Notes under the pieces: model-generated
The model's database searches: none
What the model saw: only the letters and a program-made list of their open reading frames with translations
Told to the model about the DNA's origin: nothing
Position numbers and translations under genes: made by a program
Shown here: in pieces, positions 1 through 64,000 of the stretch
How positions within the stretch are numbered: position 1 is the first letter of the stretch
Layout: each line of letters opens with the position of its first letter
Assembly (NCBI RefSeq): GCF_949987535.1
Contig: NC_080075.1
Span: 5,378,606-5,442,605, forward strand
Source of the DNA: Balaenoptera acutorostrata
Taxonomy: Eukaryota; Chordata; Mammalia; Artiodactyla; Balaenopteridae
Length of the DNA: 64,000 nt
Direction of reading: 5' to 3'

Positions 1-2469
1 AAGAAGCCCTCCTATCAAGTAAGCTTGAAAATCTGGAACTACAAATGATGGCAAAAAAAAACAAACAAACAACCAATAAATAATAAAATAATAATACTAC
101 AAAGAGTCAATTATACACTTAACTTACACAAGTCCCATTACATACGCCAAATGGGTAGTAGATGTCAGTGAGGGCAGCATTTAATTATTCCTTTACAGTT
201 AAGTAATAGGTATGGGGAGTAGAATAATTTGGTCTTGACCATGAGTTTGGGGAAGAAAATGTGATCTTGGGAATCTGGAGAGGGAAAGTCTGCAGACCCC
301 TAGCTCCAGACAGTGGGTGTGGCATGGCTCTGACCACAGGAAGATTGCTCCCCTCTCAAAGCACACATGGTCGGGTCCCCCTTACTCAACACTAGACCCT
401 CCAGAGGTGGAGCCTGAGAACCTTTACTGGGGAAGTTCCCCAGGTGGTTCTGTTGCATGTTCGTCATTATATTACTGTTATAACCGCCTGCCCAGTTACT
501 CAAACTTGAACAGCAGGACTCGTGTCATAAATAAAGAACCTTCAGCTGCCTCTCCTGGGAGCCATCTCCATGGCTTCATAAGACTGGCTGAGAGCCAAAC
601 TCCCACCTCATCCCCTCTGGGCCAGCAGAGGCCAGGCTGGGCACCTGTCTGCAAGACATGGTCTCAGGAAGGGTGTTTACACCCCGCTCTGTTTTGTGAG
701 CACATTGCCAAGCAATTAAAGCAAAAGCAGTGGGCAAGAGATGACCAAGGAGAAGAACCAATTTCTCTGGAACTCCAAGCCCCCTCAGAACATGCTCCTA
801 CATATCTGAGAAGAGGAACAGCACAGCTTTCTGCCCGACCACAGCCCAAAGCGGTGCTGTCAAAGAAGGAGGCTATAGGAAGGCGAGAACTAGAAAAGAG
901 GAAGTGGGAGAGCGGAAGAGAAATCCTCCCCATTCTTAGAATCCACCGCACGTCCACCACTTCCTTCATTGGCCCCCTCCCCGGTCCTCCGGTCCCCCCT
1001 GGAAAGTGTGTGTGGGTAGGAGGGTGGGTGGGAGGGGGGAGGGGAGCTTACTGAAGAACCGATCACAACCTGCCCTAGGGCACACCATGTTGCAAACATT
1101 TTGCAAAGAAATCCCTATGTGTGCTTGTATGTCTTCAAATACATGGCATAATAAAGCAGAATAACTAAAAACACATTCTGTGTCCCCAAAATTAATCCAT
1201 TGATTAAGTCCCAGCATAGCCAAGTGGATCTGCTCTGCACGCTGGTGCCCAGTTGGTCCTGACCGTGAGTTTGAACCTCTAGCTTCTATCTGTTGGATGG
1301 AATCGCCTCCTCCCTGCTGCCACCTCCCGCTTCTATGCTTTTTACCAGCTCTTGGAGCAACAGTGCCACCTCTCCCCTTGGGAAGACCTGTGTGTGGGGA
1401 CCTTTACTGTACATATCAGGGATCTTGGCACTGCAAATGGTCATGATAAAAAGACCATGGCCACAATATTTATGAGATTCAAAAAGCCTCTGGTAAGTAA
1501 ACAGGAGTGTTGGCCTGAAATTCTTGGGTTGATCACACACTGCATTCAGGAGTGTCGATATCCTCTGCTCTATAATTGAGCTAAAAGACAATGAAATTCC
1601 AAACAGGAAGTTAATGAATAAGTTCAAAGGAAGTATTGGCTTTGAAACTGAAATAAGTGGAAAACTCTCTGTTGAGACATCAGGTGACCTATTGAAGGCC
1701 CTATTTAAGGGGGTATTTACCTTTTGGGTCCACCTGGCTACCACCAGCCTTAAACTGAGATGGTAGCTGAGAACAAGTGATTAAAGGAAATTCATAGGAG
1801 GGCACACCCAACCCAAACAACTTTCTAGAGAGCCTGCTTCCGATCATCCAAATATGATTCACATCTGAAGGTGTCTTCAACAAAAATCAGGAAGTCCAAT
1901 GGAGAAGTTGTAACCTTACTTCAGGTCCCAAGGAAACCAACAAGAGGCTTGGATTTAAGAGGGTTTGTTCCTAAGAATTTAGGGAAAACAAAACAGAGTG
2001 CACACGTCCAAATATACATTGCATGTGAGATATGAAATAAGTGTTGATAGGAACAAAGATGAATTTAGTAAGCGTAGGTTTCTTAACTAACCTAAAACAA
2101 AGGAGATTAAGGACATGTCCCCTCTCCTGTATGATCACCAGGTGTTAATTGATAACATCATTGGTTGCTCTGAGCCTGGACTTTGCCTCAGAATCCTTCT
2201 GAACACAGTACTTCCACGTGGTTACTACCTATAAGGCAGTATTGACATAGAAATTGACACTGGTCTCCCTCAGTCTAGGTTGAGGCAGATTTCAGTTATA
2301 ACCACTTCAGGTCTTGTGCAATTTCCAAGGCTTCCCACAATCAGGTCCCCCTCCTTTCTCTGGTGTGGACCCTGAGGCACTCTCTCCAGCAATTTTACTC
2401 CTAATGATGTATCACAAAGGAATGCTTCTACATGAGCGCCAGGACCAACACACAAGAATTTCCATAGCA
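1..2469. other. IL1RL2 intron 7, no gene seen
   Basis: This stretch was searched for the transmembrane and TIR exons of IL1RL2 on the minus strand and none was found. An open frame of 245 codons at 317-1054 (plus) has no recognised similarity and low-complexity Gly/Val ends, so it is not called. A G-rich run lies at 1015-1048. Confidence 0.5.
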
Positions 2470-2715
2470 TCATGATTTGTTAACAATCCCAAACTGGAAA
2501 CAACTCAAATGACCACATAGTTACAGTAGAATGGATACACTGTAACCTGGTTATTCAATGGAACAGGATTCAGCACTGAAAATGAATGAACTTCTGCTAC
2601 ACGCTACATCACCGATGCCTCAGTGAACCCCATAAACCTAAGAAGAGAAGCAACACATCAAAGAAAACCTACTATGTAACTCTCTTTATATAAAGTTCAA
2701 AATCTGTCCAGTAAG
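2470..2715 (+). mobile_element. Old L1 3' end fragment
   Basis: AACTGGAAACAACTCAAATG followed by GAATGGATACACTGTAACC is characteristic of the ORF2 end of old L1s. It is diverged, with no open frame. Confidence 0.5.
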
Positions 2716-4011
2716 CAGTTGGAAAAGCAGAGTTGCCACGTGGGAAGGGAAAATGTCATTGGAGATGTGGAGTTTGTTTTTACGCACACAGGGATGACAG
2801 TTGAAACCATGAGGATAAGGGATAGTATCAGAGAGGAGGGTATAGAAAGAGTGGCTCTGAGGATAGAATCTCAAGAGTCACCCAAATGTGCTGTAGAGGG
2901 AGATGGGATGCACATGACTGATTGGGGGAAAGTGATCCCAAATGACTTTCGATGACAAAGAAAAGCCATTGAGCAGAGGAAAAATAGACAGTGATGGCAG
3001 ATGAGCCAAAACTCCTTCTACCTGAGGCACCCAAGAGGGGTCCCCCTGGTCCAGAGTGAGAAGGGGGAGGTGCTGTGTGCTCATTCACAGGAAAGGCACC
3101 TGGGGACAGTGTGACCTTGGCCTCTGGGCATGGAAGTGAGGTAGGGAAAAAGCCCAGTCAGGAATGCAGGCTTCTGTGGACACACACCTACTGATTGCCA
3201 TTCAAAGGGAGGGGATGGACGCTAGTGAGACTTTAGCTAGACGCACGCAAACATGGCTTTAACTGATCCTTAAGGGACACTGGAAAATTCAAGCCCTCTC
3301 TCTTGTGTGTAGCTATCCAAAAAAAAAAAATAGGTGATACTAATAGAATTATAAAAAAGCTGTCTTGGTAAACTACAGGCTTGGTAAACCTCTTACAAGG
3401 TAGTTCAAACATTTCCCCTGATACATTTAAGAATTGAAAGTTTTTCTCGAGATTATGATTTCATCCTTCACTATTTACTCTCTGGTTCCATCACCTCCAA
3501 TGGATAATCAGCGCACTCTGTACAGTGTTAAGTGCACAATCTGTGTACACACATGGAATTTGAAGCCTTCCTGCTCCAATATCAGGATTCAGCCTCTACA
3601 GATAATTTTACAAAGTTACATGATAAAATTATACATTAGCACTTTATTTTTACATCACATGATTTATAATAAACAACCTAAAAGCTGAAAATCACAAGTA
3701 CGTGATTATAAAAGTTGAGCAAGCAGGTTTAATAAAGGAATACTTCTGTGTTTTCTAGAGTCCTGATGCATAAAATCTCAATGCATATTAATAGGGAGCT
3801 TTCTAAGGACACTGTAGTGAAGCCACAGCCTGACCCCAAGAACATGACCAGACAGGGTATCAGCTTTAATCTAGATTTCATATTGAGTTTCCCTATTTAA
3901 TACCACTCTGCTGCCTCACACCAAACATTTCAAGTCACTCCTCTTTCATTTGTGTTTCCTTGCCATCACCTGGAACACTCTTGAGCCGAATGCATCCCAC
4001 TAGAGTATTAC
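2716..4011. other. IL1RL2 intron 7 sequence next to exon 7, nothing recognised
   Basis: No exon-like segment, tRNA or clear recent repeat was seen. Short frames here lack similarity to known families. Confidence 0.4.
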
Positions 4012-4148
4012 CTGGGAGTTTTAGTATAACGTAAGCTGCAGACACTCCAGCATGGCATGTGAAAGGGTGGCCGTAATCTTCCATTTTCACTTCTAAGAAG
4101 GTTATGTTCATTGTGTAAAAAAGATGTCCTTGAAAAACAGTGTAGTTT
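4012..4148 (-). CDS. IL1RL2: IL1RL2 coding exon 7: end of third Ig domain
   Basis: This 137-nt exon reads ENYTVFQGHLFYTMNITF then LEVKMEDYGHPFTCHAG and SAAYVILKLP. The acceptor TTTCATAG lies before 4148 and the donor CAG|GTAATA after 4012 (phase 1). EDYGHPFTCHAG contains the Ig F-strand cysteine. This is the last exon before the transmembrane exon, which is not in the window. The junction with exon 6 is in frame (GA|A). Confidence 0.92.
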
Positions 4149-4920
4149 CTATGAAAGAAGAGCCAGTCATTAATATGTACCTGAGTTGTATTTAACCAAC
4201 ATATTTTATAACCTTTTGTCTGGAGAATAAAGTTCTTTCCTGGAGAACACTTGGGGCCATCATTTCACCCTAAGAATACCCTGCTGGCTCAATGAGGTGA
4301 TGGATTGTGTAGCACCAAATTTGCATTTTCTTCTAGACAGTGATGCAGAAGTGTAGTCCTTTTAATTAGAGACACCATCCTCAGCCCAAAGGGGCCTCCC
4401 CCATCCCTCTCCACTCATCCTAACCGACCTACACTGCAAAGCCCAACACAAGTTCTTCTGCCTTTTGACTTCATTAGTCTTGTTTCATACCACTCAACTT
4501 AAACCACCATAAATTGGGTTTACACCACTCCAGTAGCTAATGATCATGCATCGTCTCTCCCAAGAATCCCTGTGTTGTGGCCATTTTGCTATTTAAGCCT
4601 TGAAGGCCCATGGCCTTCCTAAATAGGAATGAGACTGGTTGTAAGGAGTAGCTGAGAGAAACTGATCTTGCTGCTTGGAGCCATACTTTGTTGTTTTGTC
4701 TCCTCTCTCTATGATCCAAGCAGGAGTAATAACATGAGCATCTTCTCTGAACCAGATGCTTGGCCCCACAGTACTGAAAAGGGCTTGAAAACTACAACCA
4801 AGAGGAGTGAGGGGAGAGACAGTGAGAGCCACCTAACATAAAGCAGTACCAGCACCAAAATCATTTAGATGGAGAAATTCGTGCTAGGTTTTAGGGAAGC
4901 CAGAAAAGCAAAACACCTAC

Positions 4921-5050
4921 TCGCTTCCTTCTTGAATTCGTTTGGATTCCTTGTAGTAAACATTGACCAATGTGTTATTGACCCTCCAGTAGCGCGGGTT
5001 TGTGTTACCACGTGTGTCTGTTATATTGCAGTCCACGATGAGGGTGGAGC
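4921..5050 (-). CDS. IL1RL2: IL1RL2 coding exon 6: first part of third Ig domain
   Basis: This 130-nt exon reads STLIVDCNITDTRGN then NPRYWRVNNTLVNVYYKES and ends KRIQEGSE. The acceptor TTGTACAG lies before 5050 and the donor GA|GTAGGT after 4921 (phase 2). The Ig cysteine in IVDCN and the Ig tryptophan in YWRVNN are present, with two glycosylation sequons (NIT, NNT). The residue before the tryptophan is Tyr, whereas the remembered human sequence has Cys there. The exon was found by sequence similarity and splice logic. Confidence 0.9.
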
Positions 5051-5334
5051 CTGTACAATCAAATTCATAAACACACAATGAAAACACTACCAAAGTGACC
5101 TGCTTAACAAAGGCACCTTGCTTCTGAGCCTTGAATATATTTCAATTACCAAAAATGTCCCCCTGAGGTCAATGTTCATCTACTGTACATTATTCTCTCC
5201 CTGGAAGGAAAGGACGAGGACACATGACCTTCCAGGACGCCTATTGTACAGAGAATAAGCTGTCAAACGTCACCAGCTTCAGACCAATTTTCCCACAATA
5301 TCAGGGGCACACATACTGCTTCTACTCTCAGTAA

Positions 5335-5575
5335 ACTTAGCAAAGTTTACAAAGTATTTCACACACGTTTTCTCCTTCAGTCTTCTTATCGTTCAGACAC
5401 TCCTACAAGGCAGAAAAGGGGCAGAGCTATTATCCCCATCTTAGAGATAAGAACACTGAAGTTCAGACAGATCAAGTGCTTTGCCCAAGGTCACACATTA
5501 GAGGAAGGAACGAGATGTGACTCTGGTTTCCTAATTCCAAATCCAGTGATATTTCTACTTCACCATTTGTGACCC
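5335..5575 (+). mobile_element. MIR SINE
   Basis: It contains the MIR core and tail: ATTATCCCCATCTTAGAGAT, TTTGCCCAAGGTCACACATT and CTCTGGTTTCCTAATTCC. It lies just outside exon 6, in intron 5. Confidence 0.75.
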
Positions 5576-5756
5576 CTACCCTTTCCCTCTTTCCTTTATC
5601 CTGCCTCCACACGCATTCAAAAATTATATTAAATAAATACACATTTCATTTTATTTTGCCCCCAAAGCCTAATAAATTCGATCTATTTACTACATGTAAA
5701 AAAATTACTGTACTTCTAAACAGTCTACTTTAAGTTTCTTTATTCTAGGTGGTATT

Positions 5757-6039
5757 AAGTTTTTTTTCTTATTTGTAAAATATAACACAGTTATGGTAAA
5801 AAGTATAGAGTATAAATGTAAAGTTACTGAATTATTAAAAATCAAATATCCATATCACCTTCACCTCATCAAGAAAACAGTATATTGCCAAAACCCCAAA
5901 AGCCGCCCACTTGCTTTCCTTATTTTATATTTTATCACTTCCTACTCACCCCTGAACCCTGGCTTCCAATGATCCATGTTTAGTTGGTGATGTTCACCCA
6001 TGCTGTTGTGTGTCACCATAGTCCATACAGACAATGGAC
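5757..6039 (-). mobile_element. Old L1 (L1ME/HAL1-like) 3' portion, antisense, left of nested L1
   Basis: AT-rich text such as TTTGTAAAATATAACAC and CACCCCTGAACCCTGGC resembles the antisense 3' UTR of an ancient L1. The element resumes at 13270 after the younger L1 insertion. Called by eye and diverged. Confidence 0.5.
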
Positions 6040-6052
6040 CATACTAGTTCTT
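6040..6052. repeat. TSD of the intron 5 L1, left copy
   Basis: CATACTAGTTCTT is identical to 13257-13269 and abuts the poly(T) end of the element. Confidence 0.9.
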
Positions 6053-6429
6053 GTTTTTTTTTTTAATCTTTATTGGAGTATAATTGCTTTACACTGTTCT
6101 GTTAGTTTCTGCTGCATAACAAAGTGAATCAGCTACATGCATACATATAACCCCATATCCCCTCCCTCTTACGTCTCCCTCCCACCCTCCCTATCCCACC
6201 CCTCTAGGTGGTCACAAAGCACCAAGCTGATCTCCCTGTGCTATGCGGCTGCTTCCCACTAGCTATCTAGTTTACATTTTGTAGTGTATATATGTCTATG
6301 CCACTCTCACTTCATTCCAGCTTACCCTTCCCCCTCCCTGTGTCCTCAAGTCCATTCTCTACGTCGGCATCTTTATTAGTGTCCTGCCCCTAGGTTCATC
6401 AGAACCGTTTTTGTTTTAGATTCCGTATA

Positions 6430-9400
6430 TATGTGTTAGCATACCGTATTTATTTTTCTTTATCTGACTTACTTCACTCTGTATGACAGACTCTAGGTCC
6501 ATCTACCTCACTACAAATAACTCAATTTCATTTCTTTTTATGGCTGAGTAATATTCCATTGTATATATGTGCTGCATCTTCTTTATCCATTCATCTGTGG
6601 ATGGACACTTAGGTTGCTTCCATGTCCTGGCTATTGTAAATGCAGTGAACATTTGGTGCATGTATCTTTTTGAATTATAGTTTTCTCAGGGTATATGCCC
6701 AGTAGTGGGATTGCTGGGTCATATGGTAGTTCTATTTTTAGTTTTTAAGGAACCGCCATACTGTTACCATAGTGGCTGTATCAATTTACATTCCCACCAA
6801 CAGTGCAGGAGGTTTCCCTTTTCTACACACCCTCTCCAGCATTTATTGTTTGTAGAATTTTTGATGATGGCCATTCTGACCGGTGTGAGGTGATACCTCA
6901 TTGTGGTTTTGATTTGCCTTTCTCTAATGATTAGTGATGTTGAGCATCCTTTCATGCGATTGTTGACAATCTGCATATCTTCTTTGGAGAAATGTCTGTT
7001 TAGGTCTTCCGCCCATTTTTGTATTGGGTTGTTTGATTTTTTGATATTGAGCTGCATGAGCTGCTTGTATATATTGGAGATTAATCCTTTGTCAATTGCT
7101 TTGTTTGCAAATATTTTCTCCCATTTTGAGGGTTGTCATTTCATCTTGTTTATGGTTCCCTTTTCTGTGCAAAACTTTTAAGTTTCATTAGGTCCCATTT
7201 ATTTTTTTTTTTTTTTTTATTTCCATTACTCTAGGAGGAGGGTCAAAAAGGATCTTGCCGTGATTTATATCATAGAATGTTCTGCCTATGTTTTCCTCTA
7301 TGAGTTTGATAGTGTCTGGCCTCACATTTAAGTCTTTAATCCATTTTGAGTTTATTTTTGTGTATGGTGTTAGGAAGTATTCTAATTTCATTCTTTTACA
7401 TGTAGCCGTCCAGTTTTCCCAGCACCACTTATTGAAGAGGCTGTCTTTTCTCCATTGTATATTCTTCCCTCCTTTGACAAAGATAAGGTAACCATATGTG
7501 TGTGGGTTTACCTCTGGGCATTCTATCTTGTACCATTGATCTATATTTCTGTTTTTGTGCCAGTACCGTACTGTCTTGATTACTGTAACTTTGTAGTATA
7601 GTCTGAAGTCAGGGAGCCTGATTCCTCTGGCTCTGTGTTTCTTTCTCAAGATTGCTTTGGCTATTCGGGGTCATTTTTGTTTCCATACAAACTGTGAAAT
7701 TTTTTTTTTTTCTAGTTCTGTGAAAAATGCCATTGGTAGTTTGATAGGGATTATACTAAATCTGTAGATTGCTTTGGGTAATAGAGTCATTTTCACAATA
7801 TTAATTCTTCCAATCCAAGAACACGGTATATCTCTCCATCTGTTTGTATCATCTTTAATTTCTTTCATCAATGTTGTAGTTTTCTGCATACAGATCTTTT
7901 GTCTCCTTAGGTAGGTTTATTCCTAGGTATTTTATTCTTTTTGTTGCAGTGGTGAATGGGAGTGTTTCCTTAATTTCTCTTTAAGGTTTTTCATTTTTAG
8001 TGTATAGGAATGCAAGAGATTTCTGCGCATTAATTTTGTATCCTGCAACTTTATCAAACTCATTGATTAGCTCTAGTAGTTTTCTGGTAGCATCTTTAGG
8101 ATTCTCTATGTATAGTATCATGTCATCTGCAAACAGTGACAGTTTTACTTCTTCTTTTTTGATTTGGATTCCTTTTATTTCTTTTTCTTCTCTGATTGCC
8201 GTGGCTAAAACTTCCAAAACTATGTTGAATAATAGTGGTGAGAGTGGGCAACCTTGTCTTGTTCCTGATCTTAGAGGAAATGGTTTCAGTTTTTCACCAT
8301 TGAGAACAATGTTGGCTGTGGGTTTGTCATATATGGCCTTCATTATGTTGAGGTAGGTTCCCTCTATGTCCACTTTCTGGAGAGTTTTTATCATAAATGG
8401 GTGTTGAATTTTGTCAAAAGCTTTTTCTGCACCTATTGAGATTATCACATGGTTTTTATCCTTCAATTTGTTAATATGGTGTATCACATTGATTGATTTG
8501 CATATTTTGCAAATCCTTGCATTCCTGGGATAAACCACACTTGGCCATGGTGTATGATACTTTTAATGTGCTGTTGGATTCTGTTTGCTTGTATTTTATT
8601 GAGGATTTTTGCATCTATGTTCATAAGTGATATTGGCCTGTAGTTTTCTTTTTTGTGACATCTTTGTCTGGTTTTGGTATCAGGGTGATGGTGGCCTCGT
8701 AGAATGAGTTTGGGAGTGTTCCTTCCTCTGCAATTTTTTGGAAGAGTTTGAGAAGGATGTGTGTTAGCTCTTCTCTAAATGTTTGATAGAATTCACCTGT
8801 GAAGCCATCTGGTCCTGGGCTTTTGTTTGTTGGAAGATTTTTAATCACAGTTTCAATTTCAGTGCTTGTGATTGGTCTGTTCATTTTTTCTATTTCTTCC
8901 TGGTTCAGTCTTGGAAGGTTGTACTTTTCTAAGAATTTGTCCATTTCTTCCAGGTTGTCCCTTTTATTAGCATATAGTTGCTTGTAGTAGTCTCTCATGA
9001 TCCTTTGTATTTCTTCAGTGTCAGATGTTACTTCTTTTTCATTTCTAATGCTATTGATTTCAATCTTCTCCCTTTTTTCTTGATGAGTCTGGCTAATGGT
9101 TTATCAATTTTGTTTATATTCTCAAAGAACCACCTTTTAGTTTCATTGATTTTTGCTATTGTTTCCTTCATTTCTTTTTCATTTATTTCTGATCTGATCT
9201 TTATGATTTCTTTCATTCTGCTAACTTTGGGGTTTTTTTGTTCTTCTTTCTCTAATTGCTTTAGGTGTAAGGTTAGGTTGTTTATTTGCGATCTTTTCTT
9301 GTTTCTTGAGATAGGATTGTATTGCTATAAACTTCCCTCTTAGAACTGCTTTTGCTGCATCCCATAGGTTTTGTGTCATCGTGTTGTCATTGTCATTTGT

Positions 9401-10180
9401 TTCTAGGTATTTTTTTATTTCCTCTTTGATTTCTTCAGTGATCTCTTGGTTATTTTGTAGTGTATTGTTTAGCCTCCATGTGTTTGTATTTTTTACAGTT
9501 TTTTTCCTGTAATTGATATCTAGTCTCATAGCATTGTGGTCGGAAAGATGCTTAATATGATTTCAATATTCTTAAGTTTACCAAGGCTTGATTTGTGACC
9601 CAAGATATGATCTATCCTGAAGAATGTGCCATGAGCAATTGAGAAGAAAGTGTATTCTGTTGTTTTTGGATGAAATGGCCTATAAATACAATTATGTTCA
9701 GCTGGTCTAATGTGTCATTTAAAGCTTGTGTTTCCTTATTTATTTTCATTTTGGAGGATGTGTCCACTGGTGTAAGTGGGGTGTTAAAGTCTCCTACTAT
9801 TATTGTGTTACTGTCGATTTCCCCTTTTAGGTCTGTTAGCATTTGTCTTATGTATTGAGGTGCTCCTATGTTGGGTGCAAAAATATTTACATTTGTTATA
9901 TGTTTTTCTTGGATTGATCCCTTGATCATTATGTAGTGTCCTTCTTTGTCTCTTGTAATAGTCTTTATTTTAAAGTCTATTTTTTCTTACATGAGTATTG
10001 CTACTCCAGCTTTCTCTTGATTTCCATTTGCATGGAATACCTTTTTCCATCCCCTTACTTTTAGTCTGTACGTGTCCCAGGTCTGAAGTGGGTCTCTTGA
10101 CAGCATATATACGGGTCCTGTTTTTGTATCCATTCAGATAGTCTGTGTCTTTTGGTTGGAGCATATAAGCCATTTACATT
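6430..10180 (-). pseudogene. L1 ORF2, broken
   Basis: Endonuclease remnants lie near 9612-10173. The reverse transcriptase ([17 protein letters not shown] near 8810; [14 protein letters not shown] near 8120) and the C-terminal CW..C region (near 6830) follow. At least eight frame breaks separate the open segments, so it is dead. Confidence 0.88.
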
Positions 10181-10269
10181 TAAGGTAAGTATCTATATGT
10201 ATTTTCCTATCACCATTTTCTTAATTGTTTTGGGTTTGTTTTTGTAGGTCTTTTCCTTCTCTGTGTTTC

Positions 10270-11159
10270 CCTTCTAGAGAAGTTCCTTTAGCATTTGTTG
10301 TAAAGCTGGTTTGGTGGTACTAAATTCTCTTAACTTTTGCTTGTCTGTAAAGGTTTTAAATTCTCCATCGAATCTGAATGAGATCCTTGCTGGGTAGAGT
10401 AATCTTGGTTGTAGATTTTTCCCTTTCATCACTATAAATATGTCCTGCCACCCCCTTCTGGTTTGCAGAGTTTCTGCTGAAAGTTCAGCTATTAACCTTA
10501 TGGGGATTCCCTTGTATGTTATTTGTTGCTTTTCCCTTGCTGCTTTTAATATTTTTTCTTTATATATAATTTTTGATAGTTTGATTAATATGTGTCTTGG
10601 CATGTTTCTCCTTGGGTTTATCCTGTATGGGACTCTCTGTGCTTCCTGGACTTGATTGACTATTTCCTTTCCCATATTAGGGAAGTTTTCAACTATAATC
10701 TCTTCAAATATTTTCTCAGACCCTTTCTTTTTCTCTTCTTCTGGGACCCCTATAATTCGAATGTTGGTGTTTTTAATGTTGTCCCAGAGGTCTCTGAGAC
10801 TGTCCTCAATTCTTTTCATTCTTTTTTCTTTATTCAGCTCTGCAGCAGTTATTTCCACTAGTCTGTCTTCCAGGCCACTTATCCGTTCTTCTGCCTTAGT
10901 TATTCTCCTATTGATTCTTTCTATTTTTAATTTCATTTATTGTGTTGTTCATCATTACTTGTTTGCTCTTTAGTTCTTCTAATTCCTTGTTAAACGTTTC
11001 TTGTATGTTCTCCATTCTATTTATGAGATTTTCGATCATCTTTAGTATCATTACTCTGAATTCTTTTTCAAGTAGACTGCTTATTTCCTCTTCATATATT
11101 TGGTCTGGTGGGTTTTTACCTTGCTCCTTCATGTGCTGCATATTTCTCTGTCTTCTCAT
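10270..11159 (-). pseudogene. L1 ORF1, broken
   Basis: The ORF1p frame is visible from MRRQRNMQHMKEQGK (near 11159) to ALQQMLKELL (near 10274). Reading passes between two frames near 10908-10936, so there is at least one frameshift. Conserved text DLWDNIKNTNIRIIGVPEEE lies near 10760. Confidence 0.85.
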
Positions 11160-13256
11160 TTTTTTTAACTTACTGTGTTTGGGGTCTCCTCTTCACAGCC
11201 TGCAGGTTCGTAGTTCCTCTTATTTCTGGTGGGTGAGGTTGGTTCAGTGGCTTGTGTAGGCTTCCTTGTGGAGGGGATTGGTGTCTGTGTTCTGGTGGGT
11301 GGGCTGAATCTTCTCTTTCTGGTGGGCAGGGCCTCGTCCGGTGGTGTGTTTTGGATTGTCTGTGAATTTAGTATGACTTTCGGCAGCCTGTCTGCTAATG
11401 GGTGGGGTTATGTTCCTGTCTTGCTAGTTGTTTGGCATGGGATGTCCAGCACTGGGGCTTGCTGGCCATTGGGTGGAGCTGGGTTTTAGTGTTGAGACAG
11501 ACCTCTGGGAGAGCTCTCACCAATTAATATTACATGGGGCCGTGTGGTCTCTGGTTGTCCAACATCCTGGACACGGCTCTCCCACCTCAGAGGTCCAGGC
11601 TCGACACCCAGCCAGAGCACCAAGAGCGTCTGCTAGCCGCACAGCACAGAAGAAAAGGAAGGTTAAAAAAAAAAAAAAGAACAGACAGAACCCCAAAACA
11701 AATGATAAAAGCAAAACTAAACAGACAAAATCACAGAAACATACAAACACACACACACACACACACACACTCACAAAGAGAAAAAAAAACAAAAAAAACC
11801 CCGAACAGACAGAACCCCAAGACAAACGGTAAGAGCAAAACTAAACAGACAAAATCACACAAAGAAACATACACACAGACACTCAGAAAAAGAGAGGAAA
11901 AAAAAGAGAGCAACCAAACCAATAAACAAACCCACAGATGAAAACAAACACTAAAAACTAAACTAAGTTAAACATAAAACCAAAAACAAATCAAATGCAG
12001 AAAGCAAACCCTGAGTCCACAGTTGCCCCCAATGTCCCCCACCTCAATTTTGGGAACACTCGTTGTCTATTCAGGTATTCCATACATGCAGGGTTTACCA
12101 AGCCGATTGTGGGGATTTAGTCCGCTGCTCCTGAGGCTGCAGAGTGAGATTTCCTTTCTCTTCTTTGTTCACGCAGCTCCTGGGGTTCAGTTTTGGTTTT
12201 GGCCCCACCTCTGCATGTAGGTCACCCTCAGGCATCTGTTCCCTGCCCAGACAGGACAGGATTAAAGCAGCGGCTGATTAGGGCTCTCTTGCTCACTCAG
12301 GCCCGGGAGGTATAGTAGTCACAATTGGGTTGCCGGGAGTGCCTGCGGTGGCAGAGGGCAGCATGATGTTGCAACAGCCTGAGGCGCGCCGTGTGTTATC
12401 CTGGGGAAGTTGACCCTGGATCACAGGAGCCTGGCAGTGGCGTGCTGCATAGGCTCCTGTGAGTGTGTGGGTAGTGACCTGTGCTTGCACACAGGACTCT
12501 TGATGGCAGTGGCAGCAGAGGTAGCGGTCTGTGTCCGCCTCTGGCATCCAACATGATAGCTGTGGCTCATGCCCATCTCTGGAGCTTGCTTAGGCAGTGC
12601 TTTGCTGTCTGCAGGCTCACATAGCAGGAAGCCCCTCTCCTCATGCACCCCGAAACAATGGTCTCTTGCCTCTCCGGCAGGTCCAGACTCTTTCCTGGAC
12701 TCCCTCCCGGCTAGCTGTGGCACACTAACCCACTTCAGGCTGTCTTCACACAGCCAACCCCAGTCCTCTCCCTGGGGATCTGACCTCTGAAGCCTGAGCC
12801 TCAGCTCCCAGCCCCCGCCCGCCCTGGCGGGTGAGCAGACAAGCGTCTCAGGCTGGTGAGTGCTGGTCAGCACCGATCCTCTGTGCAGGAATCTCTCTGC
12901 TTTGCCCTCTGCACCCCTGTTGCTGCGCTCTCCTCTGTGGCTCCAAAGCTCCCCACCCCATCCCCGCCTCCACCAGTGAAGGGGCTTCCTAGTGTGTGGA
13001 AACTTTTCCTCCCTCACAGCTCCCTCCCAGAGGTGCAGGTCCCATCCCTATTCTTTTGTCTCTTTTTTTCCCTTTTTCTTTTGCCCTACCCATGTACGTG
13101 GGGATTTTCTTGCCTTTTGGGAAGTCTGAGGTCTTCTGCCAGCGTCCAGTAGGTGCTCTGTAGCAGTTGTTCCACACGAAGATGTAGTTTTGATGTATCT
13201 GTGGGGAGGAAGGTGATCTCCGCGTCTTACGCCACCACCATCTTGAAGGTCTCCAA

Positions 13257-13269
13257 CATACTAGTTCTT
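13257..13269. repeat. TSD of the intron 5 L1, right copy
   Basis: CATACTAGTTCTT is identical to 6040-6052 and abuts the L1 5' end. Confidence 0.9.
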
Positions 13270-14343
13270 ATTCATTTCTCTTACTGTTGCTATATACGCG
13301 CTGACATGGTTTCTATTATTTACCTCCTATGCCTATGGCCTATTTGAACTCTCTTCTCTTCTGCATATGTCTCCCAGGTCACATGTGTATATACCTCATG
13401 TATACACACCCATGTACACGATGAGTGTACAGAATTATCTACCAGTAAAATTGGGAGATTATACATTATGCCTAGCTCCAACTTGAAATGACATGCCAAG
13501 CTGTTTTCTAATAGTTGTACCACCTGACACTTCCACCAGCAGTGTGAGAGTTCCTGTTACTGCACAGACTCCGATGCCTGGGATTGTCAGTCTATTTACT
13601 TTAGCCATCTTTATGTATGTGTCCTGATATCACCTAGTGAATTTAAGTTACATCTCCCTAGATTGCACCTGGTCGAGCACCTTTTTAACCTTTTTATTGG
13701 CTGTGTTGATATCCTCTACTTGAGCTGTCTGTCCAAGTGGTTTGTCTGTCCTCCCACCAGGTGGCCTTCTCCTCATTATTTTGGAGGAGCTTGGCCTAGA
13801 TCCTGCCTACGAGACCTTTGCTCACTTATTTCAAGTATCTTCTTCTACTCAGTGGCTTGTCTTTCCACTCTCTGAATAAACAGAAGTTCTTATTTCTAAC
13901 GTAGCTTCACTTACCAATTTTTTCCTTCAAGACTAGTAATTTGTATGTTCTTCGTTTTTTTAACCTTTCCTTACCCCAAATCATAAAGGTATTTTTCTAG
14001 AAATGTATGGTTTTGACTTTCATAGGTAGGTCTACAATTCACTTGAAATTATTTTTATAAAAGGCACGAGAAAGGGGGCAAGTTTTGTTTTATTCTATAT
14101 TGCATCCAATTGTCTATGGCCATTTATTGAGAAGACTGCACTTTCCCTATTACTCTGTAGTGTCAGCTTTGTCAAAACTAAGTGCTTTGCATGCATGGAT
14201 CTATTTCTGGGCCTTCAGTTCTGTTCTACCGTCGATCCTCATACCAGGACTAGATTGTCTTTTTAGCAAATCTTTTTTTAGCAAATCTTGAAATCTGGTG
14301 TCATTCATCCTCCCATTCAGTTCTTCTTCATTAAAAGTGTCTT

Positions 14344-14552
14344 GAGCGGTCCCACCTCCTCGCCCAGAACGGAGCCCGCGTTTCCGCAGAGCTGTAACTC
14401 CCGGCTCGGGGTCTCTTCCCTCCGCCGTCACGGAACTGCCCTGGAGCCCAAGGGGAGGACGGCCTCACTGAGGCTGCCGGCTCTGGAGGGGCCCTGGCAG
14501 CCGAAGCCACGACAGTCCTGGGGACCACGGGCCGGTTGTTTCAGCAAGTAAC
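14344..14552. other. GC-rich 209-bp insertion with TSDs and no poly(A)
   Basis: This is a CpG-rich segment inside AT-rich old L1 sequence. It is bracketed by perfect 13-bp direct repeats TTAAAAGTGTCTT (14331-14343 and 14553-14565). The repeat begins TT/AAAA, the L1 endonuclease preference, but neither end of the insert carries poly(A) or poly(T). It looks like a copy of a GC-rich genomic or transcript fragment, perhaps a 5' UTR or promoter, placed by L1-type integration or as a templated filler. Its source is not recognised. Confidence 0.75.
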
Positions 14553-15055
14553 TTAAAAGTGTCTTAACTATTATTCAATCTTTGAGTTTTCATACCAATG
14601 TCATAATCAATGTATCAAATTCTACAAAAACCAAAATCTGTTAAGATTTTGACTGTCTTCTTCCTCCAAACAAAGAAAAAGTGTTCAATAAGTCAGTTTT
14701 GAGTGTGTTGTTTCTACAGGTTTTTAAAAATAGATTTTTAAAAATCGGATTAAGGACATTCCCTTCTACTCTTAATAAAAGAGTTTATTTTTTTTTAATA
14801 ATGAATTCCCAGTTCAAGTTTTCTAAATGACTTTTCTGTGTCTATAAGGTAAGTGTATTATTTTTCTCCTTTAGTTTGTTTATGCAAAATAAAAGTGTGA
14901 ATTATCTAATATGAAACAACTTTGTATTGCTCCGTATAACCCCAGTTTAGTTCTTTATGTATGTTGTTAAAATAAATTTGCTAGCAATTTGCTTCACATT
15001 TTTCATCTGTGTTTATGAATGAGATTTGGCCTGAAATTTTCCTTTGTAATAATGT

Positions 15056-15398
15056 TCTGGACTTCCCAGGTAGCACAGTGGTTGAGAATCCACCTGCCAA
15101 TGCAGGGAACACAGGTTCGATCCCTGGTCCAGGAAGATCCCACATGCCACAGAGAAACTAAGCCCGTGCACCACAACTACTGAGCCTGCGCTCTACAGCC
15201 CATGAGCCACAACTACTGAGCCCGTGCGCTACAACTACTGAACCCTGCACGCCTAGAGCTCATGCTCCACAACAAGAGAAGCCACCGCAATGAGAAGCCC
15301 GTGCACCACAGTGAAGAATAGCCCCAGCTCGCCACAACTAGAGAAAGCCCGTGCACAGCAATGAAGACCCAATGCAACCAAAAATAAATTTTAAAAAA
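15056..15398 (+). mobile_element. CHR-type tRNA-Glu-derived SINE
   Basis: The head reads CTGGACTTCCCAGGTAGCAC with an A box (GTAGCACAGTGGTTGAGA) and a B box (GGTTCGATCC near 15114). A body of repeats 'CACAACTACTGAGCC' and a tail AATAAATTTTAAAAAATT follow. This SINE type, about 330 bp, is typical of cetaceans and is the main taxonomic clue. Inserted in the old L1M. Confidence 0.92.
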
Positions 15399-17004
15399 TT
15401 ACTAATATCCTTGTTGGGTTTGGGTGTCAAGGTTTTCCTGACCTTATAAAATGAGATAAGGACTATTTCCTCTTTTACTTCTCTCTGAAACAATTTGTTG
15501 AAAATTGATGTTATCTCTTTATTAAATGTTTTGTAGAATTCACCAGTAAAACCAACTGAATCTGGAATTTTGTTTGTGGGAAGATTTTAAATTTATTTAA
15601 TAGTTATATGATTATCTTCCTCTCTATGGCTTATATTTTCTTTCTAATTATCTAAACACAATGGCTAGAATTTTCAAAGACAGGAGAGGGGAACAAAGTT
15701 AATTAAGAGAGTTAATAACAGGTATATTTATCCTTTCTAGGTGTTCATGAAATCCACTAGGGTATTCACATGGTGAGTGATATGTAGACAACTATCTTTT
15801 ATTATAGGCATTATTATTTCTTTGAAAGTTCAAAAGAACTAAAGAACTCTCCTTGAAACATGTGGGTCCAGAGCCTTTTAAGTACTGAGTAGATTTCATC
15901 TCCTTTCCATGTGTTGCTTTATAAGCTTTCTCATTTCTGTCTTTAATGTTTGAGTTTCTCTGCATTGGGGGGATTAGATTTGCTGGAGGTTCCTCTATCT
16001 TCTTTTTCTATTCCACCCCACCCCCACCCCAACCCTTCTATACCAGAACCAACTCTGTAATTTATCAATTCTATTTGTTGGTTGTTTTCCTTATAATAAC
16101 TTTATAATTTTTTACGCCTATCTTTTTTATTTCCTTCCATGGAGTTGTTTAGTTGCTCTTTTTTATAGAGTTAAATGGTTAGATTATAGATTTTAATGTT
16201 TTCTACAATTATTAATAATAATGATATTTAAAGATACACGCTTCTTTAGAACTCACTGTTGGTCACATTCCATGAAGTTTGATATCTTCTCTCTGCCTTT
16301 ATTTTCTAAATATTCTGTACCAATGGCTTTGGCTTAATCTAACCAAGAAAGTAAATAATTAGAAGCTAAATTTGTTGTTGCTTAATTTTTTTAATTAGTG
16401 GATTTATTTTTTGTTGGGTTTATCATTGTTTTGATTTTAGCTGTAAATTTCTAGATTACCTACATGGGGATTATACCATGTGGTCTGTATAATTTCCTCT
16501 TTTGGGACTCTGAGTTTTTCATAGATGTTTATGAATGCTATCCATTAAATACATTATTCTTAATATATCACTGGAGTATTTTAGATCCTTATTTGACTAG
16601 CAAATTTGTCAAAGCCAGAATATGTTAAAATCTCCCACTATAACTGAAACTACTGTACTGTCTTGTTGTATTGTGCTTGTATTTCTGAGAGTTTAGCTTT
16701 ATATATTTTATTTTGATGCATGGCTATTTGACACATAAACATTTTTATTTGGGGAGGGATAATTTTTATTAGTATAAAACGATTCAATTTGTCATTTAAT
16801 TTTTTGCATTGAAAGATATATTATCAGGTTGAAAGATTAATATTGCGAATCTGATTTCTTTGTATTGCTATTGTATGCAAATCTTATGCATATCTTGCTT
16901 ATGCACTGATTTTTAATCCTCTAGGACATGTATTTTTAGATCTGTGTATTTTGAGGAGAGCATATAATTGGATTTTAATATTTGACTCAACCTGAACATC
17001 TTTT

Positions 17005-17493
17005 TTTTTTTTTAATTTTTTTATTTTTTGGTTGTGTTGGCTCTTTGTTGCTGCACGCAGGCTTTCTCTAGTTGCGGCAAGTGGGGGCTACTTTTCATTG
17101 TGGTGCACGGACTTCTCATTGCAGTGACTTCTCTTGTTGTGGAGCATGGGCTCTAGGCGGGTGGGTTTCAGTAGTTGTACCGTGTGGGCTCAGTAGTTGT
17201 GGCTCACAGGCTCTAGAGCTCAGGCTCAGTAGATGTGGCACACAGGCTTAGCTGGGACATGGCATGTGGGATCTTCCCAGACCAGGGATTGAACCTGTGT
17301 CCCCTGCATTGGCAGGAGGATTCTTTTTTTTTTTTTTTTTTTCAAACATCTTTATTGAAGTATAATTGCCTTACAATAGTGTGTTAGCATCTGCTTTATA
17401 ACAAAGTGAATCTGTTATACATATACAATATGTTCCCATTTCTCTTCCCTCTTGCAGGCAGGAGGATTCTTAACCACTGTGCCACCAGGGAAG
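17005..17493 (-). mobile_element. CHR-type SINE, antisense, split by a nested L1 tail
   Basis: A poly(T) at 17005 begins the antisense SINE body (GGTTGTGTTGGCTCTTTG ... CCAGGGATTGAACCTGTG), which resumes after a nested insertion with TTAACCACTGTGCCACC and ends AGGGAAGTCCC near 17493. The nested piece is flanked by GGCAGGAGGATTCTT (17311-17325 and 17457-17471). Confidence 0.9.
17326..17456 (-). mobile_element. Severely 5'-truncated L1 nested in a SINE
   Basis: Poly(T), then TTTATTGAAGTATAATTGCC, the antisense of an L1 3' end, about 130 bp in all. It is bracketed by a 15-bp TSD taken from the SINE itself. Confidence 0.88.
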
Positions 17494-17960
17494 TCCCAAG
17501 CATCTGTCTTTTAATAAAAACTTTGTTTAATTTATTTTTTCTTTAGAAGGTACTCAACACATTTTTACCCTACTAGTGATTAACTTTAAATTTTAAAAAA
17601 GTATTTGAGTCCCTTTTTCTCCACTTAGATCACAAACTGAGGCAGTGTTTATTGATCCCTTCCTATGTAAAATAAGGAAAATAACATGGTAACTTCCCCT
17701 ACTCCTTTCATATCCTTCCTAGTGTGAGATAATATAACCCAGGACTCTTGATCAACATTACTTAATAGTAGTTTGATATTACATATCATGTCTTTCAGGA
17801 AGGATTTGTCTTTGCGTGAACAGATTTACAGTAATCTTTTAGACCCATAGTGATTGCAGCCAGACCTTTCATAGCACAACCTCCCCACCCTTCTGCTCTG
17901 TGATTTTTTATTTTGATACCTCTCCTGATGAACTCAGGTATATACAAAGCTGAAAACTGG
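17494..17960 (-). mobile_element. Probable continuation of the ancient L1M
   Basis: AT-rich sequence resembling the antisense of old L1 ORF2 (for example TTTCAGGAAGGATTTGTC) continues right of the SINE. No other feature is seen up to exon 5 at 18076. Confidence 0.4.
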
Positions 17961-18075
17961 ATACACCTGTATGGTATTTATCTTCATTCTTGAAATTCAA
18001 AAACATTCACAAGGATGTGTGGACTTACTGATTCCTGCCCTTAGTGATTTCGGAGGCTTCAATAAGTTTACTCAC

Positions 18076-18147
18076 CAAGGTTTACTTCAATTGAATTATT
18101 TTTTGGATAAATGATCTTAGGGATTCTTCTTCCATTTCCCACTTTTC
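18076..18147 (-). CDS. IL1RL2: IL1RL2 coding exon 5: linker into third Ig domain
   Basis: This 72-nt exon encodes KVGNGRRIPKIIYPKNNSIEVNLG, matching the segment that joins Ig2 to Ig3 in IL1RL2. The acceptor TTATCAG lies before 18147 and the donor G|GTGAGT after 18076 (phase 1 in, phase 1 out). NNS is a potential glycosylation sequon. Frame is kept with exons 4 and 6 (Gly is formed across the junction G|GC). Confidence 0.92.
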
Positions 18148-18856
18148 CTGATAAGAAATCATACCCAGATGAAATTGTATTAGAAACATTCCCAACTACT
18201 TGAATGCAATAATAACATAAAGAAAACATGGTACTGAGCATACCTTCAATAAACATTGGTCAAGAAAAAACATAACTCATGATGTGACAAAATATCGCTC
18301 CATAAGTGCATATTTTTCAACCAGAAATAATTGAATTGCTAAGGGGAAAAACTAAAAGCTGGGCTACTAAGAGAGTTCACATCACCATTATATATTGGAC
18401 ATAAATATAAACTGATGAGATTGTGTAATAAATTCTCATTGCCTAATCATCCAGTACACGTCTTAAGCAGTGGTGATAAGCAAAGTTCTGGCCTGGGTCC
18501 TAGACAGAAAGAAACAGTGACCCTAATGGTCTGTTCTCGGTTCCACTCCTCCATCCTCCAACCCTGCTATTCCATATTCTTCTCAGACCTTCCTTATTCT
18601 GCAGCTTTTTCATCCCTCTCCCCCACTTTATAACTGCCTTCCTTGTATTGACTCCCCACCCCTTTGTCTTTCTCCACGCCTTCCCTCCCCCATTTGTCTA
18701 CAAATATTTAGCAATCACCCTCTGGATCCCACATTCCTCCTCTCTATTTGGGGTGTGAGGCGAAAAAGTTATAAGAGGGAAGCTATAAAAATGCAAAAAC
18801 ATATGTCCTTCATGATGGCAATAATATTTGCACATTCTACAAACTATTCAAATTCA

Positions 18857-19370
18857 GTACAGTAAGTCCTCTGCATACAAACCTTCAAGTTGTGAACTTT
18901 CAAAGATGCTAACTTGCGTTTGTGTGTCCACATAAGTTAGTTCATGTGTCTGGCATACATTGTCACATGTGTGCATCCTCTACAAGTGGTTGTGCTTTTG
19001 TGTACTTTACTGTACAGTACTGTATAGAGTACAGTATCTTTATTTCAAGCCCAGGATGTCCAGAAGCAAGTGTAAAAGCAGCGGTGATGTAGCTGGTACT
19101 TGCCTGTTCACTCGATGCCAGCGCCTGTATGCCAGCTCTCGTACTGTACAACTGTACTTTTCAAGGTACTGTACTGTAAGATTAAAAATGTTTTCTTTAT
19201 TTTGAGTGTTTGTTTTTTATGTATTATTTTTGTGAAAATTATTATAAACCTATTACAGTACAGTACTATATAGCCGATTGTGTTAGTTGGGTACCTAAGC
19301 TAACTTTGTTGGACCTACAAACATGCTCTTGGGATGGAACTTGTTCTTATGTAGGGGACTTATTGTATGT
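18857..19370. mobile_element. Tigger-like (TcMar) DNA transposon remnant
   Basis: The left end TACAGTAAGTCCTCTGCATA and right end (reverse complement TACAATAAGTCCCCTACATA) form terminal inverted repeats with TA at both edges. Internally, on the plus strand, MSRSKCKSSGDVAGT near 19059 resembles the start of a pogo/Tigger transposase, soon out of frame. Several GTACAGTACTGTA palindromes lie inside. A non-autonomous or decayed element is inferred. Confidence 0.6.
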
Positions 19371-21233
19371 CCCAAACAGAAGTCATCACCAGCCAGTTAA
19401 TATACCATCTCCCACTCAATCACACACATAGAAAATCTAGATGTCATTCTAAGCAACAGCTTTTCTCCCACCCTCTTCATATGACCATCACCCAGCCAAA
19501 CTAATTTTACCTCTTAGCATTTCTCAGTCTGTGCCTCTTTCTTTACACCTAAACCCTATTTTCTACTCTTTACTCTTTCCCTAGGCACTTTCATTCACAT
19601 CCACCTCTTCAATTACCATCTAAAGTTCAATGACTTTGCAAGGTGTAACTCTAAGCTCCAGACCCATATAGGCCATGACCTACTTGACATCTCAAGTCAC
19701 CAAATACTCAGCTCATCCATGACCAAACTCATGATCTCACTCTTAAATCCAGTTTTCCTCCGGAGTTATATTTTTTCCTTGAACAGTATCACCATCCAAA
19801 AGGCCTAGCTTCCTGGACCTTGCCACATCCCTCACCCCACATTCAATCTGACACTAAGACCTGTGGATTTTACCTCCTAGAATGCCTGGAGTCCATCCAC
19901 CTCTCTCCATCTTCAGTGTTACCATGATGACTGTGCCTACCTGATGTCTCACCTGCATTTCTGCACCTGCCTCCTAACTGCCATTCTTATCTATAGGGAT
20001 CGTTCTGTGCACAGTGGCCACAGTGAGCTCTCAGAAACATGTTACACCATGCTACTCTCCTGCTCTCAACTGCTCTGGCTGCTTCCCATTGTTCTTAGGA
20101 GAAAATCCATGCTTCCCATCTTCACTTCCAGCGAAGTTCAGATAGTTACATCCAGATGTTGCAGCAGCCTCCTAAGTGGTCTCCAGGCCTCAAGACCCCC
20201 TTCAACTCCTGCTCAAACCATCTTAGGACTGATCTCATCCATCACAAATGCAGCCTCGTGGCTCTGCATTTACACTCACCCAAGGGTTCTTCAGCGCTTC
20301 ATGGTAAAACCTGCGTATAACCAGCCCCCTTGACCTTTCCCCTGTTTAACTCCATGACTTCAGTTCCCACCACTCCTCAGCTCACAGTTTTTTATGCTCT
20401 AACAAAATTACTTTTAGATCCAACATAAACTATCATGGTAGACACTTCCATGCTTTGCCTGAGACACTTCTCTCTGCCTCTCCTCCTTCTTCTTTACTTC
20501 TGTAAATCCTGCTCATCCTTCAAAATTCAGCTGAGAAGACATTTCCTCTTGGAAAGCTTCCAAGACCATTTATTTACTTGCCACCCATGCAGCTACTTCT
20601 GATTTTTTTCCTGCTCCCCTGGACACTGTCTATAACACTCTCCTTACCACATAATGTTAAGATGATCTATTTACATTTCTAGCACCACTACAACCAGGCT
20701 GAGAGCTTCTCAATAAAAGAAAGAATTTTAAAAAAATTTTTAATTATAGGTTTTAACAATTTTGGCATATAATAGATTATAAATAAACATTTATTGCAAT
20801 GACATAAAATACAGATTATTGGACTCAATGATCTCTTAAGGTATTCTTCATTTTTCCTTTGAAATTCCATCTTATAAAGAATTCCCTCAGCCACCAATGT
20901 AAGACTAGAGTGTAAGATCATTGAGGTATTCATGTTTGCCCTTTACTGAATACCTATACTTCGCCAGGCACCCTGGGTGCTACTCCATAGACATGATCTC
21001 ATTTAATTTTCATGAATAAACCAAGAATTTTGAGTCTTCCTTTTTTTCAGATGAGAAAACTAAACAGCCCATGCCCTTTCGCCCCACTCTTCCTACCCTC
21101 TGATTCTAATAATGACGTGTTTGAGGGACTGCTAACCCTCAGGAAAATCAAGATCGGGAACCCCTTCTGCCCAAAGCCAACCTCTCACGCAAAGCCAAGA
21201 GGCAGTCAAGGTGATGGGTAAGAGTGTACTTAC
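19371..21233. other. Intron 4 with probable ancient repeats
   Basis: The region 19440-20650 is pyrimidine-rich on the plus strand and contains text such as CTGGCTGCTTCCCATTGTTC and CAGCAGCCTCCTAAGTGGTC, which resembles ancient mammalian repeats (L2-like). Around 20945-21060 there is MIR-like text (ATCTCATTTAATTTTCATGA, AGATGAGAAAACTAAAC). No gene is supported. Confidence 0.4.
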
Positions 21234-21393
21234 TGATCTTCACAGAAATGCTATTTAAAACAGTGTGCTGCTTCTTTGCATATGTGAGCCAGGCTTGACA
21301 CGCATAGTTCCCTCCATCCTTTGCTGAGACATTCGTCACTAAAAGCTTCCTTCCCCAAGAAATAAATCGTTCTCCTTCAATCTCTTTACAGTC
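21234..21393 (-). CDS. IL1RL2: IL1RL2 coding exon 4: end of second Ig domain
   Basis: This 160-nt exon is read from DCKEIEGERF through LLVTNVSAKDGGNYACQAW to NSISVKI. The acceptor is TTTAG before 21393 and the donor ATCA|GTAAGT follows 21234 (phase 1). DGGNYACQA is the conserved D-x-G-x-Y-x-C motif of the Ig F strand, and NVS is a potential glycosylation site. It is separated from exon 3 by a 15-kb intron that was enlarged by the L1 plus olfactory-receptor insertion. Confidence 0.93.
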
Positions 21394-24301
21394 CTAAATT
21401 TAAAAAATATATTTTTCATTTCAAAGAGTATTTTGGGGTATCAGTTACATTCCTAGTTAGCACCGTTCTATGAACCATGGGGAGACAAGAAACCTATGTG
21501 ATCTCTAGACCTTAGGTAATTTACAATCTAATTGAAGACATATGTATATTTATATAAGATATATACATACCTCCCCAGAAAACTGATAAAGAATATTCTA
21601 CAGGTTACAGTGAGAGCTATAAATATGAGGTCTACTGGGAGTTGAGAGAAGAGAGGCTTATGTAGGCTGGAAGGAAGACTTTATGGAGCAGGATTGGACC
21701 TGGTCCATAAAGGAGTTTGGTAGGAGAATGTGAACAGGCAGGAAGGTCCTCCATGTCTCTCAATGGACCACCATCTAATGTCACCAAGCCCCTTTGCAAG
21801 ATTGCAAGCCCAGGTGAATAAGGACTGCGTCCTCTGTGTTACAGGTCCAATCACACCTTCTCCACCTATCAGGGGTTGGACTTTGTCGAGGTCCAAAATA
21901 ACTCTTCACCAACCTTCTATCTGGAGGCCTAAGCAATAGTCAAAGTACGTGGCAAGGTTAAGGGGAGCAGATATCACGTCACTTCTTAAGTCACCCAGGC
22001 TTCCACTGCATCAACAAGGAAACAGCCTCACACAAAACCAACTTAAAGACTGGTTAGTCTCAGGAAGGCCTTTCTCATTGTTCTCCTCAGTTTCCACCCA
22101 GAGGGCAAGCCTCACCATTCATCTGTCCTGTCATAAGCTCACATTCTCATGTGAATCGTTTTTTCCAACGCAGAGGCCCACTCCTGAACTCTTTCTCAAA
22201 CCTTTTCCCGTTTCTTCAGTAAGTGCCAATCTACAAAATAACAACTGGGATAATTGAGTCCATTTATTCATTCAAATATTTTTCTTGCTCTTTGCTAGCA
22301 TTGTGAGAGGCCCTGGTCATGCACGAGTAAGATGCAGTCCCTCTCCTCAGAAAGCTCACAATCCTTATAATAGAGAAGACAAACATACAACCCCTAATTA
22401 TATAAAGATGTAATCACTCAAGTTTTGAGCTCTCTCCTCACTGAGTCAACCATGGTCAGAACTCACTCTCCACCATTGGAACAGTGTGAATGCATCCATT
22501 GTGGAAGGTGAAACTCAATAATGCCAAAATGAACATTTGTTTATTTATTTATCATGTGAACAATAACTTTCTAGAAGTCTTATATTATTTTTTCTGTAAA
22601 CACCCTATAGGGGAAACCAAATTATAATCAGATCATTGCTTACTGAGTAGAATGGGAATTACTAGTAAGAGTCAGATGCTGATAATATGAGTGATGTTGC
22701 CTTCTTTAGAATAGGGACAAACAAAAAGTGTGAGTGTTTGGATTATGGAAACCTCGTTCCTGGGTGGGGCTTGGGTGGGTGTAATCTCTGGGACTCCATT
22801 TCTATGCTCTGATCTTGATCAGTCCCCTTTCTGATTGACTCATTCAAGACATACAAATATTTAATCATATTAAAGTTTAGCCTGGACAGCTGAAGAACCA
22901 TTCTGCCCTTTTTCAGTAACTAGAACTGTCTCTATTGTAATCCGCTGCATTATTTTAGAGTTTTAATACTCAGAAGGCTTTGATTTTTAGCTAAAAATGA
23001 GTGGTGATATCTCACTAATAAGATTTTAATTAGTAATATTAGCAGCCAAAATTTGAAAATTTTTGTCTTTCTAGCACCAAGAAGAACAATTCTGACCCAG
23101 CATGTACAACGGTTCACAGGTACAAAATAGACGAGAGCATCCTGGCTAAGCTGTAGTGGTCATAGGAGAGTGGTGAAGATGAAACTGGTGAGGGAGTCAG
23201 GAGCCCAATCATAGAAAACCGTGAACAGGGGAGGAGCACCTGAAGCTGTCTGTGCAAGGGACCAAGGTGTGCATAGTTGCCTTTGAGCACAATCTGTCTG
23301 GTTGCTGTGTGGGAAAGGATTAAAATGGGGCAATCCTAACGACTAGGGAACAATTTAAGAAGTTATTTCCATACACTAAGGCTGAATAGAACATGAACTA
23401 AGGCAGTACACTGGCGATAACCAGGAGGGAAGAAAAAACAGTGATTTTAAGCAGTTCTAATTCGCAGTCTTAGTGACAAATTTGGACTATGGAGATGGAA
23501 CAGGACCGGTATGGTCCCAGCTTAGGGATGCAAAAGTGTCCTTAGATAGGAGATGGAATGCAAAGAAAATACAGAAGAATGATCAGATTTGAGATTAAGA
23601 TAAAAAAGTGGCTCTAGACATGGTGAATCTGGTGAGTTGTGTGATGGGAATGTCTGCATGGAATCTATGTTAGGTTGTTGGATGAAGTATCTGGAGATGG
23701 GAGAAAGGAGAGTTGGGAGCCATCTGTGTGCGATGGTTCTATGAGCCTTCCACCTGAATGCAGTCAAAGCAAGAACTGAAGATGACCATGGCTGAAACTG
23801 GGAACCCCTAAAATCTAAGACCCAAACACAGAGAATGAGAACACAGTAATGATTACTAAGGAAAAGCCAGGGAGTGGGGAGATAAAGAATGAGTAAGTTT
23901 CAGAAGAGAGAGAAGAGGAAGCTCTCAGCTCATGGGCATGTCCAGCAGTGATGGACACCACAAGAGATCAAGATCAGGATTGGAAATGAATGTTAGATTT
24001 GGCAGCTGGGAAGCCAGTAGTAACTCAGCAACTATAGATCCAGTATGGTGGTGGGGCAGAAATCATTGTATTGAGAAGTAATTTGGAATTGAAAAAAAAA
24101 AAAGGAGACATTCTTGCTTTCCCAAATGTGGATACTTCACAGTCTATGAGCATGGATGTTCTAACACCTGAACCTTCTCCTCTGGAACACCTTCATTCTC
24201 AAGGACCACCTCTACTCCTATGAGTCTTCAATTCTCCCTGCCACAAGCCGGATTTTGTCATTATCCAGAACTACTCTGTCTCTAAATTCTTAAAAATAAA
24301 A
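21394..24301. other. Intron 3, left part, no gene seen
   Basis: About 2.9 kb without a recognised gene. An ancient repeat of the 'ATTCATTCAAATATT ... GTGAGAGGCCCTGG' type is present near 22260-22400, and a short A-tract lies near 24092-24103. Otherwise it looks like unique intron sequence. Confidence 0.4.
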
Positions 24302-24314
24302 ATATACCATTCTG
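24302..24314. repeat. Target-site duplication, left copy (L1 + OR block)
   Basis: ATATACCATTCTG directly precedes the L1 5' end. It is preceded by an A-rich TTAAAAATAAAA stretch, which suits an L1 endonuclease target (TT/AAAA). Its partner is at 33551-33563. Confidence 0.85.
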
Positions 24315-26258
24315 GGGGGACCTTCAAGATGGTGGAGGAGTAAGACGTGGATATCACCTTCCTCCCCACAAATACATCAAAAATACATCTACATGTGGAA
24401 CAACTCCTACAGAACAACTACTGAACGCTGGCATAAGACCTCAGTCTTCCAAAAAGGCAAGAAAATCCCCACATGCTTGGGTAGGGTAAAAGAGAAAAGA
24501 AAAAACAGAGACAAAAGAATAGGGATGGGACCTGTCCCTTGGAGAGGGAGCTGTGAAGAAGGAAAAGTTTCCACACACTAGGAAGCCCCTTCACTGGTGG
24601 AGATGGGGGGTGGTAGGGGGGAAGCTTCAGAGCCACGGAGGAGAGCACAGCAATAGGGGTGCAGAGGGCAAAACGAAGAGATTCCCACACAGAGGACTGG
24701 TGCCGACCAGCACTCACCAGCCTGAGAGGCTTGTCTGCTCACCCGCCGGGACGGGCAGGGGCTGGGAGTTGAGCCTCGGGCTTCAGAGGTCAGATCCCAG
24801 GGAGAGGACTGGGGTTGGCTGCGTGAACACAGCCTGAAGGCGGCTAGTGCACCACAGTTAGCTGGGAGGGAGTCCGGGAAAAAGTCTGCAGCTGCCGAAG
24901 AGGCGAGAGACCATTGTTTTGGGTTGTTTGAGGAGAGGGGATTCCTTCCCCAGCTGCCCACAGAAGGCAGAGCACCACCTAAACGAGCTCCAGAGACGGG
25001 CGTGAGCCGCGGCTATCAACGCAGACACCAGAGATGGGCATGAGATGCTAAGGCTGCTGCTGCTGCCACCAACAATCCTGTGTGCGAGCACAGGTCACTA
25101 TCCACACCACCACCCCCCCGGGAGCCTGTGTAACCCGCCACTGCCAGGGTTCCGTGATCCAGGGACAAGTACCCCAGGAGAACACACAGCGCGACCCAGG
25201 CTGTTGCAACATTATGCTGGCCTCTGCCACCGCAGGCTCACCCTGCATTCCAATAACTACCATACCCTTCCCTTCCCCCGGCCCAAATGAGCAAGAGCCC
25301 CCTAATCAGCAGCTGCTTTAACCCCCTCTTGTCTGGGTGGGAACAGACGCCTGGGGTGACTTACACACAGAGGTGGGGCCAATCCAAAACTGAACCCCAG
25401 GAGCTGTGTGAACAAAGAAGAGAAAGGGAAATCTCTCCCAGTAGCCTCAGGAGCAGCGGATTAAACCTCCACAATCAACTTGATGTACCCTGCATCTGTG
25501 GAATACCTGAATAAACAACAAATCACCCCAAAATTGAGGCAGTGGACTTTGAGAGCAACTGTAAACTTGGGTTTTACTATCTGTGACTGATTTGTTTCTG
25601 ATTTTTATGTTTATCTTAGTTTAGTTTTTAGCACTTGTTATCACTGGTGGATTTGTTTATTGGTTTGCTGGCTCTCTTCTTTTTTTTATTATTTTTAATT
25701 TTTTAATTTTAATATTATTTTTTATTTATTTACTTTTTTCTTTCTTTTTGTCTCACTTTTCTTCTGAGCTGTGTGGCTGACAGGGTCTTGGTGTTCCGGC
25801 CTGGTGTCAGGCCTGAGCCGCTGTGGTGGGAGAGCCGAGTTCAAGATGTTGGACCACCAGAGACCTCCCAGCCTCACGTAATATCAACTGGCAAGAGTTC
25901 TCCCAGAGATTTCCATCTCAACACTAAGACCTGGGTCAACCCAACAGCCAGCAAGTTCCAGTGCTGGATGCCTCATGCCAAACAACTAGCAAGACAGGAA
26001 CACAACCCCACCTATTAGCAGAGAGGCTGCCTAAAATCACACTAAGTTCACAGACACACCACCAGACGTGGCCCTGCCCATCAGAAAGACAAGATATAGC
26101 CCCACCCACCAGAACACAAGCACCAGTCCCCTCCACCATGAAGCCTACACAATCAACTGAACCAACCTCACCCACTGGGGGCAGACACCAAAAACAATGG
26201 GAACTATGAACCTGCAGCCTGAGAAAGGGAGACACAAACACAAAAAGTTAAATAAAAT

Positions 26259-27147
26259 GAGAAGACAGAGAAATATGCAGCAGATAAAGGAGTAAGGTAA
26301 AAACCCACCAGACCAAACAAATGAAGAGGAAATAGGCAGTCTACCTGAAAAAGAATTCAGAGTAATGATAGTAAAAATGATCCAAAATCTTGGAAATAGA
26401 ATGGAGAAAATACAAGAAATGTTTAACAAGGAACTAGAAGATCTAAAGAGCAAACAAACAATGATGAACAACACAGTAATTGAAATTAAAAATTCTCTAG
26501 AAGGAATCAATAACAGAATAACTGAGGCAGAAGAACAGATAAGTGACCTGGAAGATAAAATAGTGGAAATAGCTACCACAGAGTTGAATAAAGAAAAAGG
26601 AATGAAAAGAATTGAGGATAGTCTCAGAGACCTCTGGGACAACATTAAACACACTAACATTCAAATTATAGGCGTCCCAGAAGAAGAGAAAAAGAAAGGG
26701 TCTGACAAAATATTTGAAGAGATTATAGTAGAAAACTTCCCTAATGTGGGAAAGGAAATAGTCAATCAAGTCCAAGAAGCACAGAGAGCCCCATACAGGA
26801 TAAACCCAAGGAGAAACACACCAAGACACATATTAATCAAATTATCAAAAATTATATACAAACAAAAAATATTAAAAGCAGCAAGGGAAAAGCAGCAAAA
26901 AACATGCAAGGAAATCCCCATAAGGTTAATAGCTGATCTTTCAGCAGAAACTCTGCAAGCCAGAAGGGGGTGGCAGGACATATTTAAAGTGATGAAAGGG
27001 AAAAACCTACAATTAAGGTTACTCTAACCAGCAAGACTCTCATTCAGATTTGATGGAGAAATTAAAACCTTTACAGACAAGCAAAAGTTAAGAGAATTCA
27101 ACACCACCAAACCAGCTTTACAACAAATGATAAAGGAACTTCTCTAG
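26259..27147 (+). pseudogene. L1 ORF1 (RNA-binding protein), broken
   Basis: ORF1p is the coiled-coil RNA-binding protein that coats L1 RNA. The frame can be followed from ATGAGAAGACAGAG to a final CTTCTCTAG, with coiled-coil rich in E/K/N/Q and the conserved stretch DLWDNIKHTNIQIIGVPEEE. In-frame stops occur near 26291 and at about 27026, so no intact protein is made. Confidence 0.85.
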
Positions 27148-27205
27148 GCGGGAAACACAAGAGAAGGGAAAGACCTACAAAAACAAACCAAGAACAATTA
27201 AGAAA

Positions 27206-30200
27206 ATGGTAATAAGAACACACACACTGATAGTTACCTTAAGTGTAAATGGATTAAATGCTCCAACCAAAAGACATAGACTGTCTGAATGGATACAAAA
27301 ACAAGACCCATATATATGTTGTCTACAAGAGACCCACTTCAGACCTAGGGACACATACAGACTGAAAGTGAGGAGATGGAAAAAGATATTCCATGCAAAT
27401 GGAAATCAAAAGAAAGCTGGAGTAGCAATTCTCATAACAGACAAAATAGACATTAAAATAAAGACTATTAAAAGAGACAAAGAAGGACACTACATAATGA
27501 TAAAGGGGTCAATCCAAGAAGAAGATATAACAATTGTAAATATTTCTGCACCCAACACAGAAGCACCTCAATACATAAGACAAGTGCTAACAGCCAAAAA
27601 AGGGGAAATCGACAGCAACACAAAAATAGTAGAGGACTTTAACACCTCACTTACACCAGTGGACACATCCTCCAAAAAGAAAATAAATAAGGAAACACAG
27701 CTTTAAATGACACATTAAACAAGATGGACTTAATTGATATTTATAGGACATTCCACCCAAAAACAACAGAATAAACTTTCTTCTCCAGTGCCCATGGAAC
27801 ATTCTCCAGGATAGATCATATCTTGGGTCACAAATCAAGCCTTGGTAAATTTAAGAAAACTGAAATCATATCAAATATCTTTTCCGACCACAATGCTATG
27901 AGACTAGATATCAATTACAGGAAAAAAACTGTAAAAAATACAAACACATGGAGGCTAAACAATACACTACTAAATAACTAAGAGATCACTGAAGAAATCA
28001 AAGAGGAAATCAAAAAATACCTAGAAACAAATGACAATGAAAACACGATGACCGAAAACCTATGGGATGCAGCAAAAGCAGTTCCAAGAGGGAAGTTTAC
28101 AGCAATACAATCCTACCTCAAGAAACAAGAAAAACCTCAAATAAACAACCTAATCTTACACCTAAAGCAGTTAGAGAAAGAAGAACAAAAAATACCCAAG
28201 GTTAGCAGATGGAAAAAAAGCATAAAGATCAGATCAGAAATAAATGAAAAAGAAATGAAGGAAACAGCTGCAAAGATCAATAAAACTAAAAGCTGGTTCT
28301 TTGAGAAGATAAACAAAATTGATAAACCATTAGCCAGACCCATCAAGAAAAAAAGGGAGAAGACTCAAGTTAATAGAATTAGAAATGAAAAAGGACAAGT
28401 AACAACTGACACTGCAGAAATACAAAGGATCATGAAAGATTACTACAAGCAACTATATGCTAGTAAAATGGACAACCTGGAAGAAATGGACAAATTCTTA
28501 GAAAAGCACAACTTTCTGAGACTGAACCAGGAAGAACTAGAAAATATGAACAGACCAATCACAAGCACTGAAATTGAAACTGTGATTAAAAATCTTCCAA
28601 CAAACAAAAGCCCTGTACCAGATGGCTTCACAGGAGAATTCTATCAAACATTTAGAGAAGAGCTAACACCTATCCTTCTCAAACTCTTCCAAAATATAGC
28701 AGAGGGAGGAACACTCCCCAACTCATTCTACGAGGCCACCATCACCCTGATACCAAAACCAGACAAAGATGTCACACACACAAAAAAGAAAACTACAGGC
28801 CAATAGCACTGATGAACATAGATGCAAAAATCCTCAACAAAATACTAGCACATTAAAAGGGTCATACACCATGATCAAGTGGGTTCTATCCCAGGAATAC
28901 AAAGATTCTTCAATATACGCAAATCAATCAATGCAATATACCATATTAACAAATTGAAGGATAAAAACCATATGATCACCTCAATAGATGCATGAAAAAC
29001 TTCTGACAAAATTCAACACCCATTTATAATAAAAACTCTCCAGGAAGTAGGCATAGAGGGAACCTATCTCAGTATAATAAAGGCCATATATGACAAACCC
29101 ACAGCCAACATCGTTCTCAATAGTGAAAAACTGAAACAATTTCCTCTAAGATTAGGAACAAGACAAGGTTGCCCACTCTCACCTCTATTATTCAACAGAG
29201 TTTTGGAAGTTTTAGTCACAGCAATCAGAGAATAAAAAGAAATAAAAGGAATCCAAATCAAAAAAGAAGAAGTAAAACTGTCACTGTTTGCAGATGACAT
29301 GATACTATACATAGAGAATCTTAAAGATGCTACCAGAAAACTACTAGAGCTAATCAATGAATTTGGTAAAGTAGCAGGATACAAAATTAATGCACAGAAA
29401 TCTCCTGAATTCCTATACACTAATGATGAAAACTCTTAAAGAGAAATGTAGGAAACACTCCCACTTACCATTGCAACGAAAAGAATAAAATACCTAGGAA
29501 TAAACCTACCTAAGGAGACAAAAGACCTGTATGCAGAAAACTATAAGACACTGATGAAGGAAATTAAAGATGATACAAACAGATGGAGAGATATACCATG
29601 TTCTTCAATTGGAAGAATCAACATTGTGAAAATGACTATAACACCCAAAGCAATCTACAGATTCAGTGCAATCCCTATCAAACTGCCAATGGCATTTTTC
29701 ACAGAACTAGAACAAAAAATTTCACAATTTGTATGGAAACACAAAAATCCCCGAATAGCCAAAGCAATCTTGAGAAAGAAAAACGGAGTGGAGGAATCAG
29801 GCTTCCTGACTTCAGACTATACTACAAAGCTACAGTAATCAAGACAGTATGGTACTGGCACAAAAACAGAAATATAGATCAATGGAACAGGACAGAAAGC
29901 CCAGATATAACCCCATGCACATATGGTTCCCTTATCTTTCTCAAAGGAGGCAAGAATATACAATGGAGAAAAGACAGTCTCTTCAATAAGTGGTGCTGGG
30001 AAAACTCGACAGCTACATGTAAAAGAAAGATATTAGAACACTTCCTAACACTGTATACAAAAATAAACTCAAAATGGATTAAAGACCTAAATGTAAGGCC
30101 AGACACTATCAAACTCTTAGAGGAAAACATAGGCAGAACACTCTATGACATAAATCACAGCAACATCCTTTTTGACCCACCTCCTAGAAAAATGGGAATA

Positions 30201-31006
30201 AAAACAAAAATAAACAAATGGGACCTAATGAAACTTAAAAGCCTTTGCACAGCAAAGGAAACCATAAAAAAGATGAAGGGACAACCCTCAGAATGGGAGA
30301 AAATATTTGCAACTGAAGCAGCTGACAAAGGATTAATCTCCAAAATATACAAGCAGCTCATGCAGCTCAGTATCAAAAAAACAGACAACCCAGTCCAAAA
30401 ATGGGCAGAAGACTTAAATAGACATTTCTCCAAAGTAGATATATAGATTGCCAACAAACACATGAAAGGATGTTCAACATCACTAATTATTAGAGAAATG
30501 CAAATCAAAACTACAATGAGGTGTCACCTCACACCAGTCAGAATGGCCATGATCAAAAAATCTACAAACAATAAATGCTGGAGAGGGTGTGGAGAAAAGG
30601 GAACCCTCTTGCACTGTTGGTGGGAATGTAAAGTGATACAGCTACTATGGAGATCAGTATGGAGGTTCTTTAAAAAACTAAAAATAGAACTACCATACGA
30701 CCCAGCAATCCCACTACTGGGCATATACCCTGAGAAAACCATAATTCAGAAAGAGTCATGTACCACATGTTCATTGCAGCACTATTTGCAATAGCCAGGA
30801 CATGGAAGCAATCTAAGTGTCCATCGACAGATGAATGGATAAAGAAGATGTGGCACATATATGCAAAGGAATATTACTCAGCCATGAAAAATGAAATTGA
30901 GTTGTTTGTAGTGAGGTGGATGGACCTAGAGTCTGTCATACAGAGTGAAGTAAGTCAGAAAGAGAAAAGCAAATGCCGTGTGCTAAGACATATATATCGA
31001 ATCTAA
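27206..31006 (+). pseudogene. L1 ORF2 (endonuclease/reverse transcriptase), broken
   Basis: The APE-like endonuclease starts near 27206 (VNGLNAPTKRHRLSEW, CCLQETH). The reverse transcriptase follows ([18 protein letters not shown] near 28600; [10 protein letters not shown] near 29290), then the C-terminal cysteine region ([19 protein letters not shown] near 30580). There are many stops and frameshifts, for example near 27706, 28806, 29438 and 30446, so it is a dead copy. Confidence 0.9.
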
Positions 31007-31430
31007 AAAAAAAAAAAAAGGTTCTGAAGAACCTAGGGGCAGGACAGGAATAAAGGCGCAGACGTAGAGAATGGACTTGAGGATATGGGGAGGGGGAAGG
31101 GTTAGCTGGGACAAAGTGAGAGAGTGGCATGGACATATATACACTACCACATGTAAAATAGATAGCTAATGGGAAAGCAGCTGTATCGCACAGGGAGATC
31201 AGCTCGATGCTTTGTGACCACCTAGAGGGGTGGGATAGGGAGGATGGGAGGGAGACACAAGAGGGAGGGAATATGGGGATATATGTATACGTATAGCTGA
31301 TTCACTTTGTTATACAGCAGAAACTAACACACTGTTGTAGAACAATTATACGCCAATAAAGTTGTTAAAAGAAAAAGAGGACCTTTCTGACAAGGTCAGT
31401 GGGTGAAATAAGAACATGGCTAGCTGATCC

Positions 31431-32372
31431 TCACTTGGCGAAATGTTGATTGTTTCTGAAAAGAATCCCCAGAGCCAATTTCACGTCTCTGTTCCTAAGG
31501 CTATAGATGAAGGGGTTCAGCATGGGAGTCACCACTGTGCACATCGATGAGGCAATCATGTCTTTGTCATTGGAATTGCCCAATGAGGAGGAAAAGTACA
31601 GTGCCATAATCATTCCATAGAATAGAGACGCCACAGAGAGATGGGAGCTGCAGATGGACAGGGCCTTGCAGGTCCCTTTGGTAGAAGGGACCTTCAGGAT
31701 CGAGACCCCAGTGTGGTCATAAGAGACCAGAATGCCAGTCAATGGAAGAATGACAACCGCAGCCCTTGCAGTGAATATAACCAACTCATTGAAAGAGGTG
31801 TCTGAGCAGGACAGCTTGAGTAGGATGGGGAGGCTACAGAAGAAGTGGGGAATGATGTTGTCAGCCCAGAAGGACACCAGGGCCAGCAGGAGGGTGTGCA
31901 GAAGGGCACTGCCACAGGAGAGAGTCCAGGACCCAGCCACCAGCAGCACACACAGCCTCTGCATCATGACGGTGGTGTAGCGGAGAGGGTGACAGATGGC
32001 CACATACCTGCCACATGCCATCACGGCGAGGAGGAGATTATCAACCCAACCTAAAAGTATATAAAAACACACCTGTGAAATGCACCCTGCGTATGTGATA
32101 GATTGGTATTGAATCTGCATGTTCATCAGTATCTCTGGGACAGTGACAGATGACAAGGAGACATCGGTGAGGGCCAAGTGGCTGAGGAAGAAGTACGTGG
32201 GGGTGTGGAGGCGAGAGTCCAGCCTGATGAGCAGGAAGATTAGCAGGTTCCCCAGCACCGTGGTCAGGTACACGCCCAGGAACAGGGCAAAGAGCACGCC
32301 CTGCTGCTCTGGAAGGGTGGGGAGCCCCAGGAGGAGGAACTCGGACACACTGCTGTGGTCCTCCCTCCTCAT
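31431..32372 (-). CDS. Olfactory receptor, family 1 (OR1J-like), intact frame with degraded motifs
   Basis: This single-exon, 313-codon frame encodes a seven-helix class A GPCR of the olfactory receptor family, closest by recollection to OR1J. Helix landmarks are LGNLLIFLLI (TM1), PTYFFLSHLALTDV (TM2; usually PMYFFLS), MACGRYVAICHPL (end of TM3; usually MAYDRYVAIC), KALSICSSHLS (TM6; usually KAxSTCxSHL) and PMLNPFIYSLRN (TM7). Loss of the aspartate of DRY and several other changes at near-invariant positions suggest relaxed constraint or loss of signalling despite the open frame. A possible splice acceptor (TTCATTCCCAG) sits about 16 nt before the ATG, as in normal OR genes. It lies inside IL1RL2 intron 3, in the same sense as IL1RL2, and within a block bracketed by the TSD of the neighbouring L1. 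It was therefore probably carried here as an L1 3' transduction. Confidence 0.85.
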   Translation of the reverse strand: MRREDHSSVSEFLLLGLPTLPEQQGVLFALFLGVYLTTVLGNLLIFLLIRLDSRLHTPTYFFLSHLALTDVSLSSVTVPEILMNMQIQYQSITYAGCISQVCFYILLGWVDNLLLAVMACGRYVAICHPLRYTTVMMQRLCVLLVAGSWTLSCGSALLHTLLLALVSFWADNIIPHFFCSLPILLKLSCSDTSFNELVIFTARAAVVILPLTGILVSYDHTGVSILKVPSTKGTCKALSICSSHLSVASLFYGMIMALYFSSSLGNSNDKDMIASSMCTVVTPMLNPFIYSLRNRDVKLALGILFRNNQHFAK

Positions 32373-32465
32373 GCCATTCTTATCTCTGCTGGGAATGAAT
32401 AGAAACTGGAAATGTCAGGAACTTAGACATACTGAGCATAGCAACTACCATATGGTCACATACTT

Positions 32466-32592
32466 TCTCCAAGTCGCTGTGTCACTGCACAGACAAATCT
32501 CACTGCATTGCACTCACACTTTGGTGCCTCATCCAGTCTGGTGAGAACAGTGAAGTGTGATTTGTCTGCACACTGACACAGTCACTTGGAGA
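32466..32592. repeat. Inverted repeat upstream of the olfactory receptor
   Basis: The left arm at 32466-32507 (TCTCCAAGT..CTGTGTCA..CAGACAAATC) is the imperfect reverse complement of the right arm at 32548-32592. About 40 bp separates the arms, and about five differences were counted by eye. It could be a small palindromic DNA-transposon remnant or a hairpin. No family was recognised. Confidence 0.6.
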
Positions 32593-32753
32593 CATCATTC
32601 AAACATCCATGAAAGAAACATCAATCAAACTCTTCAGCTGAAATCACGAAGAGCTCATTCTTTTTTTTTAATATAGTGAAGACATTACGATAGACTTTAG
32701 GGGGAGAGTAATAAATAAGACACAGTCCCTTCCATGGCTTTATAGCCAGACAG

Positions 32754-32801
32754 CTTATGTGTGTGTGTCTGTGTTGCACACACAAACACACACACACACC
32801 G
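32754..32801. repeat. (TG/CA)n microsatellite
   Basis: Alternating TG then CA tracts (TGTGTGTGTGTCTGTG ... CACACACACACACC) lie within the transduced block. Confidence 0.8.
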
Positions 32802-32885
32802 CTGAAAGCATTATTGGGAAAGTAATGTACCATGTATAGAATAAGTGCTGAACACATAAACTCACCTCTTATCATTAGAATGACA

Positions 32886-32916
32886 AGAAGGAAGGAAGGA
32901 AGGAAGGAAGGAAGGA
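32886..32916. repeat. (GGAA)n microsatellite
   Basis: A tandem AAGG run of about seven units lies within the transduced block. Confidence 0.85.
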
Positions 32917-32931
32917 GAAAAGGGAACATTA

Positions 32932-33545
32932 TGGCAGTCCCTCAGAAATTTAAACATAGAATTACCATATGATCCAGAAATTTCACTTCTGATAATATAT
33001 CCAAAAGAACTGAAAGCAGGGGCCAAAGAGGTATTTGTACACCAATGTTTAAAGCAGCATTATTCACAATAGCCGAATGATGGAAACAATCTGTGTCCAT
33101 TGAAAAATGAATGGATAAACAAAATGTGGTCTATACATACAATGGAATATTATCCAGCCTTAAAAAGGAAAGAAATCCTGACACATGCTACAACACGGAT
33201 GAACCGTGAAGACATTACGCTAAGAAGAATCAGCCGGTCACAAAAGTGTAAATACTATAAGATTCCACTTATATGAGATTCCTAGAATAGTCAAATTCAT
33301 AGAGACAAAAAATAGAATGGTGGTTGCCAGGGGTTTGGGGGCAGGGAGGAAAATGAGGCGTTATTGTTCAGTGGGTACAGAGTTTCCATCTGGGAAGATA
33401 AAAAAGTTCTGGAGGTGGATGGTGATGATGGTTGTACAACAATGTGAACGTACTTAATGCCACAGAACTGTTCACTGAAAAATCACTGAAATGCTAAATT
33501 TTATGTTATACATATTTTAGCACAATAAAAAATTGTTAATTTAGA
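32932..33545 (+). mobile_element. Old L1 (L1M-type) 3' end
   Basis: This contains the typical end of L1 ORF2 and 3' UTR: accATATGATCCAG-type text, 'ATGGATAAACAAAATGTGG', then a 3' UTR ending in CACAATAAAAAATTG. It is more diverged than the neighbouring full-length L1. It seems to have supplied the polyadenylation signal that ended the transduced transcript. Confidence 0.75.
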
Positions 33546-33550
33546 AAAAT

Positions 33551-33563
33551 ATATACCATTCTG
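33551..33563. repeat. Target-site duplication, right copy (L1 + OR block)
   Basis: ATATACCATTCTG is an exact 13-bp match to 24302-24314. It follows an A-rich GAAAAAT and lies 2.2 kb beyond the L1's own 3' end. Confidence 0.85.
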
Positions 33564-33589
33564 ATGATAATTTTTTATTATTCCACCTG

Positions 33590-34890
33590 TTTCATTCTTT
33601 TATTTTAACTAAGTAATAATATCTAGTATTTATTTATTAAGTAATTACTATGTACCCACACTGAACTAAGGGCTTAGTGGATAGATTATTTCAATTACTC
33701 TTCCAAACAATTCTATGAGGCCATGTCTCCAAGACTGGATTTGTTTCCAAAAAAAAAAAACATTCTAGCTCTTTTAAGCAGAAAAGGATTTAAAACAGAA
33801 TATTAGGTGCTGAAGCACACTGCAGAACTAGTTCGCGTGATAGCTGCTTCCTCCCCCACCATCCTGATGGTGGGAATTGAGACTTTGAGATATACCACCT
33901 GCAAGTCAGGGACCGGGAGTTGCCACTTACACAACTGCAGCAAGTGAAGTCCCAGCACGTTTGGTGAAGCTACACCAACAATAAGTCAGAAGACATGCCT
34001 ATTGCTTCTCAGCTCCCACGAAGCTGGAGACTGGGCCCCGGAACACTGTGGCAGAAAGCCCACGTCCGGTAGAAAAGCAGAAAATCACCATACTCACTTC
34101 AGCTTTTCAGTGAAGCCAGCTGGAGAAACTGAACCACATCCAGAACCTTAGCTATAGGTTAGGAAAACGTAGGGTGTGGTTCTGGGTGCTTTGTTCTTAT
34201 TTTTTATCAATAGCTTTGTAACCTCTATAGTATAAAGAGCCTCCCCATGAATGGGGAGCCTGTACCCACCACATCCATCAGGTGATATGGTGAACTTTCT
34301 AGCCATCCAACCCACTTTTCCATCTTAACCTGAATCAGTCCTTGGACCCCTCTAATTTCTCCTAATCACCAGTATCCTTCAGGCATCATTTCCTTTCCTG
34401 TCCAACCTAGACTCACGTGGCCATCACTTGAATAACCCCCTTTGAAGTCCTCAAGTCAAGGATTAAGGAAACCCTTCATCCTTCCAGTGGATTCATCCAG
34501 AGAAACCCCACGCTGAGTTCATCCTGCCATCCCTCTCCTACACCCCTACAACCAGATGAGCACAACAGGAGCTAAACACACAAACATAAACAAATCCATG
34601 GTCCTCACCGTAGAAAGTCTTTGCATCTCCTTCAACTCTCTCTCCCACCTGCTTGCCTGTCTGCTCTTTCACACTCTCCACATAACATCTCCCTCCACTT
34701 GACAGGGGCAACCGGGGGCAGCAGGAATGAGTTCCCTCCCCCTGCTTACCCTCCCCTTCCCCCTCATTCTATCCGTTCTACTTCACACCCTCTCTTGATG
34801 ATCCCTGCTTCCTAACTCAGTTTCTGAAATAGCCTAATGATCAACGTGGAACCATACTCAAGCCCTTCCAACTGATTCACCACATGAGGA
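33590..34890. other. Intron 3, right part, no gene seen
   Basis: A MIR-like fragment may lie at about 33605-33730 (TTAAGTAATTACTATGTACC, ACAATTCTATGAGGCCATG). The remainder has no exon similarity, and the short open frames are not supported. Confidence 0.35.
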
Positions 34891-34894
34891 TTTC

Positions 34895-35335
34895 ACTGCA
34901 AGAATGTCCATCGACAGGTGAATGAATAAAGAAGATGTGGTACATATATACAATGGAATACTACTACTCAGCCATTAAAAAAATGAAAAAATGCCATTTG
35001 TAGCAACATGGATGGACCTAGAGATGATCACGCCGAGTGAAGTAAGTCAGACAGGGCAAGACAAATGTTATATGATATCATTTATATGTGGCATCTAAAA
35101 CATGATACAACCAAACTAATTTACAAAACAGAAAGAGACTCACAGACATAGAAAACAAACTTATGGTTACCAAAGGGGAAAGGGGGGTGGGGAGGCGAGG
35201 GGAGGGATAAATTAGGAGTTTGGGACTAGCAGATACAAACGACCATATATAAAATAGATAAACAACGTCCTACTGTATAGCACAGGGAACCATATTCAAT
35301 ATTCTGTAATAAACCATAATGGGAAAGAAAAAAAT
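34895..35335 (+). mobile_element. L1 3' end, 5'-truncated
   Basis: It starts AATGTCCATCGACAGGTGAA (end of ORF2), passes ATGGAATACTACTACTCAGC, and ends in the 3' UTR (AACCATAATGGGAAAG) with an A-rich tail. Truncated, non-coding copy. Confidence 0.85.
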
Positions 35336-35885
35336 CAGAATAAAATAAAATACAAGATAAGGGCATTCATTGCCACATTCCTTGTGAGAGGGGAAAACAG
35401 AAACAAACTAAATGAATGTGAAATACATAACAGAGAGGATTGACAAAGGCAAAAATTGGTGCTTTGAAAGGAGTAATAGAACTGACTGACAAATCTTTTA
35501 TAAGACTCATCAAGTGAGAAGGAGAAAGAGAGTGTGTGTGTGTGTGAGAGAGAGACAAAGACAGAGACAGAGAGAAACATATTGTAATGGGGATAAAAGA
35601 TGAAACTTACTACAGAAGCAGACATTAAAAGCAGAGAAATGATAAACCATTTCATGCCAGAGCATTTGAAATGTTTAATGAAATGAACAATTTCCTAGAA
35701 AACAATCTTACAAAAACCCATTCAAGAATAAATAAGAAATTTGTAGAATCCTATCACCATTAAAGAAATTGAAACAGTAGATAAAAACCTTCCCACAAAG
35801 AGTACTCATGACCCAGATGGTTGTACTGGCAAACGCTAACAAGCAGAGCTGGGGGAGAACTAATTCAGATATTAAATACCTCACC
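35336..35885 (+). mobile_element. Old L1 ORF2 fragment
   Basis: It contains a decayed match to the endonuclease/RT linker (ACTGACAAATCTTTTATAAG) and to NLPTNKxxxPDG (ACCTTCCCACAAAGAGTACT, then GACCCAGATGG). A (GT/GA)n tract lies near 35530-35575. Diverged and non-coding. Confidence 0.6.
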
Positions 35886-36524
35886 TGTGCGCCTCTGTGC
35901 CAAGGATATGCCTTTTCCATTATTATCCACCAGTGCAGTCAAGAAAAGAGAAGGTTTGAAGGTGAAAACACAAGGTGTAGGAAGGTGAGTATAGGAGGCC
36001 CTGTTTCCATAAAAAAAGAAAGGACTAGGAGGTATAGTTTTATTTTCTTGTACAGCATTACACAAGAATAATGCAAGGCCTGCAAGGAACCAATAACAGC
36101 AGCCACATGTCAGGGAAGGTGAGATGGACCTGGGCAAATATGAATCAGGAGTGGCAAGGGGACTTTCCGGGGCATGCCTTCTGATACTTCGTGATTCTTG
36201 AACCCTATGCGTGTACTACCCATTCAAAGAAACGACTTAATTAATCTTAATTAAAAAGAATAACGAAGGATAGTCTGAAAAGTAAGAATAATTGGGGGAG
36301 GGGTGGATTCCAATAATAAGCTATGACCAAGCTCTAATAACTACAAATTAAAAAAATAAGTAATTAGCAGCATTAGATTGTCAATAGCAATTAGTTAACA
36401 AATCTTACGTACACAAATCTCTCTCTTTACCCATTCTGCTTTAAAAGGTACAACTTAAACTAAAAAAACAAGTAGGTTTTAAAGAAGAGGAAGGAAAATA
36501 TCAATAGGAAAATTATTTTTTTAC

Positions 36525-36720
36525 CTTATACCACTTTACTGAATCCAAATCAAAACTGTTTGGGAAGTTCAGATGACACATAAGAGTGTCATCTTTTCCA
36601 ACATATAAAATCTGTTTGTACTCATCTGGCACGTTCGGTTGACTGTTTCTGGAAGTACCACACCAATGTTTTTTAAATACAGTGAGGTTGACTTGCATTC
36701 TGGGACAGATGTTTGTATCA
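36525..36720 (-). CDS. IL1RL2: IL1RL2 coding exon 3: start of second Ig domain
   Basis: This 196-nt exon is read from DTNICPRMQVNLTVF to FDLDSVKWYK. The acceptor TTACAG lies before 36720 and the donor AAG|GTAAAA after 36525 (phase 0). Visible landmarks are an N-glycosylation sequon in VNLTVF, the cysteines in NICPR, KHWCGT and LMCHLN, and the Ig tryptophan in VKWYK. The open frame continues a few codons upstream of the acceptor with no similarity to the receptor, so the splice site rather than the upstream Met sets the exon start. Confidence 0.93.
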
Positions 36721-37159
36721 CTGTAAGAAAACAACAGATTGAAACCTCATAAACTCAAACAGTCACAAAACCAAATAATTCTGTTTATCTCCAAATATTT
36801 CCAAATCCTCTTCCAAGCACTGTGCAAACCCTCTGCCTCAAACAAGACAGCATACATCTCACAAGTCATTCATTATGAAAGGAAAAAAAAAGTATTTGGA
36901 TGGTGGAAACATGGGAGGACATCTTAACCAAATAATCAAAATGAACATCACCAAGCAGGGACATGCTGATGCTAGGTGTCTCTGAGTGTGCTGTCTGAAG
37001 AGAATGCAAACCACTTCCATAGCATTCCAGCCAAGAAGGCTCAGCCTGAACCGACTCATGAAGAAATATCTGGCAAACCCAAATTAAGAGATACAATATA
37101 AAATAATTGCCTGTACTTCTTAAAAATGTCAATGTCACACACACAAAACAGGCTGAAGA

Positions 37160-37625
37160 TCTGTTACAGATGCAAAGAGATTAAAAGTACATGACAACCA
37201 AATGCAATGCAATGATCTTGGATTGAATCTTTCACAGGAAAAGGAAGAAAAACATTTATAAAAGTCATCATTGAGAAGATTGATAAAATTAGAATACAAA
37301 TCGGTTAGTAGATAAAAGTATTGTGTGATGGTTAAATTTCCTGAATGTGATAACTATTCTGTGATGATGTAAGAGAATATTCTTGTTGAGAGGAAAGACA
37401 CGTTGAAATATTAAGGGGTGAAGGGACCTGTTGCATACAACTGAGATGATTTGGAAAAAAATGGTTTAGAAAAAATACTGTGTGTAACATACACAGGGGA
37501 TGATGGGGAAAATGTGGCAAAATGTTAAATAATAGAAATCTCGATAAAGGGTAGACAGGAGCTCTTTATACAATTCTTGCAAATATGATATGAATTTGAA
37601 TTATTTCAAAGTAAAAATATATAGT
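37160..37625. mobile_element. Ancient L1-type 3' UTR fragment (tentative)
   Basis: Text such as GTGTGATGGTTAAATTTCCT and GATGATGTAAGAGAATATTC is the type seen in old L1 3' UTRs or related ancient mammalian repeats. The family is uncertain. Confidence 0.35.
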
Positions 37626-37770
37626 TTACTAAACATGTATCATATCTGTATACTAAAGATTTGTGAGAATTCATGTTTACTTTCTTCCATGACAGACAGT
37701 ATTGATGTCTACATTCTAGGAAAGATTATTTTGCCCCATTTCACAGCTCCCATATTTAAATATTTTAAAT

Positions 37771-37932
37771 CAAGCCTGTGATCCAGCAATCCTACCCCTG
37801 GGCATATATCAGAGAAAACCATAATTCGAAAAGATACATGCACCCCAATGTTCATTGCAGCACTATTTACGAAAGCCAAGACATGAAAGCAACCTAAATG
37901 TCCATCAACAGAGGAATAGATAAAGAAGATGT

Positions 37933-38009
<77 letters not shown>

Positions 38010-38508
38010 TGGAATATTACTCAACCATAAAAAAGAATGAAATAATGCCATTTTCAGCAACATGGATGGACCTAGAGATTGTCATACTGAGTGAAGTAAG
38101 TCAGACAGAGAAAGACAAATATCATATGATATCGCTTATATGTGGAATCTAAAAAAAATGGTACAAGTGAACTTATTTACAAAACAGAAATAGAGTTACA
38201 GATGTAGAAAACAATCTTATGGTTACTAGGGGAAAGGGGGGGAGACGGATAAATTGGGAGATTGGGATTGACATATACACACTACTATATATAAAATAGA
38301 TAACTAATAAAGACCTACTGTATAGCACAGGGAACTCTCTACTCAATACTATGTAATGACCTATATGGGAAAAGAGTCTAAGAAAGAGTGGATATATGCA
38401 TAACTGATTTACTTTGCTGTACAGCAGAAAGTAACACAACATTGCAAATCAATTATACCCCAATAAAAATAAATAAAAATGAAGTCCCAGTTAGAATAAA
38501 AAATAAAT
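37771..38508 (+). mobile_element. L1 3' end, 5'-truncated, with expanded microsatellite
   Basis: The element runs from the CW..C region end (GATCCAGCAATCCTACCCC) to ATTATACCCCAATAAAAAT near 38470. An imperfect TSD, AAATCAAGCCTG / AAATCCAGCCTG, lies at 37767-37778 and 38509-38520. Between the canonical L1 end and the TSD is a second short stretch ending in another A-rich tail, so a very short 3' transduction is possible. Confidence 0.85.
37935..38010. repeat. (TA)n(CA)n microsatellite inside an L1 tail
   Basis: About 40 bp of pure TA repeats run into about 30 bp of CA repeats, expanded from the ATATATAC motif of the L1 3' region. Confidence 0.95.
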
Positions 38509-38864
38509 AAATCCAGCCTGGACGTCCAGACAGATTTGTGTGGCATACGATCTCCAACTCTGGTTGATGAATAACCTGGAGTAAAGAGGAGAGCAGACCC
38601 CCTCAAGACGTCAGCAGCTGGTCTGAAGAGTGAGTGAAATTTGGGGGAAGGGGCTACTGGCACTTCCACCTGTGCCACTGAGTAACCATGTACTTTGAGT
38701 CAATCACACGGAAATGAGGAATCTGGCAGGAATCAGAGAAGGACGTGGCCATCCCTGAAACACAGAAAGAGGCTGGCAAATACCAAGGAACCACAAGAGA
38801 GGGAGGATGCAGTTACATTCCTGGAGTACCTACTTCACACATGATCTGGGGTCATTTTTACTTC

Positions 38865-38980
38865 TACCCTATCTGGCTGGCATTACTTCCACTTTACCGA
38901 TAAGAAAGCCAAGGCTCGTGGAGGTCAAATAACTCATGAAGGTCATGCACATTAGCAAAGGAGGATAACAAAATTGGGGC
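38865..38980 (+). mobile_element. MIR SINE fragment
   Basis: ATTACTTCCACTTTACCGAT, AAGCCAAGGCTCGTGGAGGT and TGAAGGTCATGCACATTAGC match the MIR core pattern. It lies in IL1RL2 intron 2. Confidence 0.6.
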
Positions 38981-39049
38981 CCTCAGCCAAAATTTGGTCC
39001 ACGGATGTGTTTTAATTAGGACACATGCACAAGGCGTATTGGAAAGTTA

Positions 39050-39074
39050 ACCACACACACACACACACACACAC
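39050..39074. repeat. (CA)n microsatellite
   Basis: Simple CA repeat of about 12 units in IL1RL2 intron 2. Confidence 0.9.
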
Positions 39075-39679
39075 ATTCTAATTTCCAGGTTACCTTGAAA
39101 ATTTGGAAGATGGACTTGAACTGCATAGACTGCCGCCTTTGGTGTGACATATGCTTTCTGGTTCACCACAGTGCCAACCAGGCTCAACTATCTCCCACCA
39201 GACCTGTGTCACTTACTTACATTACTAGCATAAGGCTTAGCATGGGGTCTAGAACATACTTGATGCTTGGTCACTGTTAAATTCCTATAGCAGAACCCTT
39301 ACAAAAAGTGCTTGAAGGAGGCTTATACCTCTCTGGATGTACCACCTGTCACAAAAACTTTTAGCATTCCAAGAAAGAAGGATTGGGATTAAACAGGCTT
39401 TGTAAGCTGGTCTGGCCTTGGACATCACTTGGACATCACTTCGACAGGAAAAGATGCATTTCACGGTCTAACAACTGATTTACAAATCTGTTCTGCTTAA
39501 AAGTCTGTTCATTGAAACCATTGCATAACAATTACAAAACTATATTCTGCTCATTGTTTTCTACATTGATTAAGAGTGTATCGAGTTTTTCTAAAGGAAT
39601 TATATATTATATAAATATTATACATATATTATATACATATGAATGAGAGAGAGAGAGTTCTCATGAATGAGGAACTTAC

Positions 39680-39911
39680 TTTGTATCACAGTGGTAGATC
39701 CCAGAGTCCTCCCCTTTCACAGGGAGAAACAAAATCCAGCTTTGGTCCTGGTGGATCCTAGACTGTATGTTTTTGGATACTGGGATTTTCCTAGGATATT
39801 TATACCATGTTGCATCTACCCTCCCAGACGTTGGCAGAGGGTATATGCAGTTAAAAGCCGTAGGCTGGCCTACTGACACAGTCTCCTGCATACTCACGTC
39901 CTCGCAAGCAT
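39680..39911 (-). CDS. IL1RL2: IL1RL2 coding exon 2: first Ig domain
   Basis: This 232-nt exon encodes the first Ig-like domain, from DACEDVSMQE to GIYHCDTN across the junction. Landmarks are the cysteines in DACED, FNCIYP and YHCDT, the WYK strand motif in DATWYKYP, and SRIHQDQSWILFLP, which closely resembles IL1RL2 of other mammals. The acceptor is TTCCCTAG before 39911. The donor is AA|GTAAGT after 39680, leaving phase 2. No stops or frameshifts are present. Known receptor biology places this domain in contact with IL-36 ligands. Confidence 0.93.
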
Positions 39912-40483
39912 CTAGGGAAAGAAAGGAAAAAAATAATCACAACCGAGAGCGCTCGTGTCGGTTATTATTAGTTTCCACAAATACCTCAATTTTCTTGCTG
40001 ATTTGAAATTGTATGTGAGAGTTTTCTCAGTATGGGAGTTTCCTAAAAACAGTCTGCTGATGTGAAAGCATAACCCGAAGTCCTTCACATCTGTCCATAA
40101 GAGTGAATGTACTCAGTCCTCCCCCTCAACAAGTGATCTCCCCATTTGGAACGATTCCCCTCTTTTCCTTCTATTCTAAGACCCTTAATTCCTTCATCTT
40201 CCTCCTTCAGAGTAAACGTTCCTATTCTGAGCCCCACTTGACCTGTTTTCCTTCTGCCCTGCTACCCGGTTAATTCAATCCGTCCCCAATAAAAGGTGTA
40301 AGTATCTCCTCCCCAAAAGGATTGTTAAACAATCCGCTCGCTTTAAAGTTCGTTTCTAACAAAATGCTTCGTGTTTCTTGGAATTAATTTGTTCCGTTGC
40401 TGGTTTCTTTGCTATTACCTTGGGTCTAACATGTCCCTTTGTCATATAAAATAGAAGGTATTATAGATCTATCTGAGCTTTTT

Positions 40484-40770
40484 AAAAATCTTTATTTATT
40501 TATTTTTGGCTGTGTTGGGTCTTGTCTCTGTGCGAGGGCTTTCTCTAGTTGTGGCAAGCGGGGGCCATTCTTCATCGCGGTGCGCGGGCCTCTCACTACG
40601 CGGCCTCTCTTGTTGCGGAGCACAGGCTCCAGACGCGCAAGCTCAGTAGTTGTGGCTCACGGGCCTAGTTGCTCCACGGCATGTGGGATCTTCCCAGACC
40701 AGGGCTCGAACCCGTGTCCCCTGCATTGGCAGGCAGATTCTCAACCACTGCGCCACTAGGGACTCCCCCT
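40484..40770 (-). mobile_element. CHR-type SINE in IL1RL2 intron 1
   Basis: The antisense body runs TTTGGCTGTGTTGGGTC ... GGGCTCGAACCCGTGTCC ... CACTGCGCCACTAGGGAC. An imperfect TSD (ATCTGAGCTTTTTAA near 40471, ATTTGAGCATTTTAA near 40771) flanks it. The CpG content is well preserved, suggesting a fairly young copy. It lies about 290 bp downstream of coding exon 1. Confidence 0.92.
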
Positions 40771-41060
40771 ATTTGAGCATTTTAACTCGAGCCTTGACTT
40801 GCAAATTTGCCCAACTCCTCTCCCTCTTCAAGTCACTTCAAAGCTCAAAGGTGATGCTTGGGGCTGAGCGTCAGACCCTTGCAGCTGAAACTTGCCGTTT
40901 CCGCCTCCCGCCGGATTCTGCCTGGACCCCTAGGGCGAGTGTCACCGGCCAGGCTCCGGTCTCACGCGATCCCCCAGGAGGTCTGCACAGGGGCTCGCCC
41001 AGAGCGGCAGGGTGGCAGGGAGGGAGGGGGGCCACTGAGACCCGAACCAACCGAACGTAC

Positions 41061-41118
41061 CTGCTCTGATAAATCGTGGAAGAGCGCTGGACACGACGCA
41101 GAGCAGCAACAACAGCAT
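41061..41118 (-). CDS. IL1RL2: IL1RL2 coding exon 1: start codon and signal peptide
   Basis: The exon reads MLLLLCVVSSALPRFIRA, a short leucine-rich signal peptide that targets the receptor to the secretory pathway. The ATG is at 41118-41116 with G at -3. The exon ends in GCAG followed by the donor GTACGT, leaving one base (phase 1) that joins AT of the next exon to make Asp, giving ...IRA-DACEDV. It aligns in position with the human leader that precedes the ADGCKD mature start, though the leader itself is diverged, as is usual. It sits in a CpG-rich segment consistent with the promoter. It is too short to appear as an obvious open frame and was found by working back from exon 2. Confidence 0.85.
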
Positions 41119-41362
41119 TCCCCTACCGGCTACGAGGAAGCAAGAGGGGGGGATGGAAAGGGGCGCAGCGGGCGGAGCGCGCCCTCTGCCGGCCTCTGAA
41201 TCTCAGAGATCCCAGCTAGGCTTCTGACCTTCCCTTCTCCATCGGGAGACCTCCAACTTTGGCCCCGGATGTATCCGGACGCGCCCCCAAAGACTGCCCC
41301 CTCCCTTGCCCCGCCCTTGCTCCGAGCGCCCACCTCCAGAATCCGGGGGGAGACGCATCAGT

Positions 41363-41385
41363 GGGAGGGGTCGGGAGGGGCCGGG
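41363..41385 (+). promoter_or_regulatory. G-quadruplex motif in the IL1RL2 promoter region
   Basis: Five runs of three or four G separated by one- or two-base loops lie about 245 bp upstream of the ATG, on the strand opposite the coding strand. Confidence 0.55.
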
Positions 41386-42237
41386 AGGCGCAGTGCGGGC
41401 ATCGGGGCGGGTCCCCTCTTCCAGGCTGCCCGGTCGCCTCCTTTGGGGGCGCAGGGACGTCCCCTTCTGCCACGCAGCTCGCCGCCCGGCCCGCCCGCCT
41501 CAGCCCGCGGCCCCCGCTCCCCGTGGTGGCGCCCGGGTGCCCACCGTGCGTCGCGCGTAGCCTTCCCTGCGCGTCCTCAGCCTCAGGATCCTCCTGGGCC
41601 CGGCCGTCTAAACGGAAACCTGCTCACTCGGGAGAAGGCAGCTTAGGCCTATATGGCAAAGGCCGGCAGGAAAAGAGGGAGGAGGACGGGCCGGCAGTGG
41701 ACGCGGCCTCCACACCTTCGCCCACAGACGGAGTCCGCTCCCCCAAGGTCGCCCAGCCGGTCAGGGGCCGCCCGGGAGTCCCGATCGCCGCCCCCCGCCG
41801 CAGTCGCGCACATTTTTGCCATCTCCTCGCCCCGCCCGCGCCCTGCTCAGCTGCAGACTCCGCGAGCTGGCTGTGTACCTGCAGGACTGCATCGGAGCGC
41901 GCAGGAGCTCCTAGAAAGTGGAGACTGACAGCCCGGGACTGAGCTCTGTCGTGGCATTTCCATACCAGGCTAGTTCCTCACTACGGTGGGCGGGGCAGCC
42001 CTACCTTCCCAGGGGTAGCTTAGGAAGGAGCCTGCCATCGCACTAGGAAGTGGGTTTGAAGGCTTCTGGCCGGATTTTCTGGCAGCTAAGAAGTCCTACA
42101 TCCCCATTAATTGTCTGCTGAAATCTATTCCAAATTGTCCCACCAAATGAACTGCTCCTTCCTTTCCGAACTCCATTCGAGCAGTTATTACATGCCCTGC
42201 ATTGGCCTGTATAGAATGCCCCCAAAGTAGACGCAGA

Positions 42238-42251
42238 CCCAGATGGCTTTT
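42238..42251. repeat. TSD of the upstream L1 block, left copy
   Basis: CCCAGATGGCTTTT is repeated at 48935-48948. It abuts a poly(T), the 3' end of the block on the minus strand. Confidence 0.85.
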
Positions 42252-43059
42252 TTTTTTTTCAATACCTGTATTTATTTTATTTTATTTTTTCACACACACA
42301 CACACACACACTGTATTTTATTTTTACAAGAGATAAATAGACTGACACCAAGCATTGTACATGGAAGACCACAACAAAAGCAACAATGACTGCAATTACC
42401 AAACGTGAAACACACTCCTACTATGTCATAATATTGACATTCAGTCCAGTAATCCTCCACTGTAACAGCTCCTTTACTTTGCAGTGAAAATTGATTTGTA
42501 TATTCTTTGCCTCTGAGTCCTCGTGGGATTTTTTTTTTAATTCAAACAGAAAGTTACAAAAATTATACTCATCTTCATCAGTTCACTCAGTCCAATGTAA
42601 TTAATTTTTTTTATCTTGATCTTTTGTTAGCACTTTTATGAGTTCATCAGTTTTTCATTAGAGTTCTGAAAATGCTTATTCATTCAGTTCAGCAGTACAG
42701 TCAGTTACCAGAAACCTGTACTTGTCAGAGTCTTTTCCATGAATTTCCTGAAGATGAAACCCATTTATAGGAACATATTTACAAAAGCATCAGAGTACAC
42801 CCAGAACTGTCTGTAAATGACAAAAGACTTAAAAATGACCACGGTTAAAGATTTAATGAAAGTTCATAATAATGCAGTTGACAAGAAAATTAGTTATTTC
42901 TGAGATATACATTTTAAAGTAATAACTAGGATTATGACATATAACATTATACCAGAACATATAAGATTTTTAGAAATTTCATGTAATGTCTGAAACATTT
43001 ATATTAACATATTTCCATACAAATAACCCAATGAAAGTTTAGTATTAGTTGTTTTGTTT
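42252..43059 (-). other. Probable L1 3'-transduced segment (UTR-like)
   Basis: About 0.8 kb lies between the L1's own A-tract (43065-43075) and the left TSD. On the minus strand it is AT-rich, without a long open frame. It ends in an AATAAA-type signal (AAAAATAAAATACAG, near 42312-42326), a (TG)n run and a final poly(A) of about 13 (42248-42260). It looks like a gene 3' UTR or intergenic sequence carried with the L1. The source was not recognised. Confidence 0.7.
42290..42312. repeat. (CA)n microsatellite in transduced segment
   Basis: Short CA run between the AATAAA signal and the terminal poly(A) of the transduced segment. Confidence 0.9.
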
Positions 43060-43259
43060 CTTTTTTTTTTTATACTGCAGGTTCTTATTAGTCATCAATT
43101 TTATACACATCAATGTATACATATCAATCCCAATCACCCAATTCAGCACACCACCATCCCCACCCCACCGCGTTTTTACCGCCTTTGTGTCCATATGTCT
43201 GTTCTCTACATCTGTGTCTCAACTTCTGCCCTGCAAACTGGTTCATCTGTAACATTTTT

Positions 43260-46200
43260 CTAGGTTCCACATACATGCGTTAATATACGATATTTGTTTT
43301 TCTCTTTCTGACTTACTTCACTCTGTATGACAGTCTCTAGATCCATCCACGTCTCAACAAATGACTCAATTTCGTTCCTTTTTATGGCTGAGTAATATTC
43401 CATTGTATATATGTACCACATCTTCTTTAGCCATTCGTCTGTCGATGGGCATTTAGGTTGCTTCCATGACCTGGCTATTGTAAATAGTGCTGCAATGAAC
43501 ATTGGTGTGCATGTGTCTTTTTGAATTACGGTTTTTCTCTGGGTATATGCCCAGTAGTGGGATTGCTGGATCATATGGTAATTCTATTTTTAGTTTTTTA
43601 AGGAACCTCCATATTGTTCTCCATAGTGGCTGTATCAATTTACATTCCCACCAACAGTGCAAGAGGGTTCCCTTTTCTCCACACCCTCTCCAGCATTTGT
43701 TGTTTGTAGATTTTCTGATGATGCCCATTCTAACTGGTGTGAGGTGATACCTCATTGTAGTTTTGATTTGCATTTCTCTAATAATTAGTGATGTTGAGCA
43801 TCTTTTCATGTGCTTCGTGGCCGTCTGTATGTCTTCTTTGGAGAAATGTCTATTTAGGTCTTCTTCCCACTTTTGGATTGGGGTGTTCGTTTCTTTAATA
43901 TTGAGCTGAATGAGCTGTTTATATATTTTGGAGATTAATCCTTTGTCCATTGATCTGTTTGCAAATATTTTCTCCCATTCTGAGGGTTGTCTTTTCGTCT
44001 TGTTTATGGTTTCCTTTGCTGTGCAAAAGCTTTGACGTTTCATTAGGTCCCATTTGTTTATTTTTGTTTTTATTTCCATTACTCTAGGAGGTGGATCAAA
44101 AAAGATCTTGCTGTGATTTATGTCAAAGAGTGTTCTTCCTATATTTTCCTCTAAGAGTTTTATAGTGTCCAGTCTTACATTTAGGTCTCTAATACATTTT
44201 GAGTTTATTTTTGCGTATGGTGTTAGGGAGTATTCTAATTTCATTCTTTGACATGTAGCTGTCCAGTTTTCCCAGCACCACTTATTGAAGAGACTGTCTT
44301 TCCTCCATTGTATATCTTTGCATCCTTTGTCATAGATTAGTTGACCATAGGTGTGTGGGTTTATCTCTGGGCTTTCTATCTTTTTACATTGATCTATGTT
44401 TCTGTTTTTGTGCCAGTACCATATTGTCTTGATTACTGTAGCTTTGTAGTATAGTCTGAAGTCAGGGAGTCTGATTCCTCCAGCTCCGTTTTTCTCCCTC
44501 AAGACCGCTTTGGCTATTCAGGGTCTTTTGTGTCTCCATACAAATTTTAAGATTTTTTTGTTCTAGTTCTGTAAAAAATGCCATTGGTAATTTGATAGGG
44601 ATTGCATTGAATCTGTAGATTGCTTTGGGTAGTATAATCACTTTCACAATGTTGATTCTTCCAATCCAAGAACATGGTATATCTCTCCATCTGTTGGTAT
44701 CATCTTTAATTTCTTTCATCAGTGTCTTATAGTTTTCTGCATACAGGTCTTTTGTCTCCCTAGGTAGGTTTATTCCTAGGTATTTTATTCTTTTTGTTGC
44801 AATGGTAAATGGGAGTGTTTCCATAATTTCTCTTTCAGATTTTTCATCATTAGTGTATAGGAATGCAAGAGATTTCTATGCATTAATTTTGTATCCTGCA
44901 ACTTTACCATATTCATTGATTAGCTTTAGCAGTTTTCTGGTGGCAGTTTTAGGAATCTCTATGTATAGTATCATGTCATCTGCAAACAGTGACAGTTTTA
45001 GTTCTTCTTTTCCAATTTGTATTCCTTTTATTTCTTTTTCTTCTCTGATTGCCGTGGCTAGGACTTCCAGAACTATGTTGAATAATAGTGGTGAGAGTGG
45101 ACATCCTTGTCTCGTTCCTGATCTTAGAGGAAATGCTTTCAGTTTTTCACCATTGAGAACGATGTTTGCTGTGGGTTTGTTATATATGGCCTTTATTATG
45201 TTGAGGTAGGTTCCCTCTATGCCCACTTTCTGGAGAGTTTTTAATCATAAATGGGTGTTGAATTTTGTCAAAAGCTTTTGCTGCATCTATTGAGATGATC
45301 ATATGGTTTTTCTTCTTCAGTTTGTTAATATGGTGTATCACATTGATTGATTTGCATATATGGAAGAATCCTTGCATTCCTGGGATAAATCCCACTTGAT
45401 CGTGGTGTATGATCCTTTTAATGTGCTGTTGGATTCTGTTTGCTAGTATTTTGTTGAGGATTTTTGCATGTATATTCATCAGTGATATTAGTCTGTAATT
45501 TTCTTTTTTTGTAGTGTCTTTGTCTGGTTTTGGGACCAGGGTGATGGTGGCCTCATAGAATGAGTTTGGGAGTGTTCCTTCCTCTGCAATTTTTTGGAAG
45601 AGTTTGAGAAGGATAGGTGTTAGCTCTTCTCTAAATGTTTGATAGAATTCACCTGTGAAGCCATCTGGTCCTGGACTTCTGTTTGTTGGAAGATTTTTAA
45701 TCACAGTTTCAATTTCATTACTTGTGATTGGTCTGTTCATATTTTCTGCTTCTTCCTGTTTCAGTCTTGGAAGTTTATACCTTTCTAAGAATTTGTCCAT
45801 TTCTTCCAGGTTGTCCATTTTATTGGCATAAAGTTGCTTGTAGTAGTCTCTTAGGATGCTTTGTATTTCTGTGGTGTCTGTTGTAACTTCTTTTTCATTT
45901 CTGATTTTATTGATTTCAGTCCTCTCCCTGTTTTTCTTGATGAGTCTGGCTAATGGCTTATCAATTTTGTTTATCTTCTCAGAGAACCAGCTTTTAGTTT
46001 TATTGATCTTTGCTATTGTTTTCTTTGTTTCTATTTCATTTATTTCCGCTCTGATCTTTTTAATTTCTTTCCTTCTGCTATCTTTGGGTTTTGTTTGTTC
46101 TTCTTTCTCTAGTTCCTTTAGATGTAAGGTTAGATTGTTTACTTGAGATTTTTCTTGTTTCCTTAGGTAGGCTTGTATAGCTATAAACTTCCCTCTTAGA

Positions 46201-47078
46201 ACTGCTTTTGCTGCATCCCATAGGTTTTGGGTCATCGTGTTTTCATTGTCATTTGTCTATAGGTATTTTTTGATTTCCTCTTTGATTTCTTCAGTGATCT
46301 CTTGGTTATTTAGTAACATATTGTTTAGCCTCCATGTGTTTGTGTTTTTTACGTTTTTATCCCTGTAATTCATTTCTAATCTCATAGCGTTGTGGTCAGA
46401 AAAGATGCTTGATATGATTTCAATTTTCTTAAATTTACTGAGGCTTGATTTGTGACTCAAGATACGATCTATCCTGGAGAATGTTCCATGCGCACTTGAG
46501 AAGAACGTGTAATCTGCTGTTTTTGGATGGAATGTCCTATAAATATCAATTAAATCTATCTGGTCTATTGTGTCATTTAAAGCTTCTGTTTCCTTATTTA
46601 TTTTCATTTTGGATGATCTGTCCATTGGTGTAAGTGAGGTGTTAAAGTCCCCCACTATTATTGTGTTACTGTCAATTTCCTCTTTTATAGCTGTTAGCAG
46701 TTGCCTTATGTATTGAGGTGCTCCTATGTTGGGTGCATATATATTTATAATTGTTATATCTTCTTCTTGGATTGATCCCTTGATCATTATGTAGTGTCCT
46801 TCCTTGTCTCTTGTAACATTCTTTATTTTAAAGTCTATTTTATCAGATATGAATATAGCTACTCCAGCTTTCTTTTGATTTCCATTTGCATGGAATATCT
46901 TTTTCCATCCCCTCACTTTCAGTCTGTATGTGTCCCTAGGTCTGGAGTGGGTCTCTTGTAGACAACATATATATGGGTCTTGTTTTTGTATCCATTCAGC
47001 AAGCCTGTGTCTTTTGGTTGGAGCATTTAATCCATTCACGTTTACGGTAATTATCGATATGTATGTTCCTATGACCAT
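43260..47078 (-). pseudogene. L1 ORF2, few disruptions
   Basis: The endonuclease runs 47078-46257 (VNVNGLNAPTKRHRLAEW, CCLQETHSRPRD). A stop at 46257 is followed by the same frame to 45180 (RT palm start [17 protein letters not shown] near 45660). A frameshift near 45200 leads to the segment with [10 protein letters not shown] (near 44980). A stop near 44875 and another frameshift near 44480-44500 precede the C-terminal part ([19 protein letters not shown] near 43680). Four disruptions were counted by frame arithmetic. Confidence 0.9.
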
Positions 47079-47136
47079 TTTCTTAATTGTTTTGGGTTTG
47101 TTTTTGTAGGTCCTTTTCTTCTCTTGTGTTTCCCAC

Positions 47137-48041
47137 TTAGAGAAGTTCCTTTAGCATTTGTTGTAGAGCTGGTTTGGTGGTGCTGAATTGTCTTAGCTTT
47201 TGCTTGTCTGTAAAGCTTTTGATTTCTCCATCAAATCTGAATGAGATCCTTGCCAGGTAGAGTAATCTTGGTAGTAGGTTCTTCCCTTTCATCACTTTAA
47301 GTATATCATGCCACTCCCTTCTGGCTTGTAGAGTTTCAGCTGAGAAATCAGCTGTTAACATTATGGGAGTTCCCTTGTATGTTATTTGTCGTTTTTCCCT
47401 TGCTGCTTTCAATAATTTTTCTTTGTCTTTAATTTTTGCCACTTTGATTACTATGTGTCTCGGCGTGTTTCTCCTTGGGTTTCTCCTGTATGGGACTCGC
47501 TGTGCTTCCTGGACTTGGGTGGCTATTTCCTTTCCCATGTTAGGGGAGTTTTCGAGTATAATCTCTTCAAATATTTTCTCTGGTCCTTTCTCTCTCTCTT
47601 CTCCTTCTGGGACCCCTATAATGCGAATGTTGTTGCGTTTAATGTTGTCCCAGAGGTCTCTTAGGCTGTCTTCATTTCTTTTCATTCTTTTTCTTTAGTC
47701 TGTTCCGCAGCAGTGAATTCCACCATTCTGTCTTCCAGGTCACTTATCCGTTCTTCTGCCTCAGTTATTCTACTATTGATTCCTTCTAGTGTAGTTTTCA
47801 TTTCAGTTATTGTATTGGTCATCTCTGTGTGTTTGTTCTTTAAATCTTCTAGGTCTTTGTTAATCATTTCTTGCATCTTCTCAATCTTTGCCTCCATTCT
47901 TATTCTGAGGTCCTGGATCATCTTCACTATCATTATTCTGAATGCTTTTTCTGGAAGGTTGCCTATCTCCACTTCATTTAGTTGTTTTTCTGGGGTTTTT
48001 TCTTGTTCCTTCATCTGGTATATAGCCCTCTGCCTTTTCAT
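47137..48041 (-). pseudogene. L1 ORF1, one frameshift
   Basis: The frame starts MKRQRAIYQMKEQEKTPEKQ at 48041, runs through a coiled coil to about 47682, shifts frame there, and ends ALQQMLKELL at 47137. Conserved DLWDNIKRNNIRIIGVPEGE lies near 47650. A single frameshift inactivates an otherwise well-kept RNA-binding protein. Confidence 0.9.
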
Positions 48042-48934
48042 CTTGTCTATCTTTCTGTAAATGTGGTTTTTTTCCCACAGGCTGCAGGATTGTAGTTTTT
48101 CTTGCTTCTGCTGTCTGCCCTGTGGTGGTTGAGACTATCTAAGAGGCTTGATGGGAGGCTCTGGTGGTGGGTAGAGCTGACTGTTGCTGTGGCGGTCAGA
48201 GCTCTGTAAAACTTTAATCCACTTGACTGTTGATGGGTGGGGCTGGGTTCCCTCCCTGTTGGTTGTTTTGCCCGAGGCAACCCAACACTGGAGCCTACCC
48301 GGGCTCTTTGGTGAGGCTAATGGCAGACTCTGGGAGGGCTCACGCCAAGGAGTACTTCCCAGAACCTCCGCTGCCAGTTTCCTTGTCCCCACGGTGAAAC
48401 AGAGCCACCACTTGCCTCTGCAGGAGACCCCCCAACACCAGCAGGTATGTCTGGTTCAGACTCCCCCAGGGTCACTGCTCCTTCCCCTGGGTCCCGATGC
48501 ACACACTATTTTGTGTGCACCCTCCAAGAGTGGGGTCTCTGTTTCCCCCAGTCCTGTCGAAGTCCTGCAATCAATTCCCACTAGGCTTCAAAGTCTGATT
48601 CTCTAGGAATTCCTCCTCCCGTTGCCGGACCCCCAGGTTGGGAAGCCTGACGTGGGGCTCAGAACCTTCACTCCAGTGGGTGGACTTCTGTGGTATAAGT
48701 GTTCGCCAGTCTGTGATTCACCCACCCAGCACTTATGGGATTTGATTTTACTCTGATTGCGCCCCTCCTACCGTCTCACTGTGGCTTTTCCTCTGTCCTT
48801 GGATGTGGGGTATCCTCCTTGGTGAAGTCCAGTGTCTTCCTGTCGATGATTGTCCAGCAGCCAGTTGTGATTCTGATGCTCTTGCAAGAGGGAGTGAGAG
48901 CACATCCTTCTACTCCACCACCTTGGTTAATCTC

Positions 48935-48948
48935 CCCAGATGGCTTTT
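48935..48948. repeat. TSD of the upstream L1 block, right copy
   Basis: CCCAGATGGCTTTT matches 42238-42251 and abuts the L1 5' end. Confidence 0.85.
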
Positions 48949-50620
48949 AAGGAATATTATTTATCTGCCTGGGTCATGCTGTTAACTTCTGTAAAGCAGA
49001 CATCCCACGGGGATCCTCAAATACCTGGAGCAGGAAAACTGTTCCCGTCTGAAACTTCCAATTCTGACGATATCAACAGAGACTTGTTGCCCTGACCATC
49101 AGGAGACACCCAGAGACATCCCGGAGGACACTGAGACTTAGGAAAAAATATAAAATGTAGTCTCCATTCAACAGATTTCTGGCCAAGCTATTTCTGGTGG
49201 TCCTTGTGGGATTCCAAACAGTGAGAAAAGCAGCCATAGCAGCAAGAGGAGATGACAGCAAAGCTTTCTGTGATAAGCTGGAAGCCAGTGGTTTGCAAAT
49301 TTCTACACTCTTAAAAATTATTGAGGATTCCAAAGTGCTTTTGTTTATGTGGGTTATATCTGTCGATATTTACTATGTTAGAAATTAAACTGGAGAGTGG
49401 TTTAAACATTTATTTTCTTATTTACTTAAAATAACAATAAACTCTCTACACATTAATATAAATATCATATATTTTATGAAAAATAACTCTACTTTCCAAA
49501 ACAAACAGACTTATTGAGAAAAGTGGTATTGTTCTACATACCTCTACATACGCATACTCAGTGTTTGGAAATCTCTTATTTAATGTCTAATTTAACAGAA
49601 GACAGTTGGATTCTCATATCCAGTCTCTTATGATGTTACATGTCATGTAGCCTCTGAGAAAGTCCACTGTCCACTGGTGAGGGAATGAGAGTAAAAAAGA
49701 CAGAGAAGGTCTTAATATTACGATGAAAATGGTTTTGATTTCAGGGATCTTTTTAAAAGATCTCAGGGCTCCCTAGGGCTCTTTACTCTGAGGCCCCCTT
49801 GGTAAGCCGGAAGTGGAGATTTTTATTACTTTTCCCCTGGCATCAGCATTAAGTGAGGTTCCTCTGTACTTATACATTTTGCAAGCTTTATGCCCCCAAA
49901 CTAGCATCACTATAAAAAATATCAAGTGACTCACATACAGAACTATTGTTATAAGCAGTGTTGAAAGTTATTTCTGAATCTTTTTTGTTGTCTTGTTCAG
50001 TTTCTACCTTATAAATAGAGGAATCTGTGTCCTATCCTGTTTTGTATAGTTTGAGGATCAACTTGCATGCCAAGTTCAGTCAGTATAGTTGCTCCAAAGC
50101 TTAGGAAGTTAAGACGGGCGTCCCAGCCCTCCTGCAGGCCTCCCTCTGATGGGACATGGCTGACACTTCACTTTGTCTGTGAGGCTAAGGACGCGAAACT
50201 TGCACTTCCAGAGATGGTTTCTGTACCAAATGTGTTTCCTGGTACTGGGGGAATGAACCGCTTGGCTCTGAAGGCACAACTGACTTGGGGATTGCAACCT
50301 TTGCAATTAAAAACAACAGAAAATCAAAACCTTTACTGCAGGTTCTCAACTACCCTGAAAAATCAGAGAAACTGGAGAACATTGTTTGCTAATGAGAAAG
50401 GGGAAGGAAGGAATCCAAACAGGTTTGCTTTGTTATGGCGATGAGAAATGCTGCTTTCTGCTGAAACTTCCTCAATTAATTCACTTTATTCTTCCTCTCT
50501 GATTTTCACATTTAAAATTTTCTATTTAAATGGGCGTCAGCAATAGTTAACAGCTAAATAATTCAATAAGTCATAAGTCATATAAGCAAGACCCAGCCTC
50601 AGAAACCATAATTACCAAGT
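48949..50620. other. Intergenic, no gene seen
   Basis: No exon of IL1R1 (the expected upstream neighbour) or other gene was recognised on either strand. Short open frames have no familiar motifs. Confidence 0.4.
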
Positions 50621-51250
50621 TTCCTGTGTACCTCTCTCCCACCCTCCAGACTCACCATCCTAAACTTGTTTATCATTCTGACGTGTGTGTGTGTGTATTC
50701 CTTAAGCAATATATTCTTGTGTAGGGTTTTTTAGCGTTTATATAAAAAGTACTATATACTTATGCAACGTTTTATTTCATTCAATATTATATTTGTGACA
50801 TTCAAATATTTTGAGAAGTGTAATTCTAGTTCACTCAAGGAAACTACTATATTGTATTCTATTGTATGAATATTCCACAATTTTTGTATCTATCTCCTTT
50901 GGATATTTAAGTTGGATATTTAAATATCAAATTTATGTTTTGCTTTAAAAATAGTGCTGCTGTGAAGATTTTTGTAATGTCCTCTTGTGTGGGTTTTTGA
51001 GATATTGTCCAGTGAGTGAAAATGCAGGATCACTGGGTAGATGCATCTTCAACTATACTAGGAAACCCTAATTTTCTCCATTTAGTATTCTTTGGAGGAT
51101 AAGTATTTCATTGCTTCATGTTCTTGCCAATATTTGGTATGTCAGACTTTTATATTTTGCCAGTTTTGCCAGCCCACTGATGGAAAAGCTATTGTATGAT
51201 TTTATTCTACAATTCTCTAATTACTAAGAAGGTGGAACATCTTTGCCTCT
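50620..51250 (-). mobile_element. Old L1 3' end, antisense (tentative)
   Basis: The plus strand shows the antisense pattern of an old L1 tail: GTAGATGCATCTTCAACTAT, AATAGTGCTGCTGTGAAGA and GTATTCTATTGTATGAATAT. Strongly diverged. Confidence 0.5.
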
Positions 51251-52242
51251 GTTCATCCTGTGTCCTCTGTGTGAAATAACTTCTCATGTTTTTTCCATTT
51301 TCCCCACCTGGTTGTTTGTCTTCCTCTCATCGATTTGTAGAGAACTCATTAAATTCTACCTCTGATGTTTCACGTGGTTACCTTCAAAGTGAAGCACAGG
51401 TGTACCTCACTGTTCTCTCCCTGACAGGGAGCTCAAACCCAGCAGCACGCTTTATCTATAAAATAGCGATGATTAGACCCACTTTTCAGAGGTGACATTT
51501 GTAAAACCTCTTTTGCAGAGCGCCTGACAATAATAGAAACTTGATGAGCACAGTTTGTTACCATCATCTTATGACTAATTCTTCCTTGCCACAGTATTTA
51601 ATATTGCAGATAGCTTTGCAGTGAGAATATCCTTAGATATTCATGCCATTAGTCACAAGCCATAGGTAATGGACTCTTTCAGTTTTTTTTTTTTTTTTTT
51701 TTTATGAGCTGAAACAATTCCTCTACCAATTCATTACCTCATCCTGAGAGCAGGTATGAAGCAATGCTCTGAGTGCAACGGATGCATTGCTCAGTTCGAA
51801 CTAGTTGAATTTTACCCTCAATTGATTTGATCTTCAGACAAGGATGTGATGTACATTCAGAAGAGTAGCAGGGCAATACGTTTTATTAAAGATTTCATAT
51901 ACGAATGTATATATAATATAATGCATAGTAATATTATTTGTTCTAACTAACTAGCTGATCATTTCCCATTGAACGTAACCTGCAGCTAGTTTCCCAGTAA
52001 GAATGAGGTGATGTGGCAGGTGTAGGCCAATGTCAGTGGACATGCACATATGGAGACCCATTTGCGATACATTAGAGGGTCTCTCTGTTCCTTCTTCAAG
52101 TCAGTCTATCTTAAATCAAATTCAGAGAATCACAACGTCACAGGGTTGGAATGGAACCTAAGGTTTGGCTATCACTTGAGCAGAGTAATAAGCACCCTCC
52201 TACACATGGGGCAATAATTAACACTTTTCAGGCCTCACAATT
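51251..52242. other. Intergenic, nothing recognised
   Basis: A T-tract of about 20 lies near 51684-51703. No gene or clear repeat family was identified. Confidence 0.35.
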
Positions 52243-52265
52243 TACGTGTGTGCGTGCATGCGCGT

Positions 52266-52298
<33 letters not shown>
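52243..52298. repeat. (TG)(CG)(CA) alternating purine-pyrimidine tract
   Basis: About 55 bp of almost perfect purine/pyrimidine alternation, going from TGTGTGCGTG through a palindromic CATGCGCGTGCGCA to a pure CA run. It can form Z-DNA or a hairpin. Confidence 0.85.
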
Positions 52299-52303
<5 letters not shown>

Positions 52304-54900
52304 CTGTAATCGCACCCCCCCAACCCAGCCAGCACCGGTCAACTTGGCTCTGGACAGCACCCCTCTAGAAACATCCCACTCACAAGTCACCCATCTTAGT
52401 CTCACACCCAGTGTTCAGATATCTTCATATTCTTGCCAAGAGTTTATTCAGATCAGGCTTGAGGGAATGAGTTCCCTCCAAGGCAGCCCATTCCAAATTG
52501 TAGGCCTACCAGCCAATCCCTCCTTCCTAAAAGGAAGAGGAAACCTCAGCCATGTAGGGATTCTTGTTCCATCCTTCGGATCCATAGAAAGAAGAATGCA
52601 GTCTTCCACGTTGCCACACATGCAATGTTGCCAGAGCTCCTGCAACCATTGATCTCTCCAGACCTAGTACCTGAAATCAGGGCCTCCAACAGCCCGCAAA
52701 TCAACTAAGCTGCTGACCTCTCAAACATGGAGGACATGGGACCTTCATCCCTGACATTCTAAGTGTTAGGCTTGTGTTAACATCACCTGTGGTTTGGTTG
52801 GGCTTGTACATGTTTGTTTTGCTTTGGTTTTGCTCATTCATTCATTCTGGGGTTTCTGCACACCAACACCCTAAATGTTTTTTTTTTTTTCACTTTTGTA
52901 GCCACTAAGCATATTTTTTCCACCAGGGTTTAGGCATGTTCCTTATTGGAAGTGAAGGGTCTTACATTTATCCTTAGTCAATGTCATCTGGTAAAAGATG
53001 GTGAGTTAAAGAGGTCATTTATCTGGGAGGCAGAACATCTGGGCTCCCTTCTCAGCCCTCTTGCTAACTAGCTGAGAATTGTAACAAATTTGGGGGCAAG
53101 GGCTGCCCCCCACAGGTACAGTGAATGTTGACTGAACCTTTCAACCACATTATTTAACTTGCAGATAAATATTTATCACAGTGATACCCTTTGTGTCTAT
53201 CAAGTTCACAAAGATTTTTAAATGACTCTTTTCAGTGTCACACACTTCCTATGGGAAAGCAAAGCAAATGTCTCTACAGAACACAATTAGTGAAGAACAT
53301 GAAAAGGTCCGTTGCCCTCTGGCCCACTGATCCTAAGAATCTATGCTAAGCTAATCATCAAGGAAGTGGACAAAGATATTTGGGCAAAGATGACTACTTC
53401 ATTTTGACCCCTGAGAGCTACAAACTGGAAATAATCTAGATGTACAACCAAAGCAGAAAAGCTAAAGTATAGAGCATCTACTTGATAAACTGAATGATCA
53501 TTCATAGATCATATTTTAAATAATAGTAATGTGGGCAAATATTTTTACTAAGTTTAAAAAGTTAAGGTGTTAAACTGCATATATTATATGATCTCAATTA
53601 TATCCATAGAACTACAATGAAATGTTAATGTTAATAATTTTCTCTAGTTGTTAGTTTTTTCTTCCTTATACTTCTCAGAAATTTCTGTGTTCTCTCAAAC
53701 CTACATTGCTTCTATCATACAAAAAAGTATTTTTAATTTATTTAAGAAAAATGTTCCTAATACAATCAACTCACAGAGGGATTTCTGTCCCAAGTTCCTA
53801 AGACCTCCCTCTCTGACCCTTTACTCCCTGCTAATTTGCCTTCATAAAAATACCCACCCCTCCATCAACACTTTACGCCTTAGTGTTCTCCCATTTAAAA
53901 ATCTCCAAGAGCTCACATATACCAACTCCAGATAATAAAGTCCAAATGTTTCAGTCAGGGATTTAAGACCATCTATTGTATGAGTTCGTTTCCTGAACGG
54001 CTTTCTCTCCACACTACACTCTATGACTAGTTTGTTTTGAACTTGGAAATTTTCTCAGTGTCTAATATGTTAGGCACATAGAACTTTTAAAACAATCCGA
54101 AAGTCAACTTGAGAGCAAAAATATTTCCCTATTTTACAATTTGAGGAAAGACTGGGAACCACTTGGGGGAAACATAAGACTTCAGAAGCAATTAAGTGTA
54201 GTGTGGATGGAAGGATTATGGAATATCATGTAACAATAAAGTACTTAAACGGCTACTGTCCACAACTAAAAGGCACATGGGAGGCAGGAATCTGTCTCAG
54301 GCTAAGAGGGATAAGCGATGTGAGATGGCAGAGGAGGGAAAAATTGAGTAGCCAGGCACAATTCACCACGTGAGCAAAGGCAGAAAAGGGTTCACACTAC
54401 GGCCGTTAAACATGCAATACACTCGCACTGAAGACGTCCGAGGAATATCATTCCAGGATGTGTTTAATGAAAGGAAAACCAGTGAACACTGCAGACTGGT
54501 ATCAGTGCAACGCATCTCAGACCCAGAAACAGGAACTAAGTGACACTTGGGGTCACTTTCAGGTCAAAGGTTCTGAGAAAAACAGGCTTCTTTGACTTTC
54601 ACTCTGAGTAAAGTCATCTCCCCGCTGGCTGAGCCCAGAGCAAGTCAACAGGATCCTGTGAGTCTTGATGACTCAGGTGGTCCAGACTCAACTGGTCTGA
54701 CAGCTGAAATTTGTAGTGATTGCTGCCTTTGTGTTTGGGCAGCAGATTTAAGGTGAACATACAGGATGTATGAACTTTAAACAGCCAGACCTTCCCTAGA
54801 AGGCATCTGAGCCATGCATGTTAAGACAAGCATGTGTGGAGATTAAAAATTAATATTCACTTTAAATATTGTCATCTATTTCCTATAGCTCTTCCTCTCC
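52299..54900. other. Intergenic, no gene seen
   Basis: The region 53770-54080 resembles an ancient L2-type repeat (CAGTCAGGGATTTAAGACCA, AATAAAGTCCAAATGTTTC). The rest is unassigned, and no exon-like frame is supported. Confidence 0.35.
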
Positions 54901-54908
54901 CTAAAACC

Positions 54909-54952
<44 letters not shown>
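54909..54952. repeat. (CA)n microsatellite
   Basis: Uninterrupted CA repeat of about 22 units, likely polymorphic. Confidence 0.97.
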
Positions 54953-54953
<1 letters not shown>

Positions 54954-55604
54954 ACTTTAGTTGCAAAATAAATGTTAGTGCGACAAAAATGTCCCACCCA
55001 GCTGTCTCCCCATGTACATTTTTTCAGGGGTGGTCTATTTTTTCCCTGTTTTTTGAATTCTTGCTCCTGTCATGATTCACCTGTGCATTTTATTTTAGTA
55101 AGAAAGGACTTCCCCCGTCTACTCCCAGATCATTCTCTTCCCCACCTGCTACCCTCTCTGTGGCCTCCACATTAAGCCAAACTCACCACACTCACAGATT
55201 CTTGCCTCAAAGGGGAAAAGGTTTTCTTTTGACAAACTAGCTTATGGAAATCTCTGATTTTCTAACTGTATGCTATTTATACTTAGCCCTTCATTTAATG
55301 TTTGTGAAACCTACTGTATCATAAACACCAAGCCAGATCCCGACTTGCTAAAATTGGATTAAATAGAAGCTATTATCATTTTTAGAAGCTGACACCAGGA
55401 CTATCTGCCCTCCTCGCCCTCCACTCCCCAATCCCCAGAATTTGAAAAAGATTCACTCTGGATTAAACGAATTTACTCTTTTACTTGTACTGATCAAGAG
55501 GTAAAACTAAGAAAATATATTGAGATTCTTTCTCAGATATTGGACATAGAATTTCTGTCATAGGGAAAAATCTTTGTATTCAACTACAAGTTAATCACTA
55601 AATG

Positions 55605-55992
55605 GGTGTTGCCTGTAAGCGTTAATTATACATCATGGTCCATCTCTGGGAACCCTGCCTCCCAGGTAATGATCATGAAGCTAAAAATACCTCTGTTTAG
55701 CTCACGGGAGACATCCTGACCAGGCCCACCTGTGAATGCCTGCAGGACAGAAGTTAACACCTCCCCTCTGCAGCTCACCTGACCCAGGAAGTGTTTGACT
55801 TTACTCCCGCCCTTTGAGTATAAAAGAAGCGTGAATTCTAACTCAGGCAAGGTGGTTTTTTGGGGGTGGGAGTCTGCTATCCTCTTGGTCTGCTGGCTTT
55901 TGGAATAAAGTCCCTAGTTCTTGCCCCAACAGCTCGACTTTCAATTTATTGGCCTGTCACGTGGTGAGTAGTAAAGTTTGGAGTTGGCAACA
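55605..55992 (+). mobile_element. ERV1 long terminal repeat (probably 5' LTR)
   Basis: A TATA box (TATAAAA, 55819-55825) and a polyadenylation signal (AATAAA, 55904-55909) are followed by CTTGCCCCAACAGCTCGAC and TTTATTGGCCTGTCACG. This arrangement is typical of R-U5 in artiodactyl class I ERV LTRs. Gag and protease remnants follow on the same strand. Exact LTR edges and the primer-binding site could not be fixed, and no 3' LTR was recognised. Confidence 0.7.
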
Positions 55993-55999
55993 GATTTTG

Positions 56000-56345
56000 C
56001 TGAAACCCGCCAGGGGCCTTGCTGCTCCTGGCCAGCTGATCGCAGCCTGGGGATTTGGGGGTAAGGCCCTGGCCGCTGCCAGGACCGCTTGTCCAAGGAT
56101 CTTCCCTTCAACATTCTGGCCGCCCCAGCGCTTGGCAATTGGAGCAAGGAATCAACATTTGGGAGCCGAAGGCCTCCACGCAGTAGGGTAAGTTGCTCTG
56201 GTGTGTCCAGCCAGAAACCTCTCCGTTTGGGGCTTTTATTCTGCGGAATAAGCCAGTTTGTTTTGTATTTGAGTGGGGCACCCTGTTGCAGAGAGGAAAG
56301 AGTTGCTGGGCTTTTACCCAATTTGTGAACCAGTTCATTTGCTTC
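56000..56345 (+). mobile_element. ERV1 leader region
   Basis: GC-rich sequence immediately after the LTR and before the nested L1, in the position of the untranslated leader of a gammaretrovirus-like element. No coding motif is visible. Confidence 0.45.
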
Positions 56346-57690
56346 TTTGGTTGTTTTAAAATGTATTTTATTGAAGTATAGTAGATTTACAATGTTGTGT
56401 TAATTTCTACTGTACAGCAAAGTGTTTCAGTTATATATATGTGTGTGTGTACATATATATGTTCTTTTTCATAATCCATTCCATTATGGCTTATTACAGG
56501 ATATTGAATTTAGTCCCATGTGCTCTACAGTAAGACCTTGTTGTTTATGCATCCCATATATAATAGTTTCCACCTGCTACTCCCGAACTCCCACTCCATC
56601 CCTCCCCCACCTCCCTATCCCTTGGCAACCACACGTCTTTTCTCTATATCTGTGAGTTCTCCTATTTCATAGATAGGCTCATTTGAGTCATATTTTGGAT
56701 TCCACAAATAAGTGAATATCACACGTTATTTGCCTTTCTCTGACTTACTTCCCTTAATATGATAATCTGAAGTTCTATCCATGTTGCTGCAAATGGCATT
56801 TCATTCATTTTTATGGCTGAGTAATATTCCATTATATATATGTACCACATCTTCTTTATCCATTCATTTGTTGATGGACATTTAGATTGTGTCCATGTCT
56901 TGGCTATTGTGAATACTGCTGCTGTGAACATTGGGGTGCATGTATCTGTCTGAATTAGAGTTTTGTCCGGATAACATGCCCAGGAGTGGGATTGCTGGAT
57001 CATATGGCAACTCTACTTTTAGTTTTTTGAGGAACCTCCATACTGTCCTCCATAGTGGCTACACCAATTTACATTCCCACCAACAGTGTAGGCGGGTTCC
57101 ATTTTCTCTACAACCTCTCCAGCATTTGTTATTTGTAGATGTTTTAATGATGGCCATTCTGACCAGATTGAGGTGGTACATCATTGCAGTTTTGATTTGT
57201 ATCTCTCTAAAAATTAGTGATGTTGAGCATCTTTTCATGTGTCTATTGGCCATCTGTATGTATGTATTCTTTAAAAAAAGGTCTTATCGGTCGTCTGCCC
57301 ATTTTATGATTGGGTTTTTCTTTTGATATTGAGTTGTATGTGCTGTCTGTGTATTTTGGAAATTAATCTCTTCTCGGTTCCATCATTTGCAAATGTTTTT
57401 TCCCATTCCTTAAGTTCTTTCCATTATGTTTATGGTTACCTTGGCTGTGCAAAAGTTTCCAAGTTTAATTAGTTCCCGTTTGTTTCTTTTTGCTTTTATT
57501 TCTATTGCCTTGGGAGACCTAAGAAAACATTGGTACAATTTATGTTCGACAGTGTTTACCTATGTTCTCTTCGAGGAGTTTTATGGTGTCATGTCTCATT
57601 TAAATCCTTAACCATTTTGAGTTTATTCTTGTGTATGGTGTGAGGGTGTGTTCTAACTTTTCATTTTGTCTGCACTGTTCCACATTTATT
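56346..57690 (-). mobile_element. 5'-truncated L1 inserted in the ERV
   Basis: The antisense L1 tail starts TTTATTGAAGTATAGTAGAT and extends through the ORF2 C-terminal region (antisense of the CW..C motif near 57100) to about 57690. It is more diverged than the full-length copies. It separates the ERV leader from gag. Confidence 0.85.
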
Positions 57691-57749
57691 GCTAAATCAA
57701 TTTTGTGATATTTAAAACTTCTACAGATGTCGAATAGAGAAAAGGAATA

Positions 57750-59130
57750 GAAGTAAAAAAAGACGTGGCTGTAGGACATTCCCAGGGAGAAGAGGAAGGT
57801 TCCACTTGGTTCCTAAAATCACCAAAAGCCCCAGTCCAGAAATCAGCCAGGTTGATTGATGCCCAGGCAGAAAGGCATCCTGTTAATGGTTAGAGATGAT
57901 CAATTGCTATTTATGGTTCTATGGTGACTATTCTGTGAAGAAGCGGGGAAGAATGGTGAAATTCTTTACGTACAAGCATTTCTGCTATTACATCAGGGAA
58001 AATAAGAAAAGGAAGGTAATGAGGGTGAGGATACATTGCTTCAGACCTTAACTCCTCCAGCTGAGTTAGCTGTCCCTGCCAGTGTAGCCATCATTCCACT
58101 ATACCCACCCCTCCACCACCTTCCGTGTCTCTCCAGCTCCAGTTCCTGACACTGGGGCTCACGGCTGTCCATCCTTACAGGGATCAATTAGAAAACCCTG
58201 CGTTAGTTCCTGGAGCACAGGGATTTGGTGTGGTATCGGCTTCTAAGACTCAACAGGGCACCCAATTTGAGCCAGGAGTCACTCCCCGGGCAGGATAGTA
58301 TACTTTATGCTGTCATCTCACAGGGGGCCTAAATGCAAATGACCAGCTGGCTGGGTTTCTCAGACCTGTATAATTGGAAAGATCGAAACCCTCCTTATAG
58401 GGAGGATCTTCACACCTGAAGCCCACTTAGCAGCACCCACAGGTAAACCGAATTGGGACCCTAATAAAGGACGAATGCCCTTATTAGAGTACTCCCAGAA
58501 GTGTATGGTGGCAGGTTTCTGAAAAGGGAAACCAAAGCAAAAGAATTTGAACAAAATCCAAGAAATTAAAAAAAACGGAGACCTCTTCTAATTTTTGGAA
58601 AATCTTTATCAGGCCTACAGACATTATATTAATGCAAATCTTGGGGCCCCTGAAAATATTAGAATGGTAAATTTGACCTTTTCTGAGGAAGGGGTGCAAA
58701 GTGCCTCAGATATTGGGAGAAAAGTTGCAAAATTTAGAGCATTTGGAATGAACCTAATGCACTTTCTGAATTGGTAAATGTTCCTTTTAAGTGTTCAACA
58801 GAGAACAGACACAGAAGAAAAATATACAAAACAAAACTTCACTTTTTTGGCAGTGACATTGGATTCCCGGAAGGCAAGTAACTGGAAGAGACATAAGCCA
58901 CTACTGGGGAAGAAACAATGCACTTACTGTCAGGAGAAATAACATTGGAATTCAGGTTGCCCTAGGCTAAAACGTAAGAGGAAAAACAACAAAAGATGAG
59001 AGCTTCTCACAAGGGAGAAAGAGAGTAACACTCTGAAGAATGAGCAGGGAGTCCCGGGGCTCCCTTGGACATGAGGTGCCTAATTCCCCAAAGGAGTCCT
59101 GGGAAAAAATGACAGTGGGGAATGAGCTGA
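57750..59130 (+). pseudogene. ERV1 gag and start of protease, decayed
   Basis: This is the remnant of a gammaretrovirus-like gag. A proline-rich segment near 58100 is followed by a capsid motif DLYNWK (58363-58380). A capsid C-terminal piece with APENIRM and SASDIGRK lies near 58650-58720. A zinc-knuckle pattern C-x2-C-x4-H-x4-C at 58917-58962 contains an in-frame stop. Protease-like text (MTVGNEL) is reached at about 59110-59130, where a SINE interrupts it. Stops and frameshifts throughout mean no protein can be made. Confidence 0.7.
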
Positions 59131-59139
59131 TTCACTTTT

Positions 59140-59327
59140 CTTTTCTTTTTTTTTAATGTGGGCCATTTTTAAAGACTTTATTGAATTTGTCACAGTGTTG
59201 CTCCTGTTTCATGTTTTGGTTTTTTGACCACGAGGCATGTGGGATCTTAGCTCCCCAACCAGGGATTGAACCTGCACCCCTTGCCTTGGAAGGTGAGGTC
59301 TTAACCACTGGAGCACCAGGGAAGTCC
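59140..59327 (-). mobile_element. Short CHR-type SINE inserted in ERV protease
   Basis: The antisense SINE contains AACCAGGGATTGAACCTGCA and GAGCACCAGGGAAGTCC. It is flanked by CTGATTCACTTTT (59127-59139) and CTGATTAACTTTT (59328-59340), a 13-bp TSD with one mismatch. It splits the protease coding remnant. Confidence 0.88.
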
Positions 59328-59520
59328 CTGATTAACTTTTTGATAGACCTCACCTTAAAGTGTTTTCACCAGAACAGCTTGACATTGGAGTCCCAGCAGA
59401 ACGTGCTTTCAGGCTACAGATGGTGCTCGTGAAAACCTCTGCAAAGGAGTCACAGCCCTATCCCCCTGAGGTGTACGAAAAGCACAGAGTGTGTGTAGGG
59501 CTGTGTACAGTCTTGTCTAA
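59328..59520 (+). pseudogene. ERV1 protease remnant, continuation
   Basis: After the SINE the frame resumes as LINFLID, corresponding to the segment leading into the aspartic protease active site. It then decays by frameshift. The retroviral similarity fades before 59520. Confidence 0.5.
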
Positions 59521-59550
59521 TCTGGTGATTTTTCTTTAGATACTTTCTTT

Positions 59551-59903
59551 CTTTTTTTTTTTTTTTTAAATACTTTCCTAGTATTCCATTTTTTTTTTTT
59601 AAGAAATTCACGTTCTTTTATTTATTTATTTATTTATTTATGACTGTGTTGAGTCTTCGTTTCTATGCGAGGGCCCTCTCTAGTTGTGGCAAGTGGGGAC
59701 CATTCCTCATCGCGGTGCGCGGGCCTCTCACCATCGCGGCCCCTCTTGTTGCGGAGCACAGGCTCCAGACGCGCAGGCTCAGTAATTGTGGCTCACGGGC
59801 CCAGTTGCTCCGCGGCATGTGGGATCCTCCCAGACCAGGGCTCGAACCCGTGTCCCCCGCACCGGCAGGCAGACCCTCAACCACTGCGCCACCAGGGAAG
59901 CCC
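59551..59903 (-). mobile_element. CHR-type SINE
   Basis: A long poly(T)/(TTTA)n tail is followed by the antisense SINE body (GGGCTCGAACCCGTGTCC, CACTGCGCCACCAGGGAAG). A perfect 14-bp TSD, TAGATACTTTCTTT, lies at 59537-59550 and 59904-59917. The CpG-rich, well-preserved body suggests a young copy. Confidence 0.95.
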
Positions 59904-60229
59904 TAGATACTTTCTTTTTCACACAGTTTGTTCATGAGATTACTGAAGGGAGAGCTAGGGACGATATCTGATGATCTGTTAATTACTTACTCTTCTACGT
60001 TGATTTACAGAAAGAACCAATAGATTAGGCAAGATATTGTGTGATCAAATATTTGAAAGATGTGCTAGGGCTGGAGACTAGTAGAGCACGGGGGCAGCTG
60101 GTTTAAGGTTAGTAACAAGGCAATAGGGTGCCTCCTGCAGAGAGAGCTTTCCTGCCAAAAGCTGCTTGCAAATCCCCTTTGTCAGATCATCACTGCATTT
60201 CTATGAGATTATGGGTGAAGGTCCATCTT

Positions 60230-61960
60230 TAACTTCTTCCTGCTGACAGAGGGCGCCGTATTCTTAGACTGGAAGATGTCGATGTGGGTTTGTAGCATCT
60301 CTTTGTTGACAGTTGTAGTTGCCCACTTACATATACGGGCAGAACAAGCTGCAATTATTCAGACGCCCACAAATGTATAGATTATGAGCAATAGTGTTAA
60401 TCCCATTCTCTTAAAGCCAGTTCTTGGAATTGTGCTAGCAATAGACTCAGAATTGCTCAAGATGGAGCAGCTTGTGTCGTGGCCGCAGTCTGGTCATCAT
60501 GCAGTTGGCTTTTTCCCTCTGGTGGCAGTTACAGTATCTGTAAAACAACTCGGGAATATGTATCAGACACTGAGTCTGTGACCCAATTTTCCTAATCATT
60601 AGTGGCTTCCGCCTGTTCCTTTGAGACTCAGCTTTTCTATAAACAAGAAGCAGGCGACATGGAGGGGCCTTTGTACTGGGGCGGAGGAGGGTGGCCTGCA
60701 GGGTTCTGATTGGTTCCATCCCCCCTTTTCTTGATACTCCTTAATCCTGAGTAGGAACAGATGCAGAACAACAACAAAAACAAAGAGTAATGTTTTGGAT
60801 AGAGAGGTTAATCACAAACTTGACCGAGGAACCCACAAGGTCCTGTTCAGTTTCACCAGCAGACACTCTTTTCAGAATGGCTGGTGGTGTCTGAGTCTGA
60901 CACAATGCAGGGAATTCAAGTTCTTGGCAATACAGAATTGTATATGAAATGACATCCACAATGGCCACCCAGTTTTACCTTGGATGTGTGAACCACAGCC
61001 ACTCCATTTTGACTGTAAAATACATTTCTCTCCTTAATGGACAAAGCAGGTGTCACCATTAATGATTTTAGTGCTCTTCTAGATATGAGAAGATGCAAGA
61101 ATTTGGGCTCCTGTAAGATTCTCCTGAAAATATCTCATTATCTGAAGGCCTGTTCTGCCAGTTTTTCTCAGAACACAGAGTGCCTCATTGCTGACCTTCA
61201 CCCTGAACTCCTTTCAGGGTGTGTTGAAGGTCAGCAACGGCAGTGGCTTGTGACTTAATCCTTGCAGAGGCAGATGGCAAGTGCCAAGTTTTGGTCGGCA
61301 GGGCCCCCTCATGGTGATAAATTCGACCATGGTTTGGAAGGCATTTCATGACCATTTCATCCCATGGTGCTAGGAATGTTCATTCCTAGGTCAGGCGAGG
61401 ATTTTGTTAATAGGCCACTCAATGTGCTATTACTGGACTAGGCCTTATTAACAGTAGCCAAAAGTCTCTGGACCACCTGTCTTACTAGTCTGTTATGGCC
61501 CAGGAAGAAATTCCCTCTTGTTGCTTCTTCTGATATCTAGAGCTACACTATTGCAATCACTGATCTTACATAGAACTATATATCTGATCAACTGTTTCAA
61601 GTCCCCTAGTCATCATTATTTTTATCGAGGTCTCAGCCACACATTTGGTAATACAAGAAACTACAATTTTGTAAAACGACTTTTAAAAATCTACAAATAA
61701 TATATCTGGTAAGTTCATAAGTAACAATTTAAGAACGTCCATCAGGTGCAGCTCAGTATATCCCCAGGTCATCTGACTTAGTCTGCTCTATACCAATGCT
61801 TATCTTTAAGGGAAATTATATATTGGCATTGTCCATAGGGCACCCAGCCCAATTTCCTAGTGTTACTAGGCTGGTTATCCTTAGTGTGGTTTAATTGTTC
61901 CCAACATAAGGGAGCCTTTAAACTTACATGACCATAGCCTGGTGTTAATCAAATAAATCC
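60230..61960 (-). other. Unresolved region, possibly antisense ERV internal sequence
   Basis: The base composition and several medium-length minus-strand frames (for example at 60741-60968 and 60447-60719) look like decayed retroviral coding sequence, but no diagnostic motif was identified. A short inverted repeat lies at about 61181-61239 (TGCTGACCTTCACCCTGAAC / TGTTGAAGGTCAGCA). Given as a lead only. Confidence 0.25.
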
Positions 61961-61989
61961 ATCCCATAATTGTGGGAGGTTATATTCTT

Positions 61990-62115
61990 TTTTTTTTTTT
62001 TTCATTTAACAAACATTTATTGAAAGCCATGTGCTAGGCACCAGGGACACAAAGATGACTAAGACATGGCCTCATCTTCAAGCTTAGTCTATTAGAAGAG
62101 CAAACATGTAAAATT
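61990..62115 (+). mobile_element. Ancient interspersed repeat fragment
   Basis: TTTAACAAACATTTATTGAA then CATGTGCTAGGCACCAGGG is a widespread ancient mammalian repeat pattern. It is preceded by a T-tract. Confidence 0.45.
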
Positions 62116-62179
62116 ACTAGGTAAGGAATAATGGACAATGATAACAGCAGTGGATTGAAGCATATTAAAAAATGTTTAA

Positions 62180-63095
62180 GTCTAGGCATTCATAATGATA
62201 CCAAAACCAAAGCCAAACCAAAAACCCTAACTGGTCACCACTGGCGAATGCTAGTAAACTAATTCATTATTCTGAAAATTGATGAATCAAAAGAAAGAAT
62301 CAAGCATTCATCCTGACTTTCTAATATGAACTATACCACTGGGTAATCCCATAGTAGATAAGGGAGAGTTTCTCTTTATAGAAGTATTCCATCTAATAAA
62401 TAAAGAATGACAGATTAGAATATCACTATTTTGCAGCTCTTAATGATTTAATGGATCTAAGCAAAGATCATTAATAGCTACTGACATCACAAAAAGAGAG
62501 TCAATACCTCCTGATAGAAGTACTTACCACTCTTGAAGAAGTCTGAGCAAACTTCTAAATTTAAGTACCCATTTAAAGGAAACGCAGAAGGGAAAGGAAC
62601 ATGCTAAAAGGCACCACAGAGATGTGATCAGCAAAATTCAGACTCAAGGAAACTCTACAAGACAAATGACTCAGTTTTTACAAGAAAAAATTACGAAAGA
62701 AAAAAAGAGAAAGAGCTGGACAGTCTTAAAAGATAAATCAACCAACTGTACTGTACAAATTTATTTGCATCCCAATTCAAACACTCTAGAAACAAAATAT
62801 ATGTATGTATGACACAATGGGGAAACGCAAACACTCACTGGGTTTTGATGCTGTTAAAGCATTATTGTTAAATTTTTAAGTGTAAGAATGGAATTATGGT
62901 TATTTATTGAAAGCCTTTATCTTTTAGAGATGTATATGGATATGTTTGTAGATGATATTATAAAATGTCTAGAATTTGCATCCAGTAATCTAGGGAGGAG
63001 GCTGGAGTGAGTAGGGGTAGTACAACGTGGGTGATGGGGTACATATTTTACATTGTCTACTATAAAAATTATTAAAAAGAAACAGTAAAGATCAA
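62180..63095 (+). mobile_element. Old L1 3' end (L1M-type)
   Basis: The sequence contains CTGGTCACCACTGGCGAATG, AGCATTATTGTTAAATTTTT, GGTGATGGGGTACATATTTT and a terminal A-rich tail, as in old L1 3' UTRs. Confidence 0.55.
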
Positions 63096-63776
63096 AATAA
63101 CACGAGAAAGAGAGAGGCTGACTGTATGTAAAGCACTTAGGCTGTACATCACAAGTATTACTTATAATTATTATAAAGCTTAAGCATTGGATTAGATGAC
63201 CTCTCAGGTACTTTTCAATTCTGAAAAGTCTAAAATGTTATGACTAGATTATTATTAAAGGTCATTTTTATCTCTCAAATTCTTTGGTTCTTCCCCAGGG
63301 ATACGGCTCAACTTTCTTCTCCCACTGGTTAACAGTAGCACACAAAAACGCTGAACAACAACTACTTTAAAAAGCATATGAATTGGAACTGACTCCCAGT
63401 TCAATGCTTGGAGGTTTTGGCTCTCCCACCCACCTCAATTCTAGAGTCTGGCTGTTCTACTGCTTAAATAACAGGTTAAACAGCCAGTACTGGTTAAACA
63501 CATGGAAAATTTTGCTTTATCCAATGGTGATAACTCCTATGCTTCTTTTATCCTACACATAAACAGTTTGGGAATAGTGGTCCAGAACCCCATGGAGATA
63601 GTGAGGCACTTTCAGGAGGTGCCTGAGATCAAAAGTATTTTTGTGGTAATACTAAGATGATATATTCCTTTTTTACTCTCATCTCGTAAGTGTACAGCGG
63701 GGTTTTCCAGAGGATACATGATGTGTGGAAATACACCAGATCAAATGCAAAAGCACATATAAAATTCAAGCTGTTT
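63096..63776. other. Intergenic, no gene seen
   Basis: No recognised coding segment or repeat was identified between the old L1 tail and the L1 end at the right edge. Confidence 0.35.
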
Positions 63777-64000
63777 TTTGTTTGTTTGTTTATACTTCAG
63801 GTTCTTATTAGTCATCAATGTTATACACATCAGTGTATACATGTCAATCCCAATCGCCCAATTCAGCACACCACCATCCCCACCTCCCTGCGGTTTTCCC
63901 CCCTTCGTGTCCATACATTTTTTCTCGACATCTGTATCTCAACTTCTGCCCTGCAAACCGGTTCATCTGTACCATTTTTCTAGGTTCCACATACATGCGT
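63777..64000 (-). mobile_element. L1 3' end, cut by the window edge
   Basis: After a T-rich (GTTT)n tract, ATACTTCAGGTTCTTATTAG and the following sequence match the 3' UTR type of the L1 at 43060-48934. The element continues beyond the window. Confidence 0.9.

Follow-up and report, generated by a model that had tools for sequence, protein, structure and literature searches.

A probable L1 3' transduction of an olfactory receptor frame into an intron of IL1RL2 in Balaenoptera acutorostrata

Described 3' transductions and the composite in the minke whale

3' transductions account for ~10% of the L1 and SVA insertions in the human reference genome and are accompanied by target-site duplications of 4 to 25 bp (PMC4862182). 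The products treated in the available part of that paper contain a full L1, its 3' flank, and a new poly(A) signal, with one short duplication around the whole, and arise when the weak AATAAA of the L1 is skipped and a downstream signal is used. The composite described here, found in a 64-kb stretch of DNA from Balaenoptera acutorostrata (the window), resembles these insertions in its full L1, its 3' flank, its putative new poly(A) signal, and the single short duplication. It differs from those presented there in its cargo, a 2.17-kb piece in which a complete olfactory receptor (OR) frame lies antisense, and in the two AATAAA signals that would have been passed; in addition, it is an old copy with a short tail and a presumed source.

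Two further systems bear a partial likeness to this locus. The AMAC1 gene family was spread by SVA-mediated 3' transduction (PMC9917352), which is likewise a case of a retrotransposon spreading a gene to other chromosomes. As far as the accessible text goes, several copies were made there by SVA, in contrast to the one copy here, which would be the work of an L1 and is probably dead. In B. acutorostrata itself, the out-of-cluster OR XM_028166200 is called a pseudogene and is expressed in skin only (PMC11012115). Both receptors lie away from the OR clusters of this species, but the frame described here is open, and the available part of that study proposes no mobile element for XM_028166200. 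Whales have few intact ORs, according to the portions available of two papers (PMC13299492, PMC11012115). L1 3' transduction is known already, as is the spread of a gene family through SVA elements. No description of an OR carried by an L1 was found in the open-licence PMC literature, searched by titles and abstract openings, and the available part of PMC13174262 makes no mention of "olfactory."

The composite insertion, its boundaries, and its host gene

The 13-bp sequence ATATACCATTCTG is present in two exact plus-strand copies in the window, which bracket a full-length L1 together with 2174 bp of other DNA, in which the OR frame lies ahead of the tail of an old L1 (Table 1). The earlier note, made from the sequence alone, had placed a 13-bp repeat against the 5' end of the L1, with its partner at the far end, and the analysis bears this out: the L1 starts directly after the left copy, and both copies are exact. 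The note's estimate for a chance match (about 3000/4^13, very unlikely) is close to the expectation from a first-order Markov model of the window, 7.3e-5 for an exact plus-strand copy in 3 kb and 5.3e-5 in 2185 bp. At up to two mismatches, three further places match ATATACCATTCTG (38005, 58660, and 60933), all on the minus strand, with a chance expectation of 2.29 matches in the window. The repeat extends to 16 of 17 bases if the preceding A-run is included (24298-24314 versus 33547-33563) and is confined to this stretch, the 40-base flanks agreeing at only 14/40 positions upstream and 13/40 downstream. TT/AAAA is the L1 endonuclease motif, and the left copy lies near a site of this type. At the right end, an A-run starts at 33545, 15 nt after the AATAAA at 33524, and is followed by the right copy; this tail is very short, with five A and then T (AAAAAT) before the repeat. 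The 7-bp sequence AGAAAAA occurs at both ends of the carried segment, at 31370 and 33543.

Table 1. Features of the composite insertion and its surroundings (window coordinates)
Feature	Position	Strand	Basis
IL1RL2 intron holding the composite, 15.1 kb	21394-36524	-	tblastn; flanking exons 36707-36525 and 21393-21229
TTAAAA, possible L1 endonuclease site (TT/AAAA)	24290-24295	+	sequence
Left target-site duplication copy, ATATACCATTCTG	24302-24314 (24298-24314 with A-run)	+	motif search, sequence
Full-length L1 with broken ORFs	24315-31376	+	ORFs, comparison with other L1 copies of the window
AATAAA of the L1 itself, passed by the proposed transcript	31355-31360	+	motif search
Putatively transduced segment, 2174 bp including short terminal A-run	31377-33550	+	sequence
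OR1J-like olfactory receptor frame, 313 aa, ATG to TGA, open	31431-32372	-	ORFs, Pfam, protein search, trees
Second AATAAA, likewise passed by the proposed transcript	32710-32715	+	motif search
Portion of an old L1 tail (70.5-76% similarity to further L1 pieces in the window)	32922-33205 (about)	+	sequence comparison
AATAAA that probably ended the transcript	33524-33529	+	motif search
Right target-site duplication copy	33551-33563	+	motif search, sequence

The 3' end of the L1 lies at about 31376 (about 31378 in the earlier note), the point at which the similarity to two further L1 copies in the window breaks off as well; the stretch 31360-31430 consists of an A-rich L1 tail followed by unique DNA. 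The note had named an L1 alone, with its own target-site duplication, as a contrary case, and no duplication of a quality like that of the outer 13-mer was found at this end. The left flank 24281-24314 shares no 7-mer with 31340-31480, and the best ungapped candidate, at 31377, agrees at 8 of 13 positions, a value that 4387 of 20000 shuffles equaled or exceeded. On this ground, the idea of a separate duplication at the 3' end of the L1 was rejected. The last nine bases of the candidate agree at eight positions, with a chance of 0.0058. The L1 end AAAAAGAGGACCTTTCTG (31367-31389) resembles the left flank AAAAATATACCATTCTG.

A second full-length L1 on the minus strand (6055-13254) served as a control. 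It carries the 13-bp repeat AAGAACTAGTATG at 13257-13269, just before its start, and at 6040-6052, just after its A-tail, and nowhere else in the window, an ordinary clean target-site duplication. This single control indicates that the method recovers ordinary L1 boundaries in the window.

The host gene was located by tblastn with a human IL1RL2 query, which yielded six exons on the minus strand at E values below 1e-2; the intron bounds in Table 1 are match ends, and the splice sites were assigned by visual inspection. At 41118, a weak candidate for the first exon (E = 15) is identical to the start of P0240, the IL1RL2 protein of B. acutorostrata, and if it is counted, the composite appears to lie in intron 3, so that the earlier assignment to this intron holds. 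Over 342 columns, the joined exon translation agrees with P0240 except for 2 mismatches and 5 gap positions, which all fall at hand-made exon joins; it is 90% like the Mesoplodon protein. As a minus-strand gene, IL1RL2 runs opposite to the L1 and in the same direction as the OR. The IL1RL2 exons at 4010-41118 on the minus strand contain no stop in the matched stretches; thus, the gene looks open despite the insertion.

Kinship and decay of the carried receptor

The receptor frame shows the OR domain Pfam 7tm_4 (E = 2.2e-42). It is antisense to the L1, between the L1 end and the right repeat, as described before, and its stop codon lies 54 bp from the L1 end. A protein search with the first 186 residues gave, among the best 120 matches listed, an ENA entry (P0023) as the nearest protein, with one residue different (H220R); no NCBI-named protein among these 120 is as close. 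P0023 comprises five member sequences on two contigs, the longest contig being 2875 bases. The next matches listed, at 82-85%, are OR1J4-like and OR1J1-like proteins of cetaceans. In a tree of 37 rows (36 hand-picked of 239 proteins plus the window OR) and one of 17 rows (16 hand-picked rows plus the window OR, a selection that excludes P0023, P0127, and others), the receptor falls inside the cetacean OR1J group with supports of 100/96 and 100/98, respectively, on a branch of 0.14-0.15. The earlier guesses of an OR1J receptor and of a cetacean stand. Given this grouping with cetacean OR1J genes, the copy must have arisen within the whale lineage, and an ancient OR resident in the intron was rejected for the same reason. 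A processed retrocopy of an OR mRNA was rejected as well: the plus strand shows no T-run left of 31431, which would be the A-tail of the OR sense strand, in 31360-31430.

The signals for the position of the copy among whales, and hence its age, conflict. In the 17-row tree, the window OR groups with Mesoplodon at a support of 53/24, and neither the grouping of the window OR with balaenopterids (p-AU 0.367) nor that of Mesoplodon with balaenopterids (0.382) is rejected. T150 and T221, common to the window OR and Mesoplodon, point to Mesoplodon, whereas A119, which is S in 7/7 cetacean relatives and A outside, points to a split before the crown whales. A toothed-whale origin of the window itself, suggested by T150 and T221, was rejected on the match of IL1RL2 to B. 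acutorostrata. In all three species with both values, an OR1J protein and IL1RL2 are on sequences of unlike size (125.8 and 94.4 Mb, respectively, in B. acutorostrata; 136.9 and 92.0 Mb in Mesoplodon; 119.5 and 96.1 Mb in Eschrichtius). This suggests different chromosomes for the two, and the OR1J gene there would be a descendant of the source.

The receptor and the L1 have decayed about equally. In a three-way L1 alignment of 4795 columns, 209 (4.4%) carry substitutions private to the L1 of the composite, which also has 15 indel events of its own, 11 of them frame-breaking; divergence that predates the insertion is counted in these values. The third copy in this alignment is poorly aligned at its 5' end, and the indel count of that copy is too high as a result. 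A second L1 alignment gave 209 substitutions in 4803 columns and 16 indels. At a rate of 4.35%, neutral simulation of the OR yields 28 changed residues without CpG hypermutability and 32 with it; in the window OR, 37 residues are seen in 0/7 cetacean relatives, 8 of which are present in an outgroup, so that some may be old states. As a side observation, a large L1 piece on the minus strand (43255-48120), 87% like the composite's L1, carries 352 private changes in the same 4795 columns and is accordingly the older of the two.

The residues N5, M59, Y120, D121, and C169 are kept in 16/16 compared relatives and are changed in both the window OR and P0023. The changes Y120C, D121G, C169W, and N5D remove residues typical of a working OR; Y120 and D121 presumably belong to the DRY region, C169 is taken to be the second-loop cysteine, and N5 is taken to be the N-terminal glycosylation site. 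The loss of residues kept in all relatives compared suggests a dead receptor. The neutral odds of an open frame, calculated as the probability of no stop times that of no frame-breaking indel, are ~4-5%, or 1.5-2% if all indels of the second L1 alignment count. The open frame is mildly surprising at these odds, and the locus was chosen for its open frame. A variant of the transduction reading, whose probability is contained in that of transduction itself, holds that selection kept the frame open; these odds and the existence in ENA of a protein one residue off speak for it, but the five conserved residues are changed, the number of OR changes is about neutral, and the manner in which the locus was chosen also weighs against it, which makes this outcome very unlikely. 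The OR is probably a dead passenger, its frame left open by luck.

History of the insertion and its meaning

The composite was very probably formed by L1 3' transduction of an OR-bearing flank into the IL1RL2 intron. In a whale ancestor, the stop codon of an OR1J gene would have been followed, after ~54 bp, by a full-length L1 pointing the other way. The L1 transcript would have passed the element's own AATAAA, crossed the OR in antisense, and passed the AATAAA at 32710, and polyadenylation after the AATAAA of the old L1 tail would have given an RNA of ~9.2 kb. This RNA would have entered intron 3 of IL1RL2 by target-primed reverse transcription at a TTTT/A-type site, until then empty, with the 13-17 bp duplication as its trace, and the OR, carried as a passenger, would have decayed at about the pace of the L1. 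The old plus-strand L1 tail with an AATAAA between the L1 and the right repeat, on which the earlier proposal drew, is present. That proposal also had the transcript read through to the next poly(A) signal; a signal near the far end does exist, but it is not the next one, as the AATAAA at 32710 intervenes. The reading as a transduction is supported by the duplication around the whole composite and the lack of one of like quality at the L1 end, with further support from the normal control L1, the TT/AAAA-type site, the AATAAA followed by a short A-run, the cetacean OR1J kinship, and the similar decay of OR and L1. Against it stand the right-end tail of only five A, the AATAAA at 32710 that must be skipped, and the weak look-alike of the left flank at the L1 end. 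The last is the strongest point against transduction and is taken as a coincidence, though an unexplained one.

The main rival is a history of two steps, in which the L1 alone inserted with the ATATACCATTCTG duplication and a second retrocopy, made from an RNA that terminated in the old L1 tail and contained the OR in antisense, later entered the A-tail of the L1, before the right duplication copy. Such a history yields the same outer marks as transduction, and A-tails serve as L1 target sites, but it requires two events, and the segment is not known to contain a promoter. Its sole sequence support, the 7-bp repeat at both segment ends, is A-rich and of low complexity, and the two-step history is considered unlikely. 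The look-alike at the L1 end would fit an L1 that inserted by itself with the degenerate duplication GAGGACCTTTCTG (31377-31389), directly past its tail, in which case the OR either occupied the intron beforehand or arrived otherwise and the 13-mer at 33551 is a chance match. Agreement of this degree is common among shuffles, however, the expectation for an exact 13-mer is minute, and the OR copy dates from the whale lineage, so that this account is highly improbable. OR families often expand by duplication, and a segmental duplication that brought a block of L1 and OR1J into IL1RL2, without retrotransposition of the unit, is compatible with the tree and the decay taken alone. It explains neither why the 13-17 bp repeat begins precisely at the 5' end of the L1 nor why it ends 15 nt and an A-run after an AATAAA; a plain segmental duplication was rejected because it gives no reason for the short repeat, and it is the least credible of these histories.

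Formation by transduction would make this locus a well-marked case in which an L1 brought an entire single-exon protein frame into a different gene, apparently on a different chromosome. Most ORs are single-exon genes in repeat-rich clusters, and for this reason, L1 transduction could be a route by which ORs are scattered. IL1RL2 is an immune gene active in skin, and the OR, lying in the same sense, may be transcribed there. It is a long-shot guess that the carried OR could be the skin-only minke OR XM_028166200, as far as that receptor is described in the available text (PMC11012115); if true, the odd skin expression of the latter would be explained by an L1 move into IL1RL2. The same paper, in its available part, defines "intact" ORs by open frames (PMC11012115). 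The receptor described here is a warning that counts of "intact" whale ORs made by open frame can include decayed passengers.
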